From Filosporella fistucella (lineage: Eukaryota > Ascomycota > Leotiomycetes > Helotiales), in NCBI GenBank assembly GCA_030077755.1, contig JAQJZZ010000017.1, positions 744,001 to 808,000 on the forward strand: a DNA stretch of 64,000 nt, given 5' to 3'. The translations under genes were made by a program, and so were the position numbers. Within the stretch, counting starts at the first letter, position 1, and the number at the start of each line of letters is the position of its first letter. This document shows positions 1-64,000 of this stretch, one piece after another. Below the pieces are notes generated by a model. The model searched no databases and was not told where the DNA came from. It was given only the letters and a program-made list of their open reading frames with translations.

Positions 1-227
1 CTCTTTGGTACAGCTGTCACCTCGTTCGCAGATTGCGCCAGTTGTTTGGGGTCCTGTCTTTTGGAATTGAAGGAGGATATGAATTCGATAGATTGCGGAG
101 ATTCGCCAAGAAGGTTGTTGAAGTGCTCTGCTGCTTCTTGTTTGGACAGGGTCGCAGCATAATCAAGCATCTGCTGCAAATCCTCATCCGGTAAAGGAAG
201 TATTTTCTTGAGCTGTGATAAAGACAT
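1..227 (-). CDS. TRIP4/ASC-1-like protein, N-terminal fragment
   Basis: The minus strand is open from an ATG at 227-225 to the window edge (75 codons), starting MSLSQLKKILPLPDEDLQQM and continuing with an acidic/amphipathic segment containing KQEAAEHFNNLLG and a serine-rich stretch. This resembles the N-terminus of fungal homologues of activating signal cointegrator 1 (TRIP4), which carry a C2HC5 zinc finger further downstream. The zinc finger itself lies outside the window, so the assignment rests on recognition of the N-terminal segment only. The gene is divergent from the PLP enzyme at 630, with about 400 bp between the two starts. Confidence 0.5.
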   Translation of the reverse strand, partial: MSLSQLKKILPLPDEDLQQMLDYAATLSKQEAAEHFNNLLGESPQSIEFISSFNSKRQDPKQLAQSANEVTAVPK

Positions 228-629
228 GTTTGTATTTGTCAGGATATGTGTGGATTCGGAGTGATTGAAGTTGTGTTGCTTGCCTTTATTATTTTTGGTG
301 GGTAGGTTGGATGCGTCATTGGCCGATGAACCCTGAGGGGTCGCATATCGTCGGGAGCATAGAGCTCCAAGCTGGGTACAGCTTCTCATTGTAAAGCCGA
401 CCGCCCTTCAATTGACACATCAGAGAGAGGACCGAGTCCGCTCATTTTGCGTTGACTCATTGGTAGATTAATTCTATGAGATTTGTCTGTTACAGTATAT
501 CTTGGTATTCTGACTCTTAATTTCCTCCCACTTTTGACAAGTATATATCTTCTACTTTCTATTTTGCTTCAGGAGATTAATTCATACATCTTCTTTTTAT
601 ATCTATATTCTTTCTTCCAATCCTTCAAG
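228..629. promoter_or_regulatory. Divergent promoter region between TRIP4-like and PLP-enzyme genes
   Basis: About 400 bp separate the two divergent start codons. The right half (about 485-625) is strongly T/C-rich on the plus strand, as is usual for 5' leaders of filamentous fungi. No open frame of note and no recognised binding motif were seen. Confidence 0.4.
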
Positions 630-2087
630 ATGGGAGAAGCATCCCTTGAGATTCGCTCCAAAGCGGAGAGCAGCCCATTTGGCAGCAAATTGCTACCACA
701 TTTCTCATTTGACCCGAAATGGAAAAATCTCAATCATGGTAATACTCTCGATCTTTTTGTATAATTTTCTGAAACCCGACAGGATCATTTGGAACCTTCC
801 CTCGAGTGGTCAGAGACAGGCAGCGTGAGCTTGAAGATCTTCGTGAAGCAGCTCCTGATCCATTCATTCGATATGACTTTTATCCATTACTCGACAAGTC
901 CCGCGCGGCTGTGGCTAAAATTCTCAATTGCCCGATTTCAACGGTTGTTCTTGTACCAAATGCCACAACGGGGGTGAATACCGTGCTTCGCAACCTGGTG
1001 TGGAATTCTGATGGAAAGGATGAGATCTTGTATTTCAGGTATGTCATGCATCGTACTATCAGATGGTTGCTAAGAAAATAGGCACATCTATGGAGCTTGT
1101 CTCAAGACAGTCAGCTATGTTTGTGAAGCCAACCATGATCTCGTTGTACCGCGAGAAATCGTTGTTGAATACCCAATGGAAGATGCTGATCTCATATCAC
1201 TCTTCACCGAAGCAATTAAAACATCCAAAGCAGAAGGCAAAACCCCTCGTGTCGCAATGTTCGATACCGTATCTTCTCTTCCAGGTCTGCGCATGCCATT
1301 CGAAGAACTTACAGCTATTTGCAAGGAAGAAGGAGTACTTTCCCTCGTCGACGGAGCTCATGGAATTGGACATCTTCACTTGGATCTTACAGCCGTAGAT
1401 CCAGATTTCTTCGTCAGTAATCTACACAAATGGCTTTTCGTTCCTCGTGGCTGCGCAGTCTTCTATGTACCTGAGAGGAATCAACATATGATGCGCTCCT
1501 CACTTCCTACCTCTCATGGCTTCGTGCCAAAGAAAGTAGAGGAGGGTAAGGCCGCTCGAGGTGTGCTACCACCTACTTCGGACAGCGAGTTTATCAACAA
1601 TTTCGGTTTCACGGGCACAATTGATAATATTAATTATCTCACTGTTCCTGAAGCTGTGAAATTCAGAGAGGAAGTATGCGGTGGTGAAGATGCCATTATC
1701 ACATATACCCACAATCTCGCGAAAGAGGGTGGTAAGGCCGTTGCAAAGATTCTAGGAACGAGGATCTTGGATAATAAGGCTGAGACTTTGACAAGAAGCA
1801 CACTGGTCAATGTTCTCCTGCCTCTCACTCTAGGTGATGAGAAAGTTGAAGGAATATTCAACGTCAAAGCCGAGCCAGGCACTGGCAAAATCACGGAATG
1901 GATGCAGGAAACGCTGGTCGGAGATTACAAGACGTTCATGGCTATCTATTTCTTTCAGGGTCAATGGTGGGTTAGGCTGAGTGGGCAGGTGTATCTGGAG
2001 ATGGACGATTTTGTATGGGCAGCTGAAAAGCTGAAGCAAATTTGTGAGAGGGTTGGGAAGGGAGAATTTCTGGAAGTGAAGAATTAA
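630..2087 (+). CDS. Class V aminotransferase-fold PLP enzyme (isopenicillin-N-epimerase-like / Egt2-like)
   Basis: Three exons, 630-738, 783-1038 and 1082-2087, give 456 residues. Exon 1 ends in NHG and exon 2 restores the family motif NHGSFG, supporting the first intron. The PLP-binding region reads [13 protein letters not shown] and then NLHKWLF, whose lysine should form the Schiff base. Cofactor-contact segments include PNATTGVN near residue 90. The fold family covers cysteine desulfurases, isopenicillin N epimerase-like proteins and the fungal ergothioneine enzyme Egt2 (hercynylcysteine sulfoxide lyase). Length and the NHGSFG and NLHKW motifs fit the Egt2/epimerase-like branch, but the substrate cannot be fixed from sequence alone. 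The second junction gives codon AGG (Arg) before HIYGAC and is slightly less certain. Confidence 0.8.
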
Positions 2088-2930
2088 GAAGGAGTTCAGG
2101 TTTCTCGCTCGGGAAAGACAGGATTTCTTTTTCGGCCGATAGTGTTAAGAAGTAATATGAGGTTGAAATACATTCTCTTCGTAGTCCTCCTCGTGGTCTG
2201 GCACATGAAGAAAACATAGTCAGAGTGGCTTGACACCCTACTCAGCCAGAACTTCTACCCTCTAGTCCACAATAATATTCTTCTCCAAGCTCTTCCATGT
2301 AAGATCCAAACCCTGGCGGCCCAGGCGCCGAATCCTCTTCACCTTTCATCAAGTACACTGCCGAGGATGTGTTGATTCCCAATCACGAAAAGTCGAAACT
2401 ATTCCAAGGCGCCTATAAAGCATAGAGGAGGACCGCAGCATTCGGCTTCTGTTAAATACTGTGCTTCGATGCCTTCAGTCTTTACAAATTAATCTATGGA
2501 TGAGGCCAGCTGAATACTCCAAAACCTACCCAGAAACCCGTGTCAGAAGCTAATGCCTCACTATAGAGACTTAGCGACTGTAATACTCTCTACCCAAGCT
2601 AAATCAGAGACGTTTCGATTGAAATTCCAGCACGGTAAAGAGTTTCTATGCCCAGTTGTCTAGGGGCTTAGAGGTATTGTTAGTGATTCCAACCAACAAT
2701 GAACTAAGGTAGTAAATAATGACAAAATGACTTTCCTATCCTGTCTTGCACTTGGCCTCGGCAATATCCCAACTATCCTACAATAACTCGACTAATAATG
2801 CACCGCCCCGCCACCCCCACAAAACAAATTGAGCCAGAAAAGCAAAATTAATCCCCAGAACTCTCGTTTCGCATAATAACATAATTATAATTTAAAATAG
2901 GCCCCGCAATCTCATCCAAAGAGGATACAA
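2088..2930. other. Intergenic; possible coding relic near 2310-2430
   Basis: No intact gene is visible. On the plus strand one frame gives a protein-like segment, DPNPGGPGAESSSPF followed by VLIPNHEKSKLFQGAYKA, ending at a stop near 2427. It has no start codon in frame because TAA immediately precedes it. This could be the last exon or a remnant of a lost gene. The rest is AT-rich and featureless. Confidence 0.3.
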
Positions 2931-3065
2931 GGCCGTTTGGCGGAGTGGTTATCGCGTAAGTTTCGCCCTTCTCAAGGCCCAAAAAATAAATGACTAACAA
3001 TCCTCACAGGTCAGACTTGAAATCTGATTCCTTCGGGAGCGTAGGTTCAAATCCTGCAGCGGTCG
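2931..3065 (+). tRNA. tRNA-Ser(UGA) with a spliceosomal-like intron between positions 25 and 26
   Basis: Acceptor stem 2931-2937 pairs 7 of 7 (with G.U pairs) with 3058-3064; G3065 is the discriminator. The D stem is GCG/CGC at 2940-2942 and 2953-2955. The anticodon stem TCAGA/TCTGA (3011-3015, 3023-3027) encloses loop CTTGAAA with anticodon TGA at 3018-3020. A class II variable arm TTCC/GGGA (3028-3040) and T arm GTAGG/CCTGC with loop TTCAAAT (B box) follow. Removing 2956-3009 leaves an 81-nt class II tRNA. A run of ten T at 3068-3077 suits RNA polymerase III termination. There is no intron at the canonical site 3' of the anticodon. Confidence 0.88.
2956..3009 (+). other. 54-nt spliceosomal-type intron inside the tRNA-Ser gene
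   Basis: The insert begins GTAAGT, contains TGACTAAC at 2991-2998 (perfect fungal branch-site core) and ends CACAG at 3005-3009, with branch-to-acceptor spacing of roughly a dozen bases. Length and signals match the ordinary mRNA introns of this window. It lies between the D arm and base 26, whereas nuclear tRNA introns cut by the tRNA endonuclease lie at 37/38. Because G occurs at both 2956 and 3010, the junction can slide by one base without changing the mature tRNA. Confidence 0.8.
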
Positions 3066-3067
3066 TC

Positions 3068-3077
3068 TTTTTTTTTT
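3068..3077 (+). terminator. Oligo-T RNA polymerase III terminator of the tRNA gene
   Basis: Ten consecutive T residues begin two bases after the tRNA discriminator, followed by further T runs to about 3090. This is the normal form of a Pol III terminator. Confidence 0.8.
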
Positions 3078-5506
3078 CTTTTTTTTTCTTTGGGCTTTCA
3101 CGCAATTTTGACCTCCTAAAAACCCCCGCATGTACGGAAATATATGCTATGTATTTTGGGTATTTGCTACTACAATAACGTAGTATTAAATCTGGAACTT
3201 TTCTAGAGCTGCGAAGTATCCTTTATTTGTCAGTCCTTGTCTTTTTATGCTTAATTAGAATAGTATTCTACAAAGTAAGGAAATTGGCTATTCTAATCTC
3301 TGATCCTATCGTTTTAACCGAAGGCTTTCCACTCCCATAGATTTTCCGAGTCCTGTGTTCATTTACTTAAACGGCAATATCTATAAGAATTCCTTCACAT
3401 ACCATGCAGTCAGTCTATTCTAGTAGCTCGTTCCAGGGGCTGGAAATGGATAAATTCCTCTTCCCACGGTTGATGTCTCTACCTTAGCTCTCTATGTTTT
3501 ATGTTTTACTCGTTTTCGGTTCGGTATTTGCTTCAATACCTTGCTCACTATCTCACGTCGCAGAGCTTTGTACTCTTCCCGCACAGTCTCCTCAACAGCT
3601 AGAGCTCACGATACAATTTCTGCCCCAAATTTTGATACACGTTTTCACTTCCTATCCACTTCCTCTCCTGTTGCTTTCTTACTCTTCGGACTACATCTTA
3701 GAAATCAATTTCAGACCGCAATCTTTTCACCTCCCTTCACGTTCATCTTTCAGCTTTTTATTCTTTTATCACAATCCGCCAGCATACCAGCTTCACCAGC
3801 CTGCGTATGGTGGTTGAATCCATTTTGGCTCCTCAGAGCTGAATTCCATCTCGATTTTCAAGTGGATGAACGAGGTGATATTCTCGGGTGAATGATTTCA
3901 GGGTTTGCAAGAGAGGGAAAGGATAAAGATCATGCGCATATAAGCTCCTCCCCACTCTGTACCTCCCTCCTTAAAATAATATGCTTGTCCCATTTTTTTC
4001 TTTTTTTCTTTTTTTCTTCTTTTCTACAAGAAGCTAGCCAGAAAAAAATCACTATGATGGAGGAGACAATTGGTAGGGGCTCGCTTATGTACCTCAAAGG
4101 TTTCATAGCATAGAAGGCTTGTTTTCTGGGGATGCACTCACCGCATATTAGCTAGAAAGGCACTTTTTGTTACCATCCTTCGAGCTTCGTCTGATTTCTT
4201 TTTTCCGTCGTCAACTTTCTGTATTGTCAATGTTCTGTACTATCAATTCTACAAACTATCAATTCTCAAACCCGGTCCCCCTCATCGACACACCCTATTC
4301 TCCCATCGCAAGCCACAACCATATCTCCCCTATTTCACCCACACCAGAAATGTAATACTCTCTTTACAAACTTCATATCTGATGATGAAACAGCTGGAAG
4401 TATATCAATCTGCATTTCTGAAGTCTTGCCAGCTCCGCGCTGAAGTTTGTTCAGCTTTAGCACTGAGGGGTTTCAATAAGATTTTTTTGGGTGACTTATA
4501 TAGATTCTTCTATAGAGCTCAACGTGGTAGCGATGGCGAGTTGAATTCATGAGTTTCAATGGTGAATATTGTTCAAGTGAATATATACCCCACTTCAAAT
4601 ACGTGATCGATTAGGAATGTAAAAGTTCACTCTCCGATTTTGAAATTACCTATCTAGCTCTACCTAGGTATGCTATTGTACGAAAAATAAAATAAAAAAC
4701 ACCTTTCCCTCGTCTCGAACATCCCAAACAAATTTCTCCTAGAACGCCTCACTTGAATTTAAAGTGAGAGCAATCTGGCAAGTTTTCCGAAACGGGTTTG
4801 ATGATTGATTTTAGGTGAAAATCAAGTGTATCACTACTCAAGAAAGCTATAGCGTCGTTAATAGCATGTTGATAATATAAAAGCTTCGTTCGCGTATTCT
4901 AGCTTAAGATCATAGAAATATTTGGACTGTCTCGATATTCTACTCCTGAAGTGCGTCAAGAATAAAAGCCAGCCAAACATTTGAGAAAAGTCTCGTTGGT
5001 ACGAGCAATACTTTCGCGATATTCTTACATGAGTGCAATTGCATTCTCAAGTCTGGAGAGGTACTTAGCGCACAAAATCCACTCATGCATCGTACCTAGA
5101 AACAAAGTCTCTTCCCCTCCTTCTACCCTTACTACCCCCGTCTCAAAAGCGAAGCGAATACCCATATTGGGAATAGCTTAGCGAAATAGCATGAAAGCAG
5201 ACAGAGAAGCACCGCATAAACACATATCTCATCTGTTTCTTGTATAAAAATAACCTTAATTCCGCCAATATAATTCTCTTCCTCTACAATTGGTAAGTTC
5301 TCACCAGATATCATCGCAAAAATTCCATTATTCCGCTAGGCTGTAGCCGCTCCACCGAGACTTGAGACCTTTAGGTATATATAAAACCCCTCGACTTTCC
5401 TCTCGCCCCTCCCTCCCTCTCCAAGTTTGCAAAACTTTCTCTATTTTCATATTTTATTTTCTCAATCGAACCATATCAACCCGCCCAGTCTCCACCCCAA
5501 TCCACC
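3078..5506. other. Long intergenic region without a supported gene
   Basis: About 2.4 kb, AT-rich with pyrimidine-rich plus-strand blocks (for example T/C runs at 3990-4025). Several short open frames occur, but none has a recognisable domain or conserved-looking composition. The last 130 bp hold the promoter of the next gene. Confidence 0.45.
5378..5386 (+). promoter_or_regulatory. TATA-like element upstream of the GGCT-like gene
   Basis: TATATAAAA lies about 120 bp before the ATG at 5507 and is followed by a C/T-rich leader, the usual arrangement of a TATA-containing fungal core promoter. Confidence 0.5.
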
Positions 5507-6103
5507 ATGTCCCACCCCAAATTCACCACCCTCTACCTAGGATACTCCTCTAACCTCTCCCCCACAACCATGAAACAGCGCTGTCCAGACAGTCTCTTCG
5601 TCGGTCTCGCTCTCCTAAAAGACTACAAATGGATCATAAACACTACCTCTTACGCAAACATCATTCCCAACCCCGGCACACTCGTCTACGGCTCTCTCTA
5701 TTTCCTTTCCTCCCGCGATGAAAAAGCACTCGATATTTCGGAAGGAGTACCTTGGCTATATACGAAACAGTATTTAAATGTCCAAAGGATTATAGATGGG
5801 AAAGTAGAGGAGAAAATGACGGAAGTACTGGTTTATGTTGATGGAGAGAGATTGGAAGAGGGGGAAATTGAAGTTGATTATAAGGTGTGGGTTAGGAAGG
5901 CTATGGATGAGGCGGTTAGACTTGGGGTGCCGGACGAGTGGGTAAAGAGGTATCTTGGGAAATGGATTGGTGAGGAGGAGGGGAGGGGAGAGATTTGTAT
6001 GGTTAGGACGTTGCCGGCGGAGAGGTGGAGGGGAGGTGTGGGTGGGAATATGGGAGGGATGGGGGTTAGGGGGAGGGTTATGGGGGGTTTGGATAGAGGG
6101 TGA
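5507..6103 (+). CDS. Gamma-glutamylcyclotransferase-like (AIG2/GGCT fold) protein
   Basis: An intronless 198-residue frame. The N-terminus YLGYSSNLSPTTMKQRCPDS matches the substrate-loop motif Y-x-x-Y-G-S-N-L of the GGCT fold, with Ser in place of the usual Gly. It continues with a YANIIPN segment, a VYGSLYFLS strand and SEGVPW, whose Glu is in the position of the catalytic acid of the family. Such enzymes release 5-oxoproline from gamma-glutamyl peptides or glutathione. The C-terminal 35 residues are glycine/arginine-rich and probably disordered. The start is supported by the TATA element and C/T-rich leader. The exact substrate is unknown. Confidence 0.72.
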   Translation: MSHPKFTTLYLGYSSNLSPTTMKQRCPDSLFVGLALLKDYKWIINTTSYANIIPNPGTLVYGSLYFLSSRDEKALDISEGVPWLYTKQYLNVQRIIDGKVEEKMTEVLVYVDGERLEEGEIEVDYKVWVRKAMDEAVRLGVPDEWVKRYLGKWIGEEEGRGEICMVRTLPAERWRGGVGGNMGGMGVRGRVMGGLDRG

Positions 6104-6839
6104 GTTTTAGAGGAGGGGGGATGTAGAGTCGGCTTTGAAGGAAATGTTGAAGTTGAGGGAGTAAATTGAGAAATTGCAGCTTCATACTTGATGTATTGGA
6201 AATTCAGCTAAGGTATCTACCATATGTGCCATAACTCTCTTTGGAATTCTACTTGACAAAAACAATAATATTCTAAAATGAGCTTTAGAGGCGAAATACG
6301 CTGTCAGGCCTCAAGACTTAAAAATGATTAATGAGCCCAAAGTCCGTCTTAGACTTTCAGATCCTAATACGGGCTTTACTCGCCGGCGAGAAGTCTTGTG
6401 GATTAATAATAATTAATAAGTATAAATAAAATATTTGCAGGTATTTCAAGAGTTTTAATACACTCAGATGGTAGCTATAATACAACCAGATTTCATATCT
6501 TCGAATTTTTGTCATGGGAATTTCATTATAGTAAAATTGATATAAAGACAAGTAGGTAAGGTAAGTAAGTACCGAACCATACCAGTGGGGCAATATTTAC
6601 AACTTTCCCCTCCCCCTCACATTCTCCCCTCACACCATATGTGGGGCCATATGTTTCCCCAACACTCTCTGATAATTACCCCAATTTCAACTCTCTCTCT
6701 CTCTCTCTATTAAGATCTAATCTTTCTTAACCCTCCATCACTCATTCAAATCCTATATCATATCCTTATTTCTCTCCCGACTTATTCTAATTCTCAACCT
6801 ACTATTCCCTCCTAAGAAACAAAGAAGAAACTCTTACCA
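6104..6839. other. Intergenic region with a CT microsatellite
   Basis: No gene seen. A (CT)n tract lies near 6692-6710 in the C/T-rich leader of the following SDR gene, and the block 6380-6560 is AT-rich. Confidence 0.5.
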
Positions 6840-8008
6840 ATGGATCCCTCCCTTTTTGGAATTTCCTCCATACCACTCCATCATGATCCTTATCCTCTTA
6901 TTTCGTCTGACTCTCTGACGGCGACTTTAAATGGTAAAATAGCATTCATCACAGGCGCAGCGGGGGGGATAGGACAAGCTATTGCAATCGCGTTGGCGAA
7001 GAGTGGAGCAGATGTTGTATTAATGGATTTGACTATTCGGAAATTAGATGAGACGAGGATGAAGTGTGAGAAAGAGGGAGTAGATGTGAGAGTGGTGGAA
7101 GGAGATGTGGCGGATGAGGAGGGTATGAGGCGGATTTGGGGGGAGGTGGGGAGTGGTGTAGAGTAAGTATTTTGTTGTTTCTATTGGGTTTGGGCTTGAG
7201 ATAGGAGGATGGAGAAGATGGTGGAAGTGGAATAAGTGAAGAAAGCTGATATAACTAGTATACTAATAAACAACGCCGGAATATTCGAACAACGACCAAT
7301 ATGTATGGCGAGTTTCTCAAGTATCTGGCGACAAATCGAAGTCAATTTCAAAGGTGTAAGTCCATCCCCCCTTTCCTTATAACCTAGTACACTAATCTTT
7401 TAGCCTCTAATAGCTACATATCTAGCCTTACCAGGTATGCGGCAACGACGGAGTGGCTGTATAATCAATATCGCATCTAGATCTGGGACTGTAGATGTTC
7501 CGATGGCACTTGCGTATAATACGTCTAAAGCGGCTGTCATTAGGATGACGCATACGCTGCAGAAAGAGATGGAGATTGATGGATTGGATGATGGGATTCA
7601 GATATATGCTTTGCATCCTGGGGGTGTGTTGACGGGGATGGGTGCTTGTTTGTTTTCCCTTTCCTTTTCCTTTTCTCGTCCCCTTTCCTCTTGTTTTTTA
7701 TGATTATATGGAATTAAAAGGAAAGCTAATAAGAATGTATAGCGGCTACTTCTAAAGATGTAGTAGAGAAATATGGGATTGTGAAAGATGAGGCTTTTTA
7801 TAAGGATTTATTTAAGGATAGTCCGGAGCTTTGTGCACAGACTTGTGCTTGGCTTGCTAGTGGGAGGGGAAAGGAATTGAGAGGATTGTATTTGGATTCT
7901 AGACAGGATGTTGGGAGGTTACTTGAAAAAGGGAGAGAGGGACTGGTTAAGGAACAGTTGAATACTTTGACTGTGAACTTTTTGGAGGGGTATTGTAATG
8001 AGCCTTAA
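6840..8008 (+). CDS. Short-chain dehydrogenase/reductase (classical SDR)
   Basis: Four exons, 6840-7162, 7259-7355, 7404-7641 and 7743-8008, give 307 residues. NAD(P)-binding motif TGAAGGIG lies near residue 38, the NNAG motif in exon 2, and the catalytic YNTSK (Y-x-x-x-K) in exon 3 after an INIAS strand containing the catalytic serine region. HPGGVLTGM follows in the usual C-terminal position. The intron before ATSKDVV has a weak donor (GTGCTT), but the joined frame is coherent. The substrate cannot be predicted; SDRs of this length reduce or oxidise alcohols, ketones or sugars. Codon use is AT-leaning and purine-rich towards the 3' end. Confidence 0.85.
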
Positions 8009-9343
8009 GGAGGAGGTAGAGGAGGTAGAAATAGAAGGAGAATAGGTTTGAGAAGAGAGGAAAGGGAAAAAACGGAATTATGGAGAATGAAAAAAAAAAA
8101 AAAAAACCATTGGAGTACATGTAAATTAAACATCGAAAACACACAGGCGCGGCATTTCAAACCCATGTCATATCGTCATGATAATATAATTGTATACCAT
8201 CTAGAATATGAACACACAGTTTCACCGCTTACCTCGCTGCCGGTACCCGGACTCGTCTCTGGATGCCGAGAGACAAACTCCACCAAAAACCCGAAATCCG
8301 TCTTGGAAAATAAAATACTCTGTCCAACACATCATTCCTCGCAAGGACAACCTTCTCACAGATAAAGTATCGAACGTGAACGACAATATCATAGCCGCTC
8401 CATTCTACCAATCGACAACAAGCAAATTATCGTCCTCATCTGTGGCCAAACGTCGTACTCGGGCATGCGCCACTGTTGGCGCCCAGCATCTCTTGCACAG
8501 CCCTACGAGTATCGCGCAAAAACTGCTCCACCATTAGCTGCACTGCACTGCAAATCCTGTAGGTACGAAAACGCGATGGACCATTAGTAACAATTTCCCT
8601 CGGCGGATCCGGCGACTTGCGATGTACCGAGTCACTATACAGCATGACGATGTAACTATTCTCTCGGGTTGCTGCTCAGCCTTGGTGATACAGCGATGTG
8701 TGGAGGTTTGAGACTGTGTCTCTACATGCAGAAATGTTACGAGTATCATTCCCAACTCGACCCAACGAAGGGGAGGCATTCATAGCCACTTATCCATCAT
8801 GCGTGTCCGGCACGGGAACATGCTACACTTCATTACATTCACGAACAGCGGCCCTGAATCCGTCTTTGTGTGTGGATGTGGCACTCGGGCGGCAATTTCA
8901 TTCGATGCTGACGTGCATTTGGCAGGGAAGCATGATGGGTGGAAATGGATATGGATACAGAGTACAGTATGGAGGGGTGAAGCAGTGGGTACTGGATGAT
9001 GCTGGATCATGATGGATGACAGACCAGACGCTGGTGGGTGAGCGAACACGCCGTTGCTGCGCATCAAGAGCTTGTCTCTGGGTTACGGAGCCACCCAACC
9101 ACTCACCAAACCAGCCCCTCCACCTTTTGGCCCCTCCATACTCCCCGCTACTATAAGGTAACCTTGTAAGTGTCCCGTCAGCCTTCATACCATTCACAGC
9201 AGCTCCCAAAGCCAAAAGGCAAAGTCGCCCGTCAGCTGCCTATATTAACACATCTCCTTCCTCCCCCACCTGCTCTTCTTCCATCTCACATCCTCAAGTC
9301 CACGAAACTCTCATCATCAAACATCTCCCAGAATATAGACATC
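8009..9343. other. Intergenic region, promoter of the glycine-zipper gene
   Basis: About 1.3 kb without a convincing gene; overlapping short frames on both strands show no family features. An A-rich run occurs at 8089-8105. Bases 9230-9340 form a C/T-rich leader before the next ATG. Confidence 0.45.
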
Positions 9344-10090
9344 ATGTCTGCAAACGATTACTACGGCGGCGGAGGCCATCAACAAGGTGGTTACCCTCCT
9401 CAGCAACACCAACAATACCCCTCTCAACCCAACTACGCTCAAGGCGCTCCTCAATATCCTCAAGCTCCAAACTACTCTACTCCTCCTCCTCAACATCAAG
9501 GCTATGGTGTTCCTCCAGCAGGCCAATACCCTCCTCAACACCAACAGCAATATCCTCCTCAAGGCGGTTATCCCTCTCAACCAAACTACGGCCATTCTCC
9601 AGCACACTCCCAATCTCCCTACCCAACTCCACAACAACCACCCTACCCAACCTCTCACTCCCCTCAACCCCCCTACGGAAACGCAGACTACACTGATAAC
9701 CGACAAGGCGGCGTACCCGGCCAGCCCGGCCAACCCGGCGCAGTCGGTCCAGACGGCGAGCGCGGTCTAGGAGCAACTCTCCTCGGTGGCGCATCAGGTG
9801 GTTTCATAGGCCATAAATTCGGTGGCGGTGCGTTGGGAACAGTAATAGGCGGCGTTGTAGGCGCTATTGGCGCAAATGCGCTAGAGGGCAAACATAAGAA
9901 GAAGAAGGAGAAGAAACATAAACATGAGGGAAGTAGTTATGGCGGAAGCACGTACGGTGGGAGCTCGGCGGTAGGCGGGCTGTATCCGAGTTATGGGAGT
10001 AGTCATGGGCATGGACATAAGAAACATAGGAGTCATTCGCGCTCGAGGAGTAGGGGTGGATCGTCGAGTAGTTCTAGCGATAGTGATTAG
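9344..10090 (+). CDS. Gln/Pro/Tyr-rich protein with a glycine-zipper segment
   Basis: An intronless 248-residue frame from the ATG at 9344, which follows a C/T-rich leader. Residues 5-125 are low-complexity repeats of Gln, Pro, Tyr and Gly (SQPNY and YPPQ units). A glycine-zipper segment near 145-180 (LGATLLGGASGGFIGHKFGG, then TVIGGVVGAIGANALEG) has the GxxxG spacing of membrane-inserting or oligomerising glycine zippers. A lysine-rich patch KHKKKKEKKHKHEG and an Arg/Ser-rich tail follow. Proteins with this architecture are common and often abundant in filamentous fungi, but no biochemical role is established that I can name. The composition is compatible with phase separation or membrane association, which is inference. 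Confidence 0.75.
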   Translation: MSANDYYGGGGHQQGGYPPQQHQQYPSQPNYAQGAPQYPQAPNYSTPPPQHQGYGVPPAGQYPPQHQQQYPPQGGYPSQPNYGHSPAHSQSPYPTPQQPPYPTSHSPQPPYGNADYTDNRQGGVPGQPGQPGAVGPDGERGLGATLLGGASGGFIGHKFGGGALGTVIGGVVGAIGANALEGKHKKKKEKKHKHEGSSYGGSTYGGSSAVGGLYPSYGSSHGHGHKKHRSHSRSRSRGGSSSSSSDSD

Positions 10091-11144
10091 AGGACTTGAT
10101 TGTGCAGGGAAGGGCTTGATAGGAATGGATGGGATTCAAGGTGTACTTTTTTGCGAGTTCAGGGACAGACAGACAGAGAGAGAGAGAGAGAGAGAGATCT
10201 TATGATGATTATTATGAGAATTAGGAATAATGATATCACGCTACTTTTCCACAACTCACCTTCTTCCCATCATTAGATTCTGGCTTTTTAATTAATATAA
10301 CATGAAATGCCAGCCACTGCATGCGAAAGACCTAAATCCCTCAGTTTTATAAACTCTGCTTTCATGTTTCAACACTTACAACCTAAGGAAAAGATTCACC
10401 AACCCAACCCAACCCAGCTTACCCATCCAACAAACAGATAAGCAAAGAAGAAAATGACGCTCCGCTGGCCCTCCGGGGGCCACTGCCGTGGAGGCCGGGA
10501 CGGAAGTATCAACGCCTACATCACGATTTATATTATGTTAATAGACTAGTTTCTAGACAGACCTGATTCCTAGAGACGATTTAGGGAGAGTGAAGGATAT
10601 GCGTATAGATTAGGTAGGTATTTCGGATAAGGGGCGAGTGGATTATCAATAATATTATTGGGTGTTGAGGTATAGTAGGTAGGGAGGGGATGGCTTGTAT
10701 AGATAGATAGGAGAGGGGTTAAAAGAGGACTCTTTTCTTGTTTGGAGTTAGGTTTTGTTTTTTGAGGGGTTTTTGGGTTGGAGGTTGGTGGTTAGATAGG
10801 AGAGGGAGGTTTATGGAGGGAGGCCTTAGAGAGGAGGGAATTGGGTTTGAGGTTTTGAGGTTTTGAGGTTTGGGGCTTTTGAGCTTTGTGGTGGTATTTC
10901 TTTTATAGGTTGTTTTAGGTGAGATGAGATTTGTATATTTCATTTGATTGGATCTAGAAAATAGGGTGTGGTGTATTATATTGTATATTATAGTATAGAT
11001 GTGAATATAAATATAAATAGGAAATTTGAAACAAGAGGGATAGGGAATAGGAAATAGGGGTTTGGAGAGGGTTAAGATATCTTGGTGTATTGCTTCTTAT
11101 TCTATCTCATCGCTTTGACGTTACCACTTTGGCAATACAATTAG
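10091..11144. other. Intergenic region with (GA)n microsatellite and GT/GA-rich tract
   Basis: A perfect (AG)n run lies at about 10176-10197 in the 3' region of the preceding gene. Bases 10560-11060 are strongly G/T and G/A-rich on the plus strand, with local repeats of GAGGTTTT near 10850-10870. No gene seen. This tract occupies the place where the missing N-terminal part of the following SDR remnant would be expected. Confidence 0.5.
10176..10197. repeat. (AG)n dinucleotide microsatellite
   Basis: Uninterrupted GA/AG dinucleotides shortly after the stop codon at 10090. Confidence 0.85.
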
Positions 11145-11827
11145 ACAAATTACCTCTCTCACTGGCTCCTTACTTATCTCCTCACACCTGCTCTGCTTGA
11201 AACTGCCGCCAAGTCACCAGCCGGCACAGTAAGAATTGTCAATGTCGCTTCTTCGAATCATGCAAAAGCGCCTGCTGGCGGGATTGATTTCCAAGATATC
11301 AATATGCGGAATCCTAAGTATGATCCATGGGTTAAGTACGGTCAAAGTAAGCTTGGAAATGTTCTACATGCCAAAGCACTCAATAAGCGATTCAAAGACA
11401 AAGGAATCTGGGCTGCTTCTCTGCACCCTGGCATCGTCGAAACGTAAGATCTATCATATCCTGTCCTTTCTTGGCTCTAACTGTTATGATTATTAGGGGT
11501 CTGATCAGCAACGTCCAAATGCCCGGGATTTCTATCCTATCCACTAGACCTGCATTGTTTCTGATGCGCGCAGTGGGTTTCTTGATGAAAGCTGATGAGG
11601 GAAGCTGGACACAACTCTTTGCTGTGGCATCGCCTCAATTTACGGCAGAACTCTCCGGCACCTACCTTGAACCTCTGGTGAAGACTGGCAAGCTCAGCGT
11701 TGATGGTGAGCGAGCGGATCTGGTAGAGAAGTTGTGGGATTGGACAGAGCAGACAATGCGGTCGAAAGGATTCATTCAGGTTCTCCAGAAGAAACAAGTT
11801 TGTGGATCTCTAGGAAGTGGGAAGTAA
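11145..11827 (+). pseudogene. 5'-truncated SDR (retinol-dehydrogenase/WWOX-type) remnant
   Basis: Two in-frame exon-like segments, 11145-11443 and 11497-11827, with a good intron between them (GTAAGA...TTATTAG), encode the C-terminal two thirds of an SDR. They hold TNYLSHWLLTYLL, RIVNVASS, catalytic YGQSK, LHPGIVET and a C-terminal region ending near SLGSGK. The segment opens directly after ATTAG, which looks like a splice acceptor, but no Rossmann N-terminus (TGxxxGxG) is found in the 1 kb upstream, which is GT/GA-rich and stop-laden. With cofactor-binding sequences absent it cannot be a working SDR as it stands, unless a distant 5' exon exists. Confidence 0.65.
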
Positions 11828-12739
11828 CTTGTGATGGAGCAGCTGGGAGATGTCTTGTGATAAAGGAAGTAATGGATGAATTGGAGCGCACGCAAACGAA
11901 AATAGCTCTACGGGTGGCATTGGCAGTAGAACAAATCGGGTATAAGGTAGGATCCGTTGTATATTGCTATGTATATTAGCGCTTGTACCAAACTCAAACA
12001 TGTTGGCCAACTATAATTATAGCTTTCAATTGGTCGAGTCCTTGTATTATCTGTAAACCTTACCTTTTAAATATTCGCCATTCTCCTCTTACAACCGAGT
12101 AAAGGCATTTTATCTCTCGCTATAAATCAAACGGCATCTAGAAGTCGAAAATTCCTAATAAAGAATAAGCTTTATTCTTTACAATTAGCCGCGCTTTTCG
12201 CTACCTATAACATCCCCTCTTCAATAGTTAATTCAATAAGAGGCTTCCTTTGAAGACAAGATATAAATTATTCTGTCTACTACCTACCAGTCTAGAAAAC
12301 ATAATATAATGCATTTTCTGATAAAGTACGAATGAAAACGAAGCATGTGGATAATCAATAGCAATTTATACGGCTTCTATGTCTCCTATCCTACCTCCTC
12401 ATCACCTCTCTCCCATCCCACCACCTCCCCTCCTAATCTATCCCACCACCTCCTCTGCAAATCCCTCACTCTCCTATTTCCCTCCCAAAATACACAGATT
12501 CCACAAAACACCTTCAGATGCTCCAAAGCGAAAGTTTACAGCAAAACACACTTAAGGGAAAACCCTAACCGTTCCTCTTATCCCGCTAACTGACCTCTAG
12601 CTTCCTTAGACTCTCTTATCCTACTGCCTTGCTCCCTTCCCGCTATATTCCCTCCTAATTCTGCACTCCTTCCAAACCCATAGACCCCAAATCAAACACC
12701 TTCAAATGCTCAAATCCCAAAGCTTGGACTAAAAGACAC
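11828..12739. other. Intergenic region with an imperfect internal duplication
   Basis: No gene seen. The segment around 12490-12560 resembles 12672-12745: both contain AACACCTTCARATGCTC, then CAAAG and a CTYAAGG block. This suggests an old local duplication extending to the 3' end of the next gene. Confidence 0.4.
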
Positions 12740-14008
12740 TCAAGGTAAAATCCCAAATCTATGAAATCCATCCCCTCTCCTTCTTTCCCTCCCTCGTTCA
12801 ACCATCTCAGGTCTCCTCCTCCCTGCACCACTATCTCCATCTCGAACTCCACCAGCACTTCCACGTTCAAAACTCCTGTTTCTTCCCCTTTCCCTACCCC
12901 TATCCATACCCCTGTCTCTATCGCGATCGTCATCTCTTCCTCCTCTTCCCTCATATCTCCTATGGTTTCCTAGATCTTGCAACCCGTTCATTGTCATCCC
13001 AGCAAGTCCCATATTGCTATTAGCAGTAGTGGGATATAAATTCTCTGTTGCCATTCCACTTCCTCCTATTCCCATTCCTGCTCCAGTAGTAGGAGTATAA
13101 TAAACTCCTGCACCTAGGACCGGACTCATAGCAGCTTGTTGCTGTTGTTGTAATAATTGCTCCATCGCTATTTGTTGTTGCTGTAAGATCTCAGCTTCTA
13201 GATCAGAGGGATCGTCTTCGACGTACGGTGCGCGGTAGGCGCGTGGGCCTCCTGTAAGAGGTGTGTAGGGGATACTGGCGGTGGATATATTTGGAGTGAG
13301 TGGGTGAGGAGTGAGTGGATGTGGAGTGCGAGGATGAGGAGTGGGAGGATGAGTGCCGATGTCGTAAATACCTTGGCTGTGAAGGGGGCCATAGGGCATA
13401 CGTCCTCTTTCTATGATTCGGGGATGGATTCCTCCTCCCATTTCCCCTGCTCCTCCTCCTACTCCCATCCCGGGTACAGGTCCGGGTCTGGGCCCGGGCC
13501 CTAAACCACCGCTCATACAAATGGGTGAATTTGGTGGTGTTTGTATTCCGCCCTGAAAGCTATTATATGGAAAACGGGGCGGAAATGGGAGATATTCTGG
13601 ATAAGGTTGTTCGTAGAGATGGTGGGAATAGATTTCTGGACCTTGGACGAGAAATGGTGGTACGACTGGGTGGATAGAGTCAAATGGATTATCTATGGGT
13701 TGGATACGTGGACCTGAGGGACGGGGAACGTGGTATGGAGGTGGAAAAGGGTCGTTGATGGGCGAGAAAGTTGAGATTCCTCCTAGGCCGCCATAGCCGA
13801 TGCTATCTGGTCTTTGTCGGACTGTCATTCTACCTATACCTCCTGGACCTGGGTGTGCATGTATTCTTTCCATTTGTGATATTCCGTCTCTTCTTCGTTG
13901 GAGTGGTGGTTCTCCCAGATGATTGATGCTTTCTCTAGACCAGCTGCGGGGTTCTTGACGACCGTGGTAGCGGTTTGTGCGCGATGAGGTAGAGGAGCGG
14001 GAGAACAT
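12740..14008 (-). CDS. Low-complexity Pro/Gly/Gln/Arg-rich protein of unknown function
   Basis: One 422-residue frame with an ATG at 14008-14006. The N-terminus is Ser/Arg-rich. The centre is Pro/Gly-rich, with a short repeat THPPTPHPRTPHPLTPHPLT near residues 215-235. Two glutamine runs lie near 285 (QQQQ and QQQQQ), and the C-terminus is an alternating Arg/Asp/Glu block (RDDDRDRDRGMDRGRERG). No folded domain is recognisable. Basic-acidic RD/RE tails occur in RNA-processing proteins, so a nuclear RNA-related role is possible but only inferred. The long open frame and strong composition bias argue that it is real. Introns or further 5' exons cannot be excluded. Confidence 0.55.
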   Translation of the reverse strand: MFSRSSTSSRTNRYHGRQEPRSWSRESINHLGEPPLQRRRDGISQMERIHAHPGPGGIGRMTVRQRPDSIGYGGLGGISTFSPINDPFPPPYHVPRPSGPRIQPIDNPFDSIHPVVPPFLVQGPEIYSHHLYEQPYPEYLPFPPRFPYNSFQGGIQTPPNSPICMSGGLGPGPRPGPVPGMGVGGGAGEMGGGIHPRIIERGRMPYGPLHSQGIYDIGTHPPTPHPRTPHPLTPHPLTPNISTASIPYTPLTGGPRAYRAPYVEDDPSDLEAEILQQQQIAMEQLLQQQQQAAMSPVLGAGVYYTPTTGAGMGIGGSGMATENLYPTTANSNMGLAGMTMNGLQDLGNHRRYEGRGGRDDDRDRDRGMDRGRERGRNRSFERGSAGGVRDGDSGAGRRRPEMVERGRERRRGDGFHRFGILP

Positions 14009-15607
14009 TTAAGGTTGTGATGGGAAAGGAGGAGAGAGAGGAAGGAATGAGGGAAGGGAGGGAGAGAGTCTTGTGGTTGAGGAATCGGGATAGTTGATCT
14101 TGTGGATGTGATATTATGAGGTGGCGAAGAACGGTGAGACGATAAGATGTTGAGCTGGAGCGCTGAAGGAGGTAGCACAGCCTGTGATATCCTCAAATCT
14201 GAAAATATTGGACGGGTATGGTAAACTGCTATGACCGAGAAGTATCGATACAAGCTCCCAGAATCAAAATCAAGATCTGAAGCATGAGATCAAGAGAAAA
14301 GGTAAAGAAGCACAACCCGCATTTCAGAACTAGAAAGGATGACCAAAAGAGACAGCATATCTGTGCCAACCACCCGCTGCTCCACGAGGCAAGAAAACGC
14401 TGGGCAAACATCCGGTTAGGTGAATGTACCAGCAGCATGTGTGAGGGAGGTAACGTAGCAGGGGAATTGATAGGAGAAGATTGAAACGTAAACGAGAAAG
14501 GAGATAGAATGCATGTTTGCTAAATTTGGGAAACGAGAATGAGGCTGGCAATAATTGGCAAAAATTGGTATTAGAAGCCGAGTAGGAGAAAGATGGTTGT
14601 ACGGGGAGGAATTGTGGTGGTGACTTGGGTTTGGGACGCTAATTGGAGATGAGCTGTCACCTGCCATGGGCGGAATCGGAGAGGGTTCAGATGAGATGGA
14701 GTTTGGATATCAAATAGTAAATAGAGAGGGTTTTTTGGGTTGAGAAAAGGCTAAGATGGCATCAAAGGAAAGGCTGTTGCTACGATACTATATTATCTGG
14801 CATCTCAGATATACTCATACCAGAAATGCTGATGAAAGTGCGGTGCGCATTTCCATTATCACCAGCTTATCAATTCAGTCATCAGTTCATCAATCACTTG
14901 ATTGCAGTATCACGACATGAAACTTGATATATGTGTTCTTCCGAAGTATTGCCTTCATGTCACTTGAACAATTTTCCCCTTTCAACCGCGTCATGACCCG
15001 TGCCCTAGGTACCATCTAATGTGGAGACACAAGTTCGAAGCCTCAGGAGTGAGGGTTTCGCAAGGCAACCCTGAAAACTTCCCCTGTCTTAAAAATGCGT
15101 GATGAATGTATTTCTTGAATATGAAGAATACAAAATAATAAGTACCAAATATAATATGAATAGAAGTAATCCAAAGTATTAAATACACACAAACAAACTC
15201 ACAATCAATTTATGCAGTCATTCTTCTCTTGTTGTTCATGTACAGCAAATCAACACCTCACGAGCCGCTAAAACCTCGCCCATACCTAAACGAGACAGGG
15301 CAAAAATCAGAGCTTCTTCGACCTCGAAGAAATTCAACACCTGTTTTCCAAAATCTCCGTTGCACGCGACCCTTTCAACACCACAACATCCAAACTTCTA
15401 CCTGATACCTACTCACCATCTACAATTGCGCCATCTCAGATCCCTGATCTGATAACTTCTTCGTACGAGACTTCGCTTCAATAATTTGTCGAAAATACTC
15501 ATCCAAACCTCGCGTTTCGTTGTTCGATTACCTACACAGCGCGACTTTGATCGACCTTGGTTCTTCTTACCCTTCTATCTGTATTCTGTTGCAGCTAGCG
15601 ATCAATT
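14009..15607. other. Intergenic/leader region between divergent genes
   Basis: About 1.6 kb between the divergent low-complexity gene and the GYF gene. Small frames occur on both strands without recognisable features. The 350 bp before 15608 are C/T-rich and probably hold the 5' leader of the GYF gene. Confidence 0.4.
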
Positions 15608-18600
15608 ATGCCTTCACATATGCCATCTAGCTTTGCGTCTGCTGCGGCAGGTTCAGGTGCGAATCGCGATTCTCGAAATGGGAGGGGCGATGGAAGAGGA
15701 AGCGGGGACTGGTACGTTGCCCCTTAGAGAGTTCTCCTTGAAGCTATACACATGTTTGTTCATGAGCATTATATACATTCCTATTTCATTATTACTCCGA
15801 TCGAGAGCATCATGGGACCATTCTTCTCTACATTGGTCTTTGGAGGCAAGGCAACTGATGGAGAGCTATCTTCCGGAGAAGACTCGTCTGGCGGAGAAAC
15901 TACTGAGGAAGGCTCTTTTGGAGAAGAAGCTTCTGGGGACAAGCCTCTTGAAGATGACACTCCTGGGACAGACACTCCTGAGGAAGACACTTCTGGGGAT
16001 GACACTCCCGGGAACGAGCCTCACTCGCAAGAAACTTCTGAAGAAGACACCCAGAATGAAGAACCTCCCAGAAAAGAACCTCCTAGAGAAGAGCATCCTA
16101 CAGAACTTCCTGAAGCAACCCTTCCTAAACAAGATGCGAGTCGCATAGAGCGTTATAAAATACCCGCAAAGAGAGTGAGAGCTAAATCTCCATTTAGGAA
16201 TCGAAAAGAAAAACCCACAAATGGCACAGGCACAGCGGTATTTCGACGATCCTCTACAACTCCGTTTGCACCATCCTCCTCTCACGCAGATGCTCCTCCA
16301 ACCCTTAATGAATCGACACAACCTAGCATGCACAATCCTTCATCAGGCAGCCGCTACACGAGGGAAGAGATGCTGGAAATTCAAAAGAACTCGAGACCTA
16401 ATCGTGATATCTCGCGTCTCCTTGCTGAAAAATGGGACCCTGAAAACTCGAATGGCACAAATGGTCAGAGCAGATGGGCGACAAACAATGATGGCAGAAA
16501 CAATGGCGCCGATATATGCTGGAACAAGAATGGCGATACTCAACCTTTAGGCCATCAAGAGATGTCTGATCAGGAGAAAAGCGTAAGTGGTACGACATGA
16601 TTTTCATTCTGTGCTGACCAGTACAGTTATTCGCCAATGATGTCAATTCCCCCATAAAGCAAATTACGAATAAAGATACGAATGCGCAAGGAGGTGGTAC
16701 TGGACGAAAGACTTCTATTTCGCACAGTCAGGCTTCAGCCGGATTTGGTCTATCGTCCCCTGCTTCGAGTCGCCCAGGCACCCGGCGTCAACAAACCAGC
16801 GATTCGATATCTGGAATGCAGTCTCCTGGCTTTATGAAAGGAGATAATGGGGGATTGTTCAGTCGCAAGATCGAATCGAAAGACGGAGCTGAAGATGACA
16901 AGCCAACGCCTTTCAATTTGATGCGCAGTAACACGGGAGGAATTCTAGGAAATGCTCCTGGATCCCCATCAACCTGGGGTCCTCCCTCAGCTACTGCAGC
17001 AATGTCTCCAATGGGTTCTTTTGGTAACTTGGGAATGGGAAATCCAGGCACTCCAATAGACAAGCGACCTCCTTTTGCATCAAGAGAGAGCCGATTTTTT
17101 ACGACCAAGGAAAGCACTGAAGATATGTCTTCAAAGGCAGCCGACAAGTCCTGGAGATCTGGTAGGCAACGAACTGATACGACTGATACGGATCCATTTT
17201 CGGGCGAGGCACCAAGTGGAAGTGCTGCATTGGGTGGAGGTCGAGACTCGAGCCCTCCTCCTCAACCTCGTGCATCAGGTCTAGACACACCGGTTCGAGG
17301 GATGTCAAGTGATTTCGGGATGTCCAATGCTCAAGGTTTTCATGACACTTTCGGTCGCGGACAGACTCACCAGACTCCACAAGGACGCCAAGGTGATCGT
17401 GAACCTATGAGCCCTTCCGAAACGAACCCATATCGTAGCCCAGCCGATAATGAGCGTGATGGGGATGACGAAAGTTACGAAGAAGAAAATTTATCTCATG
17501 GAAACGCTGGTCTTGGCGGCATCCCAGAGCATGTAACACATGCTTTCGGCAATGTCACTCAAGGGTTCGCCAACATGGCAATTAACGGAAGCGATCGCAG
17601 CCAAACCTCTAGCGTTGGAGCGAGTAGACCATTCCCTCAATTTGGTGGCGTTCCTGCTCTCAGTGGCTTAGGAGGGTGGCCTACCAGCAACCCAGCCAGT
17701 ACTCAAGCCGAACACCGACCTGCATTTCCTTCAGGAATATTTGGCACTTCTTTCGGACCTTCTGGTGAACTTCAATCTCCAGGTGGTTTCGGTATCCAAG
17801 GGGGTGTCTTTGGTGGTGGGTCAATGGGAGCATTTTCCGGACCTGATACTATTGGTCGGGGAAGCAGTAGATTGACACGCCTTCTTCCAGAAGAAATGCA
17901 GGCACAGATGCAGAGATCAGACGAGCATGGAGATGATATGAGGCACCCCGGTACTTACGGTGCCATTGGCCGTGGCGTACAACCACCTTCTCGCGACACT
18001 GATAGTCCAATGCGAACCAGTAGATTCGAGGATATGTTGGCTCAAAGTGACAACTCTCGATCACAATCCACTGCGGAGAACCCACAAGGTCAGACATCTA
18101 CCGCTTTTGCCTCTGGAAACCCAGCCCAAGCTGCGTACCAGCAATCACAGGCATCCTCTGATTCTGCTTCCAACCAAATGCCAAATGCTCAAGTCCGCGG
18201 TATGGTGATGCCAGACAGAATGAGATGGGTATATCTTGATCCACAAGGTCAAGTCCAGGGTCCTTGGTCTGGCCTTGAGATGCATGACTGGTACAAAGCA
18301 TCATTCTTCACACCAGATCTCTCTGTAAAGAAGGTTGAGGATCAAGATTTCGAGCCACTGGGTCAGCTTATTCGCCGCATTGGTAATTCAAGAGAGCCAT
18401 TCCTTGTTCCTCAAATTGGTATAGCACATGGTCCAGCTCCAGCTCCATCTGGGCCTCCTTTCACTCCCGCGGTTGCAACTCAAGCTGGTCAACCCGGCGC
18501 CGTTCAACCCCCATTCGCAAACTCTTTCCCAAGTTTCGGCACTACCCTTACAGCAGAGCAGCAGAATAATCTTGAGCGACGCAAGCAAGAAGAACAATTC

Positions 18601-20441
18601 TTAATGGCTCGTCAAAGAGAATTCTTAGCACAACAGCAGGTGAATATGAAGCAAATGCAAATGAGCGGCATGCCATCTGCTCTCCATCATCATTCCAGTG
18701 CTCACAGTCTTCAGAGCCAACCAAGTTTCGGTAGCATGACCTCTCCTATTGGCATGCCTCCACAACCTCCAATGCATTCTGTTTCTGGATTCTTTGAACC
18801 TCCAAGACCGATGCCAGCTCAACAACCATCCGGCATTCCGGCCGATTTTTTTCGTGAAGAAGAATTGGCACGTTTGAGTTATAGAGATCGTCAACAAGTT
18901 TTGCCTGTGTCCCATCCAGCGAATGCCCAGCATATTACGAGCATGTTCAACCAGCCAGAACAACGCCAAGAGCCTATCCATGAAGAGGAAGATCCAGAGG
19001 GACATTTAGCCAAGCTTCATCAATTTCAAGAATATAGGAGAATGGAGGATGAATTGCAAACCATGGGAAATGCTGAGCCAATTGGGCCACCTCAACCCCA
19101 ACAGCGCGAAGAGGAATTCCAACCTCCTCAAGAACAGTCAAAGTCTAACGAGCCAGAGGTTCTTTCCTTAACTCAACAAGTACAGAAGGCGGCAGCATCC
19201 GCGAAGCAATCACCAATTCCATCTGCTCAGCCCGATTCACCATGGGCTAAGGTCAACACTGGTCTTCCAATGCCATTTCCTCCACCTCAATCGACAACAC
19301 CTCTTCCGGCCCCAATGGCGCAAAGAGATCGTTCAAACATTCCTGAGGCACTGCATATGGAGGCTAGATCTCGGTCCGAGACACCTGAGATTTCGAGTGC
19401 CACTCCCTCCCTTGCTCCATGGGCAAAGGAACAAGTAGAGGGTCCAAAGGGACCATCATTGAAGGAGATTCAAGAGGCTGAAGCTAAGACAGCTGCCAAA
19501 GCTGAGGAGGCCGCCGCCGCTGCTCGACGTGTACAACACGATATGGAAATGAAGTTACTTGCAAGCCAACCTACTGCTCCGGCTCCAGGATTGCCTACCT
19601 CCTCAACGTGGGGAAACAGCGCTTCCCCTGCTACCCCTACCGGTGCCCCTTCGCCATGGTCGAAGCCGGCTGCAAAGGCTCCATCAATGACTACTTCTGC
19701 CGCTTCCAAAAAGTCACTCGCGGAGATCCAGCGAGACGAAGAACTGCGTAAGCAGAAGTTGGCCGCTGCAGCTGCAGCTTCTCAGCCAACCGTTGGCTTG
19801 ACTGGTGGTAAGCGATATGCCGATCTTGCTAGTAAGGTGACTCCAGGTGTCCCTGCTATCGGTTCCGCCTGGTCTACTGTTGGTGCTGGTGGTAAAGTCA
19901 AGATCCCAACTGGCCCAGCTATCACTGCTCCTCAAGCAACCCGAACAGTAAGCAGTGCTGCTATTCCAGCTGCTTCCGCCCCCCGTATGACTAGACCAAA
20001 TCCAGCTGTTCGCAGTGTCACCACCACTGGACAGTCCAGCACCAATACTGCTAAGGACGAGTTTAACAAATGGTGCAAGGCAGCACTGACTAATAATTTA
20101 AGCCCAGGCATTCATGGTACGTGCCGAATCATTGATTTTCTTACAGATACTAACGTTATCTAGTTGACGGATTCATTGACATGCTGAAAGACTGCCCAGC
20201 TGACCTTCAAGTCATTTCCGAAGTCGTCTACTCCAACTCTCAGCTCTTAAATGGACGCGATTTCGCTACCGAATACATCAGACGCCGCAACCAAGCCCAG
20301 AAGGGCGTAATAGAGCTTGCTGGTTCTGCTGCCAATGACAAGTCAGGAGGTTGGAGTGAGGTTGCAAAGAAAGGACCACCAAAGGAGGAGCCTACTGCTG
20401 GATTCAAGGTTGTCCCCAACAAGAAGAAGGGAAAGAAATGA
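15608..20441 (+). CDS. GYF-domain protein (Smy2-like)
   Basis: Four exons, 15608-15711, 16198-16582, 16627-20116 and 20164-20441, give 1,418 residues. The N-terminus MPSHMPSSFASAAAGSGANR and GRGDGRGSGDW joins across a 486-nt intron to NRKEKPTNGTG and FRRSSTTPFAPS, the order seen in other fungal GYF proteins. The GYF domain is near residues 695-745: MRWVYLDPQGQVQGPW, then GLEMHDWYKASFF, matching W-x-Y-x-D...GPF/W...M-x-x-W-x-x-x-x-x-F; it binds proline-rich ligands. A Gln-rich coiled-coil-prone stretch follows, then Ala/Lys-rich helices and a C-terminal conserved block starting at KDEFNKWCKAALT. Relatives (yeast Smy2/Syh1, human GIGYF) act in mRNA and secretory regulation. Confidence 0.85.
15752..16197 (+). 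repeat. Acidic degenerate tandem repeat within the GYF-gene intron
   Basis: Most of the first intron of the GYF gene is an imperfect minisatellite built on units like GACACTCCTGAGGAAGA, with no stop codon in the frame that runs into exon 2. That frame would encode Glu/Asp/Thr/Pro/Gly-rich repeats (DTPGTDTPEEDTSGDDTPGN). At least one other plus frame and one minus frame are also open, as expected for a repeat array. Confidence 0.6.
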
Positions 20442-20943
20442 TTGTATCAATTATGTATGATTACATGTGTCCACGTACATTGCATGAGCGGTTTGCATTA
20501 AGGTGGAATGGTGCATGTCAGCGAGCGTTATACTTTTGGTATTAGCATTTTTGTGCTAGAAGTACAATTGTATTGTAGCAGTGATGATAAATGTATTGTA
20601 TTGTGTTTTGTCATTTGATGTGTTGTGAGACTCAGGGTGAGATGACCGTGTATGATTTTATGCGCAGGATTGTGAAATGATTCAGAAGTATATGCTATCA
20701 AAGGCTGAGATCCAGATTTTTTGATAAACCATTGTAAACTCAAAGTCTATGATGCTTTGGAAGATTTTGAAGCTGAACCTATCACCCACTCATCGAAACT
20801 AAATTGATGATCAATCCACCCTGTTGCACCATTCGGCCTCGCTTACAAATCTTGGTCGCATCGCCAAAATTCACCGTCCTAACTTTTCATAAAATTTTAT
20901 GCCCACACCAAAAATCACCACATACATCCACCACCTCATAAAA
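20442..20943. other. Intergenic region between GYF and TPR genes
   Basis: About 500 bp between two plus-strand genes. T/G-rich 3' sequence of the GYF gene passes into a C/A-rich leader. No feature recognised. Confidence 0.5.
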
Positions 20944-23814
20944 ATGGCTCTCTCGCCTCCTTCCCTTGACTCCCTCCTCTTTAATCTCGAACCATTGAAA
21001 GAAAATGTTCGAGTCGCCGAGTTGGTGAATGGGTACCTGGATGGAGAATTCAAGACCGTCTTAAAAAGCGAAAAGGCAAAGGCGCTCTATCGGGTCTTAG
21101 AGCAAGAAGTTGGAAAGAGTCTCGGAAATAGGAGAACAGATTTCGGCGGGAATTTTGGAGAGGAACATGATGAGGTAGTTGAGGTCTTGATTATTGGGTT
21201 GGCGGCACTGAATGCGTTTCTTCAAGCTAATGTCACGGGACCGCCGACTGATTGGGATATTTTCACAACAACTGCTCAAGATGAGAGCGAAAATGCAGAA
21301 GGGAGAGAATCGAAAAATGGTTTTAGGGAAAATTGTCTAAGGAGTCTAGATGTTGATGGTGTATCGGTCTATCAACATATTCCCTATGTCGAACTTTTCT
21401 GCCTGGCTCGTCTAGTCTTCACCTCTTTTTTTCCACGACTCGACAAGACAGGCGAAATCAGAGATTGTAGATGGATGAGAGTGCGGATCAATGCTTATCA
21501 TCAACGTCTCCTCTCTGGCCTGTCGGGCGGAAGATTGAGTGATAGTACGATGTTACAGGACGTTATTGAGTCCGATTTGAAGGAACTAGAAAAAGAAGTT
21601 TTGGGGGAGGGATTCAGTACAGAGGCAAAAGTCATGTTCTTGTTGGAGAAGGCGCAGATTTACATCATGCAAGGTCTGGATCTGAAAGCTAAAGAGAACG
21701 TGGAGAAAGCGAGAAGTGTGAGTGGGTTCGAGTATGCCTTGAGTGGTGCGTTGGGAAAGAGAACCAAGTTCCAACAGAGTGATATTTCGCAACTGGTTGT
21801 ATTTGCTAGGAGTCAAGAGGAGGAAGTTGAAGGTTTGGCTGTGGGTCTGAATGGAACCAAGATTGAAAATGGAGGGAATGCACCGAAAGCTCTGGACCTG
21901 AATGATGATACCCTTTTGGAGGATATTGCGTTCACAAAGTCGGATAAAATCGATAATTCGGCTTTACCGCCTGCGTTGAAGGATATGCAACCCGATGAAC
22001 AACCTCAGCTCAAGCCATTGGATCAGATCACTCTTCTTACGGAAGCGACGCTCAAAGACAATTTCTCTCCTTTGGACAAATTGAATAGAGAGGAGATTCT
22101 CCCGTATGCTGTTCGGGTATTGTCAGATAAACCAACCAACTGGCAAATATATACCCAAGCTCTCCTCGTTCGCAGCAGGATCGAATCACATCGCTCAAGG
22201 ACACAAGAAAGAAGTGTTCTCCAACTCCAGGTCATCGTCGATCAGATCATAGCTGATACCCAGGAAGCTGCCTCATCGTCAGAAAATGGCGTTCCAGAAA
22301 TTCGCATCACTCAATTTCTCCCTCGAGCCAAAGCTTCAGAGTCTGCTCCAGTCCAAGAGAGACTTCGTTATATCTACCCCCTTAATACACCCACCCGCTG
22401 GGAAATAGAAACGGAACTCGCATATGCCTGGTCCGGCGCTGGTTCTCTCGTCTCTGCTCTTGAAATTTTCAAAAGACTGAAGCTATGGGCGGAAGTAGCA
22501 CTCTGTTACCACTCCGTAGGCCAAGAAGACAAAGCACGACAGGTGGTCAGACGCCAGCTCTATTTCTCGAGTAAAGGACTAGAGATGGATAAATACGACA
22601 TCGACGCCGTTGAAATCGTAGCCGAGAAATGGGACGGGGGAATGAGACCTACGCCTGCTCATGCACCTCGTCTTTGGTGTATCTTAGGTGATCTGGACTC
22701 TGATCCCGAATGCTGGCTGCGCGCCTGGGAGATATCTAAACATCGATATGCGCGCGCTCAACGGACTCTAGGTGAATATTACACCAAGAAAGGAGATCTG
22801 GCGCAGGCGAGAGAAGCATATATGAAAGCCACTATTGTGAATAGACAGAATAACGATACCTGGAGTAGACTAGGTGATATCGATCTCGCAGTCGGGAACT
22901 GGGATGGAGCTGTCATTGCATTTCAACAGAGCATCATGATTGATGATACGGATGCGAAGACGTACTCGAACCTAGGCTCTGCTCTATTATCAAAACACGC
23001 AGAGATGATTTCACTTCAGAAGAACGCGGTCAAGAATATCGTGGAGGAACTCCAAGATGAAGAGGAAGAAGTCACAGCAGTGAGAGAAAGACCCGTCAAC
23101 CCAAAAGATATCCTCAGACAAGCTCTGCAAGCCTATAAACGCGGTGCCTCCCTTGCGCATTCCAACTGGCAGATCTGGGATAACGTCATCACGATAGCAG
23201 GTCGTATGTCTCCCCCCTCTTACCCAGATCTCCTCCTCGGTCTGCGAGCCGTGATTCGGATCCGCTCTCCAACGATCGGAGAAAACGCAATCGATATCGA
23301 TATTCTACGTGCTTTAATCCAGGAAGTAATTACTCGAGATAGGAAAGACTCACCCATGTACCTCGATCCAAATACAGGTATCTATCTCCCTCCACGTGGT
23401 AGCTTAGAGAGAGCCGTAGCCCAAGTAATGGACGAAGAGATCGTGCCTCTCATAACCAAGAGATGGGAGATCTGGCTCTTAGTTGAAAAACTCAGTTTAT
23501 GGAAATTGGATTTTAGGTATGCGCTAGCGTGTGCAGAGCGCGCGTGGAGAGGCGTCAAAGAGGGTGAGGAATGGCTAAGTGAGAGAGAGAAGTGGAAAGA
23601 GGTTGTTAGTGTTACGGATAATCTTGTTAGTGCGTATGAGAATTATGGAGGCAGGGAACAGATGGTTGAGGGACGGGAGGAGCTGGTGGAGAAGGGGTGG
23701 AAGTTGAAGGCTAGGAGTGCGGTGAGGGGGGTTATGGCTATGGGGAGAGATGCGTGGGAGGGGAGTGAGGAGTGGGTGACTTTGGAGGAGTTGTTGGCTG
23801 GGTTGAAGGGGTAG
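20944..23814 (+). CDS. TPR protein of the TTC27/Emw1 family
   Basis: An intronless 956-residue frame. I place the start at the ATG at 20944 (AAAATGGCT context); an in-frame ATG at 20899 would add 15 residues. The N-terminal 350 residues are a variable alpha-helical region. TPR units cluster at about 600-700: RAQRTLGEYYTKKGDLAQAR, then WSRLGDIDLAVGNWDGAVIA and TYSNLGSALLSK, followed by an acidic insert and further helices. This layout, with a short TPR block after a long helical N-terminus, matches human TTC27 and yeast Emw1, an essential protein linked to cell-wall integrity. Molecular function is not well defined. Confidence 0.78.
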   Translation: MALSPPSLDSLLFNLEPLKENVRVAELVNGYLDGEFKTVLKSEKAKALYRVLEQEVGKSLGNRRTDFGGNFGEEHDEVVEVLIIGLAALNAFLQANVTGPPTDWDIFTTTAQDESENAEGRESKNGFRENCLRSLDVDGVSVYQHIPYVELFCLARLVFTSFFPRLDKTGEIRDCRWMRVRINAYHQRLLSGLSGGRLSDSTMLQDVIESDLKELEKEVLGEGFSTEAKVMFLLEKAQIYIMQGLDLKAKENVEKARSVSGFEYALSGALGKRTKFQQSDISQLVVFARSQEEEVEGLAVGLNGTKIENGGNAPKALDLNDDTLLEDIAFTKSDKIDNSALPPALKDMQPDEQPQLKPLDQITLLTEATLKDNFSPLDKLNREEILPYAVRVLSDKPTNWQIYTQALLVRSRIESHRSRTQERSVLQLQVIVDQIIADTQEAASSSENGVPEIRITQFLPRAKASESAPVQERLRYIYPLNTPTRWEIETELAYAWSGAGSLVSALEIFKRLKLWAEVALCYHSVGQEDKARQVVRRQLYFSSKGLEMDKYDIDAVEIVAEKWDGGMRPTPAHAPRLWCILGDLDSDPECWLRAWEISKHRYARAQRTLGEYYTKKGDLAQAREAYMKATIVNRQNNDTWSRLGDIDLAVGNWDGAVIAFQQSIMIDDTDAKTYSNLGSALLSKHAEMISLQKNAVKNIVEELQDEEEEVTAVRERPVNPKDILRQALQAYKRGASLAHSNWQIWDNVITIAGRMSPPSYPDLLLGLRAVIRIRSPTIGENAIDIDILRALIQEVITRDRKDSPMYLDPNTGIYLPPRGSLERAVAQVMDEEIVPLITKRWEIWLLVEKLSLWKLDFRYALACAERAWRGVKEGEEWLSEREKWKEVVSVTDNLVSAYENYGGREQMVEGREELVEKGWKLKARSAVRGVMAMGRDAWEGSEEWVTLEELLAGLKG

Positions 23815-24206
23815 ATTATGAATGCATTATTTAGAAGTTGCTTTCGTCTTGCTTGGATGATTGTACAAGACAATTCATAGATTGCGAGAAGGACACAGCT
23901 TGACTTTCGTGGTGTACTCCCTCGAGCAAAACACTGAATGAGTTGGCAAGACCCTATAACTCAAGTCGGTGACAATTAAAATAATGAGTGAATCTAAATA
24001 CAACTATGCACTTTAATCTCCACGCTATATAATCTCATCGCAACTCGCAAAGCAGAACTCTATACCACAAAAAAAAAAAAAAAAAAAACCATCGCCCGCA
24101 TCCCAAAGTCAACCCAAAACACCAATACAAAGAAATTGCCTTTTTAAAGATTATAACTCATTCTGATTTAATGCCCTCCCCTGTATTAGATCTCTCCCCT
24201 TCATCA
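23815..24206. other. Convergent 3' intergenic region with poly-A tract
   Basis: Sits between the convergent TPR and NRPS genes. A run of about 20 A at 24069-24088 and AT-rich 3'-UTR-like sequence are the only features. Confidence 0.5.
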
Positions 24207-27200
24207 TCAAATCGCTCCCAAGCCTCCCACAAAATCTCTAATGAACCCCTCCGCAGCAATCCCATCAACCAAAATCTCAGGCGCAAACAGCCCGATATCG
24301 AGTTCTGAAGTATTAGCGTGGAAGCGGAGTTCGATATCAATTGCAGGCTGGATTGATAATTAGTATGGAATCTATAATGACGAGAAACAGAAAGGAGTGA
24401 AGGAAAGAAGGGGAAAGTGAAGATAACATACCACATAAGCAACTTCCTCTCTAAGCTCCATACCCTTATTCCTCTCCATCGCCACCCTCTCTTTCTTCTC
24501 TCCTGGTCCTCTCACAGGAATCCACTCTTCTTCTCCTGTGGGAGTCTCATCTCCAGTATCCTTAAGTATGTTTACCCAACACCCTACTTTCACACCCGTC
24601 CACTTATGTATCTCTTCCAAACTGGCATTGACCATCTCCTTACTCCCGATCATACCGAGATCTCTTTGTATTTCTCTCGCTATATCAAGTGTATCCCTTT
24701 GGAGTGGCCGAGAGATGAAGAGAGGAAGGAGATTAAGTGTTGGTGAAGCAAGCGAAGAGAGATCTGTGCCGAAAGGGGCGCGGTTGGAGAGGTACACGCC
24801 CAGAATGACATGATCTATGTCATTATTCTCGCTTCCTTGGTTGCTTGACTTGGGGTGACTGAGTAGATGAGTAGCGTAAAGTTTTGACAACAAAGCTAAG
24901 AAGAGCGCATCCACGGCTATGCCATTATTTTTTGCGAGATGTTTTATTGGTGGAATTTTCATACCCGGGTTGTATATTTCGGTACGGATATCTGTGCTTA
25001 TGTTGGTCTTTGATGTGCTGTGGCGACTAGGCGATGTGGAAGCTGAGAGATAATGCTTCCACTTCTGTTCCGTATTTATCGAAGCAGCAATGGAATGTGT
25101 GACGAAGTTCTTGAAGGTGGACGTCGAATGTTGAAGTGCTTGTCCCTTGTAAAGTCCCTGTAGCTCATCGATCAAGATTGGGAGACTGACTCCATCATAA
25201 AGCGCATGGTGAATGACGATTTTCAATATTGTGGGAGGACCATCTGATTCCTCGACCACCAGGTTGATGGGTGGCAGTTTCAAATCCTTCCTCGCTTTTC
25301 TGGTAAATGGATCCTCGTTTCCAATGCGGTAGATAATATCATTCGCAGGGCTCTTGAAAATTATTTGCATGACATTGGAGTCTTTCTCAGTGAAGCCAGT
25401 GCGCAGGATATCATGTCTCTCGAGCAGCATTTTCCACGCAGCCTCTAGTCTTTTCTTATCAAGCTGGTTATGAAGCGCATAAGTGAAAGTCTGATAGAAC
25501 ATTCCACCCTGTGATACCTGCCAGTGACGAATCATGTACAACTCTCCAGCAGTAGCAGGTAAAACACATTGGACTTCGCCAATTTCTTGTTCGAGCTTAG
25601 CCAGCTCTGCCGAAAAATCTAATTTCAAAAGAGCGTTTTGAATGATGGCATCTTCGTCGAAAGCTTCAGTCGAGTCTGGTGTGGAATCCTGAGCGGCCTT
25701 TCCCATCGCCGAAATAGTTTGCACTCTCAAGATATCCGAGACTGACAATTGGATTCCATGGGTTCGAAGCAAAGCAGGCAACTTGAGAACCAGAATAGAA
25801 TCAAGACCTAGATGGAAAATCGTCGAGTCTTTTTGTATCTTCTCCTCTTCTACACCCGATATATCATGAAGGGCTTTTCGAATCTTGATTTCCGTATCTG
25901 ACCATTCTGCTTCTACCTCTCTCTCGATTTCGCGAGTGCGTTGTTTTGGATGGTCATTCAGCACAATGAACTTCGGTAATCCACATACAGAAATACCATC
26001 GCTGTCAGAGACAATAGTCTGAGCCTTCGTATTTGAGACGATTTGCTCCAGAACCGTATCTAGAGCATCAATTATTCCCTTTGTCTGAGCCGCATTTCTC
26101 GCAACGGCTTTACAAGCCGTAGTCCAAGAGAGATGTTCATCATTCAAAACTTCCATCTCGACACAGACAGGGAACTCGACATCGGAGACACCATAAACGG
26201 ACTCATACAGCGCCTCTTCATTTTTAGTGCTGCGACGACCTTGATAAATGAATAGGGTATCAAAGAGGGTCGTATCTCGTTTTCCAGACTGTTCTTGGCG
26301 AGAAGCAAGAGCATATGCCTGCGCTGTTCCGAGTGGAAAATGCTGATACTGGCGTGTCGTGTCGCTCATTTCTTGCATGTACCTCAGCATATCGCCGATG
26401 CTCCCATGAAGAACCGATCGTACAGCCACGGTATTCATTAGAGGGAACATGACCTCCGCAGCTTCTTCTGTGTCCCGACAAGAGAGAACAGAGCCGAAGA
26501 CAACATCGAGCTGGCCCATGAGTTGTGAGAGAACCAGTGCCCAACATGTTTGACCGAGTGTTTGCAGCGTGATTCTAGAAGATCTGCACAGTGCTTCTAT
26601 ATCTCGTAATTTGACTCTTGATTTTCTTTCTGCTCTTGTAGTCGTGTTTGGGTTTTCGTTTTCGGATAATTTTCTCTTGGGGAACGTGGCCGAAGGCAAA
26701 TTCGACAGAGTGGTCTTCCAGAATTTCTTCGCATCATCCGTGGTAGATTGGAAGACCTGCTCCAAGAACGGCATAAATCCTGGTCTTGGACAGGAATTTC
26801 CAAGATATGCTCTCTGAATATCTTCATGTATAGAACGCAGCGAAGTGCCGTCGTAAAGAGCATGTGAGATGGCGATGACAAAATATTTTTCTCTGCCTGC
26901 TGAGACGAATTTCATCTGGAGCAGTCCATTGTTTGATGCCCTCGAGATTGCCTCAGATTTTAATTCTTCCATGAACGCCTCGAAGCGTTGCTCTTCAGAT
27001 AAAGTGACTTGAGATATTTCCCGTTGATCCTGTTGACGATGGATGATTTGAGCGTAGCTCACAGCTGATTTCGGATCATCAATCTCCACGAATGTCGTGC
27101 GAAGGATAGGAGACTGTTTAATCACTGTTTGAATTGCTCTCATCAGTCTCTCCACATCGATGCCCTGACTCAATTTGAAACCATCCACATTAAAGTATCT

Positions 27201-30200
27201 GGTGTAACCGGAATTGATCATCTCGTTGACCATACTTTGCTGCAAAGGTGTAGCCGGCAGAATCGCTTCAATATCTTGCGGAACTTTGGTTTTGCTGTCA
27301 AGAAACTTTGTCAAAGCTTGACTCATATCTTCCAGAGAGTTCGTATTCTTGACTTGGTTGACTGATCCCTTGGACGAAACACTGACAGCCATTTTTGAAA
27401 TGGTCTGGCTTTTTATGATGACGCTGACGGCAAGCTCAATATTTCTCTTTCTCAGCCTTGAAGATAATTTGATGACATCGATGCTGTCCAGCCCCAGTTC
27501 GAAGATTGAAGAGTTGCCATGAATAGAGCCCTCAGGTACGTTTGCCAAGGTCGAGATTTCAGATCTGATGATTTGAGCCTGTTCTGTCCAGGTGAATGGC
27601 TCATCGGCGGGGTCGATAAGATTAATGCCCTCATCATGGGTGACGCCCATCACATCCTCGTCGCCTTCCAACCCTCCATCAATCACATTCTCCGCCGAAC
27701 TCTCGATTGTGTCGAGTAATAAGGCTTTAAATCGAACCAGTAACTCTGAAGCCTCCTCCTCAGTAATCACATTCCCTTGTGCAACAATAACAACTTCCAA
27801 CTTCTCACTACCAGGACTAAGCGTAGCCTCAAACGCTAAAGGGTAATCCGCGACAACTTCTCCCTCCACCTCCCTCCAAACTCCATCTGCAAACGCCTCA
27901 TCTCCAGCCTCTGGCCTCTGAAACACGAATAGAGCGTCGAAAAGGCCCTGTCCAGTTTTGGCAGGGCTCCATTTTTGGATCTCTTTCAGAGCAGTATTTT
28001 GGAAATCCTGCATTTGCATGTTGAACTCATGACATTCCGTAATGAGTGAACTGGCTTTGGACCTAGCTTTGATAGTGATATGGAATGGAATGGTATTGAA
28101 GAGTGGCCCAATAACTTTGTCTGCGCCTTCGAAATCAATTGATCGTCCAGATGTGACGATGCCGATAGTCAGATTAGAAGAGCTGATATTCTGCAGGACC
28201 GATACCCAGGTAGCTTGAATGAGAGCTTGTGGTGTAACACTCAACTTTTTGCGTAAGTTATCGAAGCCAGTCAGGTTGTCGATGGTTCTTGATACTTTGA
28301 TACCTTTTGGAGATGTGGATTTGTTTATTGAAAGTTGACTTGACGACCAACCTTTGAGATGTGATACCCAGAATTCCTCTGCACCGGGTATTTTGGCAAG
28401 TGGGCCATGAGATAGCGAAGATGTGAATGGTGGTCCGTAATCGATCGACGGAACTCCTTTGTATTCATCAACAACACAACGAAGGAGTGCGGTCAAACTA
28501 TTCCCATCATAAAGCCCATGGAACATGCAGAGGTAGACAGAGTCGTCTCTGATTGCGAAAGAGTAAGGGTTCTTGAGGGCAACTGATTTTTCAGCTGTGT
28601 CATACTCAATGCTCGAAGCCTTATGAGCGTGTTTCAGAACCACTTGGGCGAATCCATCATCTGTAGCCACGAACTTTGTTCGTAAAACCTGGATGTTGGT
28701 GACCAATTTTTCCCAAACCGTCATCAATTTACAATTATCAATGCCCCCATCGAGATGGAAGTGGAATTTGTTGAAGTAGAGCGGCAGATCACTTTCCAAG
28801 AAACGATATATCATGCCCTCTTGTACGGGTGTACAAGGAATGACCGCCTCCACATCCGAACTCTCGATACCAAGCTCTGCACAAATTCCAACAATATGTT
28901 TCTGAGAGTATGCAGCAATATATTGGGATGCCGCAAATACAGCATTTTCTGTGTCGGAATCAGTAGCCACACCTTCAAGGAGAGCAGTGACGAGTCGTCC
29001 TATTGAGGGGTTGTTTTTCACGATCGAGAGCTTTGCATTATCGAGGCCTGCGTTCTGCAAATTACGTGAGAAGCCAATGATGGATATCGAATCGAGTCCC
29101 AGCTCAAAGATATTTGATCCTCTTGTCAACGCTGATACGTCGACTTGAATTACAGCAGCAATGATCTCCACAATTTTCTTCTCTTTCCCAGACCATTGTC
29201 TATCATCATGCACAGCTTGGCTCAACTGCTGCAAATCTTCGATGCTGAGATCATTGTACATCGCAGCAAGTTGCTTTGAATCTGCCTTATTATTCGCGTT
29301 TAGTGGAAGTGCCTTGATAGGAACAAAATGTGTCGGAACCATGTACCCAGGGAGTCTCGACTTGCAAGCGTCTCTGATCATGGGAATCAAACCTCGGCCA
29401 TCTTCTGGACCTGAAGATGAGACGAAGAATGACGCAAGCTGTTCTTTCTGCTGATTAGCATGCTTAAGAACCAAAGTCACAACTTCCTGGATCTCATTCA
29501 TCCCTTTCTTGATGACCTCATTGATCTCGCTCAATTCCAGTCGCTGACCACGAAGCTTGACCTGATCATCTGCACGACCAAGAAAGATGAAGCTACCATC
29601 ATGCAGGATACGAACCAGATCTCCAGTCCGATAAACTCTCTCGTTGAATGCTTTCAGAGTTGGGAATCTTTCTTCTGTCAGATCTGCCCGATTCAAATAC
29701 CCTTTACCAACTAGCTTTCCGGAGACACAAAGTTCTCCAATACCACCTCGAAGGACAGGCAGTTCGGTGCCAGGCTGAAGCACGAAAGAACCTACGTTGA
29801 TGTATGCTGGTCCGATGTTCGCCGGCTTTCCATTCTGCGGAACTCGGCAGTACATAGTGCATCCAATCGTTGCTTCAGTAGGGCCATATCCATTATATAT
29901 AACGGCATGCTTTCCCCAAACATCCAGGATCTCTTGCTTTAGCTGCTCACCACCTGTGATGAAAGCGCCTCTGCACAAAGAGGGGACATCGTCAGGATGA
30001 AGTGTGCGAGCCAGACTGGGTGTGAGATCGATATGTGTGATTGCCAGGCGTCGAATTGCGCCGGGTATGTCTTCGAAGATCAGATCCCGTGGAGCCGAGG
30101 CGACGCATATACCGACACTCCAACTCCAGAACTGTTCCATGACACTGACATCGAAATGAAACGAAGCAAATTGAAGATATTTCGAGTCATCGTCCCAATG

Positions 30201-33200
30201 ATTGGCAAATAATTTTGAGAACGCTAGCATGAACTGGACCGTATTTTCATGAGTGATCAGGCAACCCTTGGGCGTGCCAGTAGTACCCGAAGTGTAGAGA
30301 CAATAAGAGACATCTTGCGGGTCTACTTCTCGTTCCAGTGAAGGTTTATCAGAAGATAATGTGTCGAGAGCACCTGCTGAGTCCAAAAGAACGACTTCCT
30401 TCTCTAGGAGTGGCTGCAAATTCTCGGCTGGTTTCCCAGCACTTAGTACCAGCTTCGCGTTGGAGTCCTCAACAATATATTTGAGCCGTTGTGCAGGAGC
30501 GTTGGGATCAAGTGCCACGAATGCACATCCCGCTTTCAGAATACCGATGGTTGCAAAGGAGGCTTGAGGACATTTGTCGAAGCAAATTGCGATGATGTCG
30601 CCGGGAACCATATTTCTCTGCAGGAGAAGATGTGCAACTTTATTTGCTTCTTGATCAAGCTCTTTGTAGCTCCATGTTTCGCTATGGAAAGTATCCGCCT
30701 TCAAATCGGATGCAAACTCCAAGGCTGTCTTTCCGGGCCAGGTCTTTGCGCCTCTTTCTACGAATTCATGGAGAAGTGTGACTGGACCTGGTAAAACTCT
30801 TTCTTCGGGTGCTGTAATGGACAGTAGATCGGTCTCGGAATCGGGAGCCACGCCACAATGATTTTGAGGATTGTCGAGAGTGTCAAGAAGTAACGCATCA
30901 TATTGTTTTAGGAGTAACTCTGCATGCTTTGCGGGGATAAGATCGAGTCTAAATGTAATCCGGAGAGTAATCTTGTCACCAGCAGAGGGCTGCACTTCTA
31001 AAGAGACAGCATAATCCACGGAAGCTTCCTCGCGGACAATTTTCCACGGCAATTTGATTCCGTCTTCGTGGTTGGGAACCTTTTGGTATGCGAAAAGGGT
31101 GTCGAACATTTTTCCTTCAGGGAACCCAGCCCACTTCTGTATACAAGTAAGAGGCGTGAATTGATGTTTGTGAAATGATGCATTGGAGTTCATAGTACGC
31201 TCTAAAAGTTCCGCATTTGTGCCTGAGATAACGCATCGAACGGGCAACGTGACAATACTAGGAAACGCTGTACTATCCGCGTGGTCTTCGATAGATCTTC
31301 CAGACAAAGTCATTCCGAATGTTGTGGAGGCTTCGCCGGTATATGCGGAGAGTAGACGTGCCCAAGCAGCTTGAGCAGCGGCTTGCATGGTGACACCACT
31401 CGCCCTACATTTTTCATCAAGCTCCGAAGCCAATGCCCTGGATGATAATTCGATGACTGAACTCGAGATATCATTGACTCGAAGTGGTGTCATATCTGGG
31501 AAGTGGTTTCGAACAATCTTGTTCTCTTCCCTTTGCCAGAATAATTCTTTTGCGGCAACGTTATCTTGGCTGTCGCAGAGAATTGCACCAAGCAGAGTTG
31601 TGATTTGGGGGCGACTACCGACAGGCCTGGAGTAGTAAGATTTTGCGACATCAGAGAGTAACAACTGGATCGATTGAGCATCATAAAGTGCATGATGGGC
31701 TGTGAATTGAATGAATCTACTTCCATCCTCCTCGTAGTTCTTCAGAGTCCAAGGCTGGCGAAGGAGGGAATCGGGAGTTGCAAATTCATATCCGATATTT
31801 AAGCCCTTTTCTGACCAAGGAAGAGTAAATGACTTCTCTCCATATGTTACCATGACAAATGGATATTTTGCATCTTCAGTTGCCGCGAATCCGGTTCTGA
31901 GCATTTCATTGTGTTGGCAAACAATTGCCCAGGCATCTCGAAGTTTTGAGACTGAAACATCCGGGGCAAGTTCAAACCACATGCTATTGACATAATCTTT
32001 GCCTCCAGAATGTAATGTTTGAGCGAGCATACCCTGCTGAACAGCTGTACACGGTCTAATAGCTTCGATGGACTCCGAAATCAGGCCAGACTTCTCACAA
32101 ATCTTGTCTCGGTATTGTTTATCGAATGTAATAAAATCAAATTGAGCGTCTTGAGGGGAGAGCACTTCATTTTGTGAGAGGAAAGTGCCCAGCTGGGAAA
32201 TTGTCGGGTTGTGGAGGATGTCGCTTGCTGATATACTGTAGCCTTGCTTACGTAGGATGGTGGCAATTTGCACAGTGCTGATACTGTCCAAACCTAATCG
32301 AAATATGCTTATTTCTCGCCCAATCTTGTGTTTTGGGACATCAGTAAAAGATGAGATGATATCTCGAATATCGAGCTCTTGCGGAGACGATGGTTTTGAC
32401 GACTGCCTGTCGTCTGAGGTTTCCTCCTCTGACTGCTCGCTGTCCAGCTTCGCAAGGATTTGCTCTTTCATAGAAGCAGATAAGATCTGCCTTCTCGGGT
32501 TTGTTAATGCATCATGCAGTCTCTGTTCAAATGCCTTAAGCAGGCTTTCTGAATCCTGGTCGGAGAAAATGGAAGTATATGAATGTAAAACAATATGAAG
32601 GGTATCATCGCTGCGCCTTGGTACAATCTCGCAAACAAGTGGGAAATCCATAGCGCCACTATCATTTAAAACAGTCCATATTGATGAATCGAGATCTCTC
32701 TGAGCTTGCTGTAAAATGAAAAGGGTATCAAAAAGACGTAAGCCGTCGGGGCTTAATTTGGACTGTATTTGGCGTAATGGAGTTAAGTGGAATGGTAGAG
32801 CATCTGCGTTGAGAGCTTGCAGCTTTCTAAATGCCTCCAAATAAGATATGTTGTGGAGATTTTGCAATCGAGTAGGTATGGTATTGAAACATGGGGCTAC
32901 TAATCGCTCAACGCTGTTGACTGGAACGATCCGGCCACTCACGACATTTCCAAAGCAGACATCCGTCTGCTGAAATCTTTCGGACAAAATTGAAGCCCAA
33001 ATCGTGTGGCATACCGCAAGTAGAGAGGCTTCATGTATCTTGATTTTGTCCTCGATCCATTTCAGAGGTGTGCCAATAACGGTACGCTGAATCCTCGTTC
33101 TGGTCTGTACTTTATTCTGCTCTTCGGAAACTTGCTTGTTGGTGTTGTGGAACCTCGTTGGTCTCACATCCCTGAGAATTTGAGCCCAGAAGTTTTCTGA

Positions 33201-36200
33201 TGCCTCTATATTTGTAGAGATCATGTTCTGCAAGAACGGCGCAAAAGAGACTGAGCGAGGTAGTGACAGGCCTTGATATAAAGATTCAACCTCCTCATAC
33301 AGCACTGACAGAGCTACCCCATCGTATAGAGCATGGTGCATGGCGATTCTCAAACTGCTGAAGCCCGTCGATTCCACTACGTCGATTGTATATGGTGGAT
33401 TATATTCGCCTAAAGGTTGTTTCAGCTCAGAACAGACAGCCTTCCCGAATTTAAACTCAAAGTCTTTCAGCACCACTTGAACGAAGGGATTTCTTGGTAA
33501 ATCTGTGCTCACGAAACATGTTCGTAGTATTTCGTGTCTTCGGGCCATTTCCTGCCAACAACTTTCTAGCTTCTCAATGTTACCGTTGATCCGAAGCAAG
33601 ACTTCGTTGTCATAAAGTTTCTCTGAGGAAGACTCCGCTGCTGAAAGCATTGCCTCTTGAAGCGGGGTACATGGATAAATGCTCTCTATAGGTATGCCAT
33701 TATTCTGAAATCGTTCTTTGATCGACTGTTGGAAAACAGCATCAAACATGCTGTCGAATGTGTGAGTCGGAACTTGGCTTGACTCCTTTGCCTCGCCATT
33801 CTTAGAGAGGAGTCTCTCTGCCAATCTGACAACCGAAGAAAACTTGAGAATGTCCGAAATTTCAGCGTGGTGATTTGTCCTTTGGACAATATTCCTGGCC
33901 AAAGCTATGGCGGAGATGGAATCGATTCCCAGTGCGTAAAGTGATGTTTCTGGGTGTATTTCCTGTACGGGAACCTTCGCAACCATAGCCACTGCCTCCG
34001 CAATGCTTGCTTCCAGCTCAGTCCAGTTGTGACCATCTGTTGACTTTGACGCCTGAGATACCGAATCTAGATACGTGACGTCGAGCGATTGAAATATTTT
34101 AGCAAGCCGTCTTTTGTCAATCTTCCCCTGCATCGTCGAGGGTAATTTTGAGATAGGAATGAGAGCAGAAGGTACCATATAGGAGGGTAACGCGATCTCG
34201 ATGTTCTTGTATAGTGCTGAAAGAGTCGTCGAGGCCGGCGGAAGAACGTTGATATCATCCGACAAATTGTGAGCGGGTGCCCAGAAACACACAAGTCGCT
34301 GAGAATTGTCACCTACTCCAATGACCAACGTAATACAGTCTTTGACCTCTCTATATTTGAGCATGATGCTGGTGATTTCTCCAAGTTCGACTCTCTGACC
34401 CCGAATCTTGACCTGGTCATCCTTCCGTCCAGTGAAAGCAAGTGACCCATCAGGCAATAATCTGCCGAAGTCACCACTGCGATAGAGGCGACCGAACCTT
34501 GGATGCTCGATTATCTTGCCCTCATTTTGTGATGAATCCATATATCCCCGGAAAACTTGTGAGCCACCGAAGCAGAACTCTCCCACTCCGCCGCGAGGTA
34601 CAAGGGAGAAATCTGGGCCGGGATTCAAGACAAATGCCGAGGTGTTGGTGAAAGGGGGACCTATATTATTGATTGCATCGAAGGCTGTTACCAGTGGTTT
34701 GACCGTACAAATGTTGGTGGTCTCACTCGGGCCATAGCCCTGCCAAAGTCCCCGATCAGCCCAGGCATTGAACACTTTCGGGGTGACAGCTTCCCCTGCG
34801 GTGACAAGAAACTCGACACTAGGCACGTTTTTCGGGTCAACCAATGCTGCAACTGTTGGCGTCAAGCTCAAATGTGTGACATTCAACAGTCGGATAGCAT
34901 TTTCAATATCACGAAATAATACGTCCTTGGTCGCTGAACAAAGGCACCCACCTGTTCTCCAAGCAAAGAATATTTCGAATACAGAGACATCGAATGCTTG
35001 AGAGCAAGACTGGAGGAAACGAGATCTCTCAGTGGTAGGGTAGAGGTCCTGTAGGACGTCTAGATTGCTCAACAGATTTCCACGTGTAACCATGACTCCC
35101 TTCGGAGTGCCTGTACTTCCGGAAGTGAATACACAGTATGATAGATTGTTCGGCAACGGTGGATTCAGAAGATTATCTGATGGCAAAGTTGAAAAGTCCA
35201 GCTCATCCAAGTAAGTTACCCGAGCAGATTTGATCATCTTGAAAAAATTGCGTGAAGCTGTTGATGCCACGACGAATCGAACGTTCGCCTCCTCTAATAT
35301 GTATTGAAATCGCTCTGAAGGCACGTCTGGAGTAAGTGGGAGATATCCAGCACCCACTTTTGCAGATGCCAGAATCGATGCATAGAGATCCACACTCTTC
35401 TCCATGCATATGCAAACCAATTCATCAGGAAGAACTCCCAATTCGGAAAGATGATGCCCGATTTTGTTGGCGCGAGCATTTAGCTCAGAGTATGAAGCTC
35501 GATGCAGCTGTAATGTCTCCCCTTCGATCGAAGCAGCAAAGTCAACAGCTGGCCTCTCTGGGTCTTCTAAAGCTATCCTTTCGACCGGAGACGAAAGCGT
35601 ATGGCCCTTCAAGGTAGTAATTGGACATTCGTTCTCGATAGAAAGGGTGTCGTAGCTCAAATTACCATATGCCGATTTGGTGGGAGCTGATGGCCCATCA
35701 ATAATAGCACGAACGAGTTTCTCTAGTTGTAGGAGCATTGTATCGACTTGGAATGCTGGAAACAAGGATTGTTGATAGTTAGCCTTTAGTTCAACGTTGC
35801 CTGGGCCAGGAATGATTTCCAGAGTCAGATTAAACTCAAGATTATCGACCCCGTCGAGCAGGGAAACATGCTCCCTCTGGTGGCTGTAACTGTGGAGAGT
35901 CTGCTGCCAAATGAGAAGAGTGTCGAATAAGGGTTGGCGTGAATGGAGGCCACTACAAGACTTGATGTCACGAAGAGGAAGGATGCTGTTCTCCAGATGT
36001 TTTCTGTTAATTGAATTGAGCATTTGCACGAGATCATTGAGTTTTGGTGTTGATGACACATCAATCCGGATAGGAAGAGTGGTGAGGCATGGCCCTACGA
36101 TATCTTCAATTCCCGTGATTGGTAACGTTCGCCCAGAGAAGACTGTACCGAAGCAGACATCAGATGCGCCAAGGTATGAGCCGAGTAGAAGGGTATAGGC

Positions 36201-38789
36201 AGCCTGGAACAATGATTGTGGGCTTACCGACAACTCCTTCGAAGCTGCCTCTACTTTTGAAGTGGGTATTGATGTTTGTAATCTTGCAACGGCAAGCCCA
36301 GCCGGAGGCGCTTTTCCAGTATGAAAGCTTGGCATCGACAGGATGTCTAGATATGAAAGATGATCTTTCCAGTATTCTTTGAGCTCCCGATCATTCAAAT
36401 CAAGTGTCCCATCCGCGTATGCATCAACGAGATCGAGAAACGGTGGACGATTTGGTAAATCGTTTCCCCTCAGTAAGCTATCCAGGTCATCGAGGAGAAG
36501 TTCAAGCGACCACGCATCATACAAAGCATGATGAACATGCATTAATAGATGAATTCCGGATTGAGATACAGTCAACTGGATTCTGAGGGGACGGTGAAGC
36601 GACGTGTCTTTTGCCTGAGCGAACTCAAAGTCGAGCTTCTCGACTCTCTCAATCTGTGACGCTGCTAGATCTTGCCATATTATTTGAACAAATCCTGCAG
36701 GCTCTTGTGATTCAGCAAAACCAGTTCTTAAGATTGGATTGAATTGTGCAAGTTGTCGAATTATCGATTCTACATGCTCGATATCTGTAATTCCGGCGAG
36801 TCCGATCTCCACCCAATTTCTGTAGGCTGTCTGATCGATGGCTGTCTCCGATAACATCGCTGCCTGCAGCGGTGTACATATTGTTGTGATTTCAACATCT
36901 TTGGCTTGGCCGTTTAGGGCTATGGAATCCATTCGCACTGCATTCCTGGTTTTGGATACTGACGAGTCGATGCTCAGGTTCTTGCAAGCCGCCACGAGTG
37001 ATTTCAGAGATTCAGCCTTCAATACACTCAGCGTTGTAACGTTGAATCCCTGCGATCGTAGTCTGGAAGCTATTCGTATTGCAACGAGCGAGTCTACTCC
37101 AGCAGCAGCGAGACGCGTCTTCGACGAAAAGTGTCCCAATATATCGACTAGGGTTGCTCTGACTCTCTTCTCTGTGTCAGTCACGACTTCGCTATCATGC
37201 TCCTCTTCGCCGCGTGCATTCAGGTAGTCTGACTCCAATTTTCTCTTGTCCACTTTCCCAGATGGCATGTACGGAAACTTTGGAAGTAGCACGATTTCAC
37301 TTGGGACCATGAAAGTTGGAAGCCACTTGGAGGATGTTTTCATCACTTGATCCGGCCGAATGTTCTCATCTTCAGCCAGAGCAAATACCACCAAAGCGCT
37401 GCCAATAATGACAGCAGATACTGTTTTCACTCCTGGATGCTTGTATGCAGCTTCTTCAATCTCACCAAGCTCAACTCGTTGACCTCGAAGCTTCACCTGA
37501 CCGCTGCTGATTCGGCCATGCATCTCGATTGTGCCATCCTCTAATTGTCGTGCTTTATCTCCTGTTCGGTAGTACATTCTGCCCTCGAAATTCACGAAAG
37601 CTGCTTTATTCTGGTCTTCCCTGTTTAGGTAGCCTCGAGCCAGTTGTGGCCCTCCGAGGATGAGTTCTCCAATCTCCCCAATAGGAATGAATTTGAGATT
37701 GGCAGCATCGCTAGCGGTTTTTGAAGCTTCTGCTATAAATGTAGAAACAGTATCGAAGGGGATTCCAATGTTTCCGGGTTTCGTATTTGCTGGCATTTTT
37801 GGATACACTGTACAATGAATTGCTGCCTCCGTTGGTCCATACATGCCATACAGCATATTTGACTTTGTGTCAGACCCTCCAAACTCCTCCACAATAGGAG
37901 TTGTAAGCATTTCTCCAATCGTCAGGAGAAGCTTTAGCCCAGGAGCATTCGATCGCTTGTGGAGGAGTGAACCGGCAACCGTCGGTGTAAGTTCTGCAGC
38001 ATCCACTTCCAATTCATTGATTTTCCCAGGGAGATCATCAACAAGCTCGCTCTTGTTGCATGCAACCAGACTACACCCGCGGACAAGAGGAAAGAAGATC
38101 TCAAACACCGAAACGTCAAAGGAGGAGGACGCAAACTGGAGAAATCGCTTGAATTGAGGAATGTGCCTCTCGTGGGCAAGCAGAGATTGGGATGCTGCCA
38201 GATGGCTGACAGCAACTCCTTTTGGAGTGCCGCTTGATCCGGATGTGTACATCACATATGCAAGGTCGTCCGGCGTGGGATCATGTGATCTTCCCCCTTT
38301 TGGAGTTGTCGCTTGTTCGATGCTGGGAAATTCATCAACAATTATGATAGCTGGACCATTTTCCCATGTAACCGCATCCTTGAAACTTGAAGTTGTGATA
38401 ATGACATTTGCTGAAACATCACCAACAACAAATTTGATGCGTTCTGTTGGTGCATCGAGATTGATTGGACAAAAAGCTCCTCCTGAATGGAGAATCGCCA
38501 GCTGTGATATGTAAAGTCCAGCAGATTGTGGCACTAGCACTGGTATGATATGCTGAGCAGAAGATAAATTGTTTCTAGACTCTGATGCTAGACAATCATT
38601 TATCCTTGCCTCTAATGACACAACACATGAATGGACTGTTTCGTAGCTATATTGTTGTCTCCTTCCATTGCTGGTGAAATCGATTGCGCAGGACTCGCGG
38701 TGTTGATCCCATTGTATTAAGTCATGGAGAAGTTGGGGACCTTCCAACAAGCTGGGTGGATCATTGAGAATAGAAAGTCTCGCCATCAT
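24207..38789 (-). CDS. Ferrichrome-type siderophore nonribosomal peptide synthetase (SidC/NPS2-like)
   Basis: Two exons, 38789-24432 and 24347-24207 (intron GTATGT...ATCCAG), give 4,832 residues. Domain order read from motifs is A-T-C-A-T-C-T-C-A-T-C-T-C-T-C. A-domain cores: YTSGSSGTPKG (~180), FTSGSTGTPKG (~1,220), YTSGTTGTPKG (~2,830). Carrier sites: GVDSL ~565, GIDSIS ~1,623, GLDSIS ~2,168 and ~3,232, GLDSID ~3,768, GLDSIL ~4,330. C domains: HHALYDAWS ~756, HHALYDG ~1,816, HHALYDAQS ~2,366, FHGLYDG ~3,428, SHALYDG ~3,976, HHALYDG ~4,530. Three A domains, trailing T-C repeats and a terminal C domain, with no thioesterase, are the hallmark of ferrichrome synthetases, which cyclise three N5-acyl-N5-hydroxyornithines with small amino acids. 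The product is probably ferricrocin-like. The ORF start is the MMARL ATG pair. Confidence 0.92.
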
Positions 38790-40818
38790 CGGCTTGTTGC
38801 TGACTTTCAAGGGTGGGTTGTTTCGACGAAGCTCATACTTGAAAACGAAAACCGAAGGAAATCTTGATTTTATCGAGGGGAGAATTGAGCTGCTTTCAGG
38901 TGAACTATTTACAATTCCAAATCCAGTAGTGGCGAGCGGATATCAAAAAATGGAACTGGAAGTCGACGATAGATAGGAACTCACGTGCTCAGGGGGGTTC
39001 GGGTACTTGTAGGATATGATTAGAAATAGGAATGATGTGAGTGGTGAGAAATGTTGCGATGCAAATGAATCTGGCACTGCGGACTGCAGGTATTTCTTCT
39101 TCTTTGCTTATTGGTGGTGCATGGCGTTGTGAACAGAAACGTGGTGGCAGGTGCAATCAGATAGCCTGGATAGCATCGTAAAGATTGTTGGGCAAGCGGA
39201 GATGGCTCTATATTCCTTGATTCGTGACGTATCGCAGCCATTTCTCGATCGGGTATGAGGCGGAAACGGGAAAATGCCATCTGAGTAGTTTTACGCTGTT
39301 CTGGTCAGGCCAGGTACGGAGTAGAGCTAGCTAATCAGAGAATGCAGACACATAGAAATGCGAATTTGACATGACAAGTTGAGTCACGAAAACATATGGA
39401 GACAATTGCTTTTGCGGTTGCGGCCAAGTCAGCTGGTGCAAGTGATGGAGAACAGAAAGATTGATGAGAGGGTTGGAACGGGAACTGGAATGGCTGACAG
39501 CCCGAGTCCAGAGACACGGAGAAAATCCGGGATAACAGCTCGCTTGGGGGAAAGTTAGATAGGAAAGGTGGGGTCGGTGTCTCGAGCAAGCTTGTACGGT
39601 GGCCGGAAAATGCTTATGTGACAATTAATTAGACCGAAGACAACTTCTCTTTGCTCCTCTTCCATCCCGCTTCTCGCGCTTCATCTTCAACAGATTTTCT
39701 ATTCTCAATACACATGACCTAATAATATCCACATCGTCTACAACTCAAGGAAACAAGCAAGCGGACTAAAGCAAATTATGCTATCGCATGAAGCTATTCC
39801 CGGTCTGCGATTCCTTATGCCGCAATTGCTAACATCTCAAGCCTTGGCCCGGCCGCCTCGTCGTTGTCGTTCGCTGCCGTCCCTCCGCCCCATCCACATC
39901 ATTCTCCTAGCCCTGCAGTAGAACAGGCAAGGAAGATTCTTCACCTGCCATCTTCAGATCTTCACAATCTTATCAGATCGTCCCAATCAGATCATCAGAT
40001 TGAGAGCCAAGCAAATACTGACGCTCAATCCGGTTTCGGGAAAACTTGAGAAGACGACGATCCTCTTTCCCATCAACGCATTCGACACTTGCCATATTCA
40101 TCACGCCTCCAAACCGACGGGTTGGCTGCAGCCTGCAGGTCATCAATTGCTCCGTAATTGTGAGGCGTGTGGGAACGGCAGTTGCTGTACGAGGTTCTCC
40201 ATGAAATCATGCAAGGCGTCCTCTATCCGTAGCCCTCGGCTTGACGACGGTTCAACCCGCAACGCCAGCACCCAATGGTTGTTGAGGATGGAATGCTGTA
40301 TTATTTGAACAATGGACTATGGAATATCTCACACTGAACGAAAATGGCTCTTCGAATACGGTGTCACTGTCGAGAGTTCAATGGTCACAATGCCGTCCAT
40401 TCATAATGGTATGGATTGAACATCGGACAACTCCCACTATCTACACACCATCAAGTGCGATGTCGATTTTGGATTCTGAGAGTCACTGGAGCCAAGTCCA
40501 TCGGTGAACCACTGCTAGTGCCGGCCCCAGGGCGCCACTATCGTTGTTTAACGTCGTCCAGGCAAGTTGATCACTACCGAGGTGAGCTAAACTACCCCAC
40601 AAGGGACTTTTATGCACAGTGACGGTGAGTCTGAATTGCCTGTGCCGATTTGAACAGGTAGGGATAGAATTTTACCACACAGGATGTGCTCATTATTGTT
40701 GGGGATCAGTCATTGGCTTGCCGTCTTGGCTGAGAGTCGTATCTTCAAATCTGATATCGTTTGTTGCAACTGATTTTGCAGCATAAATTTCTCGTTTTGA
40801 AATGTCCCCAAACCTCAA
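38790..40818. promoter_or_regulatory. Divergent NRPS/ABC-transporter control region
   Basis: About 2 kb between the divergent starts. It holds one exact GATA-repressor motif (39970-39978) and two 8-of-9 matches (39156-39164 and 40749-40757). From about 39800 to 40040 one plus frame is protein-like (SSLGPAASSLSFAAVPPPHP, then AVEQARKILHLPSSDLHNLI) but ends at a stop. Later fragments lie in shifted frames with several stops, so this may be a decayed gene or an unusual leader. Confidence 0.5.
39970..39978 (-). promoter_or_regulatory. Iron-responsive GATA factor site (ATCWGATAA), exact
   Basis: TTATCAGAT on the plus strand is the complement of ATCTGATAA, the consensus bound by fungal siderophore repressors of the SreA/SRE/Urbs1 family. 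It lies between the NRPS and ABC genes, about 1.2 kb from the NRPS start and 0.85 kb from the ABC start. Confidence 0.5.
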
Positions 40819-43800
40819 ATGACACCCATGGTGATGGAAGAGGATGGAGAGTCGAAGGGATGGCGGACGACACTCAATCTTGTTCGTATGGTGCCTTGGA
40901 GAGGAGTCTTAAAGAATAATGGATATTCCTACTTCTCTCTATTCAGACCTTTACAAGACCTTCAGTCGCGGTTTCTACTACTTAGTGGAGTGGTTCTGGC
41001 CATCGTGGCAGGAGCACCATTGCCCATAATTGGAGTGATATTTGCGAAAATTATCGACTCGTTCCCCCCTTCGGAAGATGAAGTTCATGAAAGAATAACA
41101 CAGCTTCTTGGTGTCGGTATGTGCTTGTATTCCTGTTCCTGAGTACCCATCCTCTGACTCGTTGAAGCAACTGCATATCTGGTGGTAACGTGGGGATGGA
41201 GCTTTTGCTGGGGCGTCATCGGCGCTCGAATATCTCGGGGATTACGAACGCAGATGGTCGATAGGGCTTTAGGACTTGACCAAACCTACTATGAAACGCA
41301 ATGTCCAGATGTGAGAAATCTTCCAAACATCATAGGATGAAGCTCACAGGTCCCAGATCACCACCCGCTTAACTGTAGATGCTCAGACGGTTCAAGCTGG
41401 GACTGCCGAGAAGGTTGGCTTCTTCATACAGTCGTGCAGCTACTTTCTAGTCTCATTCATCGTTGGATTTATTTTGAATGCCAAACTTACAGGTATTCTT
41501 TTTGCCGCTGTCATTCCCTCGATGGCCTTGGTTGTTGTGACTGGGACTTCGGTATTGAACCATTTTGCCAAAGAGGCCTCGCAGAGCACATCAGCCGCAG
41601 CATCAATTGCTGAAGGAGCTATCAAAGCAGTTCAGGTTGTTCAAGCATTCGATGCGTTTGAGACTCTGACGGCTGATCATAAGAGCCATCTGACGCGTGC
41701 TATGAGGGTCGGAGTCAAAAAGGCAATCACAAGTGCTGTGTTACTAGGAAGTGTGTTCTTCATCGCGTAAGTCTCAGAAGTCAATGCCACGATTCCCTCT
41801 GACAAAACACAGATACGCAGCAAATGCACTAGCTTTCTGGCAAGGGTCTCGGATTATCAGAGATGATTCATCTCAAGGAAGTGCCGGAACAGTATACGCA
41901 ATTGTATTTTTGATTCTAGATGCTTCGTTTGTTATCGGCCAAGCTGGGCCTCTGATTCAGTCATTTTCGCAAGCATCTTCGGCCGGGAGCCGAATATTGA
42001 ACCTCATAGACCATCCCAGAATCCCGATCGATGTCTATCAAAAAGACGGCATTGAGGCAGATGATGATACTTTCGGGCCTGGCAAAGAAATAGCTCTCAA
42101 GAATGTCAAATTCGCATATCCAGCTCGATCTATGGAAATGGTGCTCGACGATATCAACATCTCGATCAAGACCGGATCGACAGTGGGAATTGTTGGCGCC
42201 TCTGGAAGTGGAAAGTCGACTATTGCTGCTTTGCTTTTCCGGCTCTACGACCCCTCCGCAGGTACCATCAATGTCGACGACAATTCATTATCCGAGTTCA
42301 ACCTATCCAGTCTCAGAAGGCAAATGGCACTTGTAGATCAAGATCCTGCTGTTTTTTCGGGCACCATTTATTCCAATATCAAGGATGGCTACAAAGGATC
42401 AGAAATCTCGGAAGATGAAATGAGAGGAAAATGTGTCAAAGCCGCCAAAGCTGCGGATGCATGGTCTTACATTCGTCTACTTCCGAATGGTATGGATACA
42501 AAACTCGGTGAGCCATCCGGAACCAAGCTCTCGGGTGGTCAAAAGCAGCGTCTATGTTTGGCTCGAGCCTTGGTCGGGGATCCCTCACTGCTGGTTCTTG
42601 ACGAGGCAACAAGTGCTTTGGACACTATCAGCGAGGCATCAATTTTGACCGCATTGGGTACATCAAGGTCTATGGGACATCGGACTACCGTCATGATAGC
42701 TCATCGCCTTGCATCAGTCAGATCTGCAGACAAAATTATCGTTATGGGAAAAGGAAAGGTCCTAGAGCAAGGAAATCATGAGTCTTTGATGGCACATGAA
42801 GATGGTGCTTATCGGCAATTGATTGAGGCACAGGAGTTAACTTCAGACAGCGACTCGGACTCACCCATCGAGGAAAAGACTGAACTGGATGTTGTCCAAT
42901 CCTCGCAATCGGCTGAAGGAATCACTGCAACAGTTACCTCGAGTGAAGACCTAGAAAAGCGACCTAGTCTTGGCACTTTAACGATCATTCGAAGGTGCCT
43001 TGCCCTGAGTCGATCTCGAGTTTTCTTCACGCTTCTGGCGCTGGTGGGTTCTCTAATCACTGGCGCCTTGATTCTGGGCGAATCAATAATATTTGGCCAT
43101 CTGGTGACTTTGCTGAACGGTACTGTTCCATCTGGCCAAGTCAACTTCTTCTGCTTGATGTTCTTTGTGGTCTCTCTGGCAGCGTTATTCGGCTATACCA
43201 TTTCTGGATCATGCTATGGTCTTGTATCAGAGCATTTGGTGCTCCAAACCAGAGATATTTCCTTGCGTACCATTCTCCGACAGGACATGGAATGGTTTCT
43301 TCAACCGGGACGGTCGACTTCGGCTCTGACCTCTGTCATCAGCATGGATGCTGGCCATCTCAGTGGCTTATCTGGAGTCATTATTGGCACTGTTGTTTCT
43401 GCACTTATCTCTGTTGTGGGAGGAGCAATCTTGGCACATGTTATCGCCTGGAAAATTGCAATAGTTCTTTTTGCCACATCCCCAATCGTCGTTGCTGCTG
43501 GGTTCCTTCGACTTCGTGTGCTTGCAAGACTCGAAGAAAAGAACCAGCAGGCCTATACAGAAGCTGCGTCACTCGCAACAGAAGCGTGCTCATCGATTCG
43601 CACAATTGCTGTTCTTGGGACCGAACGAGAGACGTCGCGGAAATTCAACGATGCAGTTGACAAGCACAAAGCGCAAACTTTCAAGCAGACAGCATACGGG
43701 AATTTCATCCTTGCGTTCGCACTATCAATCACGTAAGGATTGTTTCCATTTTGTTCGAATTTCGCTAACATCTCACAGCTATTTTGTCTATGCGTTAGCG

Positions 43801-44889
43801 TATTGGTGGGGTGCAAAACAAGTCCGAGAGGGCCACTACTCCAGCCTGCAATTCTTCATCGTACTTCCCGCCATTCTTTTCTCCGCGCAAGCTGCAGGTC
43901 AGATCTTCAGCCTTGCTCCCGACATTGGACGAGCAAAAGGAGCTGCTGAGAGAGTGTTTGCTCTCCACGACCAGAAACCAACCATCGACATAGCCTTCAA
44001 TAAATCCTCAACGCCATCAACTCAATCTATAGGAATTGGAAAATCACTACCGACTGGAAGTATTAGATTCGAAAATGTCAATCTAGCATATCGCACCCGT
44101 ATGGATTCTCCAGTCTTCAGTAACCTAAATCTGAACATCAAAGCCGGAGAGACTGTTGCTCTCGTCGGTCGATCTGGCGCAGGCAAGACCTCTGTCATTT
44201 CCCTCATCGAACGATTTTACGATCCAACTTCAGGCTCGATTCTTCTAGATGGCATAGATGTCAAATCTGTCCCTGTCTCCCAACATCGAGCCAGAATAAG
44301 TCTTGTGGCACAAGATCCGGATTTATTTTCTGGGACTGTGGCATTTAATGTGGGACTTGGGGCTAGACCTGGGCATGCTGCAAGTAGAGAGGAAGTAATC
44401 GATGCTTGTAAAGCGGTAGGCATACATGACTTTATCAATGGACTGCCAGATGGATACGAGACGTAAGTTTATGTCAATTCAAGTTCGAGGCTGGCACTGA
44501 CCATGTGAAGACAATGCGGCAATAATGGCTCCCAACTTTCAGGCGGACAGAAACAACGAGTCGCCATCGCTCGAGCATATATCCGTAATCCCGAAATTCT
44601 GCTGCTCGACGAAGCTACCTCTGCTCTGGGTATATTTGCCTCTATAATCAACAGAACTTTGCTAATGATGTTAGACTCCCATTCGGAAGCCCAAATCCAA
44701 GACGCTATCACAGCAGCGTCTCGCAAACTTACTACGATCATGATCGCACATCGTTTGACAAGTGTTCAACGGGCAGATCGTATACTGGTGTTTGATAAGG
44801 GACAGGTCGTGGAAGAGGGACGACATGAAGAGTTGATGAGAGGTGGAGGTATATATGAAATGATGGTCAGGGCACAGAGTCTTGGGTGA
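40819..44889 (+). CDS. Full-size ABC-B (MDR-type) transporter of the siderophore locus
   Basis: Seven exons, 40819-41116, 41168-41310, 41357-41766, 41813-43732, 43779-44462, 44511-44629 and 44675-44889, give 1,262 residues with phase kept throughout. The layout is TMD-NBD-TMD-NBD. NBD1 has Walker A GASGSGKS, signature LSGGQKQR and Walker B LLVLDEATSALD. NBD2 has GRSGAGKT, LSGGQKQR and ILLLDEATSALD, so both ATP sites look intact. The first TMD begins after an N-terminal cytosolic segment (about residue 50). It is divergent from the NRPS and next to the SidA gene, so transport of the siderophore, a precursor, or a breakdown product is likely. The direction and the membrane (plasma or internal) are not shown by sequence. 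Confidence 0.88.
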
Positions 44890-45539
44890 GTATGAATGAG
44901 TGATGCTGCTGTTTATATATGGAGTTGAGGATATAAAATGTTTATTTGCCTTGTATATAAGATTTACGGAGGATCTCAATTCCTATACTTCTGCAAATCT
45001 AGATTTTATATATTCATTGTCAAGAATAGACTCAAGTTGCTCTTGTCGCTTTTTACTTCTCGTTAGAGACCTCATCTGATCATGTCTATTTTTTTCCTCT
45101 CCACAGACATCATCTCTCCCTTCAGCGCACATTGATACACCCTTGCGGAAACCCCCTCGCGGGCAAAACTTACCCCTCTCCAACGAAACATTCAGTGTCC
45201 AAGAATCATTCGAGGCAGGATCAAAGTGTTACGATGCTCGCTGAGTAACGCTGACATTCTGCACCCATCCCAATCTCCCACGTCCCTTCCCTTTAAAAAT
45301 TTCACCCGTCCCATTCACCGCTTCACAAAAAATGACCAACCAAATCCACATCTCTCCCAAAACAGCACAAGATGTTCCCTTGCCCAGCATGATTCTTCAC
45401 AATTTCTAACACTATTGTCTTGTCATATCTCATTCTCAAACTCTCCTTCCGACTGACCTACCTTACATAGGAAAATCTCCGAAACTCTCTTTCCCGCCTG
45501 CCCCATCGGTAATCCAAGCAACAAACACATTATCTCGCA

Positions 45540-45548
45540 ATCTGATAA
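45540..45548 (+). promoter_or_regulatory. Iron-responsive GATA factor site (ATCTGATAA), exact
   Basis: Exact match to ATCWGATAA, the SreA-type repressor site, 1.37 kb before the SidA start and about 100 bp from a second exact copy. Two exact copies in 113 bp is unlikely by chance. Confidence 0.55.
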
Positions 45549-45643
45549 AGTCGACCCTTGTCTTTAGCCTGGACGCGATGCTTCGCACCCCAGTATCTGA
45601 GAAGCCGACATCGGGTTTCTGTGTGCCGCAGGGGTGTTGACGG

Positions 45644-45652
45644 ATCAGATAA
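45644..45652 (+). promoter_or_regulatory. Iron-responsive GATA factor site (ATCAGATAA), exact
   Basis: The second exact ATCWGATAA, in the same orientation as the copy at 45540. The pair lies 1.26-1.37 kb upstream of the monooxygenase ATG and about 0.65 kb after the ABC gene. Confidence 0.55.
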
Positions 45653-46907
45653 AAGCTCTTGGCAGAAAGCGGAGACGAAGAAAATCCTCGGCGTCATCAT
45701 TTTTTGCTTATTCTCGTGAAAGCCATTCTCTACGGTTGTCTATAATGACTCTTAGGACGATATAGAACGACCAAAGATGCAAATGAGTCGTATAGCCCTC
45801 GGCAATCAGCAAAAGAAGATATGATTAGATCCATGGCGTGGAGAATCAGAAGTAATTCTTTGCATGTGAGCATGGTATGAACAAGGGGAAGAGGGGTACA
45901 GCCCGATCGTGGATCATGATCAAACGAAACACTTGCGTCACTTCCAGCTGCGAGGAAAAACTCTGCTTCTTTTGCACTGCTCGAGAGCTTTCCCACTCGC
46001 GTTCTTCTTCCCTGTACTCGCAGTAGTACATTTGGAACAGCTGATGTCTGCAGGTCCGTCTCTTCAGCATGCACTATCATTACCACGCACCTCAACCAGT
46101 CCATGTCTATCGTTCACCTCGGTGGAGATTGCTAAATTGGACCGGGATAATATCAATGTCGTATATACGCAACTGTAGCCCAATCACCGTTGCGTAGAAT
46201 CATACCTCTTAACCTTTCAAAGAGAAATTCAAATCTGTCTTCTCTCCTTTCAACCGCATACGAAGCTTCTCTATGCACAAAACATTCAAATAACGCAATC
46301 CATCTTATCAAAATCCTCTCGGCAGTCACCAACCAATCCAAGTTAGCGAAAGACATTCTGCTCAAATACACCAACTTGGCCTTCAATCACCCACAGAAAA
46401 AACGGCTGCACAGAAAACACCGCCATAAACGCGCCAGAAAACCAGCTCTTCATCTGCATTTACTCGGTCATCTCGCCGTATTCTCATCAACGAATAAACG
46501 ACTTCTCAAATCCGTTTCGTCATCCACACAACTGAAATCGAAGACAAGTCCAATAGGAGAAGCGCGATTTCACATCTGGGACCCCCGCGCTACGGGAGTG
46601 CGGTAGGAAGCGTTATACTTTCTGCGTTGGCCGTGTATATTTACGGGCTGGGAGCTTTGTTTGGGTTTGGCAAAAGAAAGAGAACGGCAGACGACTTCCT
46701 TTTTGCGACTGGTCATAAGTTGAATGCTTGAGGAACGTGGTACTGCAGTCGACTCTCAAGAATTTGGGATTCTAGGAATTCGTTTATCTTCGGCTTTACA
46801 GTGCTTGCCCACTACTTTGTACAACCACTTACTCTGCTTTGAGAGTCACGTTACTTGTCACATTTTCACCAACAAATTGATTTCTGAGAAAGAGAAAAAT
46901 ATTCAAA

Positions 46908-48639
46908 ATGGCTCCTTCAGCAATCAGCACACCCGTCGATGAGCGAGAGCATCAATATGTCTCTCCAAATTTCAACGGAAACGGCATCTCAAATCGCACC
47001 ACCATCCCCCTTTCCTCGCCCTCCTCAACCGAGCCCCTCGACCTCCTCTGCATCGGTTTCGGCCCCGCCTCCCTTGCAATAGCCATTGCTCTGCACGACC
47101 TCTCTCCTTCCCCCTCGCCCAACGTGCTCTTCCTAGAGCAACAAGCCCACTTCGCATGGCATTCCGGGATGCAACTCCCCTCCGCCAAGATGCAAATCTC
47201 GTTTCTCAAGGATCTAGCTACACCGCGTAACCCGCGGTCAAAATTCACGTTCATCAACTATCTGTTTGAGAAAGGGAGATTGAATACGTTTATCAATCTA
47301 GGCACGTTTTTGCCGAGCAGATTGGAGTATGAGGATTATTTGCGCTGGTGTGCCGGGCAGTTTGAGAGAGAGGGAAGTGTGAGGTATGGGGCTGAGGTAC
47401 AAAGCGTACAGGTGGGAGAGAAAAATGAGAGGGGGGAAGTAAAGAGTTGGGAGGTGTGTGAAAGAGATATTAAGAGTGGAGAAGTGAGGAAGAGGAAAGC
47501 GAGACATGTGGTTATTGCCGTTGGAGGAAAAGCAGTAATTCCCCCTGTATTGGAGGGAATAAAACAAGCTTCTCATTCCTCTAAATATGCTTCTTCTATA
47601 CAGCGGATACAGAAAGAGAGGGCTGGTGAAAAGGGACTGAGATTCGTGGTGCTGGGGAGTGGACAGAGTGCAGCGGAGATATTTAACGATCTCTGGGAAC
47701 GGTTTCCTGATGCGAATGTGAAGATGGTGATCAAGGGGGCGAGTCTGAGACCGAGTGATGATAGTCCTTTGTGAGTACTTTCCTTTTCTTTACCTCTATC
47801 ACCCTTTACCCAGAGAGAAAATATACTAATCCCACCCAGTGTAAACGAGATCTTCGACCCCTCCCGCGTATCTAAAATCTACGCTCAATCACCTGATACC
47901 CGCTCAGCAGCTCTCTCTCTAGACAGAGGCACGAACTACGGTGTCGTGCGGCTCTCGCTATTAGAACACCTATACGAGAAATTATACATGCAGCGTCTTA
48001 CGTCTTCTAGACCAAGCGCCGAGATCCTGTCGAATAGGACTGTTATCTCTGCTTCGCAGAAAGAAGATTCTAAGGCCGTGGTGCTGAGAGTGAGTGTTGG
48101 AGAGGAGGCTTTGGATTTTGATGATTCTTCTGAGGAAGGGAAGGGGAGGGAAAATAAGGAAAGAAAGAGAGAAGAGATACTGGAAGCGGATTATATATTC
48201 ACTGCCACCGGGTATAAAAGGAATGCGCATATCGATATGCTTTCGTCTCTGTCGTCGTTAACGCCCAAAGGCGAATTCGAGGTTAGGAGGGATTATGGGG
48301 TTAGATTTAAGGAAGGGACTGTAGGGAGAGAAGCGGGGATTTGGTTACAGGGCTGTAATGAGGGGACGCATGGTGTAAGTTTTCTTCCTTTCTTTGATTA
48401 TTTACCTGCTTTCTCTCTCTTCCCGGCATTTGAGAGAGATGATTGGGGATGAGGAATTTGAAGATGATTTGTGCTAACTTTGGAGGGAATAGTTAAGTGA
48501 TACACTCCTCTCAATCCTAGCAATTAGAGGTGGAGAATTAGTCGAGAGTATTTTTGGCCCCACAACGTCAGCTCCTACGACGCCTTCTTCAGAAAGCTAC
48601 TCGAGTATTTCGATTGCTGAAACGGGATCGCCTGTTTAA
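46908..48639 (+). CDS. sidA: L-ornithine N5-monooxygenase (SidA-like)
   Basis: Three exons, 46908-47770, 47840-48374 and 48493-48639, give 514 residues. The FAD motif is LLCIGFGPASLAIAIAL near residue 48. The family segments HSGMQLPSAKMQISFLKDLA and TPRNPRSKFTFINYL follow. The NADPH motif VVLGSGQSAAEIF is near 247. The region after intron 1, VNEIFDPS, and the ornithine-recognition segment DRGTNYGVV are present, as is the ATGY motif (FTATGYKRN). This enzyme hydroxylates ornithine with NADPH and O2, the committed step of hydroxamate siderophore synthesis. It is cytosolic, as no targeting sequence is seen. An acidic/basic insert EEGKGRENKERKREE at about 395 is longer than I would expect. Its location beside the NRPS and ABC genes supports the role. 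Confidence 0.93.
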
Positions 48640-50314
48640 GACAGAGGATGTTAGGAATATGAGGTCAAGATTGAGAGCGAGGGGATGAGATGAAGGGGTC
48701 GCAGAAAAGGAGAAGGGAGCAAGTCTAGGAATAAATTTGGTCGAGAGTTGGATTGAAATGAGATGAGATGAGAGAGGTGAATTTGATGAAGGGATGAAGA
48801 GATGACTTGATGATTGATGAGAGGTGAGGGTGAGAGGTGAGAGGTGAGAAGAATGTGCGAGCAGAACTGCACAAGACGTTGTGAGGAGGATAAAATGTAT
48901 TATAATAGAAATCAACGCCATAAAAGCCGCCATCTCATCTCCTCTTCCACATGTGCTAATAGCAGAGTAGATATTACCTCTAGAATGATAAAATGCTCGA
49001 TATTTTGGTAGAAGTAAACTTTTTGTAGTTAAATCTGTGAGCTGTAAATATGAAACACAGGCCTAGGACTGCTGCAGTAGCGGGCTCGAGCGCTTTTATC
49101 ACACACAATTGGTCTGATCTTTGCATGCCGTATATATCCGTCGCCATCACCAATTTTCCTATCAAGGAAGTATCTTGACTTTAGGCGACTATCCTCTTTC
49201 AAAGATTTGGCATTATCCTTGAACGACATTGATTCACCTTTTGAAGCAGGATCCAGGACGAAAGGTATTTATAGCGGGGGAGAAGAGTATCGAATACCAG
49301 CCTGTGTGTTCTCGATTTCGGTTGGTGGTATTGTCTCATCATCTTTCAAGATGCCACTCACGCTTTAAGTATCCGAAACCCTGCCTACTATCTCTTGCAT
49401 GCACTATTTCGCTGCTCTGGTTTCGTGCTAATTTTGGGCTGTCATAACCTTTTGAACCTGGTTCTATTGGCGTGCTAGGTTGAGATGGTGATTCTAGAGC
49501 TGAAGCAAGGCCGAAAGTGCGGGGTATTTCTTTCGGTATCGATTTCATGTAAGAAAGTTTGGAGGAAAACTCGAAATGTGAACGGGCAAAGTCTTATTGT
49601 AGAAAATAAGAGTACCTAATTATGATGAGCTGACTCAAGTGTAGAGTGTGAAATGTTGATGGGACGGGAAGGAGTAACCCCTCCGTGTCACGTGCTACCA
49701 GCCACCATTTCAAGACACGTTCTTGTCTTCGTGTCGTTCTTGTAATTCTAGCCTCAACCGCTGGCTTCCTCCTGCCTGTTACACAAAGATCACTTATATA
49801 CGATAGTATACTACGTTGTGCATATCAAATTCATAATATCAGAATGATACTCTTGCGTAATCCCAGGCTGAGGTCAAGTTATCTCGCAGAACCGTTCGAT
49901 AATTGCAATACCTGGTCTATGGCATGACTGTGGCAATTGCTTCCGCTTTTGTCATCTCAGAAAGCCTCATGGCTGAGCTCAGCCTTTCACAACCCTTTGT
50001 TACCATGCGATTAATAGATTCTTCGATGCGCAAGGCGTATTGAAGGGGCGTTTAGTGGTGTCTCGATGAGGTAGTCAAAGCACCTGATGCATGGCAGTAG
50101 GGCATTCGACTTTGCAGTGCGTGACCTTCAATCATCTAGACTGATGTCTCTCCGTTGTTTCTTGTCTCCACTCTGACATTGTCATTTTACAACATCTTAC
50201 AACATATTAATGGCAGAATTTTTACAATACTTCACACTTCCAGGAACGATTCAGAGCTTTGAAGCTTGCAAGTTCATCCAAGTCACACTTTTGTGCCAAG
50301 CTAACATACTACAG
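48640..50314. other. Intergenic region with GAGGT/GATGA simple repeats
   Basis: Purine-rich plus-strand repeats (GATGAGATGAGATGAG and GAGAGGTGAGAGGTGAG types) occupy about 48740-48850 just after the SidA gene. The remainder to 50.3 kb has no recognisable gene. The 5' exon of the following kinase-like gene should lie near its right end but was not resolved. Confidence 0.45.
48740..48850. repeat. Purine-rich simple repeat (GATGA / GAGGT units)
   Basis: Short repeated units of GATGA, GAGAT and GAGGT, mostly free of pyrimidine runs, lie about 100 bp after the SidA stop codon. Confidence 0.6.
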
Positions 50315-51872
50315 TACCAATAGCCGAACCAAACCTTCCAGTGGCATACCCAAGTCCCATACAGAAGCTATGGGAGATTTTTGGTGCGAATGGCGATCGG
50401 AAAACATTTTCTGATGGGGACTTCGAGCAAATAGCTCTTGGGCTAAGGGGACTTGGGCGAGATGATTGGAGCAAAGTCCCTCGATTGTATACGGTTCTCC
50501 GAATTACAGGTCAAACGGAAAGACTCGACGACTTCATTGATCAAGGCCTCACTGACTTTGGCTTTCCGTTCTGTCGAACCAGACTGCCATCATGCTTGAG
50601 TTCCTCCGCCCGTGAGAAGTTTCTGGCGGAACAGCATCTAGTTTACACAAAGGCCCTGAGCCTTGAAGGAGGTTTCGAGAAAGCACATGTATCTTTTGGA
50701 CCAAGCGAACCTGTTCCATTTCGCTTTATAGGATCACTTGGCGTAGGTTCTCAAAGCAAAGTGGATATGGTCATAAGTCGAGTATCCGGGAGGGAGTATG
50801 CGAGGAAGACATTTAGGAGAAGAACAAGGAATAGTAGACGAAATGTTGAAAGACATTTCCTCGATGAATTAAAGATTCTGCGACGACTGAACCATCGGCA
50901 CTGCATAGAATTGGTAACAAAGCATTCCGTTTTAGTAGTCGATTTTGACCTAATGGTAGATAGATCGCAAGCTACACACAACCCAAGCACTTCGGCCTTA
51001 TCCTCTCCCCCATAGCTGACTGCGACATGACAACATTCTATGAGATCGTCACATCAGATCCATCAAAGCAGCCAATTCTTCGAACCTTCTTTGGCTGTTT
51101 AGCAGAAGGGCTGGCATATCTCCATAACGAAAAGGTGTGGCATCGCGACATCAAACCAGAGAATATCTTGCTGAAGGGGAATTGCGTGTACTGGACGGAC
51201 TTTGGTATGTCGTTGGATTCGATGGAACCTACACGACGTACACCTACTGAAGATGTCGTAAAATCATGGGTGTATTGTGCACCAGAGGTCGCTGATTGTG
51301 ATGCACGGAATGAGAAATCAGATATCTGGTCGCTTGGTTGTGTGTATCTGGAAATGGCTACTGTTCTGAAAGGTCATTTGGTGGAAGATCTCGAGAACCA
51401 TCTCAAGAGGGTCTCCGGCGATCGGTACTTCTGGAAATACCCAAAAGCTATCACGTTATGGATAGAAATACTCAAAAAGGAGGGCTTGGATTGGGATAAT
51501 GCGCCACTTGATTGGGCTGTAGCGTTATTAAACCTCGCCCCAGAACGACGCCATACGGCGAACCAAACGAAGGAGCTCATTGATCTTTTCAGCACGTCAT
51601 ATCCCTCGTCTCCCGTTTCATTCTGTGGGGAATGTTGTCAAACTCTGGAGGAAAGCGATTGCGAACCGGAACAACAAGGTACACATGATGGTGTTGGCAT
51701 TTATCATACAGTCGAAGGACTTCCCACCACCATTATAGCCAAAACACCTTCGGATTGTAAGCTGTTCTTCAATTCGATTTGTGCAAAGCTGGATACTGGA
51801 TACATGTTCCCAAATGGTAACCCAAATGGTAAATCATCCTGCAGGAGCGACCTCAAAATGGCAAACTTCTAA
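50315..51872 (+). CDS. Protein kinase-like protein (5' exon unresolved)
   Basis: Exons 50315-50913 and 50964-51872 encode about 150 residues of unrecognised N-terminal sequence, then a kinase domain. Visible motifs are the glycine-loop variant GSLGVGSQSKV, YARKTF (ATP-binding Lys), HRDIKPEN (catalytic loop), TDFGMS (Mg-binding) and APEV. The catalytic residues are therefore all present. The frame reaches back to an acceptor-like CTACAG at 50314; no in-frame ATG precedes it, so a short 5' exon is missing from this model. After the kinase domain a Cys-rich segment (FCGECCQTLEES) leads to a stop at 51872, while coherent coding continues in another frame (next entry). Fungal relatives with this arrangement are usually uncharacterised. 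Confidence 0.65.
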
Positions 51873-52962
51873 CATACCTGGCAGAGGCACAGTATTTGCC
51901 TCGGACGCGTGTAGATCTGGCCGTGGATGGATGTACAGCCTACTCTTCCACTGAGCAGCGCAGTTACGAGCCGAAATGGCTAGATTGTTTTTCCATGTGA
52001 GCTCCCTTTCACACGTCGGGTTATGTACAAACTAAATTGTATGGGAAGATTTTTAAACCAAGATTCCGTCATCACAATTTCACTACAAAATACAGTCCCA
52101 TATGAAGGGCCGAAGATATTTGGCGAGGCCGTTATAAATTGGAAGCTTGAAGGTAAGTAGTACCGCACGAACTGTATTTTAGTGGGCTGACTTCAAGCTC
52201 CCAGATACTGTTAAGCTACAGCTCCCATCGAGATTCGCAGGACAAAATTTCATGAATACAATCACTTTAGCGATGGCTCCTCACCAACAGCCACCGGCCG
52301 ACAATTTGCAGCAGCAACATCTTGATCTGAGCAAAGGAAAATATGAGCCACCACCGAAAGCTCTCAGGTCCGTAGCTAACGCTGCTAGCATAGACCATAA
52401 ATCGAACCATGTACGCAGACAGCACAATATAGCTCGCGAATATTCGCGGAACGATTCTAAATCGCCAACGACGAAGCTCCCCCAACAAGAATCAGCTCTG
52501 CTCGGTGTATTTGCGTCCCCTCAGGATTCAGATGAGGCTTGCCAAATGCAGACAGCCGTTCAAGTGTGCACACTCGAGCCCTATCAGGCTGATTCGAATC
52601 AGAACAATCTCAGTTCATCAAAGACATCACCGAGTCTTGACAATCACAATACGATGCGTGCTCAAAGCAATACAAATTTAAAAGAGATTCCAGATCGAAG
52701 ACTTGGCCTAAGGAGAAAACCAAAGCCATCTTTTAAGAGAGAGACTCCCAGGCAAAGGAATCGACAAATGACCACAGACATCTTGAACCAGCTCATCCGA
52801 GGGCAGTTTCATGCACGTCCAACAAAAATTGAAGGGGTGCAATTAACTGCATGGACGTATCTGATGTTAGGGGTGGTAGATCTCGCGGCAGATAAATGGG
52901 GAGTCTCTTGGGAAACCTGGGCATTACGTATCTCTCAATATTGCGAACACCATCATGGATGA
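51845..52962 (+). CDS. C-terminal exons of the kinase-like gene, in a shifted frame
   Basis: Segments 51845-51996, 52049-52152 and 52205-52962 join in phase through two good introns (GTGAGC...GGGAAG and GTAAGT...CCCAG). They read GKLLTYLAEAQYLPRTRVDL, then NQDSVITISLQNTVPYEGPK, then KLQLPSRFAGQNF and a long polar tail (RRKPKPSFKRETPRQRNRQM) ending CEHHHG. No splice pair I could find links this frame to the kinase frame ending at 51872, so either a short indel has broken the gene, or it is an independent gene lacking a start. The tail shows no recognised domain. Confidence 0.5.
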
Positions 52963-53659
52963 GCCATTGTGAGAGGAGAGAAATGTACACCAAATTTTGT
53001 CTTTGTGGTCATAGTTATAGACAAGATTTACCTTCTGGCGATAGACGCACTGAGATTATGGCACACCATGAGCGACTGAAAGTTTAAACGTGTCAATTAA
53101 GCAGGCGAGATTTTAAGACGAACTCGGCGAACACGTGCAAATAGGTCAAGATTTCCAGACCAGGATCGAAGAAGTGGTAATGGATAATATGAGCTTACGT
53201 CTCATCATAAGAGTGGCCATGAAACGTGGAGCAGGCAAATAGATATTACCATCTCAGGATTCGAGAAGCACAAAGCAGATTCCAGGTAGGGCAGAGGCAG
53301 AAGAATGTCTTTTGGAAGACTCATATTCGAAGTTGGCTTGTAGAACACGTGAACGTTCTGGATTGCATTGGGAAGCCCATAGGCTTTGAACTGGAAATTT
53401 TGGCAAGGCCTATGCTTTACATATATTTCAAGTTGCTACTTTGAAACAAGACCTCGATTGGCACAACCCCTGACGTAATTTACGCATAAATATGTAAAAT
53501 ATGCAAAAAAGCCAAACTGTATAACTGGTTATAAACAATTTCAGAAAATTTATTTAGAACTAGTTATAACGATGATGGTTTCGAAGAGTCTGTTAAGGAA
53601 ATATGGTCTATTTTTGCAGCACCCAATACAAGTGGAATTAGGAGAAGAAAGAAGAGAAC
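52963..53659. other. Intergenic, AT-rich
   Basis: No gene seen; the sequence becomes AT-rich from 53460 to 53640. Confidence 0.45.
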
Positions 53660-54021
53660 GTGTGTGAAGGAGTAGTGATAGGGAGAACTGTGCTTGATTA
53701 TGTGGCGCAGATTGCGGCGTTTGGAGTTAATATGCCGAGATTGGATATTAGAGGAAGTTGAAAATTATTTTGGTGAGTTAGTGTGTAAATTATTGAGAGC
53801 ATTGAGAAGGAAGGGAGAGGGCTGAGAAAGCAGGTTCCTACACCTGTGATTGCTGGGCGATAGAATGATATTACACCTGTGGGATATCGTGAGGAAATCG
53901 CGAGTGGGATTCCGAATGCGAGCTTAGAAATCTTTGAGGATTCGGACATAATCCTGCTGACGATGAGATGGAGAAGTTTAGGGAGACCGTTTTAAGGTTT
54001 TTAGAGGAGGAGCGGTTGTAG
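53660..54021 (+). pseudogene. Alpha/beta-hydrolase C-terminal relic
   Basis: Broken pieces of an alpha/beta-hydrolase can be read on the plus strand: RTVLDYVAQIAAFGVNMPRL, then TPVIAGR, an in-frame TAG at about 53863, DITPVGYREEIASGIPNASL, FEDS, and, in a different frame, GHNPADDEMEKF to a TAG at 54019-54021. The glycine-histidine pair belongs to the catalytic-histidine motif, with the frame lost just before it. An early stop, the stop within the gene and a single-base frame change show a decayed gene; the N-terminal half, with the nucleophile elbow, is absent. Confidence 0.7.
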
Positions 54022-54587
54022 TATAATTTTAAGAGTTGGTGGTCTAACGGGATGACTTCTTTAAGAGGGTAAATAACTTGATAATCGAAGTGCATTTTTT
54101 CTGGAGAACATTTATCTCTTATATTATAATTTATTACTGGCCTCAAAGTCCAATTTCTTAAACATATCTAACATATAATAATAATATCCTCCCACATATC
54201 CCATAACCCACCTCCATGGTTCAACATCCCTGTATCTCGGCATCTGACAATAGCGGGGTACCACAACAGCGCCATTGACCTCACCCGACGATCTCTCTTC
54301 TTGGCCCTCTCTCACACACCTTCTGATAGGATTTCGCAGTAAAAATGGGTTGTAATACCTTGGTTGGTAAGGAAATGGAGGTTCTCCGTTTGTTTAAGAT
54401 CTTGCTTGGATTATTGCTGGGTTTGGTTGGGATTGTGGTACGTGGGGTAGTGGCTTGGAGAACGGAAAGGAGGACGGAGAGGTATATATATTTGTCGTCA
54501 TGGATTCTTCCCTAAGTCTTGTGTTCTCTTGAAACACTGTTGAAGATTTTTAAAGCTATTTGATGGTCATATTAAAAATCTTCAATA
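54022..54587. other. Intergenic, promoter of MFS transporter
   Basis: AT-rich sequence to about 54200, then the upstream region of the transporter, with TATATATATT at about 54483-54492, some 100 bp before the ATG. Confidence 0.4.
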
Positions 54588-56425
54588 ATGGAAACCAAAC
54601 ATACTCCCAACGGCACTGATTCACCACCATCAGAAACCGAGAAACTAGCTACCTCTATCCGCAACCCTTCGCATGAGAACTCCACTCAGAAAACCAAACA
54701 CCATGACCCGAACTGGGATGGTACAGACGTGGATTTCAGCCATGTAAACACCTCCGCTGTGCTCCGCAAAATGGATTTACGACTCTTACCTATGCTCGCA
54801 CTGCTCTACCTACTCAGTTTCCTAGATCGAGGTAATATTGGGAACGCGAAGATTGAGGGATTGACAGAGACGTTGAGTATGTCTGGTCCGGAGTATAATT
54901 GGTGTTTGACAGTGTTTTTCTTTACGTATTGTGCGTTTGAGGTGCCGAGTAATTTGATGTAAGTCTTCTTTTGTGGGGGAGGAGGGGTGGATACTTTACA
55001 GGATGGGAAGGCGTTAATGAAGCATAGGTTGAAGAAATTGAGACCTTCGGTCTGGTTGCCTACTATTATGGTTGCGTGGGGGATTGTGATGACATTAAGT
55101 ATGCTCCTTTTTCTTTCCTATTCCTCGCCTATTCAAAAGAAACTGGCGTTTTCGCCTTCGAGACAAATTTTTGATGATATATAAGACTGACTCCTTACAG
55201 TGGGAATCGTACAATCCTACCACGGCCTCCTAATCGCGCGAATCTTCCTCGGCGTCACAGAAGCAGGTCTCTTCCCCGGCGTAGCATACTACATAACCAT
55301 GTGGTACAAACGCGAGGAAGCACAGTTGCGCCAAGCGCTTTTCTTCAGCGCTGCTAGTATCGCCGGTGCATTCTCTGGTCTCCTAGCCTTTGGGATTGCG
55401 AAGATGGATGGAGCGGGTGGCTTGGAAGGATGGCGGTGGATGTAAGTTCTCACTTCTGACCAAATTTTATTGGGGTCGAAATGATCGGAGAGTTGACGGG
55501 GTTAGTTTTATACTTGAAGGTATTGCTACTGTGTTGGTAGCTGTAATGGCTTATTTCGCTCTGTATGATTTCCCGGATACGGCTTCGTTTCTCACGGTGG
55601 AAGAGCGAGCTTTTGTCGTTCATAGACTTAAGTATCAAGGATCACAGGGATCAGGTCATGCTGTTGCTGAAACAGAGGAGTTTCAATGGAAATATGTGAA
55701 GGATGCTTTTACAGATTGGCAAATCTATGTTGCGTTATGGGTATGTCCTCCTTTAGTCTTTTGAAGGCAAAGCTGAAAAATTCTAGATGTATTGGGGAAT
55801 CGTCTGTCCTCTGTACGGCATCTCCCTCTTCCTCCCAACAATCATCAAGGAACTGGGCTACACCTCATCCACAGCTCAGCTCCTGACTGTCCCGATTTAC
55901 ATCACAGCAGCTGTTATCACAGTAGTAATAGCCTATTTTTCAGATAAATCCAAGACCGGCCGCGCACCCTTCATCTTCTTCCCTATGTGCGCCATCCTCA
56001 TCGGTTTCATCATAGCCATCTCAGCCAGCTCTCGCGGCGGTCTCCCAGGTCTGGTATACGCAGGTGTATTCATAGCCACATGTGGGATCTACCCCGCGTT
56101 TCCAGGTAATATCACCTGGATGTCGAATAATCTCGCTGGAAGCTATAAGAGGAGCGCCGGCATGGCGATTCATATCGGAGCAGGCAATTTGGCGGGTGCT
56201 ATGGCGAGTAATTTTTATAGATCGGCTGATGCGCCGAAATATATATTGGGACATGTGTTGGAAATTGGGTTTGTGAGTGTGGGTCTCGTGGCGGTTGTGG
56301 TTTTGAGGACGGGGTATAAGAGGATTAATGATAAGAGGGATAGAGAGGGGAATGAGATGGGATATGGGGTGAAGGAGATGAGTGAGATGGGAGATAGAGC
56401 ACCGACTTTTAGGTACATGCTCTGA
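54588..56425 (+). CDS. MFS transporter, anion:cation symporter (Dal5/Tna1-like) family
   Basis: Five exons, 54588-54958, 55028-55098, 55201-55441, 55506-55740 and 55787-56425, give 518 residues. The hydrophilic N-terminus leads to FDxRGN-type FLDRGNIGNAKIEGL at TM1 and its loop, then RIFLGVTEAGLFPGVAYYIT, a strong signature of the anion:cation symporter family. Six TM segments are followed by a cytosolic loop with the FLTVEERAFVVHRL motif and a second six-TM half from MYWGIVCPLYGIS. Family members import organic anions such as allantoate, nicotinate, pantothenate or biotin. The substrate cannot be assigned here. It is convergent with the epimerase gene, 130 bp apart. Confidence 0.87.
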
Positions 56426-56556
56426 TTGTTTTGAAATGTAATGTCGCTCTGAAGTTTGTACACATGTCATGTAAATTACGAGCATGTTTCGAAGAAGCGG
56501 TAAAGAAGAAGTTAAATAATACAACTTTTGATTGTCACTCAAATCATCCATTTTTC

Positions 56557-57638
56557 TTATTGGACATATTTCCTCCAGTCATGCACATCTTTGTAACCTA
56601 GCACCTCTCTAATCTTCCTGTTACTCAACGGCGCCTCATACTTCCCCAATTCCCTTGTAATCTTCGTATTTGGATGTTCCTTCTCCAAAAATTCTTTTGT
56701 GGTCATATTCCTGACTGTGATAGTATCGTTCGTGGCGTTGAATACTTGAAATCCTAGCCCACTTTTCTGGATAGCTAAATCACAAATCTGTCCTAGATCT
56801 CGAGCATCGATATAACTCCAAGCATTTCGTTTCCTGGAAGCGGGGTTGTCGAGATAGGCAGGGAAATCTTGTGCATACTCATGTGGCTCGATAACATTAC
56901 CTATACGGAAAGCATAGATGTCATTTCTGAAACGGCGAGCGAATGTACGAGCAGTTTTCTCGCCGCAGATCTTGGAGAGAGCGTATCTAAAGGTCTCAGT
57001 ATAGTCACGTGTTCAAAGAGGGGAGGCAACTTACGTATCCTCTGGATCGACATCATAGTCCTCTTCGAGTGGGAAAGAGTGATAATCGGAATCGCCTTGA
57101 GTGAAGCATACTCCATAGGTTGTTTCCGATGACGCAATGAGGATCTTTTTGATGCCCAATTTACATGCTGCCTCGATGACGTTGTACGTACTTCTCACAT
57201 TGGCTTGAAAACATTCCGAGTCTGGTACAAGCATGTTTCGCGCATATGCTTTTGACATTAATCAGTTTCTCTGTTTGTTAGATGATGATGAGAATTATTA
57301 CCTGCAAAATGGATGACAACATCAGGCGCACCTGGAACTGGGCCGTCATTGTATCCTGACATATTGAAATGACTTGTCAAGGCATTAAAGACCTGACCCG
57401 AATCGGTGAGGTCTGTCTTCAGAGTATAGACATCCGCAGCAGGATCTGGGAATGGAACCAAATCAAGATTGAGAACTTTGTGTCCTTTACTGAGAAGATA
57501 TGGAATAACATGGCGTCCTGCTTTTCCAGAACCTCCTGTAAAGACCTAACGCAAGTCAGTAACAATATCAATTGAGCCTAACAGTGTTCTCACAATTTTC
57601 TTGCCTCCTGCCACTGTGGGATTCGTATTGTTAGACAT
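56557..57638 (-). CDS. NAD-dependent epimerase/dehydratase (extended SDR)
   Basis: Four exons, 57638-57594, 57545-57302, 57248-57035 and 56986-56557, give 310 residues. The NAD-binding motif is VFTGGSGKAGRHVIPYLLS just after the first intron; DVVIHFA and IKKILIASSETTYG follow. The catalytic pair is YALSK, split from EEDYDVDPEDT by an intron. These enzymes act on nucleotide sugars or related carbonyl substrates. No substrate is evident. The start codon is directly before SNNTNPTVAGGKKI. It is divergent from the HET-domain gene with about 380 bp between starts. Confidence 0.85.
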
Positions 57639-58019
57639 TTTAATTTATCTCGGATTTCTTTTTCTGTCCTGAAATTTGAATTATGAAGAATGTCTCAGAA
57701 AGGCTTGAATGGTAGATTTATAAGATCTGGAGAGAAGACCGAACTGATCGTCGTTGTCAAACCCCAGTGACATCTCTTACGTCAGGACCATTTTCGGAAG
57801 GTGCCCCTGAACAAACGGCTATCGCCACTCGGGTAACCTCCTTTTTCTTCTCCCCTCATTTAATGCTCGATTTTCTGAATTGCAGCGAAAAAGCGCTTTC
57901 ATGATGGTAATCCCCAATTGTGCCGGGTGAATTGGCTACGAAGGCAGTCCTCGTTATGCACCCCACGTTTCACTGCATGAGCTGAATGGCGAGTGCCAAC
58001 ATGCAGTCACCTTTTGAGA
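57639..58019. promoter_or_regulatory. Divergent region between epimerase and HET-domain genes
   Basis: About 380 bp between the divergent starts, without recognised motifs. Confidence 0.4.
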
Positions 58020-59652
58020 ATGGCGCTCCGGTGTCGAGGTAGAGCTATCAAAATCTTCAAATTTGTCGTGATTTTACTTCGCGATTGTTTATTTATTGAA
58101 ATGGAACTCAATCTTATACGACCTGTTCCTGATGGCGAATGTTGGGAGAAAGGAGATGAAGAAATCAACGGAAGGCTCTGGCGAGTGGCTGGCCCCCACG
58201 ATCTGAAGAGAATTAACGAGTTGAAATTCATCTGTATATCTTACGTCTGGGGAACAGGAATCGAGAAAAAAGGAAGCTTTTTTGGTTGTAAAAGAGATAT
58301 CTCAGACCAGACCAGGCCGGCTCTGACTGCTGCTATCAAGGCAGCTGAGAAGTTGCGTGCAGAGTCTCAAGAGAAAGTGTCGGAAGCGTTTTGGATTGAT
58401 GCTATATGTATACCTCAACAGGAAATCCCAGCACGTTTCAAGACACTTGAGAGGTACAATTTCACTCTGGCGTTCAAGTTCCATGACATTAGCTAACACA
58501 TCTAGCATGGGTTTCATCTATAATGCCGCCAGCCTCGTAATCATAGTCCTCGACTCCTCAGTCTTTGAAATCATCCATATCGCCTCCTCGAAACCCTCTC
58601 CAGACGCCCTCTCTCCCACCCAAATGCAAATTCTCGAAGCAGATCCCTGGATCAGTCGTGTCTGGACATATCAAGAACTCATTAATGGGCGCTCCACCTA
58701 CTTCACATCTTCCTCTTCTGAACCACACATCGTGCCCTCGGAAAAATTCTTCCATTGCGTAGGCTTCTCTCTATCTCGCTACAAGCGTAGCACCAAAGCC
58801 TCTCAACTGACTATCCTACGCACCTTTCCTAATCTGAATAACCTGGAAGATTCAATCGGTGATCGCATGATGAATGATTACTTCGCTATGCCTGCACTTT
58901 GTATCCTTGCCAATATGGCTGTACGGGCTTTCGATGCAAAATATCCGCAGAATAGATTACTGGCATGTTTAGGAGCGTTGACGAGGGAGGTTAGTTGGGG
59001 ACCGCCGTCGATGACGTTGGGTGAGTTGAGTGAGAAGTTTATGGGTATTTGTGAGGGGAAGGGAGATTATTCTTTTGTGTTTACGAGGGATACGAGGTTG
59101 GTTGGACAGGGCAAGAGATGGAGACCTGATGGCTTGCAGGAGGGAGAGGGACCGGTACATCTTGTGCCCGTTATTAATTGGTATAGTAGTGCTGGTGAGA
59201 CTCAAGAAGGGTATAATGATGAGTTTGGGTTTTGGCTTGAGAATATGGTATTACTAACACAAGCTGAGAGAATGAATGTAGAAGTGGAAGAAGAAATTGA
59301 TATTTTCCTTTACGGGGACAAGGTTCTCTACGAACAAGGGAATGGCCGAATGGGAATACTCTATCAGCAGGAGAGAGGTGAAAGTTTAGCCAGGGATTTC
59401 CATAAGTTTCTTGTTCAAGTGGGATTCAAGGGCAGCGCTGATTGTATTTTATGCGAGGAGGGTACGTTTTTCCCTCAAGAAAAGCTTGAAGGGAAGGAAG
59501 ATGTGGAGTTATATGCTGCGCGGAGCATTCCCTACTTATTCGGTCACCCTGGACTCGCGAGGTGGAAAGAAGATGGAATGATGAGATATTGCGCAGGTGT
59601 CTTTACAGGGATAGTGAAGAAGGAAGCTGCGAAGCCATTGTTAATGATTTAA
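58020..59652 (+). CDS. HET-domain (heterokaryon incompatibility) protein
   Basis: Two exons, 58020-58453 and 58506-59652, give 526 residues from the ATG at 58020, or 499 from the ATG at 58101, which begins MELNLIRPVPDG and may be the true start. HET motifs are present in order: KFICISYVWG near residue 77, FWIDAICIPQ near 128, SMGFIYNAASLVIIVLD after the intron, and PWISRVWTYQEL. HET-domain proteins trigger programmed cell death on allorecognition when activated by a partner. No C-terminal WD40, NACHT or ankyrin domain is visible; the rest is unrecognised. It could be a HET-only protein or an effector with an unusual sensor half. Confidence 0.88.
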
Positions 59653-59745
59653 ATGTCTTTACTTCTGGTCATCATAAATTCTCATCTCCCTTCAATTTCC
59701 TCATCAGCTTTCGCAATCTTAAGAAGAGCATTCCTTCAGTCTCCT

Positions 59746-61508
59746 CTATACCATCCCCTTAACCCCATACTCCTCCAAAATCCTTACCGCAACCCCCTCA
59801 CCACTCAAATACGCACCGGCCACCGTCCCCAACTCTTCAAAAGGCGCCGTATGCTCGCCCGCAAACCAGAGTCTTCGTTCAGGAACACCGTATCTCATAG
59901 CTTTCACATCACCGTCTGCATCCTTAACCCCCACCTGAAAATTACAATAACTGCCATATCCGGATAACTCATCTTTCTGCCATTCCGTAGACAGAATAGC
60001 TTTAGGGATACAATCTGGATTTGTGGCTGAGAAGTGAGGAAGAAGAGAGTAATATGGTTTAAAGAATGAATTGAGGAGGGAATAGTGTTCTTTTTCTGAT
60101 TTGGAGTGGACGAGAGTTGTGAGGTAGGCGGAACAGTCGCCGTAGATGTAGAATATCATTGTTGGATGTCTGTTTGGACGGGTAAAAGAAGCGAGATTCC
60201 AGAACTCTATGGGCCAGCGATTGGGATTTGTGGAGAGAGAATAATCTGGTGAGAGCCAGTTTGTGTAGCCCGGGAATGTGTCTTCTGCTTTTGAGAGTTG
60301 TTCTGGGGTGAGATTTGGGGGGAGTGGCGAGGTTGGTGGGTCGATCCAGAATGCGGTGGGGAAGGTGATGTAGACCTTTGAAAAATTAGCTATAGGCGAT
60401 GGGTAGATTGGGGATAGATGGACTTTTTCTAGATGGCCAACTGATATCCCATCGATTCCAGACAAAAGTCTTTCTGGTAGAGCAGGCTCGAAGGCATTTT
60501 TATTGCGCTTCAACCATCCCAGAGGAGTGGTCATCAATACCTCATCGAATAACAAGCTTTCACCTTTCTCCGTTATCAACGTCACTTTACTTCCCGCAAC
60601 TTCTCTTTCTGACGTTTTGATCTGTACGACTCTTTCACTAAGTCGAATGTTGGCATTTTCCAGCGGTAGTCGAGCGATTTCACCGAGAATAGCTTCCCAC
60701 GTCGATTCAACGAACATCTCTCCCTCTACAAGAAAATCAGCATCTGATCCCTTCTTGACTAGAATCAAACTCCCAACTTACCACCACCACAACATTCCTC
60801 CATCCAAGCAAATCTCAAACTCTGTCTCGTGACCGGCTCACCCACATAAGCTCCCCAAATCTGTGACATCTGAAGCAATAGCTTTTCCTCCTCCTCGCTC
60901 CCGTCGCATTTCTCTTTGGCTCTCGATTTGACATAATCAAACAGGCTATCTGTCTCTGGAATCTCTTTCCCCAGCTTAGCACTGTGAATAAATGCTTCTT
61001 CTATAATCTCCCACAGGAGCGAAGAAAGCTTGTCTGATCTTTCCTCTGGAAGTAATATGCCAGAAGAATCGTAGATGTTCTGCTTGTCGTTCCAGCTATG
61101 CAGCGGAGTCTTAGTTTTTCTGGCGAGGTCGACGATCGGGTGCCGACCGGGTGTATCTGACTATATGCAATATAATTGTCAATGAAATTCTCAATTTATA
61201 TAAGACAGACGTACTGTATGGATCCAATTTGGTCCTCTAACAAATGTCAGTCTCAATCTAGGAAACCAATATGCAAAATCTCAGACTTACATGTCTGCTC
61301 TGTATCCCAGCTTATCACTTTGACATATCTGTTCCCGGCATATCAGCATCAAAATAGCATATCATGAGAGAGAACCTACTCTTCCACCGATTCTATTTCT
61401 AGCCTCTAAAATAGTAACCTCGAAGCCATGTTTAAGCAACATCTCCGCACATCTGAGACCTGATACCCCAGCACCAACAACACACACATGAGGTTTCGAA
61501 GTCGCCAT
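59746..61508 (-). CDS. FAD-dependent amine oxidase (polyamine-oxidase-like)
   Basis: Five exons, 61508-61380, 61328-61291, 61236-61215, 61160-60782 and 60725-59746, give 515 residues; the 22-nt and 38-nt exons are unusually small but keep phase. The N-terminus has the FAD motif [19 protein letters not shown] and [16 protein letters not shown] follows in exon 3. The C-terminal FAD motif is [10 protein letters not shown], then [12 protein letters not shown]. Family members oxidise polyamines, N-acetylpolyamines or monoamines and release H2O2. It ends GVKGMV, with no obvious peroxisomal targeting signal. It is divergent from a SAT-like acetyltransferase, which would make a reasonable polyamine catabolic pair, and 93 bp from the convergent HET gene. 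Confidence 0.85.
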
Positions 61509-62233
61509 TCTCGATCTGTATTCGCTTGCATATAATTAAACTCCGATTTTCTCAGGCAGAAGTAATAAAATCCAAGCTGAAGGTACCCTTTCTGCACAAA
61601 TACGAAGACCTCTCAAAGATGAGAATCTAGACTTCCAATCTCTTTAGAAGCAGCGACTTTTAAAACCCAATGCCCCCAAAGATATTTAGACAACAAGCCA
61701 AGAGCGTGGCTAAGTAGAAGAAGATATAAAACCCATCTTGCCAGAACATAGGCTTCCATCAGCAAGCAAAAAACACTGATTGGATTCAAACCCACATTTC
61801 CCAGAACAGCAAGTCCACGCGACTGAGAAAAGCCACTAACCTGGCTGATTTAGGAAGCACGATTGACCAGCTTATCTCTATAGGTAAATTATTTCTAGAA
61901 ATACTTTTCTGAACAAATGAATGGTATATGTACTTGCATCAATACTATAAGCAAGTAGCGAATCTTTAACCATTCCATTCAAGTTAATTAAGACACTCAA
62001 AAAAAGCTTGAAATCTAAAATGCCCGGAAGTGCTCCGAGCAGCGACACGCCAAGAACAATGGCGGGGTACTGTCTGAGCTTGAACCCCACCAGCGCCTTT
62101 GCATCTACACTTGACAAGCTCCTAACTTTTCAAATATACGTCAGATTTCTACTTTAAAGACTGTAAAGAATTCGTCACTTTTCATCTTATCTTTGAGTAT
62201 TCTCAAGAAAAGAATACAGAATAGAGAATAGAA
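61509..62233. promoter_or_regulatory. Divergent region between amine oxidase and acetyltransferase
   Basis: About 725 bp. On the minus strand 62117-61878 is open and hydrophobic (ALVGFKLRQYPAIVLGVSLL) but begins with TTG, so it could be an unassigned exon or chance. The 100 bp before 62234 form an A/T-rich leader. Confidence 0.4.
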
Positions 62234-62848
62234 ATGGCTCCCTCACAAGAAGGCGTTATAGTTCGGCATGCAGTACGAGAAGGTATATTCCCCCCTCCTC
62301 TCGCCTTCTTAAATTCTCCTTCCCAAGATAGAAATCCTAACAAACCCCCAGACGTCCCAACAATCCTCTCCCTAATCCACTCCCTCGCCGCCTACGAAAA
62401 AGAAACCTCTTCCGTACTCGCAACAATCGAATCCCTCTCCTCCACAATCTCCTTTGCCCCATCGTCCTCCTCCCCAAACGAACCCTCTATCTCCTCCTCC
62501 CGCCCAGCCCGCTGTCTCCTAATCTTCACTCCCGCCCACGAAGCGGCTGGAATGGCGCTCTATTTCTATAATTACAGTACCTGGCGCGCCAAAGCAGGGA
62601 TATATCTAGAGGATCTGTACGTGAGGGAGGAAGAGAGAGGGAAAGGGTATGGACAGAGACTGTTAGGGGAATTGGCGAAGGAGGTTGTTGGAATGGAAGG
62701 GGGGAGGTTGGAGTGGGCGGTTTTGAAGTGGAATACACCTAGTATTAAGTTTTATGAGAGGATCGGAGCGAGGGTTATGGGAGAGTGGCAGACTATGAGG
62801 GTTGATGGGGAGGGGTTGGTGGAGTTGGCTAAGAGGGCAGAGGTGTGA
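62234..62848 (+). CDS. GNAT N-acetyltransferase, diamine/spermidine-acetyltransferase-like
   Basis: An intronless 204-residue frame from the ATG at 62234. The acetyl-CoA binding motif is RGKGYGQRLL at about 135, preceded by AGIYLEDLYVREEE. ALKW-type segment WAVLKWNTPSIKFYERIGA near 157-175 is typical of spermidine/spermine or thialysine acetyltransferases. A Ser/Pro-rich insert lies near 75-95. Such enzymes acetylate polyamines or related amines. The adjacent divergent amine oxidase supports, but does not prove, a polyamine role. Confidence 0.8.
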   Translation: MAPSQEGVIVRHAVREGIFPPPLAFLNSPSQDRNPNKPPDVPTILSLIHSLAAYEKETSSVLATIESLSSTISFAPSSSSPNEPSISSSRPARCLLIFTPAHEAAGMALYFYNYSTWRAKAGIYLEDLYVREEERGKGYGQRLLGELAKEVVGMEGGRLEWAVLKWNTPSIKFYERIGARVMGEWQTMRVDGEGLVELAKRAEV

Positions 62849-62907
62849 TTAGGAGTGTTTAGGAGATGGATGGGATTGGTATAATGGTTTAGATTTTTAG
62901 GAGCGAA

Positions 62908-64000
62908 TCAAGTGCTGATTGTGGATTTCTCCTCTCTAATGTTGCTGGACAATGCTTGTACAAGCGGTCTTTCCAGATTTTCTGGTTCCGCTGTTTCCTC
63001 TCTGGCATATGCTCCCTCCATTTCCTCTCTCTTTTCCGTTTTATCTATTTGCTTCATGTGAATCGTAGATGTTTCCTTCTCTTGAAGCAATCTCTGCCCA
63101 ACTCCATTCTCCTCAAAAAGCTCTGCATCAGCAGCTGATGCTTGCAAAATAGGGCCTGTATAATCCTTAGATTCCAGCCCTCCCCATTTTACTTTCCACT
63201 TCATCGTCTCCAGATCATGCCACATCGTCGCCGTTAAACTCCATATATGAGCATACAGCCTTCGTCTCGATCTGTTACTCATAGGCTCCGGGACCGTAGA
63301 TGCAACCGGCAATAACCTCAATAGACGTGCGTTTACATCGTAAACCAACTCTTCATCGTATGTTCTTTTCGAGCCAGGTACCCAATTTGAACCTCGTAAT
63401 CTGCTCAAGAGTTCCGCATATGTGGCTTCTGGTTCTGCAGTTTTTGGTCGTGTGCGTCGCGGTGGAATAGGATCCAACTCCATCTGGTTCGTGGCGAGAG
63501 CTTGCAAACGATCGAACTCGCTCCTGGGAATTGGTGGAACTACTCTATGTAAAGTACTTGCCCACCACTTATTTCGCACACATTTGGCGCGCTTCACGGG
63601 GAAAGGTCGTCCCCATAGGTTTTCTTTCGGTACTTTTGGAGTAACACCGTTTTTTAGCCTGCTCTTGTGAAGATCTCTAGGTTGATTTGCTAGTTGGCTT
63701 TTCAGGTATGCCACAAACCTTTTCGATGGCTGGCCATCAATTATTTGTCTCTCCTGCACCCCTTTGATGAATTTCTCAAGCTGTGAAGCATCCATTGGCA
63801 ATTCCTCCTCAGTCTGAACTCTTAATTCACTGAGAAGGCTCCGCCGTCTTCTCCCAATTCGTCCATGAGCCTCTTTAAGAACATGTTTCAATGCCTCCAT
63901 GTCTCCATTTCCCGCTTTAACCAAAAGTCCATGTGCTGCCAGCGCTTGTTTGAACTTAACCGCGATTTTGGCTCTCGCATCCGCTCTTGCAGCCTTGTGT
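62908..64000 (-). CDS. LYR-like (Complex1_LYR-type) domain protein, partial at the right edge
   Basis: Open from the window edge to the stop at 62910-62908; at least 363 codons are in this window and the start is outside. The visible N-terminal part, KAARADARAKIAVKFKQALA, is followed by MEALKHVLKEAHGRIGRRRR, which resembles the later part of a fungal LYR-type three-helix domain. The remainder contains LWGRPFPVKRAKCVRNKWWA and ANQMELDP-type segments and an acidic C-terminus; no other domain is recognised. LYR proteins act as mitochondrial assembly factors, so a mitochondrial role is possible. Upstream introns cannot be judged. Confidence 0.5.
   Translation of the reverse strand, partial: HKAARADARAKIAVKFKQALAAHGLLVKAGNGDMEALKHVLKEAHGRIGRRRRSLLSELRVQTEEELPMDASQLEKFIKGVQERQIIDGQPSKRFVAYLKSQLANQPRDLHKSRLKNGVTPKVPKENLWGRPFPVKRAKCVRNKWWASTLHRVVPPIPRSEFDRLQALATNQMELDPIPPRRTRPKTAEPEATYAELLSRLRGSNWVPGSKRTYDEELVYDVNARLLRLLPVASTVPEPMSNRSRRRLYAHIWSLTATMWHDLETMKWKVKWGGLESKDYTGPILQASAADAELFEENGVGQRLLQEKETSTIHMKQIDKTEKREEMEGAYAREETAEPENLERPLVQALSSNIREEKSTIST

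Follow-up and report, generated by a model that had tools for sequence, protein, structure and literature searches.

The tRNA-Ser(UGA) gene of the window

The DNA analyzed here (64,000 nucleotides; hereafter the window) is C15:744001-808000 of the Filosporella fistucella genome, which comprises 45.8 Mb in 19 contigs. The Rfam tRNA model matched positions 2931-3065 of the plus strand of the window at 37.1 bits (gathering threshold 29). An earlier reading of the sequence only (hereafter the sequence-only reading) had claimed that a clean class II tRNA-Ser appears once a 54-nt block is removed and that this block lies at 25/26 rather than 37/38, and both claims held. Removal of 2956-3009 yielded an 81-nt class II tRNA with the anticodon UGA, in which the acceptor, D, anticodon and T stems consisted entirely of standard pairs (0/20 mispairs). 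ARAGORN called the spliced gene tRNA-Ser(tga), with the junction after nt 25. It miscalled the unspliced gene as Glu(ctc) with an intron and, with bacterial settings, called no tRNA at this gene.

Exon 1 (2931-2955, plus strand; tRNA positions 1-25), which was delimited by the Rfam match and stem pairing, contains the 5' strand of the acceptor stem and the D arm with the A box. Exon 2 (3010-3065, plus strand), which was delimited by ARAGORN and stem pairing, contains position 26, the anticodon arm (UGA), the long variable arm, the T arm with the B box, the 3' strand of the acceptor stem and G73. The 54-nt GT-AG block between them (2956-3009, plus strand) is a spliceosomal-type intron according to its signal score (see below) and ARAGORN, and reads GTAAGT...TGACTAAC...CACAG. 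The branch-point motif TGACTAAC lies at 2991-2998 (plus strand), with the predicted branch A at 2997, 12 nt before the intron end. A repeated GT allows three placements of the block (slides of 0, 1 or 2 nt), and GT-AG ends arise at slide 0 only.

Upstream, a TATA-like element, TATAATTT (2886-2893, plus strand; 8/8 positions fit), lies 45 nt before the 5' end of the mature tRNA. Downstream, a run of ten T residues read from the sequence (T10; 3068-3077, plus strand), which is a probable Pol III terminator, begins two bases 3' of the gene; the sequence-only reading had also noted a T10 terminator after the gene. The A and B boxes were found by eye using the known A-box and B-box consensus. Together with the TATA-like box and T10, they make up predicted Pol III promoter elements and a terminator.

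Elsewhere in the window, 24372-38942 (minus strand), 41336-44510 (plus strand) and 46881-48452 (plus strand) look like a hydroxamate siderophore cluster. Its parts are an open frame of 4856 aa that appears NRPS-like by eye, an ABC transporter (Pfam) and an L-ornithine N5-monooxygenase with one intron near 47771. The top-listed named relatives of the ornithine monooxygenase fragment (63-67% identical) are fungi that include Oculimacula, Leptodophora, Rhexocercosporidium and Cadophora, all of which belong to Helotiales.

The Ser insert resembles the mRNA introns of the genome

We gathered mRNA-type introns from 255 kb of the genome (62 stretches) by reading-frame criteria and a motif score. Among 94 candidates, the 34 with scores >=11.7 and lengths <=100 nt were used as the reference set; L086 was dropped, as it overlaps the window. 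The reference introns were 43-98 nt long (median 52.5 in this set limited to 100 nt), and their branch A was 9-18 nt from the 3' end. The Ser insert, with a length of 54 nt and a branch A distance of 12 nt, falls inside both ranges. Its further features are those of a U2-type intron, namely GTAAGT and CACAG at borders defined by the tRNA structure and a branch sequence of the form RCTRAC.

When scored with the matrix built from the 34 introns, the Ser insert reached 24.04, compared with a mean of 19.77 and a maximum of 24.15 for the reference introns each left out in turn. Only 1/34 left-out introns and 0/50000 mononucleotide shuffles scored as high; because the motif helped choose the 34, the score shows that the insert looks like a good intron but does not rank it without bias. 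Thus the earlier claim that the insert bears the mRNA intron signals of this genome was borne out, with a score above those of 33/34 introns and all 50000 shuffles.

Relatives of the window gene among tRNA-Ser genes

An exact D arm and variable arm are common to six Ser genes with the anticodons AGA (three genes), GCU (two genes) and UGA (the window gene), and the D arm in exon 1 is accordingly identical to that of the three Ser(AGA) genes. Relative to the Ser(AGA) genes of C1 and C7, the window gene exhibited five two-sided compensatory pair changes and one one-sided stem change without any mispair; relative to that of C16, it exhibited four two-sided compensatory stem changes. The compensatory changes affect the acceptor and anticodon stems, and the pattern as a whole is characteristic of a tRNA whose structure is maintained by selection.

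The sequence-only reading had proposed a search for an intact tRNA-Ser(UGA). A second tRNA-Ser(UGA) gene lacking the 25/26 insert is indeed present (L120; C3:1123424-1123520), but it has a canonical 16-nt intron and belongs to another lineage, so that it provides an intact counterpart in part only. Its presence counts against the sequence-only reading, as the window gene may be dispensable. A tRNA-Ser(CGA) gene (L121; C16:193222-193335) also has a canonical intron. These two genes represent a Ser lineage (UGA, CGA) with the D arm GCCAGAGTGGTTAATGGG and canonical introns, which exists beside the Ser(AGA)-like body of the window gene with its UGA anticodon. Genome-wide patterns for the variable arm (<=1 mismatch) and D arm (<=2 mismatches) revealed no uninterrupted copy with the body of the window gene. 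The UGA anticodon-loop pattern gave 60 matches (30 contexts examined) and the CGA pattern gave 88, and these were mostly random.

In database contigs, the Ser D-arm pattern had no match in viral contigs, and neither did the D arm followed by GTRNGT. Two matches of the latter in genome contigs (bacterial MAGs of Rhodoferax and Prevotella) were rejected as chance, without a tRNA match. The corresponding D-arm pattern of the elongator tRNA-Met described below matched six stretches in IMG/VR viral contigs, which are pattern matches only.

Both elongator tRNA-Met genes found carry a second, GT-AG intron

An elongator tRNA-Met gene (L065; C13:1719246-1719402) carries, in addition to a canonical intron, a 50-nt GT-AG intron in the variable loop at 46/47, which reads AGG|GTAAGT...CTAAC...TTAG|TC. 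Another (L125; C4:243644-243804) carries its own canonical intron and a 49-nt GT-AG intron, also at 46/47. Their Met identity was assigned by hand from the anticodon loop CTCATA, the stem TTGGT/TCCAA and a resemblance to yeast elongator tRNA-Met. ARAGORN put the canonical intron at another place and therefore assigned wrong isotypes to the spliced genes (Ile, Gln and others). Further, a hand-made scorer rated the unspliced reading of the C13 gene higher (4.1) than the spliced one (2.9) because it charges for intron removal; the spliced reading is the one in common with the C4 gene. The C4 gene had no Rfam match at E 0.01.

The two GT-AG introns have largely diverged, with 29/51 aligned columns equal (57%; shuffles, mean 51% and 95th percentile 56%), and keep GTAAG, CTAAC and TAG. 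In the remainder of the two genes, canonical introns included, 92/112 columns were equal. The D-arm/anticodon pattern of the C13 gene (<=3 mismatches) matched the C13 and C4 genes only. The T-arm pattern (<=3 mismatches) matched five places, namely both genes, the Lys gene L063, L126 and L057; the T arm of L126 is the same as that of L063, and its anticodon arm is Lys-like. The T-arm pattern thus yielded no Met gene beyond the two. No uninterrupted elongator tRNA-Met gene was found in the genome with these two patterns, and a strongly diverged one may exist elsewhere in the genome.

GT-AG introns in tRNA-Cys, tRNA-Arg, tRNA-Tyr and tRNA-His genes

Four further interrupted tRNA genes were identified by a splice scan, in which every GT-AG candidate with a branch-like motif was removed and the product was submitted to ARAGORN. 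The tRNA-Cys(GCA) gene (L141; C15:2033899-2034037), which also has an Rfam match, carries a 56-nt GT-AG intron at 53/54. The tRNA-Arg(CCG) gene (L154; C7:326689-326827) carries one of 48 nt at 13/14, the tRNA-Tyr(GUA) gene (L171; C12:1367802-1367936, minus strand) one of 50 nt at 24/25 and the tRNA-His(GUG) gene (L182; C18:385130-385284) one of 58 nt at 12/13. The intron positions in the sister tRNA genes are our own counts in standard tRNA numbering. In each of these four genes, ARAGORN placed a second intron (Cys, 11 nt; Arg, 19 nt; Tyr, 10 nt; His, 26 nt), which lies at most a few bases away from 37/38. An intron at 37/38 is thus apparently present in 6/7 interrupted tRNA genes (both elongator Met, Cys, Arg, Tyr and His). 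In His, the anticodon stem contains one mispair and one G-U pair; in Tyr, one mispair was found in the D stem.

The splice scan restored a tRNA in 4/59 regions, compared with 0/59 reversed regions and 0/1180 resampled ones (20 Markov resamplings). The gapped patterns that supplied the regions were not enriched over backward controls (variable loop, 22 vs 52 matches; D arm, 40 vs 39). The 22 variable-loop matches comprised the two elongator Met genes and 20 others, of which 19 were checked by Rfam and the splice scan and one by the splice scan alone; one of the 20 was a tRNA (Cys). One of the 40 D-arm matches was the window gene, and the splice scan of the other 39 revealed three tRNAs (Arg, Tyr and His). 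Because the search patterns required GTANGT or CTAAC, these motifs in Cys, Arg, Tyr and His are not independent evidence; the restored cloverleaf was not part of the search. A broader splice scan (139 partly overlapping sources, 316239 bases, 679 candidate introns) recovered Ser, both elongator Met genes and Cys, with alternative borders for some. The calls at L001 and L064 were rejected as spurious, as the removed stretch starts outside an ordinary tRNA gene and runs into its 5' end.

Paralogues of some of these genes have empty sites. The His junction TGGTG|TAATGG reads TGGTGTAATGG in the paralogue L058, and the Arg junction TGGCCT|AATGG reads TGGCCTAATGG in the Arg(UCG) gene L070. Copies without the GT-AG intron exist for His (L058) and Cys (L048).

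The reference introns that scored, when left out, at least as high as the intron in question numbered 8/34 (C13) and 18/34 (C4) for the two elongator Met introns, 24/34 for Cys, 19/34 for Arg, 3/34 for Tyr and 5/34 for His. For the three introns of the U6 gene described below, the numbers were 3/34, 32/34 and 29/34. By signal, most of the introns besides Ser in Pol III genes are therefore ordinary, and the second and third U6 introns are weak.

The Rfam tRNA model (RF00005) had at least 54 matches over the genome, of which 12 were on C8, taken as the mitochondrial contig. Since the tRNA inventory covers 63/1940 first-look candidates by score, the seven interrupted tRNA genes are a lower bound and not a rate. 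Three other loci are tRNA-like with a poor fold, L068 (C14:2021380-2021538) and L069 (C7:717180-717308) as a whole and L064 (C13:1596301-1596387) in the acceptor stem only; they are possibly pseudogenes or contain further odd introns.

The U6 snRNA gene contains three introns

The sole U6 snRNA gene found with an intact core (L119; C7:2968184-2968282 plus flanks, minus strand; 46.7 bits) is interrupted by three introns of 49, 54 and 51 nt, each of the form GT...CTAAC or CTAAT...AG. Their borders were set by eye, guided by the fission-yeast U6 sequence. The pieces join to ...GGTCAATTTGAAACGATACAGAGAAGATTAGCATGGCCCCTG/CACTAAGGATGA/CACGCTCAATC... and end in T7. Splicing raised the local alignment score to the Rfam consensus from 76 to 109, and the joined RNA has one extra base relative to the consensus at CACTAAGG. 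A second U6-like match (L124; C6:601060-601162) is degenerate around the flanks of the ACAGAGA core and was set aside as a pseudogene or another snRNA. Introns in fungal U6 genes are already known (PMC5832005). With three introns in its U6 gene, this genome already seems to need the spliceosome for processing a Pol III RNA.

Transcription of the interrupted genes

The sequence TTTT (T4) occurred in none of ten introns of tRNA and U6 genes and in 15/34 mRNA introns (Fisher two-sided p = 0.009), in a comparison of ten introns with a motif-selected mRNA set. When the mRNA introns were restricted to those <=60 nt, the difference persisted (0/10 vs 10/23; p = 0.015), and T4 was likewise absent from the tRNA introns alone (0/7; p = 0.035). 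The absence of T4 from the Ser intron by itself is uninformative, as 15/34 mRNA introns have T4, and ten introns were needed for the comparison. The absence of T4 fits selection against Pol III termination.

A TATA-like score of 8 within 70 nt upstream was found in 8/44 other tRNA genes, compared with 2.7% of random 70-nt stretches of the window, and a score of >=7 in 29/44, compared with 23%. At the end of the Cys intron, AG|TTCGAACC restores a sequence that resembles a B box. In Arg and His, the intron interrupts the A box, and this split might hinder Pol III.

Transcription of the interrupted tRNA genes by Pol II, with splicing as mRNA-like precursors, would bring them into line with the usual substrates of the spliceosome, which are Pol II transcripts. 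Further, 844 bases upstream of the window gene, at 2087, lies the end of a same-strand ORF that encodes an aminotransferase class-V domain. However, T10 two bases 3' of the gene, the TATA-like box at -45 and the intact A and B boxes argue against Pol II, as do the introns without T4, which fit avoidance of Pol III termination. We therefore consider transcription by Pol II unlikely.

Proposed processing and alternative explanations

Taken together, the Ser block is very probably a spliceosomal intron of the U2 type within a functional nuclear tRNA gene, which would be transcribed by Pol III and have its intron removed by the spliceosome. The spliceosomal-type reading is strongly supported because such introns recur in seven tRNA genes at six positions and in U6. 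The sequence-only reading had offered three options, namely a Pol III transcript spliced by the spliceosome, transcription by Pol II and a silent copy that gained an intron. The first fits best, given T10, the TATA-like box and the T4-free introns, and the third is weakened by the compensatory stem changes and the interrupted elongator Met genes.

The anatomy, the signals, their recurrence, the empty sites in paralogues and the lack of a complete bulge-helix-bulge (BHB; see below) are established by direct observation. We infer Pol III transcription, spliceosomal removal, the order of the steps and function as follows. Pol III would transcribe tRNA-Ser(UGA), using the TATA-like box upstream together with the internal A and B boxes, and terminate at T10. 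The pre-tRNA signals then read by the spliceosome would be GUAAGU, the CUAAC branch and CAG, and C25 would be joined to G26. The spliced tRNA-Ser(UGA) would fold into the cloverleaf, and its ends would be processed thereafter. Where both intron types are present, as apparently in the six sister genes, the tRNA splicing endonuclease should follow the spliceosome, because the endonuclease presumably needs the folded mature body to measure. Introns of this kind would have entered Pol III genes of this lineage repeatedly (seven tRNA genes, and three introns in U6). It is likely that nuclear tRNA genes of this fungal lineage repeatedly gained spliceosomal introns (six positions in seven or more genes, with two of the introns lying within the A box) and that an indispensable tRNA, elongator tRNA-Met, can therefore be made only via the spliceosome and then the tRNA splicing endonuclease. 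Thus the cell probably uses its mRNA splicing machinery for some of its tRNAs.

Alternatively, the window gene might be a silent copy (pseudogene) that gained an intron, with the gene on C3 supplying tRNA-Ser(UGA). That gene is intact apart from its canonical intron, and insertions in the D or T arm of eukaryotic tRNA genes have been described as mostly affecting a single gene among many synonymous ones, with the affected genes supposed to be pseudogenes (PMC4090602). The window gene, in contrast, has no mispair in 20 pairs, compensated acceptor and anticodon stems, promoter boxes and a terminator. Further, both elongator Met genes found carry the same intron type, and these are hardly all silent. 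A silent copy is accordingly quite unlikely for the window gene alone and less likely for the phenomenon as a whole.

A different proposal concerns the origin of the insert and is compatible with spliceosomal removal, namely that it is a mobile, introner-like element that arrived with its splice signals already in place. A genome search with the gene and the insert, in which very common words were skipped, revealed no second copy of the insert. Further, no common sequence was apparent among the seven tRNA introns beyond the signals, although only the two elongator Met introns were aligned. We regard such an arrival as very unlikely.

In the BHB geometry considered here, a 3-nt bulge at each splice site flanks a central 4-bp helix. 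Cutting of the insert by the tRNA splicing endonuclease at such a fold, as in archaea and Cyanidioschyzon, is highly improbable even though archaeal introns of this kind occur at 25/26 (PMC4090602) and His, when shifted by one base, forms 3/4 central and 3/4 outer pairs as the best partial fit, since a complete 4-bp central helix was found in none of the seven genes in any register (Ser, at most 2/4 central pairs) and the properly spaced GT, CTAAC and AG are not required for BHB cutting. The usual eukaryotic tRNA splicing endonuclease measures to the anticodon loop (PMC4090602), and 12/13, 13/14, 24/25, 25/26, 46/47 and 53/54 are all away from that loop. With no complete BHB and with positions off the anticodon loop, the spliceosome is the remaining fit.

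Implications and comparison with known systems

According to the textbook view, a single dedicated endonuclease is responsible for introns in nuclear tRNAs. If the spliceosome removes the introns described here, they would constitute a new class of nuclear tRNA intron, and translation would depend directly on the pre-mRNA splicing machinery. Splicing of these Pol III pre-tRNA substrates would then require neither a cap nor the Pol II tail, and a single molecule would be handled by two splicing machines. Further, these RNAs, whose structure is known at every position, would lend themselves to studies of intron gain. Genes interrupted in this way can escape tRNA annotation, as indicated by the C4 elongator Met gene without an Rfam match and by the ARAGORN miscall of the window gene.

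A full-text literature search, which was judged on titles and the beginnings of abstracts and lay mostly outside subscription papers and preprints, yielded no recognizable report of spliceosomal introns in nuclear tRNA genes. One paper credits tRNA genes with archaeal-type and group I introns, apparently not with spliceosomal ones. The tRNAscan-SE 2.0 paper treats non-canonical introns for archaea, and the string 'spliceosom' is absent from its text (PMC8450103). According to a 2017 paper, frequent interruption by an intron was known at that time, among small structured RNAs, for U3 and U6 only (PMC5832005). What is new here is thus the extension of spliceosomal introns of Pol III RNAs to tRNAs, the U6 case being already known.

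The introns of fungal U6 snRNA and U3 snoRNA genes are similar to those described here in that they are GT-AG introns with a CTAAC-like branch in a small structured RNA, which in the case of U6 is a Pol III product; the hosts here, in contrast, are tRNAs. Spliceosomal introns also occur in rRNA genes of ascomycetes, where the host is likewise a structured RNA that is not made by Pol II, but is rRNA transcribed by Pol I. Canonical eukaryotic tRNA introns (37/38; endonuclease and ligase) share nuclear tRNA genes as their hosts and are present in the same genome, whereas the GT-AG introns lie at other positions, with branch signals and without the context of the anticodon loop. The introns of the Guillardia theta nucleomorph, in the D, anticodon and T arms, are also eukaryotic tRNA insertions outside 37/38; their removal was confirmed by RT-PCR, and the mechanism was given as unknown (PMC4090602). 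However, they are 3-24 nt long, compared with 48-58 nt here, where branch and splice-site signals are present. Finally, the introns of archaea and Cyanidioschyzon merolae likewise interrupt tRNAs outside 37/38, including 25/26 in archaea, but rest on BHB folds, which were complete in 0/7 genes here.
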